Part shown: positions 1-60,442 of the stretch, piece by piece
How the letters are laid out: the number at the start of each line of letters is the position of its first letter
Position numbering within the stretch: position 1 is the first letter of the stretch
NCBI GenBank assembly: GCA_937967615.1
Contig: CALCMJ010000036.1
Coordinates: 1 to 60,442 of the forward strand
From: an uncultured Saprospiraceae bacterium
GTDB lineage: Bacteria; Bacteroidota; Bacteroidia; Chitinophagales; Saprospiraceae
Direction of reading: 5' to 3'
Length of the DNA stretch: 60,442 nucleotides
Notes under the pieces: generated by a model
What the model saw: only the letters and a program-made list of their open reading frames with translations
What the model was told of the DNA's origin: nothing
Databases searched by the model: none
Program-made: the position numbers and the translations under genes

Positions 1-1
1 T

Positions 2-1468
2 GGCACACATACCATTGGGTATTATGCAACTGATGCATGTGGTAACAGCGCGACTTGTAGTTTTAAAATTACCGTTGAATCTACTGTTGAACTCTGGTGC
101 CCAAGTGACATAACACTTTCAAATGATCTAGGTGGTTCAGGCATGAATGTTTCATGGCAAAATCCTGAACTGAATAGTTGTTGCAATTCAAATGGTAATG
201 GTGCCTACAAACCAGGTTTCGTTTATATGGGTAATTATAATGGCTCTAGCTACTATTGCTCACTACTGCCTGATACGTGGGAATCTGCTCAAGATGTATC
301 CGCAGCAAATGGAGGGCACCTAGCGTGTATTAATAGTGCTGGTGAAAATGCATTCCTTACAAGTATCTTACAAGTACCAGCGGCTTATATAGGCTTAAGC
401 GATGCAATTGATGAAGGTCAATTCGTTTGGGACTGTGGAGAGCCTCTTACTTATACAAATTGGTATCCAGGCCAACCAAATGACTTTAATAATAGTCAAG
501 ACTATGTTGAGTTATTGAGTAATGGTCAGTGGAATGATCAATATTACTACAAAGCCTTAGAATATATAATGGAGGTGCCTACTTGTAATGCTGTTACGCA
601 AACTGCAGGCCCTTCTAACGGTTCATACTTTCCAAATGGAACAACAACAGTTTCTTATACTGCATCTGATTGCTGTGGAAATATTGCAAGTTGTTCCTTT
701 AATGTGACTGTTGAAGAATCATTCTGTGATCCTTTAGGTCTTACTTCACAACAAGGTTGGATTGATGAGGTTATGATTGACACATTCAATAATTGGTCTG
801 GCAATAATGGTGGTTATGCAGATTTCACTGACACATGTATCCCTGTGGAAGCAGGAGGTTCATACGACCTGCGATTAAGTCCTCAATATTCACTTGGGAA
901 TTTGAATGCATTCTGGCATGTGTATATTGATTACAATATGGATGGTGACTTTATTGATAGTGGAGAGTTCGTGGCCTATGGTGCAGCAATTGGAAACATC
1001 GCGGGCACTCTATCGTTACCATATAATATATGGAATGGCGATGTTACAATGCGATTAGTGATGCATTTAGGAAGCTACGCTGAATCTCCATGTGATAGTG
1101 AAGGCAGCGGTGAAATTGAAGATTATTGTTTAACTATTACTGGTGGCACATTAAGCCTAGGTGATATTGCGGTAGAAACCAGAAATAATGTACAGCCTAC
1201 TGAACTTAATGCTACAGATTATGATGATTATAAAGTTTATCCAAATCCGTCAGTTGGGGAAATCCAAATAGCGTCTAAGAGAGACTTTATGCTCAATGCT
1301 GAAATTTATAATACATCAGGTAAATTGGTTAAATCCTTCAAAGTGGAATCCGGGAACAGAGATGCAATTTCTATTGCAGAACTTACCGATGGAGTCTATT
1401 TTATAAGGCTAATTGATACAAAAACCAAAGATGTAAGTACTAAGAAAATTATCCTAAACAAAGGATAA
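2..1468 (+). CDS. T9SS-secreted surface protein with HYR, C-type lectin and GEVED domains (5' end outside window)
   Basis: The frame is open from base 2, so this is the 3' part of a larger gene; the first internal ATG (143) is not taken as the start. In order it shows the end of an HYR-like domain (ATDACGNSATCSF), a C-type lectin-like domain (about 218-585) with a QPN sugar-site-like motif and a WND motif, another HYR-like segment (SDCCGNIASCSF), a GEVED-type domain ending in GEIEDYCLTI, and a C-terminal T9SS type A sorting domain starting at YPNPSVGEIQI and ending KKIILNKG. Proteins of this build are exported through the type IX system and anchored or released at the surface; the lectin domain suggests glycan or cell adhesion. 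The ligand cannot be read from the sequence. A terminator follows at once. Confidence 0.85.
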   Translation, partial: GTHTIGYYATDACGNSATCSFKITVESTVELWCPSDITLSNDLGGSGMNVSWQNPELNSCCNSNGNGAYKPGFVYMGNYNGSSYYCSLLPDTWESAQDVSAANGGHLACINSAGENAFLTSILQVPAAYIGLSDAIDEGQFVWDCGEPLTYTNWYPGQPNDFNNSQDYVELLSNGQWNDQYYYKALEYIMEVPTCNAVTQTAGPSNGSYFPNGTTTVSYTASDCCGNIASCSFNVTVEESFCDPLGLTSQQGWIDEVMIDTFNNWSGNNGGYADFTDTCIPVEAGGSYDLRLSPQYSLGNLNAFWHVYIDYNMDGDFIDSGEFVAYGAAIGNIAGTLSLPYNIWNGDVTMRLVMHLGSYAESPCDSEGSGEIEDYCLTITGGTLSLGDIAVETRNNVQPTELNATDYDDYKVYPNPSVGEIQIASKRDFMLNAEIYNTSGKLVKSFKVESGNRDAISIAELTDGVYFIRLIDTKTKDVSTKKIILNKG

Positions 1469-1492
1469 AGATTTATTGTGTGATTGTTGGAA

Positions 1493-1528
1493 GCCGTTGG
1501 TAGCTTTATTGCTGCCAGCGGTCTTTTT
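1493..1528 (+). terminator. Rho-independent terminator after the T9SS lectin gene
   Basis: A 12-bp stem (GCCGTTGGTAGC / GCTGCCAGCGGT, three G-U pairs) closes a TTTATT loop and is followed by CTTTTTAT. It lies 24 bases after the stop codon. Confidence 0.8.
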
Positions 1529-1585
1529 ATTTGAGGTACTTATATTAAAACTTTTTTAAATGTAATTAGCTATTTTTATGGCTAG

Positions 1586-2272
1586 ATGGCTATTACACTT
1601 AAATACTTAGGGCATTCTTGCTTCCAAATAGGTACACTAGGCAAGACTCTTGTGATCGATCCTTTCATATCTGCAAATGAATTAGCTAAGAATATTGACT
1701 TAAATAGTATTCCAGCTGACTATGTCTTACTCTCTCATGGGCATCAAGACCACATTGCAGATGCTGAGACAATATGTAAGAATACAGGTGCAAAGCTCAT
1801 TTCAAATTATGAAATAGTCATGTGGTATAAGCAAAAAGGCATAGAAGGCCATCCAATGAACCCAGGAGGTAATTGGGATTTTGATTTTGGAAGGGTTAAA
1901 ATGGTCAATGCTATCCACTCAAGTTCATTTCCTGATGGATCCTATGCAGGACAAGCAGGAGGTTTTGTAATTTCAAATTCCGAAACGACATTCTATTTTT
2001 CAGGTGACACAGCACTAACTTTAGATATGCAACTTATCGCTAGGACTAGTCCTAAACTTGATTTTGCAATACTTTGTATCGGTGATAACTTTACTATGGG
2101 TTATGAAGACGCAATACTGGCTGCTGAGTTTATAGACTGTAATAAAATTATCGCATGTCACTATGATACATTTGCTTGGATAAAAATAAATAAGCAAGAA
2201 GTTATTAATGCATTCAAAGCGAAAGGAAAAGAAATAATTTTTATGAACATATCAGAAGAGCAGACATTATAA
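1586..2272 (+). CDS. Metal-dependent hydrolase, MBL fold (UPF0173/UlaG-like)
   Basis: A 228-aa cytoplasmic protein of the metallo-beta-lactamase superfamily. The metal-binding signature HGHQDH is at residues 51-56, with further ligand candidates in FSGDTAL and in IACHYDTF near the C-terminus. Length and layout fit the UPF0173 family of stand-alone metal-dependent hydrolases whose substrate is mostly unknown. The stop codon directly abuts the parA ATG, so the two are probably co-transcribed. The start at 1586 follows a T-rich tract (TATTTTTA) only loosely like a Bacteroidota -7 element. The family call is firm; the substrate is not known. Confidence 0.85.
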   Translation: MAITLKYLGHSCFQIGTLGKTLVIDPFISANELAKNIDLNSIPADYVLLSHGHQDHIADAETICKNTGAKLISNYEIVMWYKQKGIEGHPMNPGGNWDFDFGRVKMVNAIHSSSFPDGSYAGQAGGFVISNSETTFYFSGDTALTLDMQLIARTSPKLDFAILCIGDNFTMGYEDAILAAEFIDCNKIIACHYDTFAWIKINKQEVINAFKAKGKEIIFMNISEEQTL

Positions 2273-3094
2273 ATGGGTAAAGTAGTAGCAATTGCAAATC
2301 AAAAAGGTGGTGTAGGAAAAACCACTACAGCGGTAAATCTAGCTGCTGCCTTGGGACTCCTAAACAAGCAAGTACTTCTTATTGATGCGGATCCACAAGG
2401 AAATGCATCTTCGGGCCTTGGTCATAAAGAGGATGAGATTGAAGGTGAATTGTATGATGTGATCATAGGTGACAAGAGTGCAAATGATGTGATCATCAAG
2501 GACGTTTCAACCAATCTAGATTTGATCCCTTCCACTGTTGAATTAGTAGGTGCTGAGATTGAACTGGTTCAAATGGAGAATCGTGAATTTGTCCTTAGAA
2601 AGATAATAAACCAAGTAAAAAATGATTACGATTATATTTTCATAGACTGTCTTCCCTCTCTAGGTATTCTAACATTAAATGCGCTTACCGCCGCAGATTC
2701 AGTAATTGTCCCTGCCCAGTGTGAAGTCTATTCTTTAGAAGGATTGGGTAAACTCAAGAATACAATTTCATTAGTACAGGCAGAGTTAAATCCAGAACTC
2801 AAAGTTGAAGGTATCGTACTTTCCATGTATGACAAAAGACTTCGTATGGCCAATATGGTTGTAGAGACGATTAAAGAAATTTTGACAGACCCAATTTTTG
2901 AGACTATTATACATAGAAATTCAAAAATAGGTGAAGCACCGAGTACTGGAAAATCTATTCTCCTGTATGACATTTCTAGTAAAGGGGCCACAAATTTTTT
3001 AAACTTAGCATACGAATTCCTTCAGAATAACGGAGATAAGATTGAACACGTAAGTCCTAAAAAACTTATATCAAAAACCACAGTAAAGAAATAA
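2273..3094 (+). CDS. parA: ParA-type chromosome partitioning ATPase (Soj)
   Basis: A 273-aa ParA/MinD-superfamily ATPase. It has the deviant Walker A motif KGGVGKTT at residues 11-18, the DADPQGN switch motif and the hydrophobic Walker B run FIDCLPSLG. Together with ParB it moves and separates newly replicated origins; ParA binds DNA nonspecifically when ATP-bound and ParB stimulates hydrolysis. It begins immediately after the stop of the MBL hydrolase and is followed two bases later by parB, so the three look like one operon. Size and motifs are typical of chromosomal rather than plasmid ParA. No clear parS palindrome was found in this window. Confidence 0.95.
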
Positions 3095-3096
3095 GA

Positions 3097-4008
3097 ATGA
3101 GCAAACAAAAAAATGATCTTGGAAAAGGACTAAGAGCTTTGCTTAAAGGAATTGATAGCAATGACAAAACCGTTTCCAAGAAACAGAAGGAAAAAGTTAT
3201 AAAGGAGATTAGTGCATCTGTCATAGAAATTCCAATTAATCAAATAGTAGCTAACAAAGACCAACCTAGAAAAAACTTTGACAGCAAGGAACTTGAAGAA
3301 CTCGTCCAATCTATTGAAACATACGGACTAATTCAACCTATTACTGTCAGAAAAATTGCTGAAAATAAATTTGAAATAATCTCGGGAGAACGGCGTTGGA
3401 GAGCTTCCAAAAAAGCCGGAATTAAAACCGTACCAGTTTATGTTCGACTTGCCGATGATCAAACTTTGCTTGAAATGGCTTTGGTTGAAAACATCCAAAG
3501 GAGTGATTTAAATCCAATTGAAATCGCTATCAGCTACCATCGTTTACTTGAAGAATTTGATATAACGCATAAAGACTTATCTGAGAGGATAGGGAAAGAA
3601 AGAAGTACAATAAGCAATTATGTACGTCTTTTAAAATTACCTATGAGCATCCAAAACTCTCTCAAGAATAACAGCATCTCTATGGGACATGCAAGAGCAA
3701 TAGCTGGAATAGATAAAATAGAGATTCAGCTTTCAGTTTTTAAGGAAATAGTTAATAAAGATCTTTCTGTTCGTAAAGCAGAACAACTTATTAGGACTTA
3801 CAATTCTTCTAAACCAAGCAATTCAAATACGGCTCAAAAAGGAAAGAAAATAGACGCTCAGATTTTAAAAATACAAGATGAGCTTAGCTCCCATTTGGGT
3901 TCAAAAGTTGTTATTGATAGATCTTCAGCTGGAAAGGGGAAATTTAGAATTCACTTTAAAGATGATGATGAATTCAATTTGATATTAGAAAACTTAGGCT
4001 ATTTCTAA
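3097..4008 (+). CDS. parB: ParB/Spo0J chromosome partitioning protein
   Basis: A 303-aa ParB-family CTPase/DNA-binding protein. It has an N-terminal GLGKGLRALL-like start, the ParB N domain with DQPRK and the CTP-binding GERRWRA motif (residues 97-103), the ENIQRSDLNPIE segment, and a central helix-turn-helix (ITHKDLSERIGKERSTISNYVRLL). The C-terminal domain would dimerise. It loads at parS sites and spreads as a clamp; parA lies two bases upstream. Start at 3097 agrees with the common MSK-xxLGKGLxAL start of the family. Confidence 0.95.
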   Translation: MSKQKNDLGKGLRALLKGIDSNDKTVSKKQKEKVIKEISASVIEIPINQIVANKDQPRKNFDSKELEELVQSIETYGLIQPITVRKIAENKFEIISGERRWRASKKAGIKTVPVYVRLADDQTLLEMALVENIQRSDLNPIEIAISYHRLLEEFDITHKDLSERIGKERSTISNYVRLLKLPMSIQNSLKNNSISMGHARAIAGIDKIEIQLSVFKEIVNKDLSVRKAEQLIRTYNSSKPSNSNTAQKGKKIDAQILKIQDELSSHLGSKVVIDRSSAGKGKFRIHFKDDDEFNLILENLGYF

Positions 4009-4038
4009 CAATTTCTATTTTAAATCGTTAAGATATAG

Positions 4039-4653
4039 ATGGGTATAAAACACTACCTCATATTAATTGTAGTTTTTCTTTCTAGTAACTTTTGCTTTGG
4101 GCAAGTTGAATTGGATACCTCTGCGTATTACAGTGACTCATTATATGAGGCAAATAAAGGAGATAGATTTGGACTATTCTCAGTATTTAAAGGAAAGCCA
4201 GGTAAAGCAGCTCTTTCCGGCCTTTTATTTCCGGCCGCAGGCCAATTTTACAATAAAAGATATTGGAAAGTTCCCATAGTTCTTGCAGCTGAAGGCACTC
4301 TTCTATTTTTGGCGATTGATAGGACCAATTATTGGAATGCTCTCAATAAAGGATATTTAGACCTTCTTAATGGACGAACAGAAAATTTTCGTGGAGTTAC
4401 TGAGGCTAGTGTTCTCAAACCTACCAGAGATTTTACCCGAAAACAAAAAGATTACTTGTGGATTGGTTTTGGCATTGTACACCTACTTGCCATAACAGAA
4501 GCGTTTGTAGATGCCCATCTTTTGGACTTCGATATTGATGATGATTTGAGTCTTCATTTTGTTCCTAAGAGTCAGATGTATACATTCACAATATTTCAAG
4601 TAAACATCCCACTGAATACTGGCAGAAAGAAAACACGCAAATACTTCTTATAA
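4039..4653 (+). CDS. DUF5683 domain-containing envelope protein
   Basis: A 204-aa protein with an N-terminal signal peptide (MGIKHYLILIVVFLSSNFCFG) followed by a short linker and the DUF5683 core: KAALSGLLFPAAGQFYNKRYWKVPIV, then hydrophobic helices and a charged loop (DFTRKQKDYLWIG). In Bacteroidota this family commonly sits directly after parAB, as here, 30 bases downstream, so it likely belongs to the par operon. Its function is unknown. The last bases overlap the convergent OmpA-SPOR gene by 6 bp, leaving no room for a terminator between them. Confidence 0.8.
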   Translation: MGIKHYLILIVVFLSSNFCFGQVELDTSAYYSDSLYEANKGDRFGLFSVFKGKPGKAALSGLLFPAAGQFYNKRYWKVPIVLAAEGTLLFLAIDRTNYWNALNKGYLDLLNGRTENFRGVTEASVLKPTRDFTRKQKDYLWIGFGIVHLLAITEAFVDAHLLDFDIDDDLSLHFVPKSQMYTFTIFQVNIPLNTGRKKTRKYFL

Positions 4654-6243
4654 TTCAGATTCTAAAACTCCATTCACAAAGTTTACTATATACGCTCTAG
4701 GATATTCTTTCTTAGCAGTTCCCATCAAATATTTTACTGCATCTCGCTCTTCAGGAAAACTTCCAATAGTATATAAATACTCACCGTTCTTTAATTTGTA
4801 CAATTTCAAATCTTCGTGTTTGTCTTTAAGAAGATTGTTATCAGAAATTGTTTTTCTAGATTGATGTATCACTATCCTTGATTCTTTCTCAAGAACTACC
4901 TCTTCTTCAATACTTTCATCTTCTGATTCATCTTCCAATGTATTTTCCTCAATATCATTTTGCTCACTTGTAGATTTATTTTCCTCCAGTTTTTTCTTTA
5001 GTGCACTACCATCAAGTGTTCCAGAGAATCTTTCATCCTCTACTTGTTCTTTCTCTTCTTCCTCTTTGACTTCCTCTTCACCTTCTTCTGGAATTCTTAC
5101 CTGTTCTTGATTCAATAACTCTTCAATAAGCAAAGCTTCTCTTTCTTCTCTTTTTTCTTGAGCAAGAGATGGAATTTTAACGTTAGTGTTTATTCCTAAT
5201 ATTTTAATTTCAGTTCTTCTATTAATTGCGTGTTGTGCATCAGTACATTCTACAAATGAAGTACATTTATTAAGAAGATCGGTTTCTCCGTAACCCCGTG
5301 AGGTTATTGAAGATCTTGGTATTTCACTATTTTCAAGAATATAATCCACAGCAGATTGTGCCCTTTTAATGGACAAAGCCATATTATCTTCCTGCCTTCC
5401 ACGAGAATCAGTATGGCTCCCTAATTCTATTGTTAAATTAGGATTGTCTTTTATTAGAACGATTAGATTATCAAGTGCTTTTTTTGCATCATGAGTAAGG
5501 TCGGCTTTCCCGAATTCGTACAACACATTTCTAAACTGAACTTCTCTACCCAGATATACTCGCTCCATCTCTACATTGGCTAACAATACGCCATTTGCAT
5601 TTCCTTCTGTAAGATTATCTGTAACCTCAGGCCGTACATCCCCTATTCCGTCAAAACACAAAATACATCCTTCAATATCTACAAAGGCTTCCATCCTTTT
5701 GGTGAAATATCCTTCTTTTCGAATTAAAACTGTATAGTGATTCCCTTTTACCAAATTTGCCCTAAAGTTAGGAGCCGCATGCTCTTCAAGAGTTAGCTCC
5801 ATTTTTTTCTTAGTATTATTATATACTTCGATGTTTGCTCCTTTGATGGCGTCAACTACAATACTGTCATGCTCTCTTGCATTCGCCAAAGTTATTTCAA
5901 AAATGTAACCTGGCGCACGTTTCATTTCAAGTTTGACAAAAAGTTTTCCTTCCTTCTTTCTGCTTTTATTTGAAACTTCAATTTCCATATCTTCAAACAT
6001 TTCCTTATAAGCAGTAAGGATGTATTTCCTACCAACTGGCACTTCGCAGACAAAGTGTCCATCTAAGTCAGACATTGTTTCGCACAAAACTGTTTCTTTA
6101 TCAGCATCAAAGATGACTATCTGAGTTGCATTGAGATATCCTCTATTTCCAGATTCAAAAGCATAGCCATCTATACTCAAAGTCTGAGCTTGGAGGCTAA
6201 ATGAAATAAAGCAAATAAAAAATACGGTGAATAAGTTTTTCAT
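4648..6243 (-). CDS. OmpA-family envelope protein with carboxypeptidase-regulatory-like and C-terminal SPOR-like domains
   Basis: I take the ATG at 6243 (531 aa), which gives a clean signal peptide (MKNLFTVFFICFISFSLQAQ); an ATG at 6264 lies upstream but would overlap the promoter-like CAAAAGTA. The mature protein has beta-rich regulatory-like repeats (about residues 20-220), an OmpA peptidoglycan-binding domain (LTIELGSHTDSRG, SIKRAQSAVDYIL), a very acidic linker rich in Glu, and a C-terminal SPOR-like domain (YTIGSFPEERDAVKYL). OmpA domains bind diaminopimelate in peptidoglycan and SPOR domains bind denuded glycan, so the protein probably ties the cell wall to the outer membrane or to division sites. 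Its stop overlaps the convergent DUF5683 gene. Confidence 0.8.
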   Translation of the reverse strand: MKNLFTVFFICFISFSLQAQTLSIDGYAFESGNRGYLNATQIVIFDADKETVLCETMSDLDGHFVCEVPVGRKYILTAYKEMFEDMEIEVSNKSRKKEGKLFVKLEMKRAPGYIFEITLANAREHDSIVVDAIKGANIEVYNNTKKKMELTLEEHAAPNFRANLVKGNHYTVLIRKEGYFTKRMEAFVDIEGCILCFDGIGDVRPEVTDNLTEGNANGVLLANVEMERVYLGREVQFRNVLYEFGKADLTHDAKKALDNLIVLIKDNPNLTIELGSHTDSRGRQEDNMALSIKRAQSAVDYILENSEIPRSSITSRGYGETDLLNKCTSFVECTDAQHAINRRTEIKILGINTNVKIPSLAQEKREEREALLIEELLNQEQVRIPEEGEEEVKEEEEKEQVEDERFSGTLDGSALKKKLEENKSTSEQNDIEENTLEDESEDESIEEEVVLEKESRIVIHQSRKTISDNNLLKDKHEDLKLYKLKNGEYLYTIGSFPEERDAVKYLMGTAKKEYPRAYIVNFVNGVLESEL

Positions 6244-6261
6244 AATCTTAACTTTGGACTG

Positions 6262-6269
6262 CAAAAGTA
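6262..6269 (-). promoter_or_regulatory. Bacteroidota -7 promoter element of the OmpA-SPOR gene
   Basis: On the minus strand TACTTTTG matches TAnnTTTG exactly, about 19 bases before the ATG at 6243. No clear -33 TTTG is seen upstream. It supports the shorter start for the gene. Confidence 0.45.
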
Positions 6270-6319
6270 TATAAATCCCTGTTTATTACTATTATAGATT
6301 AAAATAATTCCTCATATAT

Positions 6320-7270
6320 ATGAGACTGAAAATTATCTTTTTAGGTACACCAGATTTCGCTGTTTCATCGTTAAAAATGTTAGTCGAAAATAAATATGAT
6401 ATCGTTGGAGTAGTAACAGCACCTGATAAATATGGTGGTAGAGGTAGAAAACAGCTAATCATGTCAGATGTTAAAAAGTTTGCCCTAAAACATAATCTCA
6501 ATATACTACAACCAACTAATTTGAAGAGCAAAGAGTTCCTTAATCAGCTCAATTCTTTAAATGCCGATTTACAAGTTATAGTCGCTTTTAGAATGCTTCC
6601 AGAGGTAGTTTGGAATATGCCCCCTTTGGGCACATACAACCTGCATGGCTCTCTACTACCCAAGTACAGAGGAGCAGCCCCTATTCACTGGGCGATTATG
6701 AATGGCGAAAGAGAAACTGGTGTAAGCTCATTCAAACTCAAGCATGAGATAGATACAGGTGATATGCTATTACAAAGAAAAATGTCTATCAAGGACAATG
6801 ATACATTAGGATCAGTTTATGACAAACTAAAGGCCCTAGGTGCTCAAGTCGTTCTCGAATCCGTAAGGATGATTGAATCTGGAAATCTGAGACTCCGTCC
6901 TCAGCCGGATATTGCTACAACAAAAGCACCTAAACTAAATAGAGAAAATTGTCAACTAAATTTTAATCTTCCAACTCATCAAGTATATAACAAAATCCGA
7001 GGTTTGGATCCTTTTCCGTCAGCATGGTGTAAGATTGATGGTAAAACCCATAAAATTTTCAAATCTAGGGGATTTGTAGATGGTTTGGCTAGAACAGCTG
7101 GAAATATATTTACAGATAACAAATCCTATCTGACCATTAGCACAAACGATGGTTATATACACGTGCTTGAGATTCAACAAGAAGGGAAGAAAAAGATGTT
7201 AATTACAGAATTGCTAAACGGCTATAATTTCAAGTCAGAAAGCATAGATCCTATGCAAAATTTACTGTGA
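6320..7270 (+). CDS. fmt: Methionyl-tRNA formyltransferase
   Basis: A 316-aa enzyme that formylates initiator Met-tRNA using 10-formyltetrahydrofolate. The N-terminal formyltransferase domain has FLGTPDFAV at the start, the NLHGSLLPKYRGAAPI catalytic segment (Asn107, His109) and the EIDTGDML motif holding the catalytic Asp near 145-148. The C-terminal OB-like tRNA-binding domain follows (about 205-316). Length is usual for the family. It is divergent from the OmpA-SPOR gene and its end overlaps a possible small ORF on the other strand. Confidence 0.95.
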   Translation: MRLKIIFLGTPDFAVSSLKMLVENKYDIVGVVTAPDKYGGRGRKQLIMSDVKKFALKHNLNILQPTNLKSKEFLNQLNSLNADLQVIVAFRMLPEVVWNMPPLGTYNLHGSLLPKYRGAAPIHWAIMNGERETGVSSFKLKHEIDTGDMLLQRKMSIKDNDTLGSVYDKLKALGAQVVLESVRMIESGNLRLRPQPDIATTKAPKLNRENCQLNFNLPTHQVYNKIRGLDPFPSAWCKIDGKTHKIFKSRGFVDGLARTAGNIFTDNKSYLTISTNDGYIHVLEIQQEGKKKMLITELLNGYNFKSESIDPMQNLL

Positions 7271-7463
7271 TCATATATCTCAATTTTTCAAGGCAATACT
7301 TTAATAAATCAACTTCTGGAGAGACACTAGCCATTTCACAGACCTTTTCTTCAGCCAGTATGGTGAAATCTAATGTATTTAAGCTAATCTGTAAATAAAT
7401 AAAACAAATTGCACTAGAAGTGCATAATAGGAAAAAGACCTTACGAATGAGTTTATCTTGCAT
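7251..7463 (-). CDS. Possible small membrane protein (70 aa)
   Basis: A 70-aa reading frame with an N-terminal positively charged start and one hydrophobic helix (KVFFLLCTSSAICFIYLQI), followed by an acidic soluble part. I do not recognise a family. It overlaps the fmt 3' end by 20 bp. A promoter-like TAACTTTTG lies about 20 bases upstream of its ATG on the same strand, which is the best evidence that it is real; otherwise the frame could be chance in AT-rich DNA. Confidence 0.35.
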   Translation of the reverse strand: MQDKLIRKVFFLLCTSSAICFIYLQISLNTLDFTILAEEKVCEMASVSPEVDLLKYCLEKLRYMITVNFA

Positions 7464-7483
7464 TACCTGGTTAATTTAATCCA

Positions 7484-7492
7484 CAAAAGTTA
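7484..7492 (-). promoter_or_regulatory. Possible -7 element upstream of the 70-aa ORF
   Basis: Minus-strand TAACTTTTG is one base longer than the TAnnTTTG consensus and ends about 20 bases before the ATG at 7463. Confidence 0.3.
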
Positions 7493-7547
7493 TTCTGTCT
7501 ATAAAACGCAAGGAAAATTGAAATAGTTACACTTTTGTTAAATAAAA

Positions 7548-9266
7548 TTATTTCAGAACTAAATTTCTTCCAGGAATTGAGGATAAAAGCTTTTTAGTAT
7601 ATGGTGATTTAGGGGTTTGGATAATAGACTTAGAATCCCCCGATTCAACTATACTACCCTCTTTCATTACCATTATTCTGTCTGAAATAAACTGTACAAC
7701 GGCAAGATCATGCGATATAAAAATATAAGACAGGCCGAACTTTTCTTTGAGCTCTATTAACAAATTAATGATCTGAGCTTGAACAGAAACGTCCAAAGCA
7801 GAAACACATTCATCACAAATGAGAAACTCTGGTTCTAATGCTAATGCCCTTGCAATTACAATGCGTTGTCTTTGTCCACCGGAAAATTCGTGAGGATATC
7901 TAGAATAATGCTTTTCCTCCAGTCCTACAGTCTTCAATAAGTCAATAGCGCGATTTTTGGCCTCCAGTTTACTGGAGACAATCTTGTGCACTATCATAGG
8001 TTCTGCAATAGCATAACCAACTGTCAATCTAGGATTAAGACTAGAATATGGATCTTGAAATATTATCTGCAAAGATTTTCGCAACTTCCTTAGTCTTTTT
8101 GTGTCATAATTGAGAATGTTTTCATTCTTATAGAAAACAGACCCATTTTGAGCTTCTTCCAGACGCATAATCGTTTTACTTAGAGTAGATTTCCCTGAAC
8201 CACTCTCTCCTACTAAGCCTAAACATTCTCCTTTCCTTACTTCAAAGCTTACATCGTTCAACGCTTTTAAATAATGTGTCACCTTACCAAAGAAATTGCG
8301 CTCTTTAGGGTACCATGTACTTAGATTCTCAACTCGCATAACGACATCATTACTGATTGCGTGTTTAGAGTCTTTCTTGTTTTGTTTACAGAATTTTTCG
8401 AAATTCAGTGAATCGTCAGTAAGGAAATCTTCCACGGTTGGAAGTTTGTTCAGCTTAAAATCTAAAGGAGGTCTGCATGCAATAAGGCCTCGGGTATAAG
8501 CATGGCTTGCATGTTTGAATAAGCTAGCTACATCAGATGATTCTACTACCCTACCGTTTTGCATAACAACAACTCTATTCGCGATTTCTGAGATTACACC
8601 TAGGTCGTGTGATATAAACAAAATGGCCATGCCATATTCTTCCTGTACATCCTTTAACAACTGAATCACTTCTTTTTGCACTGTGACATCTAGAGCTGTG
8701 GTAGGTTCGTCTGCAATAAGTAATTTAGGTCTGCATGAAATTGCCATTGCGATCATAACCCTTTGAATCTGGCCACCTGAAAGCTGATGTGGATAAGAAT
8801 TATAAATACGTTCAGGGTCTGGCAGTTTGACTCTTTCAAATAGCTTTAGACTAATGTTTCTAGCCTCTTTTTTGTCCTGAGTCCTATGTAAAAGAATCGC
8901 TTCATCTACTTGAAGTCCACATCGCATTGAAGGATTAAGACTCGTCATAGGCTCTTGAAAGATCATAGCAATATGTTTCCCTCTGTATTTCGTATATTGC
9001 TTTTGAGTTAATTTTGAAAGGTCCACACAAACATCATCTTCATAATAAAGAATCTCGCCACCTTCTATCTTTGCCGTATTCTTAGGTAAGAGTCCCATTA
9101 TGGATAGTGATGTGACTGATTTTCCAGAACCTGATTCTCCCACAACACCTAGGGTCTCTCCTTCGTTAATATAGAGATCAATGTTATCTACAGCCTTAAC
9201 AATCCCTTCATCTGTGTTAAAGAAGGTTTTTAGACCTTTAATTTTGAGTAATGGCTTATCTGACAT
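7548..9266 (-). CDS. ABC transporter ATP-binding protein, two fused NBDs (DppD-DppF/GsiA/YejF type)
   Basis: A 572-aa protein with two complete nucleotide-binding domains of the oligopeptide/nickel importer type. NBD1 has Walker A GESGSGKS (residues 43-50), signature LSGGQIQR and Walker B LLIADEPTTALD; NBD2 has GESGSGKST, signature FSGGQRQR and FLICDECVSALD. Each NBD carries the typical C-terminal extension with RGL or TKKLL peptides. It would energise an importer for peptides or similar solutes. No permease or binding-protein gene is adjacent, so the partner membrane genes must be elsewhere. NBD2's Walker B has DEC where NBD1 has DEP. Confidence 0.9.
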   Translation of the reverse strand: MSDKPLLKIKGLKTFFNTDEGIVKAVDNIDLYINEGETLGVVGESGSGKSVTSLSIMGLLPKNTAKIEGGEILYYEDDVCVDLSKLTQKQYTKYRGKHIAMIFQEPMTSLNPSMRCGLQVDEAILLHRTQDKKEARNISLKLFERVKLPDPERIYNSYPHQLSGGQIQRVMIAMAISCRPKLLIADEPTTALDVTVQKEVIQLLKDVQEEYGMAILFISHDLGVISEIANRVVVMQNGRVVESSDVASLFKHASHAYTRGLIACRPPLDFKLNKLPTVEDFLTDDSLNFEKFCKQNKKDSKHAISNDVVMRVENLSTWYPKERNFFGKVTHYLKALNDVSFEVRKGECLGLVGESGSGKSTLSKTIMRLEEAQNGSVFYKNENILNYDTKRLRKLRKSLQIIFQDPYSSLNPRLTVGYAIAEPMIVHKIVSSKLEAKNRAIDLLKTVGLEEKHYSRYPHEFSGGQRQRIVIARALALEPEFLICDECVSALDVSVQAQIINLLIELKEKFGLSYIFISHDLAVVQFISDRIMVMKEGSIVESGDSKSIIQTPKSPYTKKLLSSIPGRNLVLK

Positions 9267-9362
9267 GTAGGAAAGATGCGATATTTACATGAAGTTAAGA
9301 AATCATTAAAATATTGTAATCTAGCTTATTCTTTCGTCCTTAATTATACAAATACATCTTAG

Positions 9363-12300
9363 ATGAAAAAAATCTTTAGAATTCTATTTTTGTTCGTTTT
9401 TGCTCTTGTCGTAGCATTACTCATTTTGCCATTTATTTACAAAGGCGAACTCGTAGGTGCCGTTAGGGATGCTATAAATAAAAATGTGAATGCACACGTG
9501 GATTTTGAAGATCTAGATGTATCCTTCATAAAGTCATTTCCAAATGTTTCTGTTAAGATGCACAAACTCAGTATTCACAATGATGATACATTTGATAAGA
9601 TGCAATTAATGAATGCAGAATCCCTAGATATGGATGTAGATTTTATGTCATTCGTTAAAGAAGATAAACCATATAAGATTAATTCAGTCAGCTTGACGAA
9701 TGGAAGTATTAATCTTGTCGTTGATGAAAACGGTAAGTTTAATTATGAAATATGGAAAACTTCTGATTCTGCTATAGAAACAACATATACACTTGAACTT
9801 TCTAAATACACTCTAAAAAATATTGACATAAATTATCTGGATCCACGAAGTGACACGCAAATAACTTCCCTTGGCACTGATCATTCAGGGACAGGAGACT
9901 TCACACAGGATGTATTTAATTTATCTACCAACTCAGATATCCGATCTTTAAGTGTATTAAAAGCTGACTTCCCTTACTTAAACAAACTTAGAACAAAAGG
10001 TAGTTTAGATCTGAAAGTGGATAACAATACAAGCACTTATACAATTTCAAATAATGACATCAGTTTAGAAGATCTTGGAATTAAAACCGAAGGATATTTA
10101 CAACTGGATGGAGACGATATAAACATGGACTTGAACATAAGTTCTGATAATGAGAATTTTGGTGACTTCCTATCAGTAATTCCTTTAGACATTAAAAAGG
10201 ATATTTCTGGATTGGATACAAAAGGTATTGCCACTGTAGAAGCTAAAGTCAAAGGAAAATATTCAACGAATCAGTATCCTGGATTGAATGCAAAAATTAA
10301 AGTTGAAGATGGATACATAAAAAACAGCGATTTCCCGGAGCCAATAAAAAATATCAATTGTAATCTTACTATTGTTGCAAATGACAAAGATTGGAATGAC
10401 ATGGAAATAAACCTTGAAGATCTTAAAATGAATATTGCTGGAGAAGATATCAAAGGGAGATTGAAATATACTAACTTACTTACAGATCCATATTATGACA
10501 TGGAATTAGTTGGCAATCTGGATTTGGAAAAAATACATCAAATATTGCCAATAGAAAATATTAAATCTATGCAGGGCTCTATTTTGTCTGATGTCGCGTT
10601 TAAAGGTTCTCAATCAAATATTGAAAATAAAAATTATGGAGAATTAGAATTTAAGATGGACATGAATTCGAATGGATTGAAGATTGATTACGAAGAAGGA
10701 AATGATCTTGTAGTTACGAATTTTGACATTAACTCAAATCCAAGATCTCTTCAAATTAATTCTTTAGACGGCAAACTAGGTGCCAGTGATTATTCAATAT
10801 CTGGAAATGTTGAAAATCCTCTAGCCATTTTAACTTCTGGCTCTGAAATATCAGGTGCAATAAAACATAAATCAAACCACATAGATTTAGACGAATTAAC
10901 AACCAGTGAAACTGAATCTACGGGTGGCGAAATAAACATAGATCAAAAAATCATAGACAATAGTCAGCTGAGCTTTACGAGTGAAGTAAATACGATAAAG
11001 TATCTAGGCTATCAAATTTCAGGATTTAAAGCGAATGGTAAAATAGCTCCAAACAATATTAAAATTCAAAATTCAGATGTTGTGATAGAAGGATCAAAAG
11101 TAAAAACAAGTGGGAATTTAAGAAATGCATATAATCACATAACAAAAAATGATTCTCTTTACGGAGATCTTAGCATTTCTTCTCCTTCATTTGATATGAA
11201 CAAGTTTGTTTCAGAAGGAGAATCTGAACAAGCTGAAGCCTTGCGTATTCCTCCATTGTACAACATAAATATTGATTTAAAAGCGGACAAAGTATTATAT
11301 AGTGATACTGAAGTAAAGGAGATGAATTCCCAACTTTCAATAAAAGATGGTATTGCGAATTTGAAGAATTGCAAATCAAAAGCTATGGGTGGTAATGTAA
11401 ATCTAGAAGGCTTTTACAATAGCCTTCCAGACCAACCAGAATTTAGTTTCAAATATCAAATCAATAAGTTTAATTTTCAAGAGACATTTAAAAAATTGGC
11501 TACGTTCAGACAATTAGCTCCTGCAGCAGAATTTATTGAAGGCTTTTTCAATTCTACACTCTTAATGTCTGGCAGTCTAAAGAATGGATTTGAATTAGAT
11601 TACAACTCACTTTCAGCTTCTGGTTTCCTTGAAACTCTGAATAGTAAATTTTCTGGTTATGCACCTATAATGGACTTAGCGGATAAATTAGGAGTTGATA
11701 AACTGAAGCAAATAGATTTAGAAAACACAAAAAATTGGTTTGAAATTGCAGATGGAGGCGTCATCCTTAAAGCACATGATTACAATATAGATGATGTTAA
11801 AATGCGTGTCGGTGGTAAGCAGAAGTTCGATATGGGCATTGATTATGTTGCTCAGCTTGAAATCCCTAGAGATAAAATTAAAAACTCAAGTGTTGGGAAA
11901 ATAGGAAACCAAGGCATTGACTTTCTAGAAGGAGAAGCTGCTAAATTAGGTGTCAATTTAGACGTGGGAGATTTCATCTACCTAGATGTGAATATAACAG
12001 GTACGATTAAAAATCCAAAATTCAAAATTGTACCTAAGGGAGCCGGCGGAAAAAGCCTAAAAGACTCTGCTAAGGACGTTGTCAGCAATGTTATTCAGGA
12101 TAAGAAAAATGAATACACGGAAAAAGCAAACAAAAAGATTGATAGGGTAAAAGACAGTGCATCTTCTGTAGTACTGAATACCCGAGACACTATAATTGCA
12201 AAGGCAGAACAAAGAGTTGACAAGGCAGTTCAAGTAGCAAAAGACACCTTAACATCCAAAGTAAAATCAGGGGTTGTAAGAGTAGTCAAAGACACTCTTG

Positions 12301-12416
12301 TAACAAAACTTGACGACAAAGTTAAAGATGTCTTAGGAGACCAATCAGGCGAATTAGATAAATTAAAAGATAAACTTAAAACCAAAATCCCAGGATTTCC
12401 AAAGAAGAAGAATTAA
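9363..12416 (+). CDS. AsmA-family inner-membrane/periplasmic protein
   Basis: A 1017-aa protein with one N-terminal membrane anchor (about residues 5-26) and a large periplasmic body of repeated beta-strand units, with the AsmA N-terminal domain (FEDLDVSFIKSFPNVSVKMHKLSI) and an AsmA-like C-terminal region ending near KNPKFKIVPKG. AsmA/TamB/YhdP-like proteins bridge the envelope and are linked to phospholipid transport to the outer membrane; this role is inferred by family. The last about 115 residues are a Lys/Asp/Val-rich, repetitive, amphipathic-helix region (KDSAKDVVSNVIQDKK and similar), not part of the usual core. It is monocistronic in appearance, followed by the trp control region. 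Confidence 0.8.
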   Translation: MKKIFRILFLFVFALVVALLILPFIYKGELVGAVRDAINKNVNAHVDFEDLDVSFIKSFPNVSVKMHKLSIHNDDTFDKMQLMNAESLDMDVDFMSFVKEDKPYKINSVSLTNGSINLVVDENGKFNYEIWKTSDSAIETTYTLELSKYTLKNIDINYLDPRSDTQITSLGTDHSGTGDFTQDVFNLSTNSDIRSLSVLKADFPYLNKLRTKGSLDLKVDNNTSTYTISNNDISLEDLGIKTEGYLQLDGDDINMDLNISSDNENFGDFLSVIPLDIKKDISGLDTKGIATVEAKVKGKYSTNQYPGLNAKIKVEDGYIKNSDFPEPIKNINCNLTIVANDKDWNDMEINLEDLKMNIAGEDIKGRLKYTNLLTDPYYDMELVGNLDLEKIHQILPIENIKSMQGSILSDVAFKGSQSNIENKNYGELEFKMDMNSNGLKIDYEEGNDLVVTNFDINSNPRSLQINSLDGKLGASDYSISGNVENPLAILTSGSEISGAIKHKSNHIDLDELTTSETESTGGEINIDQKIIDNSQLSFTSEVNTIKYLGYQISGFKANGKIAPNNIKIQNSDVVIEGSKVKTSGNLRNAYNHITKNDSLYGDLSISSPSFDMNKFVSEGESEQAEALRIPPLYNINIDLKADKVLYSDTEVKEMNSQLSIKDGIANLKNCKSKAMGGNVNLEGFYNSLPDQPEFSFKYQINKFNFQETFKKLATFRQLAPAAEFIEGFFNSTLLMSGSLKNGFELDYNSLSASGFLETLNSKFSGYAPIMDLADKLGVDKLKQIDLENTKNWFEIADGGVILKAHDYNIDDVKMRVGGKQKFDMGIDYVAQLEIPRDKIKNSSVGKIGNQGIDFLEGEAAKLGVNLDVGDFIYLDVNITGTIKNPKFKIVPKGAGGKSLKDSAKDVVSNVIQDKKNEYTEKANKKIDRVKDSASSVVLNTRDTIIAKAEQRVDKAVQVAKDTLTSKVKSGVVRVVKDTLVTKLDDKVKDVLGDQSGELDKLKDKLKTKIPGFPKKKN

Positions 12417-12476
12417 ATGACTCGGCAGAAATACTCTAATTTAGTATGATGATTACAATCTTTTAAAAAAAGCGTC

Positions 12477-12484
12477 TATATTTG
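12477..12484 (+). promoter_or_regulatory. trp operon promoter, -7 element
   Basis: TATATTTG is an exact match to the Bacteroidota TAnnTTTG -7 box. A poor TTTT stands where the -33 box would be. The expected transcription start falls at or within a few bases of the leader-peptide ATG at 12489. Confidence 0.6.
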
Positions 12485-12488
12485 CGTG

Positions 12489-12548
12489 ATGATATTAATT
12501 ACACAAAATACTTGGTGGTGGCATTCTAAAACTCAAATTGAAGTTTAG
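12489..12548 (+). CDS. trpL: trp operon leader peptide
   Basis: A 19-codon frame, MILITQNTWWWHSKTQIEV, ending in TAG. Three consecutive Trp codons (12513-12521) sit between an exact -7 promoter box and a strong terminator hairpin that precedes trpE. Tryptophan is normally rare, so three in a row directly before a trp operon is diagnostic of a ribosome-sensing attenuator. The ATG lies only about 5 bases after the promoter box, so the message may begin at or next to the start codon. The peptide has no function apart from stalling when charged tRNA-Trp is scarce. Confidence 0.85.
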   Translation: MILITQNTWWWHSKTQIEV

Positions 12549-12608
12549 AAGCTATTCCTGTATACAGATATAAATAAAGCGGCTTGTTGAACTTCAACAA
12601 GCCGCTTT
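12524..12608 (+). promoter_or_regulatory. trp attenuator RNA (mutually exclusive 1:2, 2:3 and 3:4 helices)
   Basis: Three competing pairings can be drawn by eye. 1:2: 12524-12532 with 12543-12550 (8 bp, one bulged A). 2:3 antiterminator: 12538-12548 (TTGAAGTTTAG) with 12587-12597 (TTGAACTTCAA), 11 pairs including two G-U. 3:4: the perfect 15-bp terminator stem 12576-12590 with 12594-12608. A ribosome stalled on the Trp codons covers arm 1 and frees arm 2; a ribosome that reaches the stop at 12546-12548 covers arm 2 and lets the terminator form. No folding energies were computed. Confidence 0.75.
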
Positions 12609-12617
12609 TCATTTTTA
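12576..12617 (+). terminator. trp attenuator terminator
   Basis: A perfect 15-bp stem (AAAGCGGCTTGTTGA / TCAACAAGCCGCTTT) with an ACT loop is followed by TCATTTTT. It ends about 10 bases before the trpE start. Confidence 0.85.
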
Positions 12618-12627
12618 GATAATACTT

Positions 12628-14013
12628 ATGAAAATACGCACTGTCACAAAAGATACTCTATCAGACTTACATACACCAGTAGGCTTGTTCATGAAGATCA
12701 GAGAGCATTATAGTCAGGTCCTACTTCTTGAAAGTTCTGATTATGCGAGTAGAGAAAATTGCAATTCCTTTATATGCTTTGAGCCCATTGCTGGATTTTC
12801 TGCAAATGGTCTAGAATTTTCTAGCTATCATGGTAAAAACAAGGAAACAAGAACCTTAGATTCCAATATAAACAAGTATGTACAAGAATTTCAATCTTCA
12901 CTTGAGCTATCTAAAGATGATGTACCCGTTAATTTCAATGGCTTTTTTGGTTACAGTAATTACGATTCTATTCAATATTTTGATACCATAAAACTTAGTG
13001 CAACTGAACATTCAAAAACTCCTTCATTACGCTACGATCTATATAGATATATAATTGCATTTGATCACTTTTATGAAACTCTGACCATTTTAGAAAATAT
13101 TCCAAATGGGGATACAAATACTATAAAAGACATTGAACAATTATTATACAGACAGGATTACAGTAAGTTCTCTTTTAGTTTAAAAGGTGATATAGAATCT
13201 ACTCTTACAGACCAAGAGTACATGTCTAATGTCACAAAAGCAAAAGAACATTGCCAAAGAGGAGATGTATTTCAAGTTGTGCTTTCTCGACGTTATGTAC
13301 AAAATTTTGCTGGAGATGAATTCAATGTATATCGCGCACTCAGATCAATAAACCCAAGTCCATATCTCTTCTATTTTGATTATTCTTCTTACAGAATATT
13401 TGGGTCATCTCCTGAGGCCCAGCTTTTAGTGAGAAATGGGAAAGCCGAGATCCACCCTATTGCTGGGACAGTACCAAAAACCGGCAATGAAAAAGAAGAT
13501 TTAGCGTATGCAAAACAACTTCTGGCAGACCCTAAAGAAAATGCTGAGCATGTTATGCTAGTGGACTTAGCTAGAAATGATTTAAGTATAAATTGCACAA
13601 ATGTAAAAGTGGAAAGCTATAAAGAGATACAGAAGTTTAGTCATGTCATGCACTTAACATCAAGAGTAGAAGGCGATGTAAATCCAAATACAAACAGTTT
13701 TGAGGTATTTACAAAAACCTTTCCCGCTGGTACCTTAAGCGGAGCTCCTAAATATCGCGCAATGCAAATTATTGACAAACTTGAACCGCACAAGAGAGGC
13801 TTTTATGGCGGTGCGATTGGTTTGCTATCCTTCTCTGGAGATATTAATCATGCTATAATCATTCGTTCTTTTCTGAGCATGAATAATTCCTTACAATGGC
13901 AAGCCGGTGCTGGCATCGTTATAGATTCAAAAGAAGAAAGTGAACTTCAAGAAGTTAAGAACAAATTAGGTGCATTAATTAAGGCGCTTAACAAAGCAGA
14001 AACCGAATTATGA
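12628..14013 (+). CDS. trpE: Anthranilate synthase component I
   Basis: A 461-aa chorismate-binding enzyme that makes anthranilate from chorismate with ammonia supplied by TrpG. The feedback-site motif LLES (33-36) is present, suggesting inhibition by tryptophan. The catalytic domain shows FQVVLSRRY, SPSPEAQL-like GSSPEAQLLVR, PIAGTVPKTG, DLARNDLS and the GTLSGAPKYRAMQII block. First structural gene of the operon, just after the attenuator; its 3' end overlaps trpG by 4 bases (ATGA), typical of translational coupling. Length is slightly shorter than the enteric enzyme but normal for Bacteroidota. Confidence 0.95.
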   Translation: MKIRTVTKDTLSDLHTPVGLFMKIREHYSQVLLLESSDYASRENCNSFICFEPIAGFSANGLEFSSYHGKNKETRTLDSNINKYVQEFQSSLELSKDDVPVNFNGFFGYSNYDSIQYFDTIKLSATEHSKTPSLRYDLYRYIIAFDHFYETLTILENIPNGDTNTIKDIEQLLYRQDYSKFSFSLKGDIESTLTDQEYMSNVTKAKEHCQRGDVFQVVLSRRYVQNFAGDEFNVYRALRSINPSPYLFYFDYSSYRIFGSSPEAQLLVRNGKAEIHPIAGTVPKTGNEKEDLAYAKQLLADPKENAEHVMLVDLARNDLSINCTNVKVESYKEIQKFSHVMHLTSRVEGDVNPNTNSFEVFTKTFPAGTLSGAPKYRAMQIIDKLEPHKRGFYGGAIGLLSFSGDINHAIIIRSFLSMNNSLQWQAGAGIVIDSKEESELQEVKNKLGALIKALNKAETEL

Positions 14014-14582
14014 AGAAAATATTGATATTAGATAATTACGATTCTTTTACTTACAATTTGGTTCAGATTGTTGAACAAGTTCTGGATCAAAAAATTGACA
14101 TTTTTAGGAATGATGAGATTGAATTATCAGAAGTTGAAAATTACAATTCAATCATCCTCTCTCCTGGCCCGGGACTTCCGGAAGAAGCCGGAATATTAAA
14201 AGAACTCATAAGAACATATGGTCCGTCCAAAAAGATATTTGGCGTGTGTTTAGGTTTGCAGGCCATTGGTGAAGTCTATAATTGTAAGCTAAAAAATTTG
14301 GATCAGGTCTTTCATGGCATGGCTAGTACAATTGTCCAAACAGAAAACTCATCTAGTATTTACAAAGACATTCCAAATGAATTTGAAGCGGGCAGATATC
14401 ATTCCTGGGTGATTGATAAAACTTCAATGACTGACCAACTCCAAATTACGAGTTATGATGCAAATGGAGAAATCATGTCAGCAGATCATAATACGTATAA
14501 AGTCTACGGTGTTCAATATCATCCTGAATCTATTCTGACACCCCATGGAAGAACTATTATTTCAAATTTTCTTAGTATATAA
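14010..14582 (+). CDS. trpG: Anthranilate synthase component II (glutamine amidotransferase)
   Basis: A 190-aa class I glutamine amidotransferase that feeds ammonia to TrpE. The triad is visible: Cys80 in FGVCLGLQ, His171 and Glu173 in YHPES. The start DNYDSFTYNLVQ is classic for TrpG/PabA. It overlaps trpE by 4 bases and lies 2 bases before trpD. The same subunit could also serve a PabB partner elsewhere; context makes TrpG the best name. Confidence 0.95.
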   Translation: MKKILILDNYDSFTYNLVQIVEQVLDQKIDIFRNDEIELSEVENYNSIILSPGPGLPEEAGILKELIRTYGPSKKIFGVCLGLQAIGEVYNCKLKNLDQVFHGMASTIVQTENSSSIYKDIPNEFEAGRYHSWVIDKTSMTDQLQITSYDANGEIMSADHNTYKVYGVQYHPESILTPHGRTIISNFLSI

Positions 14583-14584
14583 TC

Positions 14585-15583
14585 ATGAAGGAAATACTCA
14601 ATCACCTCTTTCAGCACAATACCCTCAGTAAATCTGAAGCAACGGAAGTACTGAAAGATATTTCTAAGGAAAAATATAACGAGCATCAAGTAGCTGCTTT
14701 TATTAGCATCTTTCAGATGCGGAGCATTTCTGTAGACGAACTCGCAGGCTTTAGAGATGCTATGCTTGAATTATCGACCAAACCATCTATAGACTTTGAA
14801 GATGCCATTGATCTATGTGGAACAGGAGGCGACGGAAAAAACACCTTCAACATTTCTACACTTACTGCCTTTGTTCTTGCTGCTATGAATAAAAAAGTAA
14901 TCAAACACGGTAACTATGGCGTTTCGTCCGTTTGTGGCTCATCAAACGTTTTAGAACAGCTTGGATATAAGTTCACTAACGATGGATCCAAACTCCAAAG
15001 ACAACTTGATACATCTAATCTTTGTTTCCTCCACGCCCCTTTATTTCATCCTGCTATGAAATTTGTAGCTCCAATCAGGAAACAAATGGGAGTAAAAACC
15101 TTTTTTAATATGTTAGGACCATTAGTGAATCCATTACAACCGAATATGCAATCTGTAGGGGTTTTTAGTCTTAAACTACAAAGGATATACAATCATCTAT
15201 TTCAGGGTTCAAACAAAGCATATAGTATTGTGTTTGATTTAGAAGGTTATGATGAAGTGTCTTTGACAGGGACTAGTAAGGTCATAACAAAAAATGGAGA
15301 AAGCCTTGTCAAACCTGAATCATTTGGAACTATCCCCATTATGCAAGAATCTATTTTTGGTGGAAATACTGTTCAAGAAGCGGCAAATATATTCTTAAAC
15401 GTCTTGGATAATAGATGTCCAAAAGAACATCTTGAAGTTGTTGCTGCAAATTCAGCAATAGCTCTATCTTTGTATTCACCCAATATTGAATTAAAACAAC
15501 TTTACCATCAATCCAAAGAAACCATTGAGTCTGGCTTAGTTAGAAGAACATTTGACAAGCTTCTAGCTGCTTCCAGCTCTTGA
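14585..15583 (+). CDS. trpD: Anthranilate phosphoribosyltransferase
   Basis: A 332-aa enzyme that transfers phosphoribose from PRPP to anthranilate. PRPP-binding GTGGD (79-83) and the anthranilate-site HGNYGVSSVCGSSNVLEQLG block are intact. N-terminal alpha domain and C-terminal alpha/beta domain are of normal length. Not fused to trpG, unlike in E. coli. It ends a few bases before trpC. Confidence 0.95.
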   Translation: MKEILNHLFQHNTLSKSEATEVLKDISKEKYNEHQVAAFISIFQMRSISVDELAGFRDAMLELSTKPSIDFEDAIDLCGTGGDGKNTFNISTLTAFVLAAMNKKVIKHGNYGVSSVCGSSNVLEQLGYKFTNDGSKLQRQLDTSNLCFLHAPLFHPAMKFVAPIRKQMGVKTFFNMLGPLVNPLQPNMQSVGVFSLKLQRIYNHLFQGSNKAYSIVFDLEGYDEVSLTGTSKVITKNGESLVKPESFGTIPIMQESIFGGNTVQEAANIFLNVLDNRCPKEHLEVVAANSAIALSLYSPNIELKQLYHQSKETIESGLVRRTFDKLLAASSS

Positions 15584-15597
15584 AAACAATCAAATTA

Positions 15598-16377
15598 ATG
15601 AACATTTTAGACAAGATCGTCCGTCATAAGATCAATGAGGTTGAATACAGAAAAAATTTCATAAAAGAATCAGAACTCGTAACGCGTTTATTTTATGAAA
15701 GAGATATCGTCTCTTTATCAGAAAGCTTAACTGAGAATGCCCCTGGTATAATTGCCGAATTTAAGCGAAAGTCTCCTTCGAAAGAGAATATAAATTTAAA
15801 GGCCAATCCTGTTAAGATCACAAATATGTATCAAGAAAATGGAGCAGCTGGAGTTTCCATCCTTACAGACCATAGCTTTTTTGAAGGGCATGAAAAGGAT
15901 ATTCTAGAAGCACGAAACAACTTAAAGCTACCCATATTGCGGAAAGAATTTATAGTAGACACTTATCAAATACTTGAAGCAAAATCCATAGGTGCGGATG
16001 CTATCCTTCTAATTGCACAAATCCTAAGTAAAAGTGAATTGAAAGACTTGGCTAAATTTGCAAAAGAATTAAAGCTTGAAGTACTTATGGAAATTCACTC
16101 AAGTTCGCAATTAGAAAAACTCACAGACGATGTGGACATAATAGGTGTAAATAACAGAGATCTAGAAAAATTCACTGCTGACCCAATGCATTCCTTCAAT
16201 ATATACCCTGAGCTTCCTACTGACAGAAAACTGATTAGCGAAAGTGGTATAAGTAGTGCTGAAGAGATAATTAAATTAAGAGAGAGAGGCTTTGACGGTT
16301 TTCTAATAGGTGAATATTTTATGAATTCCGATGATCCTGGCAAAACATTAAAAGAGCTTTTAGAGAAAGTAGGCTAA
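15598..16377 (+). CDS. trpC: Indole-3-glycerol phosphate synthase
   Basis: I choose the ATG at 15598 (259 aa), since MNILDKIVRHK is the usual start and the upstream in-frame TTG at 15580 would overlap trpD. The TIM-barrel motifs IIAEFKRKSPSK, LRKEFIVDTYQ, IGVNNRDLEKF and LISESGIS are present, covering the catalytic Lys and Glu positions. It closes the pyrrole ring of indole-glycerol phosphate. Unfused to trpF; the trpC stop and trpF ATG share one base. Confidence 0.95.
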   Translation: MNILDKIVRHKINEVEYRKNFIKESELVTRLFYERDIVSLSESLTENAPGIIAEFKRKSPSKENINLKANPVKITNMYQENGAAGVSILTDHSFFEGHEKDILEARNNLKLPILRKEFIVDTYQILEAKSIGADAILLIAQILSKSELKDLAKFAKELKLEVLMEIHSSSQLEKLTDDVDIIGVNNRDLEKFTADPMHSFNIYPELPTDRKLISESGISSAEEIIKLRERGFDGFLIGEYFMNSDDPGKTLKELLEKVG

Positions 16378-16988
16378 TGGTAATAAAAGTGTGCGGAATA
16401 ACATCTCAAGAAAATCTATTAGAAGTTTCAGAACTTGAATTTAATATGATAGGCTTAAACTTCTACCCACATTCAAAAAGATATTTAGAAAAATATATTT
16501 ATCTAGAAAGCGAAAACTTCAAACGTGTTGGTGTATTCGTCAATGAAAACCTAGACAGCATAATTAAAACAAAAGGATTGCATAATTTAGATTTCATTCA
16601 ATTACATGGAGATGAAGACTTGCCCTTTTGTGAACAAGCAAGTAAAATTGCTCCTATCATAAAAGTCTTTAGAATTGATAAATATTTTGATTTTGAAATT
16701 TGCAATGAATTCGACTCTTGCAGTAAATACTTTTTATTCGATACATTTACCAGCAATTACGGAGGAAGTGGCGAAAAATTTGATTGGACAATACTCAGTG
16801 CTTACACACTAAGTACCCCCTTCATACTAAGTGGTGGTATTTCTCTTGAAGATGTTGAGGACATTAAAACAATATCGCATCCACAGTTTGCAGGAGTAGA
16901 TCTTAATAGTAAATTTGAAATTTCACCAGGAATAAAAGATTATCAAAAATTAAAGCAATTTAAAAATGGCATCACTAAGGACAGTTAA
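16377..16988 (+). CDS. trpF: Phosphoribosylanthranilate isomerase
   Basis: A 203-aa TIM-barrel enzyme that isomerises phosphoribosyl-anthranilate. The start VIKVCGITSQEN carries the catalytic Cys, FIQLHGDED the mid motif, and LFDTFTSNYGGSGEKFDW the catalytic Asp; the phosphate site GVDLNSKFE-SPGIKD closes the chain. Its 3' end overlaps the next gene (DinB family) by 23 bases in another frame. Confidence 0.93.
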   Translation: MVIKVCGITSQENLLEVSELEFNMIGLNFYPHSKRYLEKYIYLESENFKRVGVFVNENLDSIIKTKGLHNLDFIQLHGDEDLPFCEQASKIAPIIKVFRIDKYFDFEICNEFDSCSKYFLFDTFTSNYGGSGEKFDWTILSAYTLSTPFILSGGISLEDVEDIKTISHPQFAGVDLNSKFEISPGIKDYQKLKQFKNGITKDS

Positions 16989-17427
16989 TTACTTAAGACA
17001 GACCAGGCAAAATATCCTGAAGACTATAAAAGATCTAAGTGCAGATCAATTAAATAAGATTCCAGACGGATTCAACAATAATATTATTTGGAATGTCGCC
17101 CATGTGATGGTAACGCAACAACTACTCGTATATAAATTGTCAGGACAAGCGCTATATATATCTGAAGATGAGGTAAATGCCTACAAAAAAGGAACAAAAC
17201 CAGAAAAGACAGTATCATCTCAAGAGATTGAAAATATAAAAGTACGTTTACTTTCGCTCGTTGATAAATTCAAAGAAGATTTAGAAAATGATAAGTTTAA
17301 GAACTACAATGAATACACTACTAGCTTTGGAGTTACTTTGTCTAGTTCAGAGGATGCTGTAGAATTTAACAATGTCCATGAGGGGCTTCACCTTGGCAGT
17401 ATAATGGCTTTGAAAAAACTCGTTTAA
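16966..17427 (+). CDS. DinB-family protein embedded in the trp operon
   Basis: A 153-aa four-helix-bundle protein of the DinB/DUF664 superfamily. The three metal-ligand His residues fit the family spacing: His46 in WNVAHVM, and His138 and His142 in NVHEGLHLGS. DinB-like proteins include metal-dependent thiol transferases and many of unknown role. It starts inside trpF (23-bp overlap) and its stop is immediately followed by the trpB ATG, so it is translated as part of the operon. Nothing in it points to a known step of tryptophan synthesis; a role in handling an intermediate or a thiol cofactor is only a guess. Confidence 0.8.
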   Translation: MASLRTVNYLRQTRQNILKTIKDLSADQLNKIPDGFNNNIIWNVAHVMVTQQLLVYKLSGQALYISEDEVNAYKKGTKPEKTVSSQEIENIKVRLLSLVDKFKEDLENDKFKNYNEYTTSFGVTLSSSEDAVEFNNVHEGLHLGSIMALKKLV

Positions 17428-18615
17428 ATGCGTGATAAGTATTCAGTCGACGATAATGGTTATTATGGTAAGTTTGGAGGAGCTTACGTTCCAGAGATGT
17501 TGCATCACAATATTTCTGAATTACAAGAAAAGTATTTAAGTATAACGCATTCAAATAAATTCAAAAAAGACTTTTCTCAATTATTAAAGGACTATGTAGG
17601 AAGACCTTCTCCACTTTTCTTTGCTAATAATTTATCGCAAAAATACAATGCTAAGATCTACCTCAAAAGAGAAGATTTAAACCATACTGGCTCCCATAAA
17701 ATTAATAACACCATTGGTCAAATACTACTTGCAAAGGAATTAAATAAGAAGAGAATTATCGCTGAAACCGGAGCAGGTCAGCATGGTGTAGCAACAGCTA
17801 CGGTGTGTGCACTTATGGATTTAGAATGCATTGTGTATATGGGAGCCATTGATATTGAACGGCAAGCTGCAAATGTTTCTAGAATGAAAATGCTTGGAGC
17901 AGAAGTCAGACCAGCCTTAAGCGGAAGTAAGACCCTAAAAGATGCTACAAATGAGGCTATCAGAGATTGGATTAATCACCCTAAGGATACACACTATATT
18001 ATTGGTTCGGTAGTAGGTCCTCATCCTTATCCTGACATGGTCGCCAGATTCCAATCTGTAATAAGTGAAGAAATGCAGTACCAGTTGGAAGAGCAAACAG
18101 GAAGAAATTTCCCAGATTTTATATTAGCGTGCGTGGGTGGTGGGAGCAATGCAGCAGGAGCGTTCTTTCATTTTCTTGAAAACGAAAGTGTGCAATTCTA
18201 TCTAGCTGAGGCAGCAGGTAAAGGAATAGACTCTGGTCATTCCGCAGCGACAAGTATATTAGGCAGTGAAGGTATAATACACGGAGCTAAGACATTACTC
18301 ATGCAAACAGATGATGGTCAAATCATAGAGCCGTATTCTATTTCTGCTGGCTTGGACTATCCAGGGATTGGTCCTTTGCACGCACACTTGATAGACCAAA
18401 AACGTGCAACAGTTTTTCCAGTTACTGACACACAAGCCCTCAATTCTGCTCTAATGCTCACGCGCACTGAGGGAATAATTCCAGCACTAGAAACGGCCCA
18501 TGCATTTTCTATTTTGGATGTAATGGACGTAGAACCTGACAGTGTAGTCGTTGTCAATGTGTCTGGACGAGGTGATAAAGATCTTCCGACTTACAAAAAT
18601 CATTTTAATTTTTAA
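17428..18615 (+). CDS. trpB: Tryptophan synthase beta chain
   Basis: A 395-aa PLP enzyme that condenses indole with serine. PLP Lys91 is in HTGSHKINN; the phosphate cup GGGSNAAG, the AETGAGQHGVA substrate loop and the FGGAYVPEML N-terminus are all present. This is TrpB1-type, which pairs with TrpA. It begins right at the end of the DinB-family gene and ends 15 bases before trpA. Confidence 0.96.
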   Translation: MRDKYSVDDNGYYGKFGGAYVPEMLHHNISELQEKYLSITHSNKFKKDFSQLLKDYVGRPSPLFFANNLSQKYNAKIYLKREDLNHTGSHKINNTIGQILLAKELNKKRIIAETGAGQHGVATATVCALMDLECIVYMGAIDIERQAANVSRMKMLGAEVRPALSGSKTLKDATNEAIRDWINHPKDTHYIIGSVVGPHPYPDMVARFQSVISEEMQYQLEEQTGRNFPDFILACVGGGSNAAGAFFHFLENESVQFYLAEAAGKGIDSGHSAATSILGSEGIIHGAKTLLMQTDDGQIIEPYSISAGLDYPGIGPLHAHLIDQKRATVFPVTDTQALNSALMLTRTEGIIPALETAHAFSILDVMDVEPDSVVVVNVSGRGDKDLPTYKNHFNF

Positions 18616-18630
18616 TCTGGATCCGCAAGA

Positions 18631-19404
18631 ATGAATAGAATAAACGCAGTTTTTAAATCTAAGAAAGAATCGATTTTAAATATCTATTTTACTGCTGGTC
18701 ATCCTAAACTAGACTCTCTTCTGGAGATAATTCCTGCCTTGGAGGAAGCTGGTACTGACATTATTGAAATTGGTATGCCCTATTCTGATCCTCTGGCTGA
18801 TGGCGAAACTATACAGGCAAGTAGTGAAATTGCTCTTAAAAATGGCATGGAACTCAATCTACTTTTCAAACAGATCACTAAGCTTAGACAAACAAACAAG
18901 ATTCCACTTATTCTAATGGGTTATTACAACCAAGTTCTGCAATATGGAGTTGATAAATTTTTAAAAGACGCCGCTTCAGCCGGAATAGATGGGCTTATAA
19001 TACCTGACCTACCTATGCAGGAATATGAAACTCAACTTAAAGAAAAATTTATCAAAAACAACTTAGGAATAAGTTTCCTTGTGACTCCCCAAACCTCTGA
19101 TACCAGAATTAAAAAGGCGGCAGCGCTTAGCAGTGCTTTTTTGTATATAATCTCCAGCTCGAGTATTACAGGAACTACAAGTAATATTGCTGATGGGCAA
19201 ATAACATACTATAACAAAGTAAGATCACTTATTTCAAATACACCAAGTCTTATAGGTTTTGGCATCCACAACAGTTCAAGCTTTAAGAAAGCATCATTAT
19301 ATGCTGACGGAGCAATTATTGGAAGTGCATTTATTCGGCATTTAGAAGGAAAAAAAAATTTACGGTCTGCTTGCAAGGAATTTGTTCAATCAATTCTTTC
19401 ATAG
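18631..19404 (+). CDS. trpA: Tryptophan synthase alpha chain
   Basis: A 257-aa TIM-barrel lyase that releases indole from indole-glycerol phosphate and channels it to TrpB. Catalytic Glu46 and Asp57 lie in IIEIGMPYSDPLADG; the phosphate loop region GFGIHNSSS is present. Last gene of the trp operon. No strong terminator follows; the PhoD-like gene begins 55 bases later. Confidence 0.95.
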   Translation: MNRINAVFKSKKESILNIYFTAGHPKLDSLLEIIPALEEAGTDIIEIGMPYSDPLADGETIQASSEIALKNGMELNLLFKQITKLRQTNKIPLILMGYYNQVLQYGVDKFLKDAASAGIDGLIIPDLPMQEYETQLKEKFIKNNLGISFLVTPQTSDTRIKKAAALSSAFLYIISSSSITGTTSNIADGQITYYNKVRSLISNTPSLIGFGIHNSSSFKKASLYADGAIIGSAFIRHLEGKKNLRSACKEFVQSILS

Positions 19405-19435
19405 CGAATTAGTCTTTCAGTTCTTCAATACCATT

Positions 19436-19454
19436 TAAGGTATTTAGTACCTTA
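19436..19454. repeat. Short inverted repeat before the PhoD-like gene
   Basis: TAAGGTA-TTTAG-TACCTTA, a 7-bp perfect palindrome, ends 5 bases before the ATG at 19460. It could be an operator or weak hairpin; no T-tract follows. Confidence 0.35.
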
Positions 19455-19459
19455 GAAGA

Positions 19460-20506
19460 ATGAAATTCATACTCAGAGCTATTTTGTTCTTCACAGTTAT
19501 TTGTGTAACAAATGCTTGTAAAACTGAAGCTACAGAATTCAAAATTGCGTTTGGCTCATGTGCCTGGCATGATCATCCCCTCCCTATATTCCATGAAGTA
19601 GTAAAGCACGATCCAGATCTTTTTGTTTTTTTAGGAGATAATATTTATGGAGACACTAAGGTCATGGACACCTTAAGAGCAAAGTATGCCCGTCTTGGTG
19701 CGAAAGAATCTTACCAAGCACTAAAGAACAATGTTGAAATAATTGCAACGTGGGATGACCATGACTTTGGTTGGAATGATGCTGGTAGACATTATGCGTA
19801 TAAAGAAGAAAGCAAGGAGATTTTCTTTGATTTTTTTGAAGAACCTGAAGACAGCGACCGAAGGAAACATCCAGGTATTTATGGGTCTTACATTTATTTG
19901 CATGAAGGAAAATCCATTCAACTCATTGTTCTAGATACACGCACATTTAGAGATAATATAAAACGTTATGACGGAAGCAAGGACGGAGAACGTAAATACT
20001 TCTACCCTCTTGATTACATTCCTTATACAGCTGCTGATTCTACTCTCCTTGGAAGTGCGCAATGGAGTTGGCTAGAACAAAGATTGAAAGAAGAGGCTGA
20101 CTTAAGGATTGTCGCATCTAGCACACAATTTGGAATTGAATATAATGGGTATGAGGCTTGGGCAAATTTTCCACATGAACAAGAACGATTTTTAAAGCTT
20201 ATCAAAAAGACAAACGCAGAAGGCGTAATTTTCATAAGTGGAGATGTACATTATGCTGAAATATCAAAACTCGAGAGTGACCATTGTTATCCCATCTACG
20301 ACATTACATCAAGTGGTCTCTCCTCTACTTGGCATTTTGCTACTGGCAATGAAAACAGAATTGAGGGTCCTATTATGGATAATCATTTTGGTTTGTTGCG
20401 CATTGATTTAAGTTCGCAACCAGCAAAACTCGTTTCTGAAATATGGGATATCAGAGGCAACAAAAGAGTGGAATACGGAATTGATCTAAATGAGTTACAA
20501 TTTTAG
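19460..20506 (+). CDS. PhoD-like alkaline phosphatase/phosphodiesterase, lipoprotein
   Basis: A 348-aa protein with an SPII signal (lipobox VTNAC at about residues 16-20). The metallophosphatase signatures are FGSC, FLGDNIYGD, WDDHDFGWND and ISGDVHYAEI, as in PhoD-like phosphatases that use Ca/Fe or related metals. It would hydrolyse phosphate esters in the periplasm or at the outer membrane. Followed 6 bases later by a serine hydrolase gene, probably co-transcribed. Family firm, substrate unknown. Confidence 0.88.
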   Translation: MKFILRAILFFTVICVTNACKTEATEFKIAFGSCAWHDHPLPIFHEVVKHDPDLFVFLGDNIYGDTKVMDTLRAKYARLGAKESYQALKNNVEIIATWDDHDFGWNDAGRHYAYKEESKEIFFDFFEEPEDSDRRKHPGIYGSYIYLHEGKSIQLIVLDTRTFRDNIKRYDGSKDGERKYFYPLDYIPYTAADSTLLGSAQWSWLEQRLKEEADLRIVASSTQFGIEYNGYEAWANFPHEQERFLKLIKKTNAEGVIFISGDVHYAEISKLESDHCYPIYDITSSGLSSTWHFATGNENRIEGPIMDNHFGLLRIDLSSQPAKLVSEIWDIRGNKRVEYGIDLNELQF

Positions 20507-20512
20507 TCTCCT

Positions 20513-21826
20513 ATGAAAAAGCTCTTTTTAAGTATTCTTGTTGTTTTTCTAATTATTCTTGTAGGGTTTAGATTTTATTTATACCCTAGGTTATCAATTA
20601 TAAACGGGTATGCTGCAAAAATGGCCTGCTCATGCACATTCATTTCAGAAAGAGATTTTGAAAGTATAAAAAAACAAGACTTAGGAAGTTTCCCTTTAAG
20701 TATTTCGAATGTTTCCATTGACCATAAAACAAAAAAAGCATCAAGTCATTTTTTAGGCTTTAAAAAATCTACAGCCGTTTTTAAAGAGAATCTGGGCTGT
20801 GTCTTACTTCAGGGTCAAGATGACTACGGAATATCTTTTGAGAAGGAAGAAAGAATTGTAGAGGACAATCATCTTGTAAAGTCGAATACAAATAATCCCA
20901 AATTAAAAGAAGCACTTGAATCTGCATTTGATCAAGCAGGTGAATTTACGAAGAAGACTAGAACACTTTTAGTATTGCATCAAGGAAATATTGTTGGCGA
21001 GAAATATATGGATGGATTTACCAGAGACACTCCTATTCTGGGTTGGTCAATGTGCAAAAGTATATGTAATGCTCTTGTAGGGATTATGGTAAATAAAGAC
21101 ATGTTAAATATTCAAGTGCCAATAGACATAGAATCCTGGCAAAAAGATAAAAGAAGGCAGATTAGCTTAAACGATCTACTTCAAATGCAATCAGGATTAG
21201 AATGGGAGGAAGTTTATACTGCAATTACAGATGTCACAAAGATGCTATATACTGAAGAAGATGGATTTAAGGTGGCACATTCAAAAGATGCAAAGTTTAA
21301 ACCTGGTAGTCATTGGTATTATTCATCTGGAACTACAAATATTATTTCTGGCTATTTGCGACGAAAGTTTAATGACTATCAAAGTTATTTAGACTTTCCA
21401 TACAAAGAGCTATTTGAGCCTTTAGGAATTCAATCCGCTCAATTGGAGACGGACGAGTTTGGCAATTATGTGTTATCTTCCTATGCTCACCTATCTACGC
21501 ACGATTGGGCGAAGCTAGGGCAACTGTATTTGAGAGATGGAATTTTTAATGGTGAAAGGATACTTCCTGCTGGGTGGGTAAAATATAGTACAACCCCAGC
21601 AAAGCATGCAGATGATGGTGCATATGGCGCACATATATGGTTGAATACTCAGCAAAAGATATATCCAGATGTCACAAAAGACATGTACTATTTTGCTGGT
21701 TTTCAAGGACAACGGGTATTCATTATACCTGCAAAACAATTAGTAGTTGTAAGAACAGGTTTATCAAATGAAAGCGAATTTGACATGAATGGCATGTTAG
21801 CGGCTATTATCAATTCTATTGATTAG
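20513..21826 (+). CDS. Serine hydrolase, beta-lactamase/penicillin-binding-protein-like (class C type)
   Basis: A 437-aa protein with one N-terminal membrane helix (KLFLSILVVFLIILVGF) and a beta-lactamase-family domain. The nucleophile motif SxxK is SMCK in GWSMCKSICN; the second motif is YSS in WYYSSGTTN; GLEW-type and SYAHLSTHDWAKLGQLYL blocks match 6-aminohexanoate-dimer-hydrolase-like and esterase-like members. Likely periplasmic and membrane-anchored, acting on an ester or amide. It follows the PhoD-like gene by 6 bases. Confidence 0.85.
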   Translation: MKKLFLSILVVFLIILVGFRFYLYPRLSIINGYAAKMACSCTFISERDFESIKKQDLGSFPLSISNVSIDHKTKKASSHFLGFKKSTAVFKENLGCVLLQGQDDYGISFEKEERIVEDNHLVKSNTNNPKLKEALESAFDQAGEFTKKTRTLLVLHQGNIVGEKYMDGFTRDTPILGWSMCKSICNALVGIMVNKDMLNIQVPIDIESWQKDKRRQISLNDLLQMQSGLEWEEVYTAITDVTKMLYTEEDGFKVAHSKDAKFKPGSHWYYSSGTTNIISGYLRRKFNDYQSYLDFPYKELFEPLGIQSAQLETDEFGNYVLSSYAHLSTHDWAKLGQLYLRDGIFNGERILPAGWVKYSTTPAKHADDGAYGAHIWLNTQQKIYPDVTKDMYYFAGFQGQRVFIIPAKQLVVVRTGLSNESEFDMNGMLAAIINSID

Positions 21827-22134
21827 AGATGCTCTTAATTTTTTAATTGCGTTTACGTATCGTGAAATGTTAAGGTTTATATTTCATAATATTAGATATT
21901 TCCCCCATTCAATAAACTAAAATTAGTCTAACGTAAAATAGCCCAATATGCATTTCATGTATTAACTCAATAACGTGATTAGAATCACTCTATGTTTGAA
22001 TTATTAATAGCGACTAAATATTAGTTCACATGAAAAAATTTAAAGAGTTCTTTAACAATATTGCGATATACATATTTAATCTAGAATTCGTTTAGGTCAA
22101 TGTTGACATAATGATAAAAAACTTAAAACACAAG
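21827..22134. other. Intergenic region, only a short palindrome seen
   Basis: AT-rich stretch of about 300 bases. It holds GTGATT-AG-AATCAC at 21975-21988, a perfect 6-bp palindrome that might be an operator. No clear promoter box, terminator or small gene was seen. Confidence 0.3.
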
Positions 22135-23025
22135 ATGAAAAACATTAATACAACTTTTAAAGCCATTCTATGTATAGGAATGTTTCTTTTTTGCATCATT
22201 GGAAACATAGATGCCCAAGAGAGTAAAAAAGCAAAGGAAGGAGATTTCATTCGTATTGAAATGAAGGACGGAAAATCATACAAGGGTACAGTCAAATCAA
22301 TATCTAGTAAGGAAATCTCAATGATGATTGAGGGAACCGGAACAGTAAATATAGACAGAAGCAATGTAGACGAAATAGTCATCTACGATTTAAACTCCTC
22401 TGCCAAAGTTTTTGATTATGATAATCCATTATACTCAAAATATTACCTTGGTGAATCTGCCATTGGTTTAAAAAAAGGAGAAGGGCATTATCAGAACATT
22501 TTAATTGTCGGTAATTTCTTTTCTTATGGCTTTAGTGATAATTTTTCTGTAACCGGTGGATTTGAAAGCGCTAGTCTTTTTGGCGGTAGATTTCCTGTCT
22601 TATTTATTAATCCTAAATTCACATTACATAATGCAAATGATAAACTTCATTTTGGAGTTGGCTCTTTTACTAGTTTATATATTGACGGATCTGATAATTT
22701 GTTATTTGGAGCTGCGTATACAAACGTGACTTTGGGAGATAAAAATAACAACGTAACTATGGGAGTAGGTTTACCCTGGGCTAAAGATGGGGGGATTGCA
22801 AATTTACCAATTTTTCAAATAGCTGGCATGGGGCGCTTAACGAACCGCATAGGAATAGTAGGCGAAATCTTTATTGCTAACCCAGACTTCGCTGACAACT
22901 CACTTACATTTGGAACTTTGAATTTAAGATTCATGACAAAACAAGCGGTTTTTGATGTAGGCCTATTCGCCGCAAGGGAAGGAGAGTTTCCTTTTCCTGT
23001 CGCAAGTGCAGCATTGATATTCTAA
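22135..23025 (+). CDS. Hypothetical secreted protein with Sm/SH3-like N-terminal fold and beta-barrel-like body
   Basis: I take the ATG at 22135 (296 aa), which starts a normal signal peptide ending GNIDAQ; an ATG at 22111 lies 8 codons upstream. After cleavage there is a compact strand-rich segment, DFIRIEMKDGKSYKGTVKSI to NVDEIVIYD, that looks like a small SH3/Sm-like barrel, followed by about 200 residues of alternating Gly/aromatic strands (YSKYYLGESAIGLKKGEG, LILF-like C-terminus) typical of a Bacteroidota outer-membrane or secreted barrel. Function unknown. A bidirectional terminator follows. Confidence 0.65.
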   Translation: MKNINTTFKAILCIGMFLFCIIGNIDAQESKKAKEGDFIRIEMKDGKSYKGTVKSISSKEISMMIEGTGTVNIDRSNVDEIVIYDLNSSAKVFDYDNPLYSKYYLGESAIGLKKGEGHYQNILIVGNFFSYGFSDNFSVTGGFESASLFGGRFPVLFINPKFTLHNANDKLHFGVGSFTSLYIDGSDNLLFGAAYTNVTLGDKNNNVTMGVGLPWAKDGGIANLPIFQIAGMGRLTNRIGIVGEIFIANPDFADNSLTFGTLNLRFMTKQAVFDVGLFAAREGEFPFPVASAALIF

Positions 23026-23050
23026 AAAACAAAAACAATTGAAACAACAA

Positions 23051-23084
23051 AAAAAACCGCAGCTAAACAGCTGCGGTTTTTTTT
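23051..23084. terminator. Bidirectional terminator between barrel gene and aquaporin gene
   Basis: An 8-bp GC-rich core (CCGCAGCT-AAAC-AGCTGCGG) is flanked by six As on one side and eight Ts on the other, so it can end transcripts from both convergent genes. Confidence 0.85.
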
Positions 23085-23101
23085 ATGATTGAGATTAGAT
23101 A

Positions 23102-23728
23102 CTAATCGTTTGACGTGTCATACACTACTTTGAATAAGACTGCTGCCAAAGCTGCTGCTACTAAATTCGCCACAACAATACCACCAAAGCTCGCCATTGT
23201 AGCCATTCCTCCTGTCAATGCACCCAAAGCAACTGCTGGGTTAAACGCACCTCCTGAAAAACTTCCCAAAGCCCATGCACAAGCAAGCACTGTAAAACCA
23301 ATTGCAAGTCCATAATATGAATTCCCTGCTGTACTCTTAGTTGTTGCAGTATGAAGTACTACCCAACAAAGCGCAAATGTTCCAAGCATCTCCGCAGTAA
23401 TACCAGCTGCCATATTCATATCTGAGGCTGCTGCTGCAGGAGTAAATCCTAAAACTTTTGTTCCTATCAATGCTGCAACCGCTGCTCCAGCAAGTTGTGC
23501 AATAACGTACCCAGGAACATCAGCTGCACCTACTTTACCTCGCATCCATACGGCAAGTGTAACTGCGGGATTATAATGTGCACCAGAGATGTGCCCTCCA
23601 GCATAAACCATAACCATAAGTATAGATCCAATTGCTAATGGAGCTAATGCTACTCCGCCATTCACAGTACAAACTATTGTAAGTACTAAAAAGAATGTTC
23701 CAATAAATTCAACTATGTATTTACCCAT
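23102..23728 (-). CDS. Aquaporin/MIP-family channel with atypical second NPA box
   Basis: A 208-aa integral membrane protein with six hydrophobic helices and two NPA half-helices: HYNPAVT (Asn53) and AFNPAVA (Asn163). It is a major intrinsic protein channel for water or small neutral solutes. The second box reads NPAV where classical aquaporins have NPAR, so the selectivity-filter Arg is missing, and the helix-5 filter His of AqpZ also seems absent (FTVLACAWAL). The pore is therefore likely wider or differently selective. Single gene; the terminator at 23051-23084 serves it. Confidence 0.85.
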   Translation of the reverse strand: MGKYIVEFIGTFFLVLTIVCTVNGGVALAPLAIGSILMVMVYAGGHISGAHYNPAVTLAVWMRGKVGAADVPGYVIAQLAGAAVAALIGTKVLGFTPAAAASDMNMAAGITAEMLGTFALCWVVLHTATTKSTAGNSYYGLAIGFTVLACAWALGSFSGGAFNPAVALGALTGGMATMASFGGIVVANLVAAALAAVLFKVVYDTSND

Positions 23729-24018
23729 AATATTTAAGATGTTAAGTTAATTAATCGCTGTTTTAATAGATTAAATATAATAGTTATATGATAATATTTG
23801 GAATCCTTAACAAAAAATAGAAGATATGACCGTAAAAAGGGGTTTTAATAGGTTTTAAGTGCATAAAAATGACGTATTACTAAATATATTTTGGGGGACG
23901 CACGCCCCGTATGTGAAGATATTGGAATTAAATAGCCACTAAAGTTTACAAGGAAACCATAAGTAAAAATGTAAACAGATTTAAATTACTTTATTATTTT
24001 CAAGAAGAATCAAGACTT
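23729..24018. other. Divergent intergenic region
   Basis: About 290 AT-rich bases between the aquaporin and BNR-protein genes. One G/C-rich spot (GGGGGACGCACGCCCC near 23892) stands out; no exact -7 box, gene or terminator was found. Confidence 0.3.
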
Positions 24019-27000
24019 ATGAAAAACAAACTCCTATTTACATTACTCATTATGTGTAGTGGTGTAATCAGCAATGCACAATCAAATCGATCAAATAAAG
24101 AAGACGTCACTAAAGTTGAGTGGCGAGAATTAGGGCCATATCGTGGCGGTAGATCCTGTGCCGTAACAGGCGTAGATAGCAAACCCAACTTATTCTATTT
24201 TGGCGCTACAGGTGGTGGAGTATGGAAAACAAATGACGGAGGTAGATCCTGGGAAAATTTATCAGATGGCTTTTTTGGTGGCTCAGTAGGATCTATCGAA
24301 GTAGCAAAATCAGATCTCAACGTCATCTATGTTGGAGGTGGAGAAAAAACGGTAAGAGGAAATGTCTCTTATGGATATGGTGTCTGGAAATCTGAAGACG
24401 CAGGAAAAACTTGGGTGAGCAAAGGCTTGAAAAAATCAAGGCACATTTCTAGGATGCGCGTCCACCCTACTAATCCAGACATTGTATATGCTGCAGTGAT
24501 GGGAAATTTATTTGCTGATGATAATGAGCGTGGAGTATACAAAAGTATAGATGGCGGTGATACATGGCGGAAGGTACTTTTCGCTAATGCTTCTTCAGGC
24601 GCAGTAGACTTGAGCTTTGATCCTACGAATCCAAGAATACTCTATGCAAGCACTTGGACAATCCGAAGAAACCCATATAGTCTTTCAAGCGGAGGCGAAG
24701 GTTCCGCTCTTTGGAAAAGTACTGACTCAGGTGAATCTTGGAAAAACATAAGTGCCAATGAAGGCTTACCTAAAGGAACCTGGGGTATCAGCGGAGTTAC
24801 TATTTCTCCTGCCAATCCTGAACGCGTCTGGGCACTAATAGAAAATAAAGACGGTGGCTTGTTTCGTTCTGACAATGCTGGTAAGACCTGGAAGAAAGTG
24901 AACTCTGACAGATCATTAAGGCAACGTGCTTGGTATTATACCAGATTATATGCTGACACGCAAGATCAAGATATTGTGTACGTAGTAAATGTATCTTATC
25001 ATAAATCTAAAGATGGAGGAAAAACATTTTCATCATTTAGAGCACCCCATGGAGATCATCATGATTTGTGGATTTCACCTAGTGATCCAAAACGTATGAT
25101 CATAGGCGATGACGGTGGAGCACAGGTTACTTACGATAGCGGAGAAACGTGGACAACATACCACAACCAGCCTACCGCTCAATTTTATAGAGTTACAACT
25201 GACAATCATTTTCCTTACAGAATCTATGCTGCTCAGCAAGATAACAGTACCATTCGCATAGCGCACAGAACAGACGGATCTTCAATAGGAGAATCCGACT
25301 GGGAACGCTCTGCTGGTGGAGAATCAGCACATATTGCTGTTGATCCATTAAACAATGATATTGTCTATGGCGGTAGTTATGGCGGTTTTCTCACAAGAGT
25401 AGACCATAGTACTAATCAGGTCAGAGCAATTAATGTCTGGCCTGACAATCCAATGGGTTATGGCGCAGAAGGAATGAAGTATAGATTTCAGTGGAACTTC
25501 CCCATCTTCTTTTCACAGCATGATGCGAAGAAACTATATGTAGCTTCTAATCACTTACATATGAGTACAGATGAAGGACAATCGTGGGAAATCATAAGTC
25601 CTGATTTAACGAGAAACGATTCTACAAAACTAAAATCTTCAGGTGGACCTATAACTCAAGACAACACAGGTGTAGAATATTATTGTACAATTTTTGCAGC
25701 TGGTGAATCACCAGTGGAAGAAGGTGTCATCTGGGTAGGTTCTGATGATGGTCTCATACATCTCACGCGTGATGGAGGAAAAAACTGGAATGATGTAACT
25801 CCCAAAGGAATTCCTAAATGGCTGATGATAAATTGCATTGAACCAAATCCGCATAAAGCTGGATCTTGTTACATTGCTGGTACACTTTATAAATCTGGAG
25901 ACTTCTCACCTTACATATATAAGACGGATAATTATGGCGTCAGCTGGACTAAAATAACTACAGGTATAGATAAGGAACATTTCACGAGAGCTGTACGGGT
26001 GGATCCATTAAAGGAAGGGACTCTATATGCTGGCACTGAAACTGGTATGTATTTTTCAAGTGATGATGGTAGGTCATGGCAGAGCTTACAAAGAAATTTA
26101 CCCATAGTTCCAATTACGGATCTTGCAATTAAGAATGACAACCTAATAGCAGCTACCCAAGGAAGAGGACTTTGGATTATTGATGAGTTAAAAACAATAA
26201 GGGAGGAGGCACAAATGGGTGCCTTACAAAAAGACTATCTATTCCAGCCGAATGATTCATATCGCATGCAAGGAAGACAGAATAAAAACGTCAAAGGCGA
26301 AGGAATGAATCATCCCGGAGGTGTAAACACACACTTCTTCCTTAGGTCATATGATGAAAAGAAGGACACCGTTCATCTGCATTATTTAAGTGCGAATGGG
26401 GACACTTTACGCAGCTTTTCTAACCATGCTAAAGAGAAACAAGACAAACTAAAATTAGAACAAGGAGCGAATTTATTTAATTGGAACATGAGGGAAGCCA
26501 ATGCAAAATCATTTGATGGAATGATTATGTGGTGGGGATCTATGGCAGGACCAAAAGTGGTGCCTGGAGAATATTCAGTTCACCTAAATACGAATGGGAA
26601 TAATCAATCACAAACTTTTAAGGTTATTAAAGACCCTCGTGTAGAATTTTCAGACAGAGATTTACAGCAACAACATACTTTCATTCGAGCAGTAAATGCC
26701 AAAGTAACTACAGCACATGAAACTATAATTGAGATGCGTGATTTAAAAAAGCAAATGGCCGAATTTAAAGAAATGCATGATAGTGAAGCAATCGTAAGTA
26801 AGATCAGCGAACTCGATTCTACATTGACTGTCATAGAGAAAGAATTATATCAGACGAAAAACAAGAGTAGACAAGATCCTCTGAATTTTCCAATTCGATT
26901 GACAAATAAGTTAGCCCACTTAAATTCTTTGGCGCAAATAAGTGACTCCCCTCCTACCCAATCCATGTTAAAAGTATTTGATGAAATAGGAGCAAAGATA

Positions 27001-27105
27001 GACATGCAACTGAACGCGTATGAACTTATAAAATCAAAAGAACTTAAAATTCTAAATGACTTAATACGAAATGAAATAAAGGATTTCATTAAGGTTAAAA
27101 AATAA
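24019..27105 (+). CDS. Secreted BNR-repeat/VPS10-sortilin-like beta-propeller protein (1)
   Basis: A 1028-aa protein with a signal peptide (MKNKLLFTLLIMCSGVISNAQ). The first about 720 residues contain at least ten Asp-box (SxDxGxTW) repeats, for example TNDGGRSWENL, SEDAGKTWVSK, SIDGGDTWRKV, STDEGQSWEII and SSDDGRSWQSL, which build one or two beta propellers as in sortilin, sialidases and xyloglucanases. The last 300 residues hold an Ig/FlgD-like segment (MREANAKSFDGMIMWW, VPGEYSVHL) and a helical coil. No T9SS domain is seen, so it is probably periplasmic or surface bound by other means. Often annotated as glycosyl hydrolase; no catalytic residues identify an activity. A paralogue follows 38 bases later. 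Confidence 0.85.
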   Translation: MKNKLLFTLLIMCSGVISNAQSNRSNKEDVTKVEWRELGPYRGGRSCAVTGVDSKPNLFYFGATGGGVWKTNDGGRSWENLSDGFFGGSVGSIEVAKSDLNVIYVGGGEKTVRGNVSYGYGVWKSEDAGKTWVSKGLKKSRHISRMRVHPTNPDIVYAAVMGNLFADDNERGVYKSIDGGDTWRKVLFANASSGAVDLSFDPTNPRILYASTWTIRRNPYSLSSGGEGSALWKSTDSGESWKNISANEGLPKGTWGISGVTISPANPERVWALIENKDGGLFRSDNAGKTWKKVNSDRSLRQRAWYYTRLYADTQDQDIVYVVNVSYHKSKDGGKTFSSFRAPHGDHHDLWISPSDPKRMIIGDDGGAQVTYDSGETWTTYHNQPTAQFYRVTTDNHFPYRIYAAQQDNSTIRIAHRTDGSSIGESDWERSAGGESAHIAVDPLNNDIVYGGSYGGFLTRVDHSTNQVRAINVWPDNPMGYGAEGMKYRFQWNFPIFFSQHDAKKLYVASNHLHMSTDEGQSWEIISPDLTRNDSTKLKSSGGPITQDNTGVEYYCTIFAAGESPVEEGVIWVGSDDGLIHLTRDGGKNWNDVTPKGIPKWLMINCIEPNPHKAGSCYIAGTLYKSGDFSPYIYKTDNYGVSWTKITTGIDKEHFTRAVRVDPLKEGTLYAGTETGMYFSSDDGRSWQSLQRNLPIVPITDLAIKNDNLIAATQGRGLWIIDELKTIREEAQMGALQKDYLFQPNDSYRMQGRQNKNVKGEGMNHPGGVNTHFFLRSYDEKKDTVHLHYLSANGDTLRSFSNHAKEKQDKLKLEQGANLFNWNMREANAKSFDGMIMWWGSMAGPKVVPGEYSVHLNTNGNNQSQTFKVIKDPRVEFSDRDLQQQHTFIRAVNAKVTTAHETIIEMRDLKKQMAEFKEMHDSEAIVSKISELDSTLTVIEKELYQTKNKSRQDPLNFPIRLTNKLAHLNSLAQISDSPPTQSMLKVFDEIGAKIDMQLNAYELIKSKELKILNDLIRNEIKDFIKVKK

Positions 27106-27143
27106 TATGACTTGTATAAAATAACTTCTTAGAAATATATCAT

Positions 27144-30100
27144 ATGAAAAACACACTTAGCTACATTACTTTCTTTTTGATTTGTACTGGCACATTCCTT
27201 CAAGCGCAGACTTCAAATTTTAATGCTGAGAATTTAAAGGGACTGGAATTTAGAAGCATAGGACCAGCATTTATGTCAGGTAGAATCGCGGATATCGCAA
27301 TTGATCCAAATGACGAAAGTGTGTGGTACGTTGCCGTTGGCTCAGGGAATGTTTGGAAGACTGTAAACGCTGGAGTTACGTGGAAACCAATATTTGAAGA
27401 CCAATCAGTATACTCTACTGGATGTATTACCATTGACCCTAACAATTCAAGTACTATCTGGCTAGGTACTGGAGAAAATGTAGGTGGCCGCCATGTCAGC
27501 TGGGGGGATGGTATTTATAAAAGTACAGATAGTGGAGAGACTTGGGACAACATGGGACTCAAACAATCGCAGCACATCGCGGAAATACTTATCCATCCAG
27601 AAAATTCAAATATCATATGGGTAGCTTCACAAGGACCATTGTGGTCTAGCGGTGGAGAACGAGGTGTCTACAAATCAATTGATGGTGGAGCAACATGGAA
27701 GCAAACATTAGGAGATGCTGTCTGGACCGGTGCAACTGAAATTATAATGGACCCAAGAAACCCAGATGTTTTGTATTGTGCTACCTGGGACAGACATAGA
27801 ACCGTAGCTGCCTATATGGGTGGTGGACCAGGTTCTGGAATACATAAAAGTACAGATGGTGGCGAAACATGGACTAAGCTTAGTAAGGGACTTCCTGAAT
27901 CCAATCTTGGGAAGACAGGACTTTGTCTTTCCCCCCAAAAGCCAGACGTTATATATGCAGCAGTAGAACTCGACCTTAGGAAAGGAGGCTTATTTAAAAG
28001 TATGGATGGAGGAATGACTTGGGCAAAGCAATCTGATGCAATTACAGGAGGCACAGGCCCACATTATTATCAAGAATTGTATGCATGCCCACATAATTAT
28101 GATCGTTTGTATTTGATGGATAATAATGCACAGATATCAGATGATGGAGGCAAGACGTTTAGGAGAATGAATGAAAAGAATAAGCATGGAGACAACCATT
28201 CCATAAATTTTAAAATGAGTGATCCAGACTATCTTCTTTTAGGAAGTGATGGAGGAATTTATGAGACCTTTGACCTTTGCAAAAATTGGAGGTACATAGA
28301 AAACCTGCCAATTACTCAATTTTACGATATAGCAATAGATGATGCAGAACCTTTTTACAATGTATATGGAGGTACGCAGGACAATAGTACAGAAGGTGGA
28401 CCCTCACGCACAGATAACATTCAGGGTATTCAAAATTCAGACTGGAAGGTTGTACTAAATTGGGATGGACATCAACCTGCAACAGAGCCGGGAAACCCAA
28501 ACATTGTTTACGCACAAAGACAACAAGGCACCCTTTCCAGACTAGATATGGCAACAGGTGAAGCTATGGACATCCAGCCCCAAGCTGGTGCGGACGACCC
28601 TCACGAACGATTTAACTGGGACGCCCCTATTTTAGTAAGCCCTCATGATCCCAAACAACTCTTTTTTGGCTCACAACGATTATGGAGATCAAATAATAGA
28701 GGTGACAGTTGGACAGCAATTTCAACAGACCTAAGTAGAAATGAAAATAGATTTACGCTCCCAATAATGGGAAGACAACAGAGTATAAACAATCCATGGG
28801 ATGTGTATGCAATGTCTAATTACAATACGATAAGCATGGTGGACGAATCACCGGTGCAACGTGACCTCATTTATGTGGGTACAGATGATGGACTTATTCA
28901 AATTACGGAAGATGGAGGCGCCACATGGAACAAGACAGAAGCATCCCGCCTAAGCGGAGTACCTCAGAGAGCCTACATCAATGATATAAAAGCAGATTTA
29001 TTTGATGCCAATGTTGCATATATGGCAATGGATAATCATAAAGAAGGAGACTTTCGTCCATTTCTATTTAAAACTTCTGATAAAGGAAAATCTTGGAAGT
29101 CCATTACGGCTAATCTTCCAAAGAATAATATAATATGGCGAATTGTTCAAGATCATGTGGACAAAAATCTAATTTTCATAGGTACTGAATTTGGAATTTA
29201 TGCGACTAGAGATGGTGGAGGATCTTGGACACAATTAAAAGGTGGCTTACCAACCATCTCTTTCCGAGATTTAAAAATACATAGAAGAGAGAATGATTTA
29301 GTTGCTGCTTCCTTTGGAAGGAGCATATATATACTAGATGATTTCAGCTCTCTACGGAATATGAACGATCAAGTTCTTAATAAGGAAGCAAGCCTCTTCC
29401 CTGTTCGTGATGCATGGTGGTATATTGAGCGCTCACACTTGGGCTTTAACAAGGGAGCAGGTTCGCAAGGCTCACAACATTACATTGCGGAAAATCCTCC
29501 TTTTGGAGCATTGCTTAGCTATTACATTAAAGATGATATTAAATCTCAGAAAGATCAAAGAGCAGAAGCAGAGAAGAAATTGGAAAAGCAAAATATTCCA
29601 TTTCCAGGGTGGGAGAATTTAGACAAGGAGGCAAACGCTATCGGAACAGAAATTCTATTGGTGATTCGGAATAATCAAAACGAGGTTATCAGACAAATTA
29701 AGGGAGAAACAAAAAAAGGAATCCACAGAACGTCTTGGGATTTAAGATATCCTGCAACTAGCTTAGTGAGTTCTGCAAAACCGAATGAAAATGCGAAAGG
29801 TTTTCTGGTTGCTCCTGGCAAGTATTCTGTTGAACTGATTAAAATTGCGAATGGAGAAACAACTGTGCTGTCTGAAAAGCAAGAGTTTAATGTCAAGCAA
29901 ATGAAAACGTCAACTCTCAAAGGAGCATCTATCCAAGAGGTAAGTAGTTTTTGGAAAAAATTTGATTCTACTGGTAAAGAGGCATCTGCCATTTTTGCAG
30001 AACTAGATCAATTAAAGCCTAAGCTAAAGATGCTGAGAACTGCGGTGGGCCAAACACCGTCTGACACTCAAGAATTGAATTCTGACATTAATGTTCTTTC

Positions 30101-30383
30101 TACAGATATATCCACTTTATTAGCAGATGTGCATGGAAGTCCAAGCAAACAAAAACCAGGAGAAAAAACACATCCATTAATTTCTGAACGGATGTTTTCG
30201 ATTGCTTTGGGTTTGAACAATTCCACGTATGGGCCTACAGAGACGAACAAAGCATCTATGAATATCGTACAAGACCAGTTGGGCGCAGCGTCAAGTAAAC
30301 TTAAAATGATCAAGAAAGAAATATCGCGAATAGCCACACGCATTGTAGAAATGGGTGGGCCATATATCAAAGGAGAATACTAA
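27144..30383 (+). CDS. Secreted BNR-repeat/VPS10-sortilin-like beta-propeller protein (2)
   Basis: A 1079-aa paralogue of the previous gene with the same order of parts: signal peptide (FFLICTGTFLQAQ), Asp-box repeats (TVNAGVTWKPI, STDSGETWDNM, SIDGGATWKQT, STDGGETWTKL, SMDGGMTWAKQ, TEDGGATWNKT, TRDGGGSWTQL), the end-of-propeller stretch AASFGRSIYILDDFSSL, a VAPGKYSVELI Ig-like segment and a C-terminal helical region. Start RxxGPAFMSGRIADIAI parallels RELGPYRGGRSCAVTGV in copy 1. The two genes are probably one transcript and arose by duplication; they may form a pair that handles a protein or glycan ligand. Function unknown. Confidence 0.85.
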   Translation: MKNTLSYITFFLICTGTFLQAQTSNFNAENLKGLEFRSIGPAFMSGRIADIAIDPNDESVWYVAVGSGNVWKTVNAGVTWKPIFEDQSVYSTGCITIDPNNSSTIWLGTGENVGGRHVSWGDGIYKSTDSGETWDNMGLKQSQHIAEILIHPENSNIIWVASQGPLWSSGGERGVYKSIDGGATWKQTLGDAVWTGATEIIMDPRNPDVLYCATWDRHRTVAAYMGGGPGSGIHKSTDGGETWTKLSKGLPESNLGKTGLCLSPQKPDVIYAAVELDLRKGGLFKSMDGGMTWAKQSDAITGGTGPHYYQELYACPHNYDRLYLMDNNAQISDDGGKTFRRMNEKNKHGDNHSINFKMSDPDYLLLGSDGGIYETFDLCKNWRYIENLPITQFYDIAIDDAEPFYNVYGGTQDNSTEGGPSRTDNIQGIQNSDWKVVLNWDGHQPATEPGNPNIVYAQRQQGTLSRLDMATGEAMDIQPQAGADDPHERFNWDAPILVSPHDPKQLFFGSQRLWRSNNRGDSWTAISTDLSRNENRFTLPIMGRQQSINNPWDVYAMSNYNTISMVDESPVQRDLIYVGTDDGLIQITEDGGATWNKTEASRLSGVPQRAYINDIKADLFDANVAYMAMDNHKEGDFRPFLFKTSDKGKSWKSITANLPKNNIIWRIVQDHVDKNLIFIGTEFGIYATRDGGGSWTQLKGGLPTISFRDLKIHRRENDLVAASFGRSIYILDDFSSLRNMNDQVLNKEASLFPVRDAWWYIERSHLGFNKGAGSQGSQHYIAENPPFGALLSYYIKDDIKSQKDQRAEAEKKLEKQNIPFPGWENLDKEANAIGTEILLVIRNNQNEVIRQIKGETKKGIHRTSWDLRYPATSLVSSAKPNENAKGFLVAPGKYSVELIKIANGETTVLSEKQEFNVKQMKTSTLKGASIQEVSSFWKKFDSTGKEASAIFAELDQLKPKLKMLRTAVGQTPSDTQELNSDINVLSTDISTLLADVHGSPSKQKPGEKTHPLISERMFSIALGLNNSTYGPTETNKASMNIVQDQLGAASSKLKMIKKEISRIATRIVEMGGPYIKGEY

Positions 30384-30405
30384 AACCTATTTAAGAATAC
30401 AAAAC

Positions 30406-30885
30406 CTACTTAAAGGTCGCGTCAATAATAAATTTCACTGGGGTCTGAATATCAATTTTCAGATCCCAGCTGTTATCACTGTTTCTTGAACCTTGTATGC
30501 TCCCCGACTCGGCAAAAAGATTTCCTCCAACAACACAAAAACAAGACTGAAGAAGAACGCACTGTGCATAAGAGAGATCAGAAGTATTTAAAACAAAGTT
30601 GTCAATATTTGAATCTACTTCAAACATTAAAATTCTAGTGACTTCATCATCAGAAATTGCCGGGTCGTCTTCACTTATATATTTATAACAAAAAACAGTT
30701 TTATTTCCATCAATTGCTTTGAAGGTATTAATAGACAGTATACCCTCATCATTCGTATAAGAGTCTACTTCAATCTGTGCATTATTTATTACTTCATATT
30801 TATAATCACCAGGTGGACCTGACTCAGGAGTTCTATTGCATGAAATACAAACGCAAATTATGCTAACAAATAAAGAATATTTCAT
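30406..30885 (-). CDS. Small lipoprotein, last gene of ECF module 1
   Basis: A 159-aa lipoprotein with a short SPII signal (MKYSLFVSIICVCISC, lipobox around Cys16). The mature part is strand-rich with three further Cys (residues about 108-117, VLLQSCFCVVGG). No family recognised. It lies 26 bases downstream of the barrel/anti-sigma gene on the same strand, so it is probably the end of that operon. Its 3' end is convergent with BNR gene 2 with 22 bases between and no terminator. Confidence 0.6.
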   Translation of the reverse strand: MKYSLFVSIICVCISCNRTPESGPPGDYKYEVINNAQIEVDSYTNDEGILSINTFKAIDGNKTVFCYKYISEDDPAISDDEVTRILMFEVDSNIDNFVLNTSDLSYAQCVLLQSCFCVVGGNLFAESGSIQGSRNSDNSWDLKIDIQTPVKFIIDATFK

Positions 30886-30911
30886 GCTTTAGTATTTTGT
30901 TTAAGCTGGTA

Positions 30912-32360
30912 TTAAAAATTATAACTAAGTCCTAAATTCAAGGCCAAATAATTAAACTTGCTTTCAGATATTTCACTTCTACGTATGTCACTTAAGTATT
31001 TCCCAGCCTTAACTCCCGCATACAAATTGAAATCATTGAATATTCTTCTGTGTACTCCTAATTCTCCATGTAGTGAGTAGAGAAGGGCTCTTTGCTTAAA
31101 TGGTTCTTCTTCTGTATATTCAGTAATACTAGAACGGCTAATGAAATATTTCCCATTTGCACTTATTATCATATTTAAACCAGCACCAATAGATGGTATA
31201 ATTTGCCAATCGCCTCTTCTTATATTGTAGCCAAAATTAAAAGGGATTTGAAATACGTTCAAACTATTGTAATGTGTAATTTCTCTCAGTTCTACTGCAC
31301 TGAATGACTGTGTATCATATGCTGCATTAATTGCTCCACTTGGGATATTCACGATAATGCTAGGCAAGGTATCTGTTGCATCTGAACGTCTTTCATACTT
31401 CCCATTCAATTTTGACTTAAAGGAATTGTAATTAAAACCTGTCCCAAGTATAAGTCCATTAGAAAATGTGTGTGAAAAATTAATACCAAAGTTATACCCT
31501 GCGATTTGCTGCACTGAAGCGGAATCTCCTAAAGTTTCAACTCTCAAAAAAGAGCTAACATCAGCTGTATTTTCCTCCAAATTTTTAGTTAAATAACTGT
31601 CTGTTTGATTTAGAAAACCAGACTCTATAGTAAGCAAATTACTATGCTTGTTTCTTACAGGAGCAATAGACTTTTGTGGAATAGATATCTCTGCAAATAT
31701 AGCCTCCTTCTCAAAGAGATTCGTTTTTTCTTTTACACCTATTAATCCCAATAAGTGAACAGGGATCAATTGAATTAAACGATCAAATTTAGAGTTTGAA
31801 TTTTCAGCAAATTCAGAAGAAGTATTTTGAGTCTGTGAACTCAATCTAGCATCCCTAACCTGGGTACTTGTCACATTCTCTTGATTTGCATCCACATTGT
31901 TCTCAAATGATACAACTGCTATCTGAGCTTGGTTTAAAACGTTTCCAGTTCCATTCTCAGTTCTTGGAGTAAATGTATTTTTGCTTTCGTATACTTTCTG
32001 CTTTATTGATTTAATACCTGATTTCTTTTTCTCAACATTAGTTTTATCTGTTGTTATAGTGGGCACTGATTCAATCTGTGCAGTCTCAATTTCCGTATTA
32101 CTTGCTAGCTCCACATTTTTAATGCTTTTCTCTGGACTAGAATCCACCATTGGCATTAGTTCCTCCACAGACATCATCATATATGCTGATATTCCAACAG
32201 CCATTAATAGCGCTCCAAGTGCAAACCATAGCCAGATAGGTTTCTTATTCCTTTCTGGAGGATCAAGCAATTTTTCCAGCTCGTTCCATGTAGCGGGCAC
32301 ATCTACTGGAGTCTCGTAGCCTTCTAATAATTGTTTTATAAAATCTTCTCTTTTTCCCAT
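30912..32360 (-). CDS. Putative dual membrane-spanning anti-sigma factor, module 1 (cytoplasmic head, TM, linker, OM barrel)
   Basis: A 482-aa protein. Residues 1-40 are a short charged cytoplasmic head (FIKQLLEGYETPVDVPATWNELEKLL) whose Trp25 and spacing recur in module 2. Residues 41-63 are one inner-membrane helix. About 64-250 is a polar Ser/Asn/Thr/Gln-rich linker of low complexity. About 260-482 is a strand-rich region with aromatic girdle patterns ending in LGLSYNF, with a terminal Phe as in outer-membrane barrels. The gene starts one base after the ECF sigma gene. The architecture and position fit the Dma-type anti-sigma factors described in Bacteroides thetaiotaomicron. That it binds the neighbouring sigma factor is inferred. 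Confidence 0.65.
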   Translation of the reverse strand: MGKREDFIKQLLEGYETPVDVPATWNELEKLLDPPERNKKPIWLWFALGALLMAVGISAYMMMSVEELMPMVDSSPEKSIKNVELASNTEIETAQIESVPTITTDKTNVEKKKSGIKSIKQKVYESKNTFTPRTENGTGNVLNQAQIAVVSFENNVDANQENVTSTQVRDARLSSQTQNTSSEFAENSNSKFDRLIQLIPVHLLGLIGVKEKTNLFEKEAIFAEISIPQKSIAPVRNKHSNLLTIESGFLNQTDSYLTKNLEENTADVSSFLRVETLGDSASVQQIAGYNFGINFSHTFSNGLILGTGFNYNSFKSKLNGKYERRSDATDTLPSIIVNIPSGAINAAYDTQSFSAVELREITHYNSLNVFQIPFNFGYNIRRGDWQIIPSIGAGLNMIISANGKYFISRSSITEYTEEEPFKQRALLYSLHGELGVHRRIFNDFNLYAGVKAGKYLSDIRRSEISESKFNYLALNLGLSYNF

Positions 32361-32361
32361 G

Positions 32362-32904
32362 TTACATTCTTGATTGAATTTCTTTTACATCCACATTTTT
32401 CTTAAGCCAGTTTTTGGCTTTGAAGAGTTGCGAACGGGAAGTGATTTCTGAAATATTTAAAGTCTTAGCAATTTCTTTATGTGAGTAACCGTCCATGACG
32501 GACATGTTAAAAACAGTTTTATAACCAGTGGGCATACCTTTCATAAATCTGAGAACACCTTCTGCATCCATATTGTAAAATTTATCTGTATCCATAGGAT
32601 CTCTATCCATTTCGTCCAAGGATGAAAATGAATTATTGAATGCTTCTTTCTTTGTAATTTTCAGGGAACAGTTAATGAATATTCTTGCCATCCATTGTTT
32701 TAGACTTCCCTTTTCCATATCAAACTGCTCAATATTATTTAGCACTCTCAAAAATCCATCTTGCATGGCCTCCTGTGCTTTTTCTGTGTCATAAACGTAT
32801 CGCCTACAGATTGTAGATGCCCAACCCGCATATTGTGCATACAAGAGGTGTTGACACTTCCTGTCTTTCTTCATGCAACCGTGTATGATCTTAAGTTGAT
32901 TCAT
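32362..32904 (-). CDS. ECF RNA polymerase sigma factor, module 1
   Basis: A 180-aa sigma-70 family ECF factor. Region 2 is residues about 10-80 (YAQYAGWASTICRRYVYDTEKAQEAMQDGFLRVL and the MARIFINCSL end), region 4 about 115-170 with the helix-turn-helix GYSHKEIAKTLNISEITSRSQLFKAK. It recruits RNA polymerase to a small envelope-controlled regulon. It lies between a lipoprotein gene (6 bases upstream) and the putative anti-sigma barrel gene (1 base downstream). Close in sequence to the sigma factor of module 2 (shared II-GC-K-DRK start and YSHKEIA block). Confidence 0.9.
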   Translation of the reverse strand: MNQLKIIHGCMKKDRKCQHLLYAQYAGWASTICRRYVYDTEKAQEAMQDGFLRVLNNIEQFDMEKGSLKQWMARIFINCSLKITKKEAFNNSFSSLDEMDRDPMDTDKFYNMDAEGVLRFMKGMPTGYKTVFNMSVMDGYSHKEIAKTLNISEITSRSQLFKAKNWLKKNVDVKEIQSRM

Positions 32905-32910
32905 TTAAAA

Positions 32911-33939
32911 TTAGTTACAAGGCGCAATTCTAGTATTAAATGTTCCTTCAATAACATTGAAGTCCGCTCCAGAACTATCCTGGAAAGTAAAATGTCCAAT
33001 TATCCTATCAGTCTCTACCAAATCAATTTCTAAAACTATAGGATAGCCGTTTTGCACAATAAACCCGGAGTTATAATTTGCTACCAATTCACTATCAACC
33101 CTTATCAATGCTGCCTCAATTTTATCTTGTGATTTGGGAAGTTCATCTTGTGTAAAATATATCAGATACTCTCCAGAAACGGCAAGTGCAAATGGTCCTG
33201 AAGTGTGATCAGTCAGTCCATGTCCAAAGTGAATAAAAGCTGAAAGCATATAATCTGCTGACTCGTCGTTCTCACAAAATTGCATTAAACTAGAGTATTT
33301 TTGTATTTCACCATCCTTCTTAAACTCGGCTCGTCCTTTTGACCAGTTTACCATATCACCATTGGGTAATACTAAAATTGAAGGCACTATATCGTCAAGT
33401 TCACAAGGCACCTCAGAGACATTAAAGCTGCCTATACGTTGATCTTCTTGTTGTCCTAATGCACTGTAAGTAGGATCAGGATAAAAACTTCCTGAATACA
33501 TAATATTTGGATCAGTAGTAGACCCAGCACTTTCTGTTAAATCAAGTTCTAAAACATAATGAGACTCATTAAACTGCCCATCTACACCTGCTGTGCTCCC
33601 GTATGCTTTGAATACCCCAGCAGTAAGAGGAGCATAGTCTATCCAATAGATTTGATTTACCAAACCTACAGGTTTAATTAATCCATTTTCAAAATTAAAG
33701 TCTTCAGCAAAGATGAATGAGTTAATGAAAAAATCTTCTTCTTCGCAAGACGTCAAATAGGCAAAATAATTTTTCTCTTCTGTAGTTATTGTACTTATAC
33801 TAACCGTACCTGTAAGATCATAAAACTCAGGCTCTGTAGTGATATCATTTTCTGTTGATACGAGACCGTCCATATTTTCTCTTTGACAAGAGGTAAAGAG
33901 CACAGTTGCAAAGATTGTAAGGAGAGCAATTTTATTCAT
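32911..33939 (-). CDS. Lipoprotein, first gene of ECF module 1
   Basis: I take the ATG at 33939 (342 aa) because it begins a clean SPII signal, MNKIALLTIFATVLFTSC; an ATG at 33954 adds five codons. The mature part is beta-rich with paired Cys residues (EVPCELDD, LMQFCEND, RIAPCN) and a C-terminal IEGTFNTRIAPC. No family recognised. The gene is 6 bases upstream of the sigma factor and likely heads the operon. The similar position of a lipoprotein in module 2 suggests that it is sensed by, or is a target of, the sigma system. Confidence 0.65.
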   Translation of the reverse strand: MNKIALLTIFATVLFTSCQRENMDGLVSTENDITTEPEFYDLTGTVSISTITTEEKNYFAYLTSCEEEDFFINSFIFAEDFNFENGLIKPVGLVNQIYWIDYAPLTAGVFKAYGSTAGVDGQFNESHYVLELDLTESAGSTTDPNIMYSGSFYPDPTYSALGQQEDQRIGSFNVSEVPCELDDIVPSILVLPNGDMVNWSKGRAEFKKDGEIQKYSSLMQFCENDESADYMLSAFIHFGHGLTDHTSGPFALAVSGEYLIYFTQDELPKSQDKIEAALIRVDSELVANYNSGFIVQNGYPIVLEIDLVETDRIIGHFTFQDSSGADFNVIEGTFNTRIAPCN

Positions 33940-34038
33940 CTTTAAATAATTCATATCAATGTATTCTGCTTCATTAAGGTGTTCATAACTGTATATTCTT
34001 AAAATAATGCATTTGATGCCTGAACTATCGAAAATTAT

Positions 34039-34058
34039 CAGATTTTACTGCTAATCTG
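34039..34058. repeat. Inverted repeat between module 1 and patatin gene
   Basis: CAGATT-TTACTGCT-AATCTG in the 200-base divergent gap; possible operator site. Six paired bases only. Confidence 0.3.
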
Positions 34059-34146
34059 GGCCGAATTACACAGGAATTCTCAAATTCATCAATTTTATCA
34101 GCTTTTTTTAAGCATTTGTGCCTATAAAACGTTCTTTGAGTACTAT

Positions 34147-34953
34147 ATGTCAATACGTACGAAATATATATTTACTGGAGGAGGCACCCGCGGGATGTAT
34201 CAAATAGGTGTTGCTGAAGCCCTCAGAAAGGCTGGATTCAGAGATAGCTTAGTCTCAGTGTCATCATGCTCAATAGGTGCATTGAATGCTTGTTTGCTCA
34301 TGCAATACGATCCCCTAGAGGCCAGAGAGATCTGGTTAGAATTTACTAAGAAAGAACTCTTTAAAAATGTAAGACAGAACGGGAGGAGTTATTCATTTAC
34401 TCTGTTTAAGGAAGTGATTACGGGTGGGATTGATGTAAGTCCATTACAAAAGATTCTTAACGAATACATAGACGAGGAAATCATAAGATCCCAAAACATA
34501 GAACTTATCATCGCCATCTATAATATTACCGATCAGAAATTAGAATACCCTTCTCTAGATCAGATACCGCATGGGCAGTTAGTAGAATACATCCTTGCAA
34601 GTGCGAGACTCCCCTTTTTTAAAGACAGGATTATTAATAAAAAGAAATATTTAGACGGTGGTTTTGCTGACAATGAACCTGAGTTTACCCATTTAGAAAA
34701 CAAGGTCTTTGACTACACATTCATTGCTCGTATTGCATACGTAAAAAAGTATCTTCCTAAGCAACGCATTAAAAACATTGTAAGCAAGAAAAAGGTCGTC
34801 ATTGCTTCTAAAAGACTTCTTGGCACTCCATTGGCTTTTGATAATCCAAGTTTTGAACAGAAATATGATTATGGATATGAGGATGCATCTAGGATTATTG
34901 AGGAGTATGGTTTGGGACTGATGGGAAGAGAGACTGAAAGCTTGAACGACTGA
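34147..34953 (+). CDS. Patatin-like phospholipase
   Basis: A 268-aa patatin-fold lipid acyl hydrolase. The oxyanion loop GGGTRG is at 11-16, the nucleophile elbow is SCSIG with Ser42 (the first Gly of GxSxG is Ser), and the catalytic Asp is in YLDGGFADNEP. No signal peptide, so cytoplasmic or exported by another route. It sits alone between the two divergent sigma modules. Its last residues (GRETESLND) are encoded by sequence that resembles the 16-base repeat that follows, so the C-terminus may have been extended by it. Confidence 0.85.
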   Translation: MSIRTKYIFTGGGTRGMYQIGVAEALRKAGFRDSLVSVSSCSIGALNACLLMQYDPLEAREIWLEFTKKELFKNVRQNGRSYSFTLFKEVITGGIDVSPLQKILNEYIDEEIIRSQNIELIIAIYNITDQKLEYPSLDQIPHGQLVEYILASARLPFFKDRIINKKKYLDGGFADNEPEFTHLENKVFDYTFIARIAYVKKYLPKQRIKNIVSKKKVVIASKRLLGTPLAFDNPSFEQKYDYGYEDASRIIEEYGLGLMGRETESLND

Positions 34954-34979
34954 GTGACGGAGAGACTGAGTGACGGAGG
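34948..34979 (+). repeat. Tandem 16-bp direct repeat
   Basis: Two adjacent copies of GACTGAGTGACGGAG(A/G), the first covering the patatin stop codon. A degenerate copy (GAGACTGAAAG) lies just upstream inside the gene. Confidence 0.75.
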
Positions 34980-35353
34980 GTCGACCCCTAAAAACGGTTG
35001 TCGGTTTTTTAGCCACAGCGTGGCTAAATATTTATAACCATAAGGATAAATCTACAATTCGCTCCCTAGGAGCGACACCATCGATACATATTATTGCAAC
35101 ACACTAATTTATAAACGACGGAAAAGAGTTGCATAAGCAACATGGAAGGTTTAGTATCTCAGGTGTCTGAGACACCTGAGATACCGAGTGAACAACGAGC
35201 CTGTAATACTGCGCCCCTGAGCGAGTGAAACGAGTCGAAGGGATATGCCCAAATTATTATCCCTATTTTAGTAATAGAGAAAATAATAAACTCTCATCTT
35301 TGACTTTAATACAAACTTAATTAAGCATTGATTATCAATAACTTACGATTAAA
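34980..35353. repeat. Cluster of palindromic (REP-like) elements in a gene-free region
   Basis: Four elements follow each other. TTAGCCAC-AGC-GTGGCTAA at 35009-35027; CGCTCC-CTA-GGAGCG at 35060-35074, followed by ACACCATCGATA; a perfect 14-bp palindrome GTATCTCAGGTGTC-TGA-GACACCTGAGATAC at 35154-35184; and a CCCTGAGCGAGTGAAACGAGTCGAAGGG block at 35214-35241. Three have 3-base loops. These resemble repeats scattered in many Bacteroidota genomes, probably REP/MITE-type elements. No transposase remains in the window. Confidence 0.7.
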
Positions 35354-35458
35354 ATGTATAAAACTGATTCCATCAGAATTCTGCTAAGACAAAATAAATT
35401 TATTCCGTTTGCAACGTATGCAACTAAATCTGTCATTTATAGGAAACGGACGCTAACA

Positions 35459-37147
35459 ATGTGTTTAAAAAATATCTCTTTCATTCTAATTTGTATTCTT
35501 TTTGTTGCTTGTCATCAAGATTTTGAGACTGAGCCAAAAGTGGAACAAAATACTGAGGATCCACAGGTCATTATTACAACTGAAATTACTGGTCAAGTAC
35601 TTGATGCTTCTGGAAATGTTCAGGATGACTATATAATGGACATAGGGCTAAACCAAGTAGTTCAGAATAAACGCTATTTTCTAGAAGCGGTGGAAGCTGT
35701 GAATAAGAAAGGCCAATACATAGAGCTTACCCAAGCTGACGCATTTAAAGGATTTGCACTACCCTTGTTAATTGAAAACGATGTGAATGTTTTAAATCTG
35801 CGTTTTTTCCCAGAGTTAGAATCTATGCGTGTTGATTTAAATCAGAATCAAAAAATAACTCCAAATGTGAATATTCTTATCTCTAGTTTAAAAAATGGTG
35901 CAGGTGAGAAACATACGAGTGCTTTCAATTTAGGGATAAGAGATTTGAGTGATGAAAATTATGATTGGCAACTTGGGAGTTTTGGATATGACAAACTCAA
36001 TTCTCTTGTTTCTCTTAAACCTATTCAAAGGTTTTATTTTGAACTTAAGGATGATAATGACAATAGTTTGGAAATTGACCCTGATAGTCCTAGTCGATTG
36101 ACTTACGGAGGAGTGACAATGCATTCCATAGGACTATTCCTCTTAGACAACGATTCTAAGAAATGGAAACTCATAACAGATATAAACAATTCAATTGCTC
36201 AGATCATAGATGATGGATATTATATGCTTGCAGAATATGAGGCAGGAATATTTACTGAAGGGCATTTACTTCTGGATGGAGAAGCAATATCCTACCAAAA
36301 ATTTAGATGGCAAAATCCAATGACGGAAACAGAAGGTTTTACTAGTGTGTCCGGAAAGTTTCTTTCAGTTGTGCCTTCTAATTCTGCGTTGATATACAAC
36401 GTCATAGATCCGTGCAATACATCATTACGTACAATTGATTACGACTCGCCTGATCAGAATGCAGATGATATCTTGTTCCACATAGAGAATACAGATGGAG
36501 AGTTTTTTAACCTAGATGCATCCATACTTAGCTGTGATGAAGAATTGAATAATCAACCAGCGGTGAACATGTTCTTGGACAATGGAAACTACATTTATGC
36601 TTTCAATGGCACTGACATCAACACGTGGTTAAGTGTGTGCAGTAATGAATTTGAAATTGCAGGTTACAATATTGAAGAAGATAGTTCTGGGCCAACTATA
36701 AGCTGGAGTACGCAAACGGAGGAAGCTATAGAATATTTAAGTGGTTGCGAATCGCATTTAGATGGTTTTAGTTTTCTAAAAATAAGACAGGATAAAAAGC
36801 TCTACCCTTCTTTTGAATTTAGTCGGGTTGGGAATACAACAATTCTTGAAGCAGATGGTGGTGAAATGAAACTAATAATCCAGGGTGCTGAAATAGGACA
36901 ATATAATGTAGAACAACTGAACATAAGGATAAATGACGACAACTTTGGTGATGATGGTTATGCTGTAAATTGTGAAAACTCCTCAGAGGGTTGTGGAATC
37001 AATGAAGCGTACATAAGTCATTATGAAGAAATGGATAGTGGCTGGATACGAATGACCTTTTCTGGTGAGGTATGGATGCAAACAATAACGCCAGCAGCTG
37101 CGGGAAATTTTCCAATAGAAGGAACAATCCTTTGTAAAGCAAATTGA
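35459..37147 (+). CDS. Lipoprotein, first gene of ECF module 2
   Basis: The frame opens at 35354, but the ATG at 35459 begins a proper SPII signal (MCLKNISFILICILFVAC), so I take that start (562 aa). The mature part begins with a DFETEPKVEQ linker and an ITGQVLDASGNV strand pair like a regulatory-domain repeat, followed by long beta-rich regions with scattered Cys pairs and a C-terminal FPIEGTILCKAN resembling the end of the module 1 lipoprotein. No known family. The sigma factor gene begins 8 bases downstream. Confidence 0.65.
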   Translation: MCLKNISFILICILFVACHQDFETEPKVEQNTEDPQVIITTEITGQVLDASGNVQDDYIMDIGLNQVVQNKRYFLEAVEAVNKKGQYIELTQADAFKGFALPLLIENDVNVLNLRFFPELESMRVDLNQNQKITPNVNILISSLKNGAGEKHTSAFNLGIRDLSDENYDWQLGSFGYDKLNSLVSLKPIQRFYFELKDDNDNSLEIDPDSPSRLTYGGVTMHSIGLFLLDNDSKKWKLITDINNSIAQIIDDGYYMLAEYEAGIFTEGHLLLDGEAISYQKFRWQNPMTETEGFTSVSGKFLSVVPSNSALIYNVIDPCNTSLRTIDYDSPDQNADDILFHIENTDGEFFNLDASILSCDEELNNQPAVNMFLDNGNYIYAFNGTDINTWLSVCSNEFEIAGYNIEEDSSGPTISWSTQTEEAIEYLSGCESHLDGFSFLKIRQDKKLYPSFEFSRVGNTTILEADGGEMKLIIQGAEIGQYNVEQLNIRINDDNFGDDGYAVNCENSSEGCGINEAYISHYEEMDSGWIRMTFSGEVWMQTITPAAAGNFPIEGTILCKAN

Positions 37148-37155
37148 AAGAGTAG

Positions 37156-37740
37156 GTGTTAGAAAACGACATAATACAGGGCTGTAAAAAACAAGATAGA
37201 AAAGCACAAAAGGCTTTTGTAGATGAGTACTCCAGATATCTATTTGGGGTATGTAGAAGATACATTAATATAGAAACGCAGGCTAAAGATTGCTTGCAAG
37301 AATCTTTGCTCCATATTTTGACGAACATTAAGACATATGAAGAGCAAGGAAAATTCAAAGCTTGGATAGCACGCATTACTGTATATAAATGCTTGCAATC
37401 AATAAGAAAAGAGAAAAAACACATTTCTTTTTTAATAGACGAGCTACACGAACCAGTAAGTGATACAAGTGCGAGTTACATTTTAGAAACTCAAGATGTC
37501 ATGCGATTTTTAAATGATCTAGCTCCCAATTACAGAATCGCATTAAACATGTATTTGATAGAAGGTTATAGTCATAAAGAAATTGCAGAGCAACTGAACA
37601 TTAAAGAAGGTTCGTCAAGGGCATTAGTATCCAGAGGACGAAAAATGATTGCCCAGAAATTTGAAGAAGACAGATTACGAGTAGTACATACTCAAAAAAA
37701 AGATCTCGTTAATAGTAAACTAAGTTTGGGTTTTAAATAA
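37156..37740 (+). CDS. ECF RNA polymerase sigma factor, module 2
   Basis: A 194-aa ECF sigma factor starting at a GTG codon. Region 2 includes EYSRYLFGVCRRYINIETQAKDCLQESLLHIL and FKAWIARITV; region 4 includes GYSHKEIAEQLNIKEGSSRALVSRGRKMI. The body is close to the module 1 sigma factor (IIQGCKKQDRK against IIHGCMKKDRK), with a C-terminal tail of about 25 extra basic residues. It lies 8 bases after the lipoprotein gene and 20 bases before the membrane-spanning partner. Confidence 0.9.
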   Translation: MLENDIIQGCKKQDRKAQKAFVDEYSRYLFGVCRRYINIETQAKDCLQESLLHILTNIKTYEEQGKFKAWIARITVYKCLQSIRKEKKHISFLIDELHEPVSDTSASYILETQDVMRFLNDLAPNYRIALNMYLIEGYSHKEIAEQLNIKEGSSRALVSRGRKMIAQKFEEDRLRVVHTQKKDLVNSKLSLGFK

Positions 37741-37760
37741 TCCACATTCAATTTAAGCGT

Positions 37761-39254
37761 ATGTCAAAAGATTTAAACAAGAAAGAGCAACATTTTAAGG
37801 ATCTGCTAGACAATCTAGAGATGGACTTAAACACGGATGAGCTATGGTCTTCTGTATCTGCTGAACTTCCGCAGAAAAGGAAAAGATATGGTCTGCTTTC
37901 ATTCAGTTTACTCTTTGTGGCTATGCTACTTACCGGTTTCTTTGTAGGAAAGTATTATGGAACGGGATTAAGCAGTCAAGGACTTGAAGCTGAATCTGAA
38001 AAAGGGATTGAATCAGAATTTAATGAAATTGTGGAATTAACAGAATTTGTAAATGATCCAAAAGGAGATAACAATAGAGAAAGTGAGACTGAGAAAAATA
38101 GTGAAAGGGGAATAAATGCGGAAGCCAATAAACCTGAACGTGAAAAAGAATTAGAAAAAGGAACTGAAACAGAATTAGAGGAATTTGTGGAATTTGCTGA
38201 ATTTCTAAAGGAAGTAGAGGCTGAAGAAATAAGAGTTTCAAATGAAACTGGAGAGTTGAAGAAACTCAATGAGGAAGCAGAACTTGTTTTAAATGATGTA
38301 AAAAGAAATAGCACTAACAACAGGTCCGATATTACTAGCCAAACGAAGATCATTTTTGATTCTAAAAAACAAGTATCATTATCGGCTAAGCCCTTCAATA
38401 AGAAGAAGAGAAAAACGCATACTTTCTTGAACATTGATTATCTCACTACGGTGCAGCTGGGGCAAGCATTAATAAGCAAGAGTTTAGTTTTTGATAATGC
38501 ACGTATTTCAACCAGCATAGTACCTATTTACCAGGACAACTGGAAACCATTTTTAAGATTCCAGTTAGGACTCAATCATAACAACAGCCGTAATATACTT
38601 GCAGAAAATTCAGAAGGATTAGATGCTCAAATACTTGGATTAGAAAATGACAAGATGGGCTTTAATTCTGAGATAGGTGTAGGATTATTCCACGCGTCCG
38701 GATGGCGTATATCTGGAGGACTGAGTTATTCAAGTTTTTTCAGTTCAATGAGCTCAAATGAAGTGGAAATTACATCGCAAGAAGTAGCAGGTACAGAAAC
38801 TATAATTATTAATCCAGATGGGAGTCAGACATTGATTGCAGGAACACTGCAACAAACAAGTAGTTCTGAAACAAGTTTTTTATGGCACCGAAGACATAAG
38901 CGACTAGATGTACAAATAGGATTAGGGAAATCTCTTATGCATTGGAAGCATTTATCAATTGGAATTGAGGCAGGTCTTAGGTACAATGTATGGGCTTCTG
39001 ATCGAGGATATTTTTTCGATAATAATTTAGAATTCACAAAACTGACTGAAGGCGTTGAAAGTCCATATAAAAATAGACATGGATTAGGATTTAGCTCCGC
39101 AGTAAATATAGAATATGCAATGGGGAGATATATAGTAGGTATAAATCCTTTTCTAAGATATAATCCAAATTCGATAAGTAAAGCTTCACATATATATTTA
39201 AACAAAAATCATCAAGTAGGATTGAATGCTAGCCTCTTCTATTTATTTGATTGA
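37761..39254 (+). CDS. Putative dual membrane-spanning anti-sigma factor, module 2
   Basis: A 497-aa protein with the same plan as in module 1. Residues 1-42 are a cytoplasmic head (HFKDLLDNLEMDLNTDELWSSVSAEL, Trp29), 43-63 an inner-membrane helix (LLSFSLLFVAMLLTGFFVG), about 64-220 a strongly acidic linker, and about 225-497 a strand-rich barrel-like region ending VGLNASLFYLFD. The linker holds a duplicated unit of about 20 residues (80-99 and 132-151, both EKGxExE...VE..EF). It follows the ECF sigma gene by 20 bases. Role as anti-sigma is inferred from architecture and context. Confidence 0.65.
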   Translation: MSKDLNKKEQHFKDLLDNLEMDLNTDELWSSVSAELPQKRKRYGLLSFSLLFVAMLLTGFFVGKYYGTGLSSQGLEAESEKGIESEFNEIVELTEFVNDPKGDNNRESETEKNSERGINAEANKPEREKELEKGTETELEEFVEFAEFLKEVEAEEIRVSNETGELKKLNEEAELVLNDVKRNSTNNRSDITSQTKIIFDSKKQVSLSAKPFNKKKRKTHTFLNIDYLTTVQLGQALISKSLVFDNARISTSIVPIYQDNWKPFLRFQLGLNHNNSRNILAENSEGLDAQILGLENDKMGFNSEIGVGLFHASGWRISGGLSYSSFFSSMSSNEVEITSQEVAGTETIIINPDGSQTLIAGTLQQTSSSETSFLWHRRHKRLDVQIGLGKSLMHWKHLSIGIEAGLRYNVWASDRGYFFDNNLEFTKLTEGVESPYKNRHGLGFSSAVNIEYAMGRYIVGINPFLRYNPNSISKASHIYLNKNHQVGLNASLFYLFD

Positions 39255-39317
39255 TCAATTATCTAACTAATTTAATTGCCCGGATATTTTCGGATAAAAG
39301 TATTTTAAAATTAAGAC

Positions 39318-41861
39318 ATGAAAAATATTTACAAAAATTTAGCACTTATTTTCTTTGTGTTTTTTGCACACATACAAATGCAAGCGCAAGTAAACTGTAA
39401 TGACATGGTCAACATCAGTTTGTCAATTTGGGATGGCACAGCGGACCTCAATGCTGAGATGTTTGTTGAAGGCGACGCCAGTCAATACGACGAGTTATCT
39501 ATAGATGTTGAGCAGGTAGATTGTGATGACATAGATACGCCTGTCACTGTAACTGTGACAGCAGTTCTTGATGGTGTTACAAGCACCTGTACAAGTTTAG
39601 CTGTTGTAGAAGATAAGGCGCCTCCTGTTCCTGTTGTTACACAAAATCTTATTGTGATGCTTGACGTGAATGGCGAAGCAAGTATTACAGGAGAAACCAT
39701 TGACGCAGGTTCGTGGGATAATTGCGGTAGCATTACATTGTCTGTGAGTCCCTCAGAATTTACATGTGCAGATCTATGGCAGAATCCTGTAGTAACACTT
39801 ACCGTGGAAGATGCCTCAGGCAATACGAATACCGCATGGGCTAATGTAGTAATACAACAGGACAATGGTGCAATTACATGCAACTCAGAAATAACTGTAA
39901 ATACGGATGATGCTCCAATTCTATTAGGAGTGGATGACATGCTTTCCGGACAGGCGACTGAGGGCTGTAGTGAAAATTTACAATTGACAATAACAGACGC
40001 TTCTGGAGCAGTTGTGCCTAATAATTTAGTAACATCTGCATATGCAGGAACAACTTTAATAGCTACTATTGAAAATACTGTAGGTAATTCATGTTGGGGT
40101 CAGGTTATTGTGGAAGGTGATGCAAGCTGCGGTGATTTTACTGAAGACAATATTCTTTGGCCAAGCAACATCAGTATTTCTATTCTTGGTGTAGATTCTG
40201 ACAGTTTGAGTCCTGCAAATCTAATTGCATACTTTGGTGTAGATCCAGCTGATGCCATGCCTACCATTAATGACCTAGGCTGTATAATAGCAGTATCTTA
40301 TCATGATAATATTTTTATTATTGATAATTTTTCTTTCAAGGTAGTGCGTACATGGACAATTATAAATTGGAATGACGGCTCTACGTATTCTGGAACTCAG
40401 ATTATAGATAACTTCCCAAACACAGATTTTATCTGTGATGTTTTACCTAGAACAGCGCCAGTAGGCGATTGTGATTCTGGTCATACTTTAGATGATGACG
40501 CAGAGTGGCCAGCGGATTTAAATATAGCAGACTATAGAATTAAGCCAGAGGAATTAATTATGTATTCAGGAGTAGATCCATTAGATTCAGCGCCATCGTT
40601 TTACAATACGCCAGATCAATATTCAGCAACGTATGTAGACTACTTAGAAGAGCTTACAGCTGATCAATTAACTATAGGAAGAGAATGGACTGCTACCCGA
40701 GATGATGCGCCTGGAGCTTACTGGATATATCTTCAAACAATAGTTGTTGACTTAACAGCATTCAGCAATCTAGTTACAGTAGAAACAATGACAAGTAGAC
40801 CTGTTCCTGACGTTTCTATTACACCAGATATAGCTACAGATGATGCTGGTAATGCCACAGTAGAGCCAACAGACATGATTAATCCTTTCCTAGCAGATGA
40901 TCCTCAGAATGGTTTAGACATTGTAGATATGTATATTATTCGTGAACATGTTCTTGGAATAAACTACATGGATGACTTACAAACTATTACTGCAGATGTG
41001 AATGAATCAACAGCAGTTACTACCCTAGATCTAGTTTTGATAGAGCGTGTTATTCTTGGCTTAGAAACAGAAATTAGTTCACTTTGGTGGTTTGTAGATA
41101 AACCTGTTGAAAACAACCTCTCCCCTAAAGCACAATATATTGCACTCAAGCCTGGAGATGTAGATGACTCTGCGGTTTTAGGAGCAAACTTTGCTGGAGA
41201 AAATGACATTAATTACGTTGACAGACTTGTGAATACAGGAGAAACGTATGAGATTCCATTTTACGTAACAGAAGAGATGACAAGCAATGGAATGCAGTTT
41301 AGTTTTAATATTGATAACTCTGCGTTGGAGGTAGAGTCTGTAGAAAGCAATTACTTTACAGATGCAGTGACTTTCAGTCAAACGGAGAGTGGAGAATTTA
41401 ATGTTGTTATGCTAAATAAACTAGCATCTGAAGCGAAAGAGATCGCTGCGGGCGATGCTGTATTCACAGTAACAATGAAAGCAAAAGCAAATTCTGTCTT
41501 AAGCTGGTCACTGAGTTTAAATGAAAACCGCTCATCATTTACAATAAATGAAAATGGAGAGCGAATCACATTTAATGAGCAAGTGGATGGAGAAATCATC
41601 TCTGGACTCAAGGATTTGGAAGCATTGGAAGGTGTGTCTATCTACCCTAACCCAGCAATAGATATCATAAACTTAGATGCTCCAAGTGCCATTCTTTCAG
41701 AAGGCTATGTGATGACAATCGTAAACAATGCAGGACAGATTGTTTCAATAACAAAAAATGAAAAAGAGCTAGATGTCACACATTTACCTTCTGGCATGTA
41801 CTTTTACTTTTTATTGCAAAATGACAAGTTAGCCAAAGGAAAATTTGTGATTTTAAAATAA
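39318..41861 (+). CDS. T9SS surface protein with HYR-like, dockerin-like and cohesin-like segments
   Basis: An 847-aa protein. Signal peptide ends HIQMQAQ. Residues about 25-260 are Cys-containing HYR/Ig-like repeats (VEDKAPPVPVVTQN, DNCGSITLSVSP, EDASGNTNTAW). About 521-594 is a dockerin-like pair of Asp-rich loops (NGLDIVDMYIIREHVLG, ADVNESTAVTTLDLVLIERVILG). About 624-757 resembles a cohesin-type beta sandwich (EIPFYVTEEMTSNGMQFSFNI). The end is a T9SS type A sorting domain (VSIYPNPAIDIINL to GKFVILK). Located 64 bases after the module 2 anti-sigma gene, it may be its output or an independent gene. A terminator follows. Confidence 0.8.
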   Translation: MKNIYKNLALIFFVFFAHIQMQAQVNCNDMVNISLSIWDGTADLNAEMFVEGDASQYDELSIDVEQVDCDDIDTPVTVTVTAVLDGVTSTCTSLAVVEDKAPPVPVVTQNLIVMLDVNGEASITGETIDAGSWDNCGSITLSVSPSEFTCADLWQNPVVTLTVEDASGNTNTAWANVVIQQDNGAITCNSEITVNTDDAPILLGVDDMLSGQATEGCSENLQLTITDASGAVVPNNLVTSAYAGTTLIATIENTVGNSCWGQVIVEGDASCGDFTEDNILWPSNISISILGVDSDSLSPANLIAYFGVDPADAMPTINDLGCIIAVSYHDNIFIIDNFSFKVVRTWTIINWNDGSTYSGTQIIDNFPNTDFICDVLPRTAPVGDCDSGHTLDDDAEWPADLNIADYRIKPEELIMYSGVDPLDSAPSFYNTPDQYSATYVDYLEELTADQLTIGREWTATRDDAPGAYWIYLQTIVVDLTAFSNLVTVETMTSRPVPDVSITPDIATDDAGNATVEPTDMINPFLADDPQNGLDIVDMYIIREHVLGINYMDDLQTITADVNESTAVTTLDLVLIERVILGLETEISSLWWFVDKPVENNLSPKAQYIALKPGDVDDSAVLGANFAGENDINYVDRLVNTGETYEIPFYVTEEMTSNGMQFSFNIDNSALEVESVESNYFTDAVTFSQTESGEFNVVMLNKLASEAKEIAAGDAVFTVTMKAKANSVLSWSLSLNENRSSFTINENGERITFNEQVDGEIISGLKDLEALEGVSIYPNPAIDIINLDAPSAILSEGYVMTIVNNAGQIVSITKNEKELDVTHLPSGMYFYFLLQNDKLAKGKFVILK

Positions 41862-41905
41862 TAGATAGGAATAATTTCGATTACTTTCTTAAATAGTTAA
41901 ACTTT

Positions 41906-41936
41906 AGTGGGACCCCTGTAGGTCCCACTTTCTTTT
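41906..41936 (+). terminator. Rho-independent terminator after module 2
   Basis: A perfect 9-bp stem AGTGGGACC / GGTCCCACT with a 6-base loop is followed by TTCTTTT. It isolates module 2 from the helicase gene. Confidence 0.85.
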
Positions 41937-41992
41937 ATTGGGTACACTTTGCTTACAAAAAGAGCTAAAACGCATCATCCATAAATAATGTC

Positions 41993-42000
41993 TATCTTTG
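41993..42000 (+). promoter_or_regulatory. -7 promoter element of the DEAD-box helicase gene
   Basis: TATCTTTG is an exact TAnnTTTG match, 42 bases before the ATG at 42043. No -33 TTTG at the right distance. Confidence 0.45.
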
Positions 42001-42042
42001 GGGCATGAGAAATAGTTCTCAATTATAAAATATTAGTGAGTA

Positions 42043-43308
42043 ATGAGATTTGAAGAGTTGGGTTTGATACCTCCTATCCTTAAAGCCCTCAAAGCAGTCA
42101 ACTATTCCGAAGCGACTGAAATTCAAGAAAAAGCAATCCCTTTAATTTTAAAAAGGCGAGATATATTAGGATCAGCACAAACTGGGACTGGGAAAACGGC
42201 TGCATTTGCTATTCCTATAATTCAGTTGATTCATCAAATAGAATCGCAGAACAATGGAAGAGCACAGATACGTGCACTTATTGTGACTCCTACTAGGGAG
42301 CTTGCTATCCAGATAGATGAAAACATTAGAGAGTATAGCAAATACACGATTATCAAACACAATGTGATTTTTGGTGGAGTAAAGCAGGGTAAGCAAGTAA
42401 GTAGTTTGCGAAATGGTGTGCACATCTTAGTGGCTACACCCGGACGACTTCTTGATTTGATATCTCAAGGCATTATAAGTCTTGATACTGTCAAAATGTT
42501 TGTTTTGGATGAAGCAGACAGGATGTTGGACATGGGCTTTATTAATGACATAAAAAAGCTTCTCAAGTTACTGCCTAAAAAGAGACAGTCCTTATTCTTT
42601 TCAGCCACTATGCCTGACAACATTGTTAAGCTGTCAAATAATATACTTGACGATCCAATAAAAATAGAAGTCAGTCCCGTTTCCTCTGCGGCTGAAACTA
42701 TTCAACAGTATGTATACTATACAAACCGAACTGATAAGGGTAAACTTTTATTACATATCCTTGATGACAGAAATATAGAACAGGTTCTCTTATTCTCCCG
42801 TACAAAACATGGAGCAGATAGGATTGCAAGAAATCTAAAAAAGCAGGGCATTAAGGTGGAAGCAATTCATGGTGATAAAGCACAGAACCAAAGACAAAAG
42901 GCACTTAAAAGATTTAAAGAAGGGAGTGTGCGGGTTTTGGTTGCTACTGACATTGCTGCGAGAGGAATAGATATTGACAAATTAAAACATGTCATAAATT
43001 ATGATGTTCCCAATGAGTCTGAAACGTACGTGCATAGAATTGGACGTTCTGGAAGAGCAGGAGAAGAAGGTGTTGCTATCTCAATATGCGAGCCAGAAGA
43101 AAACGCGCACATCAAGGATATTGAGCGTTTAATAAACAAGAAAATATCAATTATAAAGGACAATCCATTTCCACAAACAGATAAACCGATGACTGCTGCC
43201 GAAAAGAAAGAATGGAATAAAGAAAAACAAAGACGAAAGCAAGAGTTTTTTGCGAATAGGAAGAAAAGTGGCGCTGGGAGTAGATCGAATGGAAGGTATA
43301 GAAGGTAA
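42043..43308 (+). CDS. DEAD-box ATP-dependent RNA helicase (RhlE-like)
   Basis: A 421-aa superfamily 2 RNA helicase with all core motifs: Q-motif region (ATEIQEKAIPLIL), motif I AQTGTGKT (45-52), PTRELA, TPGR, DEAD, SAT in FSATMP, ATDIAARGIDI and HRIGRSGRAG. The C-terminal tail is short, basic and Ser/Gly/Arg-rich, as in RhlE-type enzymes that help ribosome assembly and RNA decay at low temperature. Exact subfamily not certain. Confidence 0.93.
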   Translation: MRFEELGLIPPILKALKAVNYSEATEIQEKAIPLILKRRDILGSAQTGTGKTAAFAIPIIQLIHQIESQNNGRAQIRALIVTPTRELAIQIDENIREYSKYTIIKHNVIFGGVKQGKQVSSLRNGVHILVATPGRLLDLISQGIISLDTVKMFVLDEADRMLDMGFINDIKKLLKLLPKKRQSLFFSATMPDNIVKLSNNILDDPIKIEVSPVSSAAETIQQYVYYTNRTDKGKLLLHILDDRNIEQVLLFSRTKHGADRIARNLKKQGIKVEAIHGDKAQNQRQKALKRFKEGSVRVLVATDIAARGIDIDKLKHVINYDVPNESETYVHRIGRSGRAGEEGVAISICEPEENAHIKDIERLINKKISIIKDNPFPQTDKPMTAAEKKEWNKEKQRRKQEFFANRKKSGAGSRSNGRYRR

Positions 43309-43346
43309 GTTTAATTTCAAATCTAAGTATTACTAATGCTGGCTTT

Positions 43347-43672
43347 CTAGTAAAATAGGAAGTACGCCGCAAGAGTAAAAAGTGTTGGAAATAAAATCAA
43401 CAAAGGAAGTTCTTCTATTATAATGACTCCTCTGTTATACAAAATATAGATGCAGCTTGCAAATAGCAGAAGAATGGCCATCATTTTGAATAACAATCCA
43501 AGTCCAAAATATCCATTAAAAATTGACTCACTTCTTTCGTAATTATAACTTTCAAAAGTTCTGATGTATTTAAATAATGGTGTTACCTCAAAAACGACAT
43601 TGCTATCTACATAATTATAACGTGTCTTTAATTCTATCCTGTGATTTTCATAAAAGTATCATCACGAATCAT
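43347..43672 (-). pseudogene. Frameshifted gene for a small two-helix membrane protein
   Basis: Reading the minus strand, an ATG at 43672 opens MIRDDTF and stops within 13 codons. Shifting by one base at the TTTT run (complement of 43652-43655) opens a clean frame to TAG at 43347: YENHRIELKTRYNY, a soluble part, then two hydrophobic helices (GLLFKMMAILLLFASCIYIL and LLILFPTLFTLAAYFLFY). The gene length is two bases short of whole codons, consistent with loss of one T. The product would be about 108 aa. It may be a decayed gene, or a sequencing or assembly error. I do not recognise the family. Confidence 0.6.
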
Positions 43673-43886
43673 AGCATGAAAAATAAAGAATTATTAAGAT
43701 TTGAAACATCTTAATGCTGGTATTTATTGCAATCTTTCAAGATTTAGAATTGATATCTAAGAATCCCTTGTCGTTTAAAATCTAGTGGCCTAACTTGAGC
43801 AAATAAAATAACTTATGTATCTATATTGAATATTTCAATCCAAAAAAAAGGGATTTAGCATTATAATTCTATGAAATTAGTTACAT
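43673..43886. other. Gene-free AT-rich gap
   Basis: About 210 bases before the DCC gene. Nothing definite seen. Confidence 0.3.
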
Positions 43887-44309
43887 ATGATATCTAGATG
43901 GTTTAAATCAAACCCTAAACAAACAGGAATACTCTACTTCGATGGTGTATGTAGCTTGTGTAATAAGTTCATTAATTTTTTAATGGTTGCTGATAAAGGG
44001 AATAGCCTACAATATTCTCCACTGCAAGGAAAGACAGCTGAGAAAAACCTGGATTCCGTCTACTTAGATAAACTGGATACAATTGTTTATCAAGAAGCAG
44101 GAAAATTCTATAGCGAGTCTGACGCTGTAATCCGGGCTGTTTCTGGAATGGGTGGGATTTGGAAATTTGTTTTGTTAATAAAATTGATCCCAAAATTTAT
44201 AAGAAATCCTATTTATAGATTTGTAGCAAAAAACCGTTTCCAATGGTTTGGGAAAAAAGATGCGTGTAGAATACCTACGCCAGAGGAACGAGGCAAAATT
44301 TTAATATGA
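43887..44309 (+). CDS. DCC-family thiol-disulfide oxidoreductase-like protein (DUF393)
   Basis: A 140-aa protein of the DCC (YuxK/DUF393) family. The family signature is present as ILYFDGVCSLCNKFINFLM, with the CxxC pair in VCSLC; the later SDAVIRAVSGMGG block is also typical. Thioredoxin-like fold is predicted for this family, with a possible redox role, but substrates are unknown. It overlaps the next gene by 4 bases (ATGA). Confidence 0.85.
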   Translation: MISRWFKSNPKQTGILYFDGVCSLCNKFINFLMVADKGNSLQYSPLQGKTAEKNLDSVYLDKLDTIVYQEAGKFYSESDAVIRAVSGMGGIWKFVLLIKLIPKFIRNPIYRFVAKNRFQWFGKKDACRIPTPEERGKILI

Positions 44310-45019
44310 CCAATGAAGTTAAACATAGGGGATTAAAGAAGGTTCTTAAAACTGGATTGAAAATTATTTTCTATTTCATTGCTTTCGCTTTTTTCTATTT
44401 ACTGATAGCTTTTCTATTGTCAAGTATCCCGGTGGCTGGCGAGGCTAACACTAAGGACGATATTGATATTTACATCCTAACAAATGGAATTCATGTCGAC
44501 ATCGTGGTACCCAGCATCACTGATAAATACAATTGGTTTGAAGAGATAGAACATTTGACTTCAGAAGTGGAAATTCCTATGTATAAATACTTGGCCATAG
44601 GATGGGGAGACAAAGGTTTTTATATAAACACACCTACTTGGTCTGACTTAAAGGCATCTACAGCGATAAAAGCATGTTTGGGTCTCAATGGGTCAGCTAT
44701 ACATGCAACGTATTATAAGAGGATGCAGGAAAGTGAAACTTGCAAAAAGATATCAATCAGCGAGGACCAATACGATAGACTTGTAAACTATATTCGGAAT
44801 AGCCTTGAGAAGAACTCAGATGGAAAATTCATAGAGATTAAAAGCAATTCATTTCAAGGAAATATAGATGCATTCTACGAAGCAAAAGGAAGATATAGTA
44901 TATTCAACACATGTAACTCATGGGCTAATAGAGGACTTAAAGTTTCAGGTCAACGTGCCTGTCTGTGGACAGCATTTCAAAATGGAATTTTTTCAAAGTA
45001 TAAAAGAACTGAGAAATGA
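44306..45019 (+). CDS. TIGR02117/DUF2459 family membrane-anchored protein
   Basis: A 237-aa protein with one N-terminal membrane helix (IIFYFIAFAFFYLLIAFLL) and a DUF2459-type domain: ILTNGIHVDIVVP, AIGWGDKGFYINTPTW, NTCNSWANRGLKVSG. The conserved His, Cys-containing NTCN and Trp/Gly pattern hint at a papain-like (NlpC/LRAT) fold, but no activity is known. It overlaps the genes on both sides by 4 bases, forming a tight three-gene operon with the DCC and glycosyltransferase genes. Confidence 0.8.
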   Translation: MTNEVKHRGLKKVLKTGLKIIFYFIAFAFFYLLIAFLLSSIPVAGEANTKDDIDIYILTNGIHVDIVVPSITDKYNWFEEIEHLTSEVEIPMYKYLAIGWGDKGFYINTPTWSDLKASTAIKACLGLNGSAIHATYYKRMQESETCKKISISEDQYDRLVNYIRNSLEKNSDGKFIEIKSNSFQGNIDAFYEAKGRYSIFNTCNSWANRGLKVSGQRACLWTAFQNGIFSKYKRTEK

Positions 45020-46503
45020 GAATTGCTTTCCCCTACTATGCTGTTCCAATACTACTTCTATTTTTTATGCTCCCTTTATTCTTTTTAAACATTACAGGAA
45101 AGCATGGTTGGGGTGGCGACTTTTCACAGTACATTCATCAGGCTATCAATATAGTTGAGAATAAAGCAATTGATGACATAGGCTACATATACAATGAAAA
45201 TCATCCTTCTCTTGCGCCAAGTGCCTACCCAGTAGGCTTTCCAATTCTTCTTGCTCCCGTGTATGCATTCTTTGGGAATAGCATGACTGTCTTTATGATC
45301 TATATGACAATTCTACTTTGTATTTTAGGAGGGCTGTCTTATTTCTTTTTTAGATCAGAGTTCAGTATTCTTGCAAGCTTCTTGGGCATATTCATATTAT
45401 TATACAATCCATGGACTGTAGGTTTTAAGTCCAATGTGTTATCAGATATTCCTTTCACTTTGTTTTTTCTATTGAGCGCAGTATTTTACCTATTCTGGCA
45501 AAATAAAAGATTTGCTGCTGTCATTGGATTCGTTGCTGGGTTTACGATTTTAATCAGACCAATAGGCTATGTTCTCCTTATTGCAATTGTCATGGACAAA
45601 TTGATAAAATTAATTTTAGCCCATTATCAAAAAAACTACACAGTCGAACGTTTAAAAAAGGAAGTAAAAGATGGACTTATAATAATTATCGCAGCATTAA
45701 CAGTAGTCTTTTTATTTCATGAAGTTTTCTTTCCACTGCCTGAAAAAAATAATTACACTGACATTATTACTTCTACAACAAAAATTGACTACTTGAGTAA
45801 GAACGTTAAACATTATGCGGACTTTACTCAATCCTATTTTACATTAAACAAAACATCTTTCTTATCCATATCTAGCTTTTGGGTTTTTTCCTTTATTACC
45901 CTATTAGGAATGATAAGACAGAAAAGGAATACCATATTTCTGCTCTTACTGATACTCGGGATAGTTGGAATTATAATGCTGTTCCCTTATGTCCAAGGTT
46001 TTCGCTATATCTACCCTACTGTTCCATTTATAATCTATTTCTTCTTACATGGTACCAAGAAATTGATTCCAAACAAAAAATATAATCAGCTTTTTCTTGC
46101 CATCTATTTTTTGATTACTCTAATCCTTTACATACCTAAACTTATTGCATTTCAAAAAAGCATAGATTCTAATCACTTAGAATCTGGCCCTCAGGCAAAA
46201 GATGCAATAGAAGCATTTAAATATATTAAAGAGAATGTACCAGAGGATGCCATTCTTGTATTTAATAAACCACGTGTATTAAGTCTGTATACAGACAGAA
46301 GCTGCATGGGGAGTTCATTCAAAGATCCAGACGCATTGCACAGTAAGTTTCTGGAAAAGAATGTTGACTACGTCCTTTTTAATACCTGGGTGGCTAGTTC
46401 TGGTACAAGCGTACATCGTTATGTAAGTAAATACAGGGAAAGTCATCTAGATTCTATATGGTCAAATAAGCGATATAGACTTTTTCAACTTAGGAAAGAA
46501 TAG
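45016..46503 (+). CDS. GT-C fold membrane glycosyltransferase (family 39/ArnT-like)
   Basis: A 495-aa multispanning protein with about ten hydrophobic helices. The first periplasmic loop contains the acidic motif GWGGDFSQYIHQA, typical of PMT/ArnT-like enzymes that use polyprenyl-phosphate sugars, followed by HPSLAPSAYPVGFPILLAP. The C-terminal soluble part (PEDAILVFNKPRVLSLYTDR) is also common in this group. Probably glycosylates a lipid or surface protein. It overlaps the DUF2459 gene by 4 bases. Confidence 0.8.
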   Translation: MRIAFPYYAVPILLLFFMLPLFFLNITGKHGWGGDFSQYIHQAINIVENKAIDDIGYIYNENHPSLAPSAYPVGFPILLAPVYAFFGNSMTVFMIYMTILLCILGGLSYFFFRSEFSILASFLGIFILLYNPWTVGFKSNVLSDIPFTLFFLLSAVFYLFWQNKRFAAVIGFVAGFTILIRPIGYVLLIAIVMDKLIKLILAHYQKNYTVERLKKEVKDGLIIIIAALTVVFLFHEVFFPLPEKNNYTDIITSTTKIDYLSKNVKHYADFTQSYFTLNKTSFLSISSFWVFSFITLLGMIRQKRNTIFLLLLILGIVGIIMLFPYVQGFRYIYPTVPFIIYFFLHGTKKLIPNKKYNQLFLAIYFLITLILYIPKLIAFQKSIDSNHLESGPQAKDAIEAFKYIKENVPEDAILVFNKPRVLSLYTDRSCMGSSFKDPDALHSKFLEKNVDYVLFNTWVASSGTSVHRYVSKYRESHLDSIWSNKRYRLFQLRKE

Positions 46504-46591
46504 CTAATAAATTAAGAAAGAATAGTGAAGCCTTTAATAGATGTTGTAAATTCAGCTACAATGGACACAGACCAATGCTACGGTACGTCAA

Positions 46592-46930
46592 ATGATAAAA
46601 CAGGAATATTCTAAAGAAGACATTCTAGTTAAAGTTGCAAATCCATATTATGGAGAGACTGCTCTTGAAGAACAGCTCGAAAAATACGAGTATTACAATG
46701 AGCCCATTAAAGGTGATGAAAAAATATTACTTACATCTTTCGCTTGGATATGTATTGTAATTGGTATTATTTATTTCATAATAAACATGAATGATCCACC
46801 TAGAAGCTTCATTAAGATTCTTCTTGGTCTTCTTTTCACTGGTCTGTCTCTTCTTTACTTCTCACGAAGAACGAGATCAGATATTGATCAATCCAAAATA
46901 GGCAATCTTAAAAAATGGCTGGACAAATAA
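46592..46930 (+). CDS. Hypothetical protein with two membrane helices
   Basis: A 112-aa protein with a charged N-terminal half and two hydrophobic helices (SFAWICIVIGIIYFIINM and IKILLGLLFTGLSLLYF). No family recognised. It stands alone between the glycosyltransferase and a lipoprotein gene. Confidence 0.5.
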   Translation: MIKQEYSKEDILVKVANPYYGETALEEQLEKYEYYNEPIKGDEKILLTSFAWICIVIGIIYFIINMNDPPRSFIKILLGLLFTGLSLLYFSRRTRSDIDQSKIGNLKKWLDK

Positions 46931-47106
46931 TATTTATTCTTGCACTTTACATGCAAGCGCAAACCAACCATAAACTATTCATTTAAAATAAAGAAAGAGA
47001 ATTCTTGTTAATGAATTGTCAAGTCATTGTTAATACGTGCTGACCATGATTCCATTGGATATACTTTAAATAACTTTAACAAAAGAAGATTAAAGGCTAG
47101 CTAATA

Positions 47107-47667
47107 ATGAAATCAAAAAGTATCGTTCACATAAACACTGCGCGCTTTAAAAATTTATTAATATTTACGATTCTTTTTACAACACTGAATTCGTGTCAAA
47201 ATTCTTCAAATACTGTAGAGGAATACCCTCGAATGATCGGAGACATTTCTTACGATGAAACAATCGATAACCCGAATTTTAAACTATGCTACAATGATAG
47301 TTTGGCAGTTCAGTATTACGCTTTAACAAAAGTCCTAGGTGGAAAACCCTATGAAAACGAAAAGTATCAAGTACAAAAAATATTTGATGAACAATATCAT
47401 CATGAAAAAGTAAAAAAAGAAAGTGGGCTTTTAAGAATAAGATTTATCGTGAATTGTCAAGGTATATCGGGTAGATTTAGAGTCATTGGAATGGACGAAA
47501 TGTATAAAGAAAAAGAATTCGATTCTTCTATTGTAAATCAGCTGTTGCGTATAACTCAGAATCAAATAAAGTGGAAATCACTTAAAGCGGTAAACGTAGA
47601 AAGGGATTATTATATGTACCTAACATTTAAGATTGAATTTGGAGAAATAATTGAAATATTACCATGA
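47107..47667 (+). CDS. Hypothetical lipoprotein with a TonB-C-like region
   Basis: A 186-aa protein with a long N-region and an SPII signal (LLIFTILFTTLNSC). The mature part (LLRIRFIVNCQGISGRFRVIGMDE, NQIKWKSLKAV, YYMYLTFKIEFG) has the strand pattern of a TonB C-terminal-like domain, often seen in Bacteroidota secreted proteins. Function unknown. It overlaps the TPR gene by 4 bases, so the two are coupled. Confidence 0.6.
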   Translation: MKSKSIVHINTARFKNLLIFTILFTTLNSCQNSSNTVEEYPRMIGDISYDETIDNPNFKLCYNDSLAVQYYALTKVLGGKPYENEKYQVQKIFDEQYHHEKVKKESGLLRIRFIVNCQGISGRFRVIGMDEMYKEKEFDSSIVNQLLRITQNQIKWKSLKAVNVERDYYMYLTFKIEFGEIIEILP

Positions 47668-48500
47668 GATATAAATTTATAATCGCCTTTATCTTGGGAT
47701 CAGTATATACTACAATTACGGCTGCTCAAGACAATTGCAATGTTTTTCTGTGGGAAGGTGATTCTTGCCGTTACGAGGCTTGTAAATTTCTTGACGATGC
47801 ACCTAGCTATTTTCAGTTAAGAAAGGAGTATCATCAGATTAAAGATAAAGCCATTGACATCTGCCCTAAATATGGCATGCCATATAAACATAAATCAACT
47901 GCATATCTAAAAACTGGAGATTTCATCAACTGGAAGATTTTAATTGACAAAGCGGTCGAACTAAACCCTAAGCAACATTTAGATTATAGAGGCTGGTGTA
48001 GGTTTCAGTTTTTCAGGGACTATAAAGGAGCCATTGCAGATATTGAAGAATTAGAAAGTATTACAAACCACGATATCGGTTATTGTCAAAATGGGGATTA
48101 CCATCTGAGCATAGCAAAAGGTCTTTGTTATAAAATGATTGGTGAGAAAACAAAAGCAATTCAAATCATAAAAGATCAAATCGATAAAGAAGCATCTTCC
48201 TCAGGCTTGTATGACCATCTCCATTTAGGTGTTTTATATTTAGAAACCAATGATTTAGAAAGTGCAATTAAAGCATTGATGAAACAATTAGAAATTAACG
48301 AATTAGCTGAAGCTTACTATTATTTAGCATTGACTTACAAAAAAATGCATAAACAGGAACAATACTTAAGAAGTATTCAAAAAGCGAAAAAACTCTACGA
48401 GTCGTCAACTTACATGCTCGACCCATATACACATCACGTCGATAAAATATATTTAAAAGATATCCAAAATGAACTCGACAAGATTCACATATTGAAATAA
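47664..48500 (+). CDS. TPR-repeat secreted protein
   Basis: A 278-aa protein with a signal peptide (IIAFILGSVYTTITAAQ) and helix pairs of the tetratricopeptide type (AYLKTGDFINWKILIDKAVELNPK, LHLGVLYLETNDLESAIKALMKQLEIN, AEAYYYLALTYKKMHK). Probably a periplasmic protein-protein interaction adaptor. It begins inside the stop of the preceding lipoprotein gene. Confidence 0.7.
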   Translation: MRYKFIIAFILGSVYTTITAAQDNCNVFLWEGDSCRYEACKFLDDAPSYFQLRKEYHQIKDKAIDICPKYGMPYKHKSTAYLKTGDFINWKILIDKAVELNPKQHLDYRGWCRFQFFRDYKGAIADIEELESITNHDIGYCQNGDYHLSIAKGLCYKMIGEKTKAIQIIKDQIDKEASSSGLYDHLHLGVLYLETNDLESAIKALMKQLEINELAEAYYYLALTYKKMHKQEQYLRSIQKAKKLYESSTYMLDPYTHHVDKIYLKDIQNELDKIHILK

Positions 48501-48579
48501 AAGAAGACTAAAGAATGCTAGAATGTGGCAATAAGTAAGAATACATATCTCCGCAGTTTTTATTATAGCTAGTCTTTAC

Positions 48580-48660
48580 ATGGAAATGTTTGCGGGACTG
48601 TGGATATTACTCTTGCCCATAGGTATCTTAGGATTCCTTGGCTTAAAAACTATAGCCTAG
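48580..48660 (+). CDS. Possible 26-aa single-helix microprotein
   Basis: A short frame, MEMFAGLWILLLPIGILGF plus LGLKTIA, of almost pure transmembrane character, ending TAG. It lies between the TPR gene and the convergent prfB. It might be a real small membrane protein or a gene remnant; there is no promoter or SD support. Confidence 0.25.
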   Translation: MEMFAGLWILLLPIGILGFLGLKTIA

Positions 48661-48670
48661 CAATTAAGAA

Positions 48671-49748
48671 TTAGCCATTCCACATTAAGAAGGCTTTCAG
48701 AAAACCATAAAGATCTCCATTCAAAACAGCATCTGTATTTCTGTTTTCGAAACCTGTTCTATGATCTTTCACTCTCCTATCATCAAGGACATAAGAACGT
48801 ATTTGGGACCCCCACTCGTTTTTCATTTTTCCAGACTCAATTTTATTTTTTTCTGCAGCCTTCTTCTTAATTTCCAACTCATAAAGACGAGATTTAAGCA
48901 TTGTGATTGCTTTTTCTCTATTGAGGTGTTGGGATCGTTCTTGTTGGCATTCTACGACAAGTCCAGACGGAAGGTGTCTGACTCGTACTGCTGATTCAGT
49001 TTTATTTACATGCTGCCCTCCAGCGCCACTTGCTCTGAATGTATCCCAGTCCAAGTCAGCTGGATTTACTTCTACTTCAATTGAATTATCTATTAGAGGA
49101 TGTACAAAGACAGATGCAAAAGAGGTCATTCGTTTTCCCTGTGCGTTAAATGGACTTATACGTACAAGTCTGTGTACTCCGTTTTCTCCTTTCAGCATCC
49201 CATAAGCATACTCCCCTTTTATTTCCAGTTCAACTGACTTTATACCAGCAACATCCCCATTCACTCTATTCAACTCTGCAACTTTATAATTTGTTTTCTC
49301 TCCATGCATTACATACATTCTGTAGAGCATCTCTACCCAATCGCAAGCTTCAGTCCCACCTGCACCAGCGTTTATCTCTAAGATAGCGGAGAGTTCGTCT
49401 TCTTCTTGATCTAGAGTGGATCTGAATTCAACGTCTTCAATAATATTTAGGGCTTTTTCATAAACGCTTTGCGTTTCTTCTTCTGAGCTTTCTCCTGCTT
49501 GTTGGAATTCAAAAAAGACTTCAACTTCACCTACAGAAGATTCCACTTGATTATAATCCTCAAGCCACTTCTTACTAAGTTTAATTTCTTTTAATATGAG
49601 TTCTGCCTCCTTTGGTTTATTCCAGAATTCTGGATCTGAGGCCTTCATTTCCTTGTCTTCTATCTCTTGCTTACGTTTTTCAACGTCAAAGATATCTCCC
49701 TAATAATGCAAGTCTATTTTGTAGATCTTTCAGCTGCTCTGATGTCAT
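48671..49748 (-). CDS. prfB: Peptide chain release factor 2 (with programmed +1 frameshift)
   Basis: The full gene starts at the ATG at 49748: 20 codons (MTSEQLKDLQNRLALLGRYL), then an in-frame UGA, a +1 shift, and the main frame to 48671, giving 358 aa. The joined protein reads GRYLDVEKRKQEIEDKEM then KASDPEFWN, the usual RF2 N-terminus. Recognition motif SPF (full-length residues 198-200) identifies RF2 (UGA/UAA); catalytic GGQ is at 243-245. A start at 49648 would lose 33 residues. RF2 abundance itself regulates the shift. Confidence 0.95.
49685..49700 (-). promoter_or_regulatory. prfB programmed +1 ribosomal frameshift site
   Basis: Minus-strand GGGAGATATCTTTGAC: SD-like GGGAG, then CUU-UGA-C, the conserved slippery site. 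CUU is codon 20; skipping the first U of UGA gives GAC (Asp). Confidence 0.93.
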
Positions 49749-49766
49749 GCATTCTCTCTTTACAAA

Positions 49767-50663
49767 TTAATAATATACATCAGTAACATCCATGTAGAAT
49801 GCTAATGTTGAATTTGCGGGAATCACACCGCTGCCCTTTTCACCATAAGCCAGCTCCGGTGGAATTACTACAAGCGCCTTAGTGCCTTCTTTCATTTCAA
49901 GCAATGCTCTTTCCCACCCTTGTATAACAGAATTTGAACCCACATTTACGCCGTAAGGCCTTCCATATTTATAGCTGTTATCAAAACATCTTCCACCCAT
50001 GAGGTATCCAAAATAATGTATTTCAGCAAGTTGACCGCTTTTAATTTTTTCACCTGTACCTTCTTCTATAATATATAGAGACAGCCCATCGCCTAGGGCA
50101 ATTGACTTACCATCAAACTTTCCCGCCTTGTGATCATTTAAAAACAGACCATACTCTTGAAGCTTTTCCTTTTCTTGGCTTTTTATAAGTTCCATCTTTT
50201 CTTCTGCGATCTTATTATCAGCATCTACTCTAGCCTTAAAATCTTCTGCGCTCATCACTTCTTTTGCTGCAATTACATATTGCAAGTAACTGCTTTCTTC
50301 AAAACCAGGAGCAGGAGCCTTTAACGAGTCTGCAGGTATAAAAATTGAAAGGCTGTCACCAGCTCCCATTAAACGCAAACAATCCATAACAGGATTAGCT
50401 GGCCCACCTATTCCTTCAGCGGTAATTTGTGCTGATGGTTTAGTAGGTGCATTTCTCATATTTTGAATTACTTCTCCCTTATCATCAAGCATATCAATAT
50501 CAAATATAATCTGATCGCCTACTTGAGCAACAGGTCCATCCACATCAGTATGAAAGGAATACTTATATCCAGATGCTGTCATTCCATCTGAACTTGAATT
50601 TTCTCCTGACTTACAAGCGAATAATCCAATGATCACAAAAAACAATAGTGTTTTATTAAACAT
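49767..50663 (-). CDS. FKBP-type peptidyl-prolyl cis-trans isomerase, lipoprotein
   Basis: A 298-aa lipoprotein (SPII signal MFNKTLLFFVIIGLFAC). The C-terminal FKBP domain (about 205-298) has the family blocks GQLAEIHYFGYLMGGRCFDNSY, VIQGWERALLEMKEGTKALVVIPPELAYGEKG and STLAFYMDV. An N-terminal region (about 35-145) resembles a second, degenerate FKBP domain. It would speed proline isomerisation in the periplasm. Overlaps the DHH gene by 8 bases and is probably co-transcribed with it. Confidence 0.88.
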   Translation of the reverse strand: MFNKTLLFFVIIGLFACKSGENSSSDGMTASGYKYSFHTDVDGPVAQVGDQIIFDIDMLDDKGEVIQNMRNAPTKPSAQITAEGIGGPANPVMDCLRLMGAGDSLSIFIPADSLKAPAPGFEESSYLQYVIAAKEVMSAEDFKARVDADNKIAEEKMELIKSQEKEKLQEYGLFLNDHKAGKFDGKSIALGDGLSLYIIEEGTGEKIKSGQLAEIHYFGYLMGGRCFDNSYKYGRPYGVNVGSNSVIQGWERALLEMKEGTKALVVIPPELAYGEKGSGVIPANSTLAFYMDVTDVYY

Positions 50664-51654
50664 TAACTGAGTATTTAGGTAGTACTTTTTTAAATCTTTG
50701 AATCACATCTTCTAATTTAGCATACGCTGAACCTCCTGATGCATTTTTATGGCCGCCTCCATTAAAATGGTTTCTAGCAATCTCTTGCACAGAAATATCT
50801 CCTTTTGAACGGAGTGATAATTTTACGATGGTTGGTTGTTCTGTGATAAAGGCCGCAATCTTTATTCCCTCAATCATCAAAATATGATTTACAATCCCTT
50901 CAGTATCTCCTCGTGAAATCGCAAAATCTTTATAATCCTGCCTTGTAAGATGAATTATACCTGCTTGAAATTCTGGTAAAATCTCCATCCGATTTGCAAG
51001 ACAATGTCCCAGTAACTCTAGCTGCTTTTTCTGCATAGAGTTAAAAATCTTGTCTTGAATATAATAATCATCAACCCCTGCAGCTTTTAACTTTGCTGCT
51101 GTATTATAGGTTCGCGGATTTGTTGAATATTTAAAAGAACCTGTGTCAGTGATGAGTCCCACAAATAGTGCTTCCCCCATATCCACAGTCATCCTCTTCT
51201 CTTGCTCCATATCTGCAATAAATTGATAGACAAGTTCTGCCGTAGAACTTGCCGTAGGATCTGAGAAGATAATATCTGCGAAAGGTTCAGGATCTAAATG
51301 GTGATCAATCAGACATTTCTTTGCAGAAGCATCAGATATCATTTGTGCCATCTTATCTACTCTATCCAATGAATTAAAGTCCAAGCAAAAAATCAAGCTT
51401 GCATTTTTAATTGCTTCTTCACATACATCTGGCACTAGATCAAATACTATAGATTCGTCCACCTTATTTAAGAATCCGAAAACAGGAGGATATTCACTTG
51501 GCAAAATAAGTTTGACATTATGATTATATGTTTCCAAAAAATGCTTGAGCCCAAGACTTGAACCTATGGCATCTCCGTCCGGATTCCGGTGCGTGATGAT
51601 TACCGTATTTTGCGGAAAATCTAATAATGCTTTTATTTCTTCAATTTCGTTCAT
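50656..51654 (-). CDS. DHH-family phosphoesterase, NrnA-like (oligoribonuclease/pAp phosphatase)
   Basis: A 332-aa DHH/DHHA1 protein. Motif I is THRNPDGDAIGSSLGL, motif III is the DHH signature in CLIDHHLDP, and the DHHA1 domain ends with GGGHKNASGGSA. NrnA-type enzymes degrade short RNA oligomers and dephosphorylate pAp; a member here is a good candidate for that role. It is 12 bases downstream of ndk and overlaps the FKBP gene. Confidence 0.88.
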   Translation of the reverse strand: MNEIEEIKALLDFPQNTVIITHRNPDGDAIGSSLGLKHFLETYNHNVKLILPSEYPPVFGFLNKVDESIVFDLVPDVCEEAIKNASLIFCLDFNSLDRVDKMAQMISDASAKKCLIDHHLDPEPFADIIFSDPTASSTAELVYQFIADMEQEKRMTVDMGEALFVGLITDTGSFKYSTNPRTYNTAAKLKAAGVDDYYIQDKIFNSMQKKQLELLGHCLANRMEILPEFQAGIIHLTRQDYKDFAISRGDTEGIVNHILMIEGIKIAAFITEQPTIVKLSLRSKGDISVQEIARNHFNGGGHKNASGGSAYAKLEDVIQRFKKVLPKYSVNV

Positions 51655-51666
51655 TCAGAACTTGTG

Positions 51667-52086
51667 TTAAAACTTTTCTGTTCCTGCAAAATGGAAAGAT
51701 CCTTCAATAGCTGCGTTTTCATCAGAGTCAGCTCCATGCACTGCATTCTCTCCTATGTTAGTCGCATATTTTGCTCTTATCGTTCCTTCGGCTGCTTCTG
51801 AAGGGTTGGTTGCACCTATCAGTTTTCTAAAGTCTTCAACTGCATTCTCTTTTTCAAGAATAGCAGCAACGATAGGACCTGAAGACATAAATTCTACTAA
51901 TTCGCCATAGAATGGTCTTTCTTTATGTACTGCGTAGAATTCTCCAGCCTTTTCTGCACTTAGCTTAGTATACTTCATTGCTACGATTCTAAAACCTGCT
52001 GCATTCATCATCTGCAGGATATTCCCAATATTACCAGCTTTCACTGCATCTGGCTTAATCATAGTAAATGTTCTGTTTCCTGACAT
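51667..52086 (-). CDS. ndk: Nucleoside diphosphate kinase
   Basis: I take the ATG at 52086 (139 aa), which gives [15 protein letters not shown] and a normal length; an ATG at 52131 lies upstream of the promoter box. The phosphorylated His117 is in NAVHGADS, and the [14 protein letters not shown] block is conserved. It balances NTP pools by moving gamma-phosphates. An exact -7 box precedes it. Confidence 0.95.
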
Positions 52087-52108
52087 TATCTTAAATTTTA
52101 ATGAGCTG

Positions 52109-52116
52109 CAAATGTA
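52109..52116 (-). promoter_or_regulatory. -7 promoter element of ndk
   Basis: Minus-strand TACATTTG matches TAnnTTTG exactly, 23 bases before the ndk ATG at 52086. Supports the short start. Confidence 0.5.
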
Positions 52117-52205
52117 GTATTTTCTTGACAAATACTAAGCCTCTATAAATCCTCTATATTCCTAATAGAAACTGTAAGTTTTGCAGAACTGCTTGCTGGA
52201 GACTG

Positions 52206-54584
52206 TTAAAACTCTACAATCGTGATCCCCACACCTCCATTTTCCTCAGAAGGGTGGTAAACTTTTTTAATATCGTTGTACTCTTTAAGTTTTTTACCCA
52301 CTACTTTACGAAGGATTCCTGAACCTATTCCATGCACAATTTCAAGTCGGTTTGCATTTGAGATGAGCGCATTATCTATAAATTCCTGTACAGTATCCAA
52401 AGCATCTTTTGCTAAATACCCCCTTATATCTAGTTTCGTTTCTAGATGCGAATTGTTTTTTACAAGATCCTTATTTATACTCTTCTTAGGATTAAGTTGT
52501 ATGGGTTTTCCCGCAGGCAATAGCTCATCTAATTTAACGGACATATTCATAGTCCCCATAATGACCTCAGCTTTATTTTTCTTTATTGAAGCAATCTCAG
52601 CGATGCTCCCGCCAGATCGTAAACGCACAAAATCACCCACTTTAAAATCTTTAGGATCTATCTTTTTAGCATAGTAAAGTTCTTCCTTCATTGGAGTAAT
52701 CGCCGCACCTAAGTTTTTCTTTTCTTCACGCAGGGTATTCGATAATTTCTTAGCTCCTTCAAGGTCTTGCTTCTCCCTTAATTCTTTAATTATCTTTTGT
52801 ACTTCCTTATCTGCATCCGCAGCATCGTATAGTAATTTTTCCTTTGTCTCCAATTTTATCTTTTTACGGCGCAATTCCAGTTCACCATGCATTTGCTCAT
52901 AGTTCTTGATCAGCCTTTTCAAAGAATCTTCTTTATTAATGATCTTGGCCATTTTCTCTTCTAGTTCTTTCTTTTCTGCAACAAGATCTACAAGGAGTTT
53001 GTCTATCGCATTATTGTCCTCCCCTGTTCGTTTACGTGCATAATTTAAGATAGAATCTTCTAGTCCAGTCTTCTTAGCAATTTCAAAAGCAAAAGAGGAG
53101 CCTGGCTTCCCAATCATAAGTTGGTATGCTGGCTTAAGTTCTTTTTTATCAAACCGCATTGCAGCATTGAGTATGCCTTTCGTTTTATGGGCGTACATTT
53201 TCAGATTTGAATAATGTGTGGTGATGATTCCAAATGCGTTTTTCTTCCTAAATGCATCTAGGAAGGATTCTGCTATTGCTCCCCCAATTTTGGGATCAGT
53301 ACCTGAGCCAAATTCATCGATTAGAATTAAGGAGCGTTTATTAATATTATCCAATGTATCTTTCATCCGTTTTAAATGACCACTGTAGGTACTTAAATCA
53401 TCTTCAACGGATTGCGAATCACCTATATCTGTAAAGATACTGTGAAAAACTCCTACCGTAGAACGTGGATCTAGCGGCACGAGCATCCCTGCATGCAACA
53501 TAAGGACGATAAGACCTATTGACTTAAGTGTAATAGACTTGCCCCCAGCATTGGGTCCGCTTATCAAGAGCATCTTATTTTCTTTATCCAGTTTCAGGTC
53601 AAAGGGAACAGTTACAAGGTTCAACCCAGAATTCTTAATATACAGCAGTGGGTGAAAGGCGGTAACAAGATCAAGAATAGGTTCCTTTTGCACTCCAGGC
53701 TTTTGTCCATTGTAGCTTAGTGAAAATTTTGCTTTTGCCTGAATAAGATCTAGTCGAATGATAATCTTTTCCCAAAGCTCAATATCTTCTGCATACGGCC
53801 TAAGGTCATCACAAAGCACCTTTATAATTTTATAAATCTCTTGCTTCTTCTTGAGTTCCAATTCAAAGAGTTGGTTGTTGCTCAATACGATTTCTTCTGG
53901 TTCTATGAAAACAGTTTTCCCTGAAGCAGATTCATCGTGAATTATTCCTCCTACTTTTCTTTTATTCTCAGAAGACACACTTAAGACTCTTCTTCCATTT
54001 TTAATCGTCTCATTATTCTCTGTCAAGTAGCCATTCTTTTTCAGCACTTTTAGTCTATCTGCGAAGATAGATGCGATCTCACGTTCTTTGGCTCTTATTT
54101 TTTTATACACACTCGCAAGTTCAGGGGAAGCATCTGGTCTCACTTTGCCTTCTTCATCAAATATCTTAGATACAAGTTCGCTTAAGCGTTTCTCAATTTC
54201 TATTTGAGCTGCGATTGCAGACAGTGACGGAAATAGATTTTTAAATTCTCCTGTAAGTTGATTTCTTAGGTTTGCACATATCGTAATAATGGTATGAATT
54301 CTAAAAATGGCTTCCCTATCTAACACGTAGCCCTCCTTCCTTAAATACTTAAGATCTTCAACAACGGATTCATACGCGTAAATACTTAGATGATTTCTTT
54401 GTTCAAGAGAGTTTTTAAATTCCTCTATTTCTGTAAGTACGGCGGTGATTTTATCAGGATTGTTGTAAAACTTAAGGTTCGCAACCCTCTCCACTGCGGG
54501 TTCGCCCACGCAATAGGCTGAAAGGAGGTTTAAGACCTTATCAAATTCTAAGAGTTGTTGTATGTCTTCAGGATATAATTGCAT
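52206..54584 (-). CDS. mutS2: MutS2 family endonuclease/ribosome rescue ATPase
   Basis: A 792-aa MutS2. It has the ABC-type Walker [19 protein letters not shown], Walker [12 protein letters not shown], a coiled-coil after the ATPase, a KOW-like segment ([13 protein letters not shown]) and a C-terminal Smr nuclease domain ([33 protein letters not shown]). MutS2 acts in recombination control and, in other bacteria, splitting collided ribosomes. Divergent from aroC. Confidence 0.93.
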
Positions 54585-54659
54585 CTCAATATAATGCCAA
54601 CTGTGAAAAGCTTACTTTTGTTCTGCAAATATATTGTTAAGTTTATTATTACTATTGTA

Positions 54660-55736
54660 ATGCGAGGAAATACCTTCGGAAAATTATTTAAAGTCCATAC
54701 GTTTGGGGAATCCCATGGGCCTGCCATAGGAGCTGTAATAGATGGATGCCCAGCAGGCTTAGAAATTTCGATTGATAAGATACAAGCTGAGCTGGCAAGA
54801 AGAAGACCTGGACAGTCAGAGATTGTTACTCAGAGAAAGGAATCAGATATCGTGGAAATCTTATCTGGAGTATTTGAGGGTGTAAGCACTGGTACACCTA
54901 TTGCTTTATTGATAAGGAATAAGGACCAAAAATCAAAAGACTACAGTCATATTAAGGACAGCTATAGACCTTCACATGCAGATTTTACGTACACTGCTAA
55001 ATATGGTGTGCGCGATTATCGTGGCGGTGGAAGATCTTCTGCAAGAGAAACAGCGGCGCGGGTGGCTGCCGGAGCAATTGCTCAGATGTATTTAGATAGC
55101 ATGGGAATAAAAATATATTCTTATGTAAGTCAGGTAGGAGAAATCACATTGGAAAACCACCCTAAAGATATGAGCAAAGAATTGATTGATAGAAATATCG
55201 TAAGATGTCCTGATCAAGATTTGGCAAATACGATGATAGCATATATAAAAGACATACGCAAAGAAGGTGACACCGTGGGCGGCAGAATTCATGCTAGGAT
55301 TGAGAACTGTCCAGCAGGGATTGGTGAGCCCGTTTTTGATAAGCTTCATGCAGATCTTGCCAAGGCGATGATGTCTATAAATGCGGTTAAGGGTTTTGAG
55401 TATGGCTCGGGTTTTGGCTCTACTCTTATGCGAGGGTCTGCGCATAATGATCTTTTCAGAAGTGAAGGTGACAAGCTAGTAACTGATACTAATTTTTCAG
55501 GCGGTATCCAAGGCGGAATATCTAACGGGATGGATATCTATTTCAATGTAGCTTTTAAACCTGTTGCAACAATTATGCGTGACCAACAATCCGTAGATAA
55601 GGATGGGAAAGAAGTGACGATTACTGGAAAAGGGAGACATGATCCATGCGTGGTCCCCCGTGCTGTTCCTATAGTTGATGCTATGTCAGCACTTGTAATT
55701 ATGGATCATGTTTTGCGACAGAAGAGTATGCACTAA
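54660..55736 (+). CDS. aroC: Chorismate synthase
   Basis: I take the ATG at 54660 (358 aa), giving the family start [21 protein letters not shown]; the frame is open from 54579 but would overlap mutS2. Signature blocks [38 protein letters not shown] and [20 protein letters not shown] are intact. It makes chorismate from EPSP using reduced FMN, and so supplies trpE upstream in the window. Confidence 0.95.
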
Positions 55737-55774
55737 ACATCAATTCATTTCCCTAACAATTCATATTATTATTT

Positions 55775-55890
55775 GGGCATCCCCTTCACTTTGCTACGCA
55801 ATGTTCAGGTCGTGCCATCCATGACTTCGCTTGCGCTGCGGTCCCAAAGGGACTAGACTACGTCTATCATTCCTACCACTGATGCGGGCA
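55775..55890 (+). repeat. Structured noncoding repeat element
   Basis: A G/C-rich island in an AT-rich gap. Terminal GCATC (55777-55781) pairs with GATGC (55881-55885). Inside are TTGC-TAC-GCAA, GTCCC-AAA-GGGAC and AGAC-TAC-GTCT hairpins, all with 3-base loops, and CATCC...TATCATTCCTACCACTGATGCGGG. It strongly resembles a short element repeated in many Bacteroidota genomes; recalled, not searched. A T-run (TATTTTTTA) follows, so it may end the aroC transcript. Confidence 0.65.
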
Positions 55891-56021
55891 GTATTTTTTA
55901 TATAAGTCATGATTTATAAATTAAACTTTTAAGGATTTCTTATTATAATAATCATAGAAATAGAATAGCTTACTACTCCAGAATGACACCAAAATTAACC
56001 TTAAGCATCAAGAAATGCGTA

Positions 56022-56483
56022 TTACTTAAAACTGATCTCCTTAGAATCGCTAGGGTCAAACTTAGTACCCCTAACATCAGCTTGCGCTTCTATCCTGTAA
56101 GTGGATTTCACACCTTTTAAAAGTTTTGCCGCCTTAACCACACCCTTATAAAAGAAGTTCTTTCTTTCTAGAAAATCCATTGGACTTTCACCTAGTTTGT
56201 AATCTAACTCAAAGTCTAAAATTCTCTCCTCATCTTTAGCTATCTTGATTGGGCCTTCAAGAATGAGTTTACCTATAGGATATTCGTCAATGAGTTGTGC
56301 TTTTTTTCTGCCTCTCTTATATTTCTCAATAAGTTTAATTGTGACATCCTTGACAGTTTGATCACTTAGAGAAGTGAGTTTTATCTGCCCTTGCAAAAGA
56401 CCTGTGTTCTTGTATTTTTCGTCAAGTACAAGTTCTACTTTTACACCTTCTATTCCTAATACCTTTTTAAATCGCTTAAGCAT
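56022..56483 (-). CDS. Arrestin/Spo0M-like protein
   Basis: A 153-aa soluble protein with no signal peptide. Strand-rich pattern (VKVELVLDEKYKNTGLLQGQIKLTS, VKDVTIKLIEKYKRGRKK, ILDFELDYKLG) and its start (LKRFKKVLGIEGVKVE) resemble the arrestin-like fold of Spo0M. In non-sporulating bacteria the role of this fold is unknown. Confidence in the fold is moderate. Confidence 0.5.
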   Translation of the reverse strand: MLKRFKKVLGIEGVKVELVLDEKYKNTGLLQGQIKLTSLSDQTVKDVTIKLIEKYKRGRKKAQLIDEYPIGKLILEGPIKIAKDEERILDFELDYKLGESPMDFLERKNFFYKGVVKAAKLLKGVKSTYRIEAQADVRGTKFDPSDSKEISFK

Positions 56484-56578
56484 ATCACAGTTTAATATGA
56501 AATACGTATTTCCAATGAAAATAATTCCAATTTATAGACAGGGAAACATATTCTTAAGACTAGATACGTTATTATGCA

Positions 56579-57202
56579 CTATTCTACGCTTTCCTCATCC
56601 ATAAAAGCATATTTAAGACTTACCCCTAACATATAATTAATGACCTTATCATCAAGAAACAAATTTGTATTAGCCTCTATTCCCATTCTTAATGACTCTG
56701 AAACCCCAAATTCATATCCAAAAAATACTTGAAGGCCACCAGTTCCATTGTGGGCCTCCTCTTCAATCTCTTCAATTGACTCTCCGTCTACATAATTGTT
56801 CGTATCTAAATGAAAACTAATATTTCCTCCATACCCTATATACCAACCAGTATCAAACATGAGTAGAAGAGAAACTGGAATATGTAATCTGAAAGTAGTT
56901 ACTTTAAGTGAATTAACACCCAATAACTTAAAAAGCTCTGGATCATCTTCCGCGGTAATTTCGACACCACCGTGCATAACATAAGCTCCAGATTGAATGT
57001 ATAGCGACCTATTAAATATTCTTCGTTTATATTCTATTCCTCCTGAAAGCGTGGGAATAGAAACTTTAAATTGATCCCTTCCAGCATCAGATGCAGTAGA
57101 AATTCCGGGCAATAACTTTACACCAAGAGTTGAATTTAATGTTTGTGCCTCAGACTTCGAATAAAAAAAGATACACAATAGTATCATCAAGTAATTTTTC
57201 AT
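56579..57202 (-). CDS. PorT-like outer-membrane beta-barrel protein
   Basis: I take the ATG at 57202 (207 aa), giving the signal MKNYLMILLCIFFYSKSEAQ; an upstream ATG at 57241 gives a longer N-terminus. The mature protein is strand-rich with Gly/Tyr/Phe alternation (GIEYKRRIFNRSLYIQSGAYVMHGG, YIGYGGNISFHLDTN, MLGVSLKYAF) as in small Bacteroidota outer-membrane barrels. Function unknown. Confidence 0.65.
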   Translation of the reverse strand: MKNYLMILLCIFFYSKSEAQTLNSTLGVKLLPGISTASDAGRDQFKVSIPTLSGGIEYKRRIFNRSLYIQSGAYVMHGGVEITAEDDPELFKLLGVNSLKVTTFRLHIPVSLLLMFDTGWYIGYGGNISFHLDTNNYVDGESIEEIEEEAHNGTGGLQVFFGYEFGVSESLRMGIEANTNLFLDDKVINYMLGVSLKYAFMDEESVE

Positions 57203-57241
57203 ATGAATTTGTTTTAGCTCAATATTCATTGATGTCTTCAA

Positions 57242-57527
57242 TAGACAAAAGGTAACAAGAAAATTTAAAAATCATTTAAGCATTCTTGGATGATTTAAAA
57301 AATTTAAACTTCACTGGTATTCAGCTCAATGAATTACTGAAACATTTAATAATTAACCAAACATACTGACTGCAATAGCCAATGAAATCAGGAATACATG
57401 AACGAGTTCAATAAATACGCTTGAATTAGGCAATTATAAATTGTGGATGATAAAATTTTCACTTGAGATAAACAATAAAATTGAACAGTTTATGTTTTGT
57501 AGATTATATGAATGCTTCTAGATATTG
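57242..57527. other. Gene-free AT-rich gap
   Basis: About 285 bases between the barrel gene and the redox operon. No promoter box, hairpin or small gene was convincing. Confidence 0.3.
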
Positions 57528-58013
57528 TTAAAGCATCCGCTTATGCCAAGAATCTTGCAATGGCACCAACCATTGTTTGAGGAATTTCTCCTTCGTACTT
57601 ACCAGATTGTCAAAAAACAAAGTTTCGTCTTTTATCTCTCCAGATTCCTTTGCTTCATTCAATTTATTATTATGAACAGTTCTTATATCTTCATCTTCCA
57701 TATAAGCGTATTGCATTCTATCAAAAAAATTGACATTATACTTTTCTCCTATCTTTTTGACAAAGGCAACAGAAGAATCAATGGAACAACCACTTACGCC
57801 TGAGAATTGAGATTCATCTGCGAAGAAGCATAAGAATCTTCTGTGGAAGACATTGGCATAGGCAGGTACATTACTGCCATGTGATGACCATTCGTCTACA
57901 AAAGGAAATAGCAATTCTCGAATCTCATCTAATTCGTCGTATGTAAATTCTCTGTCCGCTTGGTATATCCAGACTTTGGAAGAATTGTCAAGTGCAATTA
58001 GTTCTCTGAGCAT
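57528..58013 (-). CDS. Conserved Bacteroidota protein often annotated 'ABC transporter ATPase'
   Basis: A 161-aa soluble protein (RELLFPFVDEWSSHGSNVPAYANV, FHRRFLCFFADES, SGCSIDSSVAFVKK). It contains no Walker A or signature motif, so the common 'ABC transporter ATPase' name is wrong; true function unknown. Its ATG overlaps the stop of the upstream Fe-S gene by one base, so it is part of the redox operon. Confidence 0.75.
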   Translation of the reverse strand: MLRELIALDNSSKVWIYQADREFTYDELDEIRELLFPFVDEWSSHGSNVPAYANVFHRRFLCFFADESQFSGVSGCSIDSSVAFVKKIGEKYNVNFFDRMQYAYMEDEDIRTVHNNKLNEAKESGEIKDETLFFDNLVSTKEKFLKQWLVPLQDSWHKRML

Positions 58014-58786
58014 TATAAGTTATTGGATTGTACAATGAGTTCTGATATATCGTAAACCATGACGTTAGCTTCTTTCGCTTTCATCCCATCAGATAACATG
58101 GTAATACAGAATGGGCAATTTGCAGCAACAATTTCAGCACCTGTTTCTACTATCTCATCTGCGCGTTCTCTATTTATTCGCTTATCTCCAGGTTCGTCTT
58201 CTTTAAACATTTGAGCTCCACCTGCTCCACAGCATAAGCCCTTTGATTTACATCTCTTCATTTCTGAAAGATCTGCATCCAAATTCTGCAAGATTTGTCT
58301 AGGTGTCTCATAGATATCATTCACACGCCCTAGATAACAGGAGTCATGATAAGTAATTTTTTTTCCTTTAAATTCTCCAGACTCTACTGTCAACTTACCC
58401 TCTTCAATTAGGGATTGGATAAGCTGCGTATGATGGATGACTTCATAGTTTCCTCCTAAGGCGGGATACTCGTTTTTGAGTGTATTAAAACAATGCGGAC
58501 AAGCCGTTACTATTTTCTTAATACTATATCCATTTAGTGTTTCTATATTTTGAATGGCAGTCATTTGAAAGACAAATTCGTTTCCTGCTCTTCTTGCGGG
58601 GTCTCCTGTACAAGATTCCTCTGTTCCTAGTATAGCAAAGTTAACTTTAGCTTCATTTAAAATTTTACAAAGCGCGACAGTCACCTTTTGTGCTCTTGCA
58701 TCAAAACTTCCTGCGCAGCCTACCCAAAACAAGATGTCAGGTGCTTTTCCTTCAGCGGTTAATTCAGCTACAGTTCTTACTTTCAT
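58013..58786 (-). CDS. CCG-domain Fe-S binding protein (HdrB/GlpC/LutA-like)
   Basis: A 257-aa protein with two Cys-rich CCG-type blocks (CPHCFNTLKNEYP, HDSCYLGRVND; CCGAGGAQMFKE, NCPFCITML), as in heterodisulfide-reductase B, GlpC and lactate-utilisation subunits. Such domains hold an Fe-S cluster and pass electrons to or from thiol or quinone partners. Ten bases after the Fe-S membrane protein gene, with which it probably forms a complex. Confidence 0.85.
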   Translation of the reverse strand: MKVRTVAELTAEGKAPDILFWVGCAGSFDARAQKVTVALCKILNEAKVNFAILGTEESCTGDPARRAGNEFVFQMTAIQNIETLNGYSIKKIVTACPHCFNTLKNEYPALGGNYEVIHHTQLIQSLIEEGKLTVESGEFKGKKITYHDSCYLGRVNDIYETPRQILQNLDADLSEMKRCKSKGLCCGAGGAQMFKEDEPGDKRINRERADEIVETGAEIVAANCPFCITMLSDGMKAKEANVMVYDISELIVQSNNL

Positions 58787-58796
58787 TTGCCGTCTC

Positions 58797-60146
58797 TTAT
58801 TGTTTTTCTTCTTCTAGATTCGCATTAAATTCCTGAGCCCATTTATCACGTGCGTCTGGCACCTGCCAGACTGAACCCGTATTTTCAATAGCTGTAAACA
58901 TGGGCACCCATTCTGCTGGCCCAGCTGACTCTGTGAGGATCTCATATCTTCTTAATTTGAGTATGGGTTCCAATGGGTCTATCATCACAGGACAAGCTTC
59001 CACGCAAGCGTTACAAGCGGTGCAGGCGTGGATTTCTTCTTTGGTGATATAGTCAAATAGTGATTTTCCATCATCAAAATTATCCTTCGTTTTCTCACTA
59101 TCAGAATCTATTATTTTACCTACCTCTTCTGCCCTATCTCTTATGTCCATCATGATCTTTCTAGGAGACAATTTCTTACCAGTTAAATTCGCAGGACATA
59201 CAGAAGTACATCTTCCACACTCTGTGCATGTATATGCATCTAATATATTCTTCCAACTAAGATCGAATATATCTTTTGCTCCAAATTCTGGTAATTCTTC
59301 AGATGCGTCCGCTTCTGTTTCTGGGATGAGACCCATCATAGATTTCACCTCTTTCATGATTACAGGCATATTTTCCATCTCGCCTCTTGATCTGAGTTTT
59401 GCAAAATATACATTAGGGAAAGCTAAAAATATATGGAGATGTTTTGATATTGGCAGATAGTATATAAATCCAAGAATTACAAGGAGGTGCAACCACCAAC
59501 CTGCTCTTTCCAAAAAGTGCAATGTAGATACTTCCAAACCACCAAACAACGCTGGACCTAACCAAGACGATACAGCCAGATTTCCAGTAGCTGGAAAATG
59601 CTGTGGGTCTATACTTTGCAGAAGCGAATCAGCTCCATTCATTGTGAATATCCCTATCAGTAATAAAATTTCACCATAGAGAATTAGATTTCCGTCTAAC
59701 TTGGGCCAGCCGTTCATTTCTGCTTTGTGGAATCTTGGGAGCTTGAGCATATTTCGCCTCCATAAAAAAATCAAAGTAGCGACAAAAGCTAAGACTGAAA
59801 GAATTTCTATGAAGCTTATTAAAAATGTATAAAAGCCTCCCAGGCTGCTAGCAAACATTCTATGATTTCCTGTCAATCCATCTAGGATTATTTCTATCAA
59901 TTCTATCTGGGTCAATAAAAAGGCGGCGTAAATAAAGAAGTGCAAAATTGCAGGAATAAAACGTTTGAACATCTTTTTCTGCCCCAGGGCTACTAGAAAT
60001 ACGTTCTTCCACCTCTGCCCTTTGTTATCGCTGATATCTTCTTCCTGTCCTAAAAAGATATTTCTTTTAACAGCACCATAGCGCTTAAATGCGAGATATG
60101 CTGTAATCCCTAATAGAAGAAGAAAAATTATTTGTTGTAAGCCCAT
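58797..60146 (-). CDS. Membrane-bound Fe-S oxidoreductase with two 4Fe-4S clusters
   Basis: A 449-aa protein. Residues 1-270 contain several hydrophobic helices with His/Trp (HIF, HFLER, HLLV) similar to a NarI/HdrE-type b-haem subunit. The C-terminal part has two ferredoxin motifs, CTECGRCTSVCPANL and CTACNACVEACPVMI. Probably takes electrons from or to the quinone pool and passes them to the CCG subunit. First gene of a three-gene operon; physiological substrate unknown. Confidence 0.85.
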   Translation of the reverse strand: MGLQQIIFLLLLGITAYLAFKRYGAVKRNIFLGQEEDISDNKGQRWKNVFLVALGQKKMFKRFIPAILHFFIYAAFLLTQIELIEIILDGLTGNHRMFASSLGGFYTFLISFIEILSVLAFVATLIFLWRRNMLKLPRFHKAEMNGWPKLDGNLILYGEILLLIGIFTMNGADSLLQSIDPQHFPATGNLAVSSWLGPALFGGLEVSTLHFLERAGWWLHLLVILGFIYYLPISKHLHIFLAFPNVYFAKLRSRGEMENMPVIMKEVKSMMGLIPETEADASEELPEFGAKDIFDLSWKNILDAYTCTECGRCTSVCPANLTGKKLSPRKIMMDIRDRAEEVGKIIDSDSEKTKDNFDDGKSLFDYITKEEIHACTACNACVEACPVMIDPLEPILKLRRYEILTESAGPAEWVPMFTAIENTGSVWQVPDARDKWAQEFNANLEEEKQ

Positions 60147-60221
60147 AAATTTTCGTGCTCAATATATGGCCAAGATACAAATAGTCCTATATTCACTTAT
60201 AAGGAAGATACATATTTTAAG

Positions 60222-60442
60222 ATGGAGATACTGAAAGGCGACAAAATCAAAGAGATTATAAGAAGGATGGCAATACAAATTGCTGAGAATAACTTAGATG
60301 CAAAATCAGTGTATTTGGCTGGCATTAACAATAACGGCTATAATTTTGCCAAGCTTTTAGCAAAAGAAATAAATGCACAGGATCATCTTGGAGTAGAATT
60401 ATTACAAGTCAAACTAGATCCTTCTAATCCATTAGGAGGAGA
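60222..60442 (+). CDS. Phosphoribosyltransferase (PyrR-like), 3' end outside window
   Basis: The first 73 codons (MEILKGDKIKEIIRRMAIQIAEN, SVYLAGINNNGYNFAKLLAKEI) match the N-terminus of PRTase type I proteins of the PyrR/Upp-like kind. Starts 75 bases after and divergent from the Fe-S gene. Incomplete, so the PRPP loop is not seen. Confidence 0.7.
   Translation, partial: MEILKGDKIKEIIRRMAIQIAENNLDAKSVYLAGINNNGYNFAKLLAKEINAQDHLGVELLQVKLDPSNPLGG

Follow-up and report, generated by a model that had tools for sequence, protein, structure and literature searches.

Two putative Dma-type trans-envelope sigma factor modules headed by lipoprotein genes in a Saprospiraceae bacterium

We analysed a stretch of 60,442 nucleotides (the window) from an uncultured Saprospiraceae bacterium and found two gene modules with a common order: a lipoprotein gene, an ECF sigma factor gene and a gene for a protein with a head, one transmembrane (TM) helix, a tether and a barrel. 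We consider it likely that these are two independent modules of the Dma type, in which the sigma factor is controlled across the envelope with a lipoprotein partner and transcribes its own operon. Dma proteins were described only recently, in Bacteroides thetaiotaomicron, where Dma/Das (ECF21) pairs combine a dual membrane-spanning anti-sigma factor with a sigma factor; the Dma plan comprises an N-terminal anti-sigma head, one TM helix, a long disordered region and a C-terminal beta-barrel, and the accessible part of that account gives the signals as so far unknown (PMC13088901).

Gene order and domain plan of the two modules

Module A, on the minus strand, consists of lipoprotein A (32911..33939, with a start at 33954 or 33939 and CQRENMD at the lipid cysteine), ECF sigma factor A (180 aa; 32362..32904; Pfam Sigma70_r2 and r4_2), Dma A (30912..32360) and a small lipoprotein of 159 aa (30406..30885). 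On the plus strand, module B comprises lipoprotein B (562 aa; 35459..37147; lipid Cys18 followed by HQDFE), ECF sigma factor B (194 aa, GTG start; 37156..37740; assigned by Pfam), Dma B (37761..39254) and a T9SS-exported protein of 847 aa (39318..41861). The ORF list thus agrees with a sequence-only reading that had described the same three-gene order in both modules and differing tails. The same reading called the modules back to back; they do run on opposite strands, but they are not directly adjacent. A patatin-like phospholipase gene (34147..34953, plus strand; Pfam Patatin, E 8e-24), with a terminator-like hairpin 3' of it, lies between them. This gene is 76-77% identical in the one same-genus genome compared (the congener; 34 kb, 26 syntenic genes) and is probably a bystander.

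The structure prediction proposed earlier was run on Dma B. The AlphaFold model has a helical head (37761-37886), one TM helix (37893-37958), a disordered tether (~37959-38534) and a C-terminal OmpA-like barrel (~38535-39251). Nearly all of residues 68-258 have pLDDT <50, the barrel from residue 291 onward reaches 79-97 in blocks of ten, and the head is only moderately confident (55-67). The barrel aligns with OmpA at Z 17.4 and rmsd 2.8 over 170 residues (VIA-align).

For Dma A, the TM helix was found by hydropathy and the barrel by profile, which gives approximate limits for the head (~32360-32244), TM helix (~32237-32169), tether (~32168-31641) and barrel (~31640-30915). The barrel matches the family B profile with E 5e-40 (probability 100%, 233 columns), and with E 4e-21 when Dma A is used as a single sequence; a weak Pfam OMP_b-brl_2 match (E 2.5e-4) lies below cut-off. 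By blastp, Dma A and Dma B have no match below E 0.1, while their local alignment scores 10 sd above shuffles and that of the heads 7 sd (residues 1-75, TM helix included). Head-only profiles match at E 1e-8, in line with the matching heads reported earlier. In addition, a profile of 14 Bacteroidales Dma-like proteins, which are not the Dma1-3 sequences themselves, matched the barrel at E 1e-25 and the head at E 3e-10.

Both barrel proteins therefore share the Dma family plan of head, one TM helix, long disordered region and C-terminal barrel. An ECF sigma gene adjoins the Dma gene in both modules (TIGR02985 matches are below cut-off), so that the proposed Dma-type architecture beside an ECF sigma factor is borne out by fold for B and by profile for A.

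Kinship of the modules and distribution of the lipoproteins

Sigma A and sigma B are 35% identical over 162 aa (pairwise BLAST, E 3e-37), their alignment scores 51 sd above shuffles, and both carry the blocks YSHKEIA and GC-x-K-x-DRK, as had been noted. Judged from sequence comparison, the two modules are only distant paralogues. A recent tandem duplication leaving two redundant copies could account for the identical gene order, back to back and preserved in the congener, and for sigma A being the best in-genome match of sigma B. It is scarcely credible in view of the sigma tree, which places A and B in different clades and on which an AU test rejects their sister status (p 0.002; tree with long branches). 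Apart from the congener copy (74%), the best relatives of sigma B are in other genera (51-52% in our own alignment, against 31% to sigma A), and the lipoproteins of the two modules are unrelated. For its part, sigma A has four in-genome matches slightly better than sigma B (36-39%, 118-124 bits vs 115). The earlier term "paralogous" accordingly stands for distant kinship and falls for local duplication, which we ruled out from the tree and the AU test. Both modules nevertheless look like working copies, as was proposed, because both persist in mirror-image synteny in the congener, with sigma factors 93% (A) and 74% (B) and heads 72% (A) and 62% (B) identical.

Profile comparison assigns lipoproteins A and B to different families: their alignment score is under the shuffle mean and profile similarity is confined to the signal peptide, which led us to reject a common origin. 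Lipoprotein A matches only the congener copy among 30 large proteins compared. An affiliation with the L034 group was discarded as a signal-peptide match only, despite a blastp E of 0.004; the sigma factors of the lipoprotein A module and this group are weakly grouped (69/81) on the tree.

Lipoprotein B is modelled with pLDDT 87.6 and pTM 0.81 (AlphaFold) as several beta domains, including a carboxypeptidase-D-like, a ZU5-like and a second carboxypeptidase-D/teneurin-like domain, and a C-terminal LpqH-like domain (VIA-align). Its CHQDFE fits the LES pattern, in which the lipid cysteine is followed at once by polar or basic and then by acidic residues. Within the family, the lipid cysteine was called in 59 of 60 homologues, and 50 of these 59 have K/R/H/Q/N/E followed by D/E within four residues after it, resembling the LES as given in the accessible part of its published description. 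Lipoprotein B is a candidate surface lipoprotein.

The gene-order survey suggested for Bacteroidota, carried out among relatives, places lipoprotein B homologues 5' of an ECF sigma gene in 48 of 60 cases. Of these strong homologues, 46, from 22 genomes, lie directly 5' of a same-strand ECF sigma gene and 2 form tandem copies that precede such a gene; 1 sits at the end of a contig and 11 are away from a sigma gene. A list of sigma matches across 60 genomes was kept out of all counts. In L092, a lipoprotein B-type gene is followed, with no sigma gene between, by one whose product matches Dma B in the barrel.

We found about 11 candidate Dma modules in the organism's own genome (83% complete). 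Profiles establish no barrel in the own-genome candidates L010, where the head alone matched, and L017 and L029 (E 0.001-0.005). About half of the own-genome Dma modules, and 3 of 18 relative loci, are without such a lipoprotein. The named survey covered 80 loci, 75 with a sigma gene found by script and 27 with a full-length Dma-type protein. An upstream gene passing the lipobox rule is missing at 20 of the 27 (L099, one of them, holds a truncated family member) and present at seven (L102, L105, L120, L127, L148, L159 and L178), where five of the gene products have only 139-248 aa. Membership of the family was checked at L099, L102 and L105 alone and holds for all three. We therefore rejected the lipoprotein as a phylum-wide feature. 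Behind Bacteroidales Dma-like proteins, 5 of 9 scanned genes encode a NigD-like lipoprotein.

Promoter motifs, tail genes and conservation

Ahead of lipoprotein B lies a putative ECF-type promoter (35410..35439, plus strand) that matches TGCARCGWW-N(14-17)-WTWWA; a longer lipoprotein B ORF from 35354 overlaps it. Half of the lipoprotein B-type operons (27 of 54) have TGCARCGW ahead of them, against 4 of 292 genes used as controls (Fisher p 4e-21, with loci not independent); on the reverse strand it precedes none of the 54, and the promoter pattern occurs in 1 of 10 sigma-first operons. Module A has no TGCARCG motif. Instead, a conserved block, GTTCAGGCATCAAA-N4-TTATTTTAAGAATATA (33992..34025, minus strand), precedes lipoprotein A as its putative promoter or operator; it is kept in the congener inside a poorly alignable spacer and is single-copy in the window.

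A regulon extending past the sigma factor's own operon was discarded, since the promoter pattern shows no excess genome-wide (10 matches vs 11 when reversed). A sigma-70 promoter scan likewise gave no excess (44 found vs 43 expected). The hairpin scan found 8 hairpins in the region vs 5.5 expected in shuffles, one of them a terminator-like hairpin (41906..41929, plus strand) that would end operon B. A perfect palindrome with 11-bp arms (35157..35181), single-copy in the genome, lies between the patatin-like gene and operon B and is absent from the congener's shorter spacer.

The tail protein of module B carries a type A sorting domain (41640-41852; Por_Secre_tail E 2e-11, above cut-off) besides dockerin-like (~40917-41054; 16.2 bits, cut-off 22.9) and cohesin-like (~41232-41597; 23.3 bits, cut-off 24.1) Pfam matches. 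Across ten tails scanned, Por_Secre_tail is above cut-off in nine and below in one. Homologues of this tail stand behind Dma in eight other modules, so it is no output peculiar to this module. A fourth gene for a type IX secreted protein is found in the module B clade and in other clades besides; a single tail-bearing clade was rejected, since at least four changes are needed on the sigma tree. Overall, a third gene lies behind Dma within 300 bp in 16 of 42 modules, 9 of them of one family. The small tail lipoprotein of module A finds no counterpart in the compared 34 kb of the congener, which has a 413 aa lipoprotein at the corresponding position.

Conservation against the congener follows a gradient, with sigma and head high, then the barrel (44-48% identity) and last the tether (16-22%). 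The four sensor genes, namely the lipoprotein and Dma genes of both modules, are the least conserved of the 26 syntenic genes (37-52%; 1 in 14,950 by chance, computed post hoc). Lipoproteins of three other own-genome modules diverge less (63-68%). Lipoprotein and barrel co-diverge weakly: given sigma, their partial rank correlation is 0.24 (permutation p 0.0015), or 0.20 within genomes, compared to 0.46 for sigma and barrel given the lipoprotein. We therefore set distance correlation aside as an argument for their co-evolution, as weak and not decisive.

A candidate three-part receptor and its alternatives

In the mechanism that we propose, a single chain would be anchored in the outer membrane by its C-terminal barrel, span the periplasm by a disordered tether of some 170-190 residues and pass the inner membrane by its TM helix, so that the short head may hold the neighbouring ECF sigma factor off RNA polymerase. 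The surface lipoprotein encoded by the first gene would probably act as a partner of the barrel that binds the ligand or serves as gate. A signal at lipoprotein or barrel, either a ligand or a loss of outer-membrane integrity, would pass along the tether and free the sigma factor, which would then transcribe its own operon, B from the TGCARCG-type promoter and A with its different conserved block. Such autoregulation would predict what is reported for das2, which is itself induced in a dma2 mutant (PMC13088901). The T9SS-exported protein of operon B would be a likely output or a surface antenna.

More broadly, and somewhat short of an even chance, we suggest a TonB-free three-part receptor: a single-chain trans-envelope anti-sigma factor whose OmpA-like barrel is gated by a dedicated multi-domain surface lipoprotein. 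Saprospiraceae would hold a large repertoire of such receptors, with barrel and lipoprotein changing fast, sigma and head fixed, and some lineages coupled to a T9SS-exported partner, perhaps in the role of ligand or antenna. Against the proposed mechanism stand the unrelated lipoproteins, the missing TGCARCG in module A, the 11 of 60 homologues away from a sigma gene, the many Dma modules without such a lipoprotein, the weak co-divergence of lipoprotein and barrel, and a promoter pattern that is not in genome-wide excess and occurs in few sigma-first operons.

The C-terminal domain might also lie outside the outer membrane or be cleaved off, leaving head and TM helix as an ordinary inner-membrane anti-sigma factor. 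These can exist without a fused barrel: of 42 survey loci with a short anti-sigma factor, 28 continue with a gene for a separate secreted protein whose C-terminal part is barrel-like; L018 and L026 of the own genome are likewise short. We find this improbable here, since the protein behind sigma is full length (427-561 aa) in all 42 lipoprotein B modules with the next gene inside the fetched stretch, and the poorly conserved tether holds little to mark a cleavage site.

It is possible, but less likely than not, that in these Dma/ECF pairs lipoprotein and T9SS protein alike are mere sigma targets, surface outputs without a sensing role. The motif sits ahead of the lipoprotein gene, so active sigma would bring about its expression, and many Dma modules do without this lipoprotein. 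In B. thetaiotaomicron, Dma1 is reported to have NigD1 as an output, and bt_1555-1557, beside dma2, are strongly induced in a dma2 mutant and dispensable for the OMV phenotype (PMC13088901). However, the position of 46 of 60 homologues directly before a sigma gene and the L092 pair suggest a lipoprotein tied to Dma rather than a free target, and the third genes behind Dma are less regular. Somewhat unlikely in our view is a non-ligand signal, with the barrel sensing outer-membrane assembly or integrity and lipoprotein and barrel diverging by phage, predator or antibody escape or under lax constraint rather than towards new ligands. The low rank of the four sensor genes is compatible with it, and outer-membrane and disordered proteins evolve fast in general. 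The reported Dma1 and Dma2 phenotypes also concern outer-membrane vesicles (PMC13088901). Nonetheless, the slower lipoproteins of the three other own-genome modules fit module-specific change better than general escape.

The two modules share with Dma/Das the domain plan, the ECF sigma neighbour, further operon genes and the occurrence in Bacteroidota. They differ in the multi-domain surface-type lipoprotein that heads the operon, in the T9SS-exported fourth gene of module B and in number, with about 11 candidate modules in one genome vs three Dma named in B. thetaiotaomicron. FecA-FecR-FecI relays a surface event to an ECF sigma factor across both membranes with a TonB-dependent receptor and FecR, where the present modules would use one chain with an 8-stranded OmpA-like barrel; neither FecR nor TonB receptor domains gave a Pfam match in nine window proteins or 15 A6 members. 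RcsF of enterobacteria combines a lipoprotein with outer-membrane barrels as an envelope sensor, whereas here barrel and putative anti-sigma factor are one chain. In Porphyromonas gingivalis, a surface T9SS sorting-domain protein influences an ECF sigma factor through the PorA-PorXY-SigP two-component relay (PMC7712824), in contrast to the candidate direct trans-envelope anti-sigma factor here.

Our literature search, which covered the original Dma1 work via PMC13088901 only, returned no description of a Dma lipoprotein partner or of such Saprospiraceae modules, and the accessible parts of PMC8103513 and PMC8999054 hold nothing on such a partner. Within that search, the core is a known bacterial design, while the lipoprotein partner, the copy number and the speed at which the sensing parts change appear new. 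If the same-operon surface lipoprotein is a partner, it names a candidate for the barrel and opens the question of the Dma signal and its way across the envelope to direct test, with the TGCARCG-type promoter motif as a ready reporter. Split pairs, with anti-sigma factor and barrel as separate genes, are possible in other Bacteroidota and may offer a comparison for the function of the tether.

Arrangement and kinship of the two modules

Two operon-like gene sets lie back to back in the window, separated by a patatin gene (ORF calling and Pfam), which bears out the arrangement and the common gene order described in the sequence-only reading. Module A runs leftward in the order lipoprotein A, sigma A, Dma A (a predicted dual membrane-spanning anti-sigma factor) and a small lipoprotein; module B runs rightward in the order lipoprotein B, sigma B, Dma B and a T9SS protein, after which a terminator-like hairpin is found (41906-41929). 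Intergenic gaps within both modules, taken from ORF coordinates, are 1-63 bp. Because a conserved promoter-like element sits between the two positions, lipoprotein B should start at 35459 and not at the first ATG of its ORF (35354). The congener, the one other genome of the genus searched, retains both modules and the way they are arranged, in mirror image.

The intervening gene (34147-34953) encodes a patatin-like phospholipase, is found at the same place in the congener and, by eye, reads SCSIG where GxSxG is usual. Between this gene and operon B lies a perfect palindrome, TCTCAGGTGTC-TGA-GACACCTGAGA (35157-35181), present once in the own-genome sequence and absent from the congener's shorter spacer. 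Adjoining module A, two large secreted proteins of 1028 and 1079 aa are encoded in tandem (24019-30383); the congener has both, at 84 and 81% conservation, and they look BNR-like by eye.

The modules had been read as paralogous. Homology itself holds for the sigmas (35% identity over 162 aligned residues, far above shuffles), the Dma heads and the Dma barrels; sister status and local duplication do not. Duplication has in its favor that sigma A is the best in-genome match of sigma B, but it is rejected by the tree of 57 sigmas, in which constraining A and B as sisters costs 35 log-likelihood units (p-AU 0.002, with long branches in the tree), and by the nearest relatives of sigma B besides the congener copy, which are sigmas of other genera at 51-52% identity. 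Sigma B falls in a fully supported clade with the congener copy and two modules from other genomes, 4/4 of these modules carrying a T9SS tail. Sigma A pairs with its congener copy, and its grouping with the type of locus L034 is weak.

Architecture and divergence of the Dma proteins

Dma A and Dma B show no blastp match to each other below E 0.1. Profiles of their two families match in the barrel (E 5e-40), and Dma A as a single sequence matches the family B profile at E 4e-21; the controls, shuffled Dma A (E 0.3) and lipoprotein A (E 0.5), do not match that profile. Head-only profiles of A and B agree at E 1e-8, in line with the matching heads noted earlier.

Structure prediction, proposed in the sequence-only reading as a check on its C-terminal barrel and single TM helix, gave both for Dma B; for Dma A the barrel comes from the profile match. 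In the AlphaFold model of Dma B, made with 15 sequences (mean pLDDT 64.6), helices are predicted at 3-17 and 25-34; a further long helix begins at residue 45 and holds the TM stretch. Nearly all of residues 68-258 have pLDDT <50, and strands, mostly of high confidence, occupy residues 261-495. The barrel part resembles E. coli OmpA (Z 17.4, rmsd 2.8, 170 residues), likewise its top Foldseek match. PMC13088901 gives the same domain plan for Dma proteins, which the Dma B model shares.

Fourteen Dma-like proteins of the named survey (80 named Bacteroidota loci, 27 with a full-length Dma-type protein), all from Bacteroidales, were combined into a profile, and this matches the heads and barrels of the window proteins. 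The genes behind nine Bacteroidales Dma-like proteins scanned encode a NigD-like lipoprotein (5/9), a lytic transglycosylase (3/9) or a serpin (1/9); NigD1 is the reported target of Dma1 (PMC13088901). The transglycosylase (SLT) gene follows at L103, L109 and L137, and the serpin gene at L140, a Porphyromonas cangingivalis MAG.

Among 26 syntenic orthologues of the window and the congener, the four sensor genes rank lowest in conservation, with identities of 37% (Dma B), 38% (Dma A), 40% (lipoprotein A) and 52% (lipoprotein B), compared to 93% for sigma A, 74% for sigma B, 77% for the patatin and 59% for the T9SS protein. By domain, the Dma heads retain 72% (A) and 62% (B), the tethers 22% and 16%, and the barrels 44% and 48%. 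Three other module pairs display the same pattern (Dma 37-50%, sigma 65-79%), weaker for the lipoprotein (63-68%). Synonymous sites between window and congener are saturated, and therefore no dN/dS claim is made.

Lipoproteins, upstream motif and T9SS tail

The search for lipoprotein B covered 60 genomes: the own one, the congener, 35 from the same family and 23 from the same order. Consistent with the gene order that the sequence-only reading proposed to survey, 46/60 homologues, across 22 genomes, stand immediately upstream of an ECF sigma gene; 2/60 are tandem copies before one, 1/60 lies at a contig end and 11/60 are elsewhere. This count covers the 60 strongest matches with their DNA, leaving out strong hits in genomes G029, G043 and G008 and weaker partial hits. 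A large lipoprotein gene precedes sigma in 15/18 relatives' Dma loci (found by similarity to Dma A or B, two congener orthologues excluded), counting that of L084, a family member missed by the lipobox rule. For the named survey, the upstream gene passes this rule in 7/27 Dma loci, five of the seven being small. The lipid cysteine is followed by a K/R/H/Q/N/E-(D/E) pair in 50/59 homologues (1 of 60 uncalled, a few calls apparently misplaced), resembling the lipoprotein export signal of Bacteroidota (PMC5080379).

Of 30 large proteins compared (genes upstream, >=300 aa, plus two neighbours), 22 form a family that includes lipoprotein B; by profile comparison lipoprotein A falls outside it. The lipoprotein B model, of good confidence (pLDDT 87.6, pTM 0.81), is a chain of beta domains whose folds resemble carboxypeptidase D (Z 9.6), ZU5 (Z 7.5, under the trust level), carboxypeptidase D/teneurin (Z 9.8) and, C-terminally, LpqH (Z 11.9, 111 residues). 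Pfam finds CarboxypepD_reg in 13/18 family members and no domain in the window's own protein. The family alignment, to which L024:3424-5250 and L085:8345-10201 belong, also shows likeness to the N-terminal domain of animal FAM171 proteins (PF10577) in 11/18 members (best E 3e-8).

Word counts before 54 lipoprotein-first operons gave GCAGCGTT in 12, TGCAGCGT in 11 and TGCAACGT in 8, each compared to 0/292 control genes. TGCARCGW precedes 27/54 operons vs 4/292 other genes at these loci (TGCARCGWW, 27/54 vs 3/292; Fisher p 4e-21 for TGCARCGW, with loci from related genomes non-independent), 0/54 on the reverse strand and 1/10 sigma-first operons; its TGCAAC form is found before 0/12 lipoproteins without a sigma gene. 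An A/T-rich element lies ~16 bases downstream. TGCARCGW is present in module B and absent from module A, which has an upstream block of its own, conserved with the congener. The bipartite pattern shows no genome-wide excess, and therefore no regulon beyond these operons is claimed. Before survey sigmas, TGCARCGW is found in 7/27 Dma loci and 3/41 short anti-sigma loci (2/74 on the reverse strand); by eye, CATC follows TGCARCGTT by 13-14 bases in 7/7 motif-bearing Dma loci. TGCAACC, a word chosen from the same data, precedes sigma in 21/41 short anti-sigma loci and 0/41 on the reverse strand; it is one base apart from the TGCARCG of Dma-type operons in the putative -35 element.

A same-strand third gene <=300 bp behind Dma occurs in 16/42 complete modules; nine of the 16 belong to the family of the window's T9SS protein. 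Ten tail proteins scanned, including that of L084 outside this family, carry a sorting domain above the cut-off in nine cases and below it in one. Cohesin exceeds its cut-off in the tails of the congener, L082 and L088, and dockerin in those of L081 and L245; in the window protein cohesin is slightly and dockerin clearly under. The tail recurs across several sigma clades (>=4 changes on the sigma tree), and therefore gain, loss or relocation has happened more than once.

Copy number, possible split forms and proposed working

The own-genome sequence (3.79 Mb, 83% complete) has 37 Sigma70_r2 matches, 13 of which score >=77 bits to sigma A or B. Behind 11 of these lies a gene for a protein of 420-497 aa whose single TM helix falls in the first 115 residues; in the other two (L018, L026) the protein is short. 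Barrel profiles support eight of the 11, Dma B included; L010, L017 and L029 stay candidates. For B. thetaiotaomicron, PMC13088901 names three Dma.

Directly behind the short, one-TM anti-sigma gene, 28/42 survey loci of this type (L106, L107, L118, L131, L133, L134, L147 and 21 others) have a separate gene for a secreted protein; these proteins form one family, and their C-terminal part is barrel-like. From sequence, such a pair may be a split Dma: of three Dma barrel profiles, two match this C-terminal part at E 2e-7 and 5e-8, and the one made from the family of Dma B does so at E 7e-4 with a probability of 25%. General barrel similarity could also account for these matches. At L124, L130, L138, L155, L158 and L162 the gene behind the short anti-sigma encodes a different conserved protein of 141-144 aa, which by eye looks thioesterase-like.

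By analogy with the Dma work, the head would bind sigma, the barrel would sit in the outer membrane, and sigma would be released on signal. The T9SS protein is possibly an output or antenna, for which PorA-PorXY-SigP, where a T9SS sorting-domain protein influences an ECF sigma, is a distant precedent (PMC7712824). The lipoprotein may be a co-receptor; we judge the chances of this role roughly balanced, and those of the T9SS protein's role lower.
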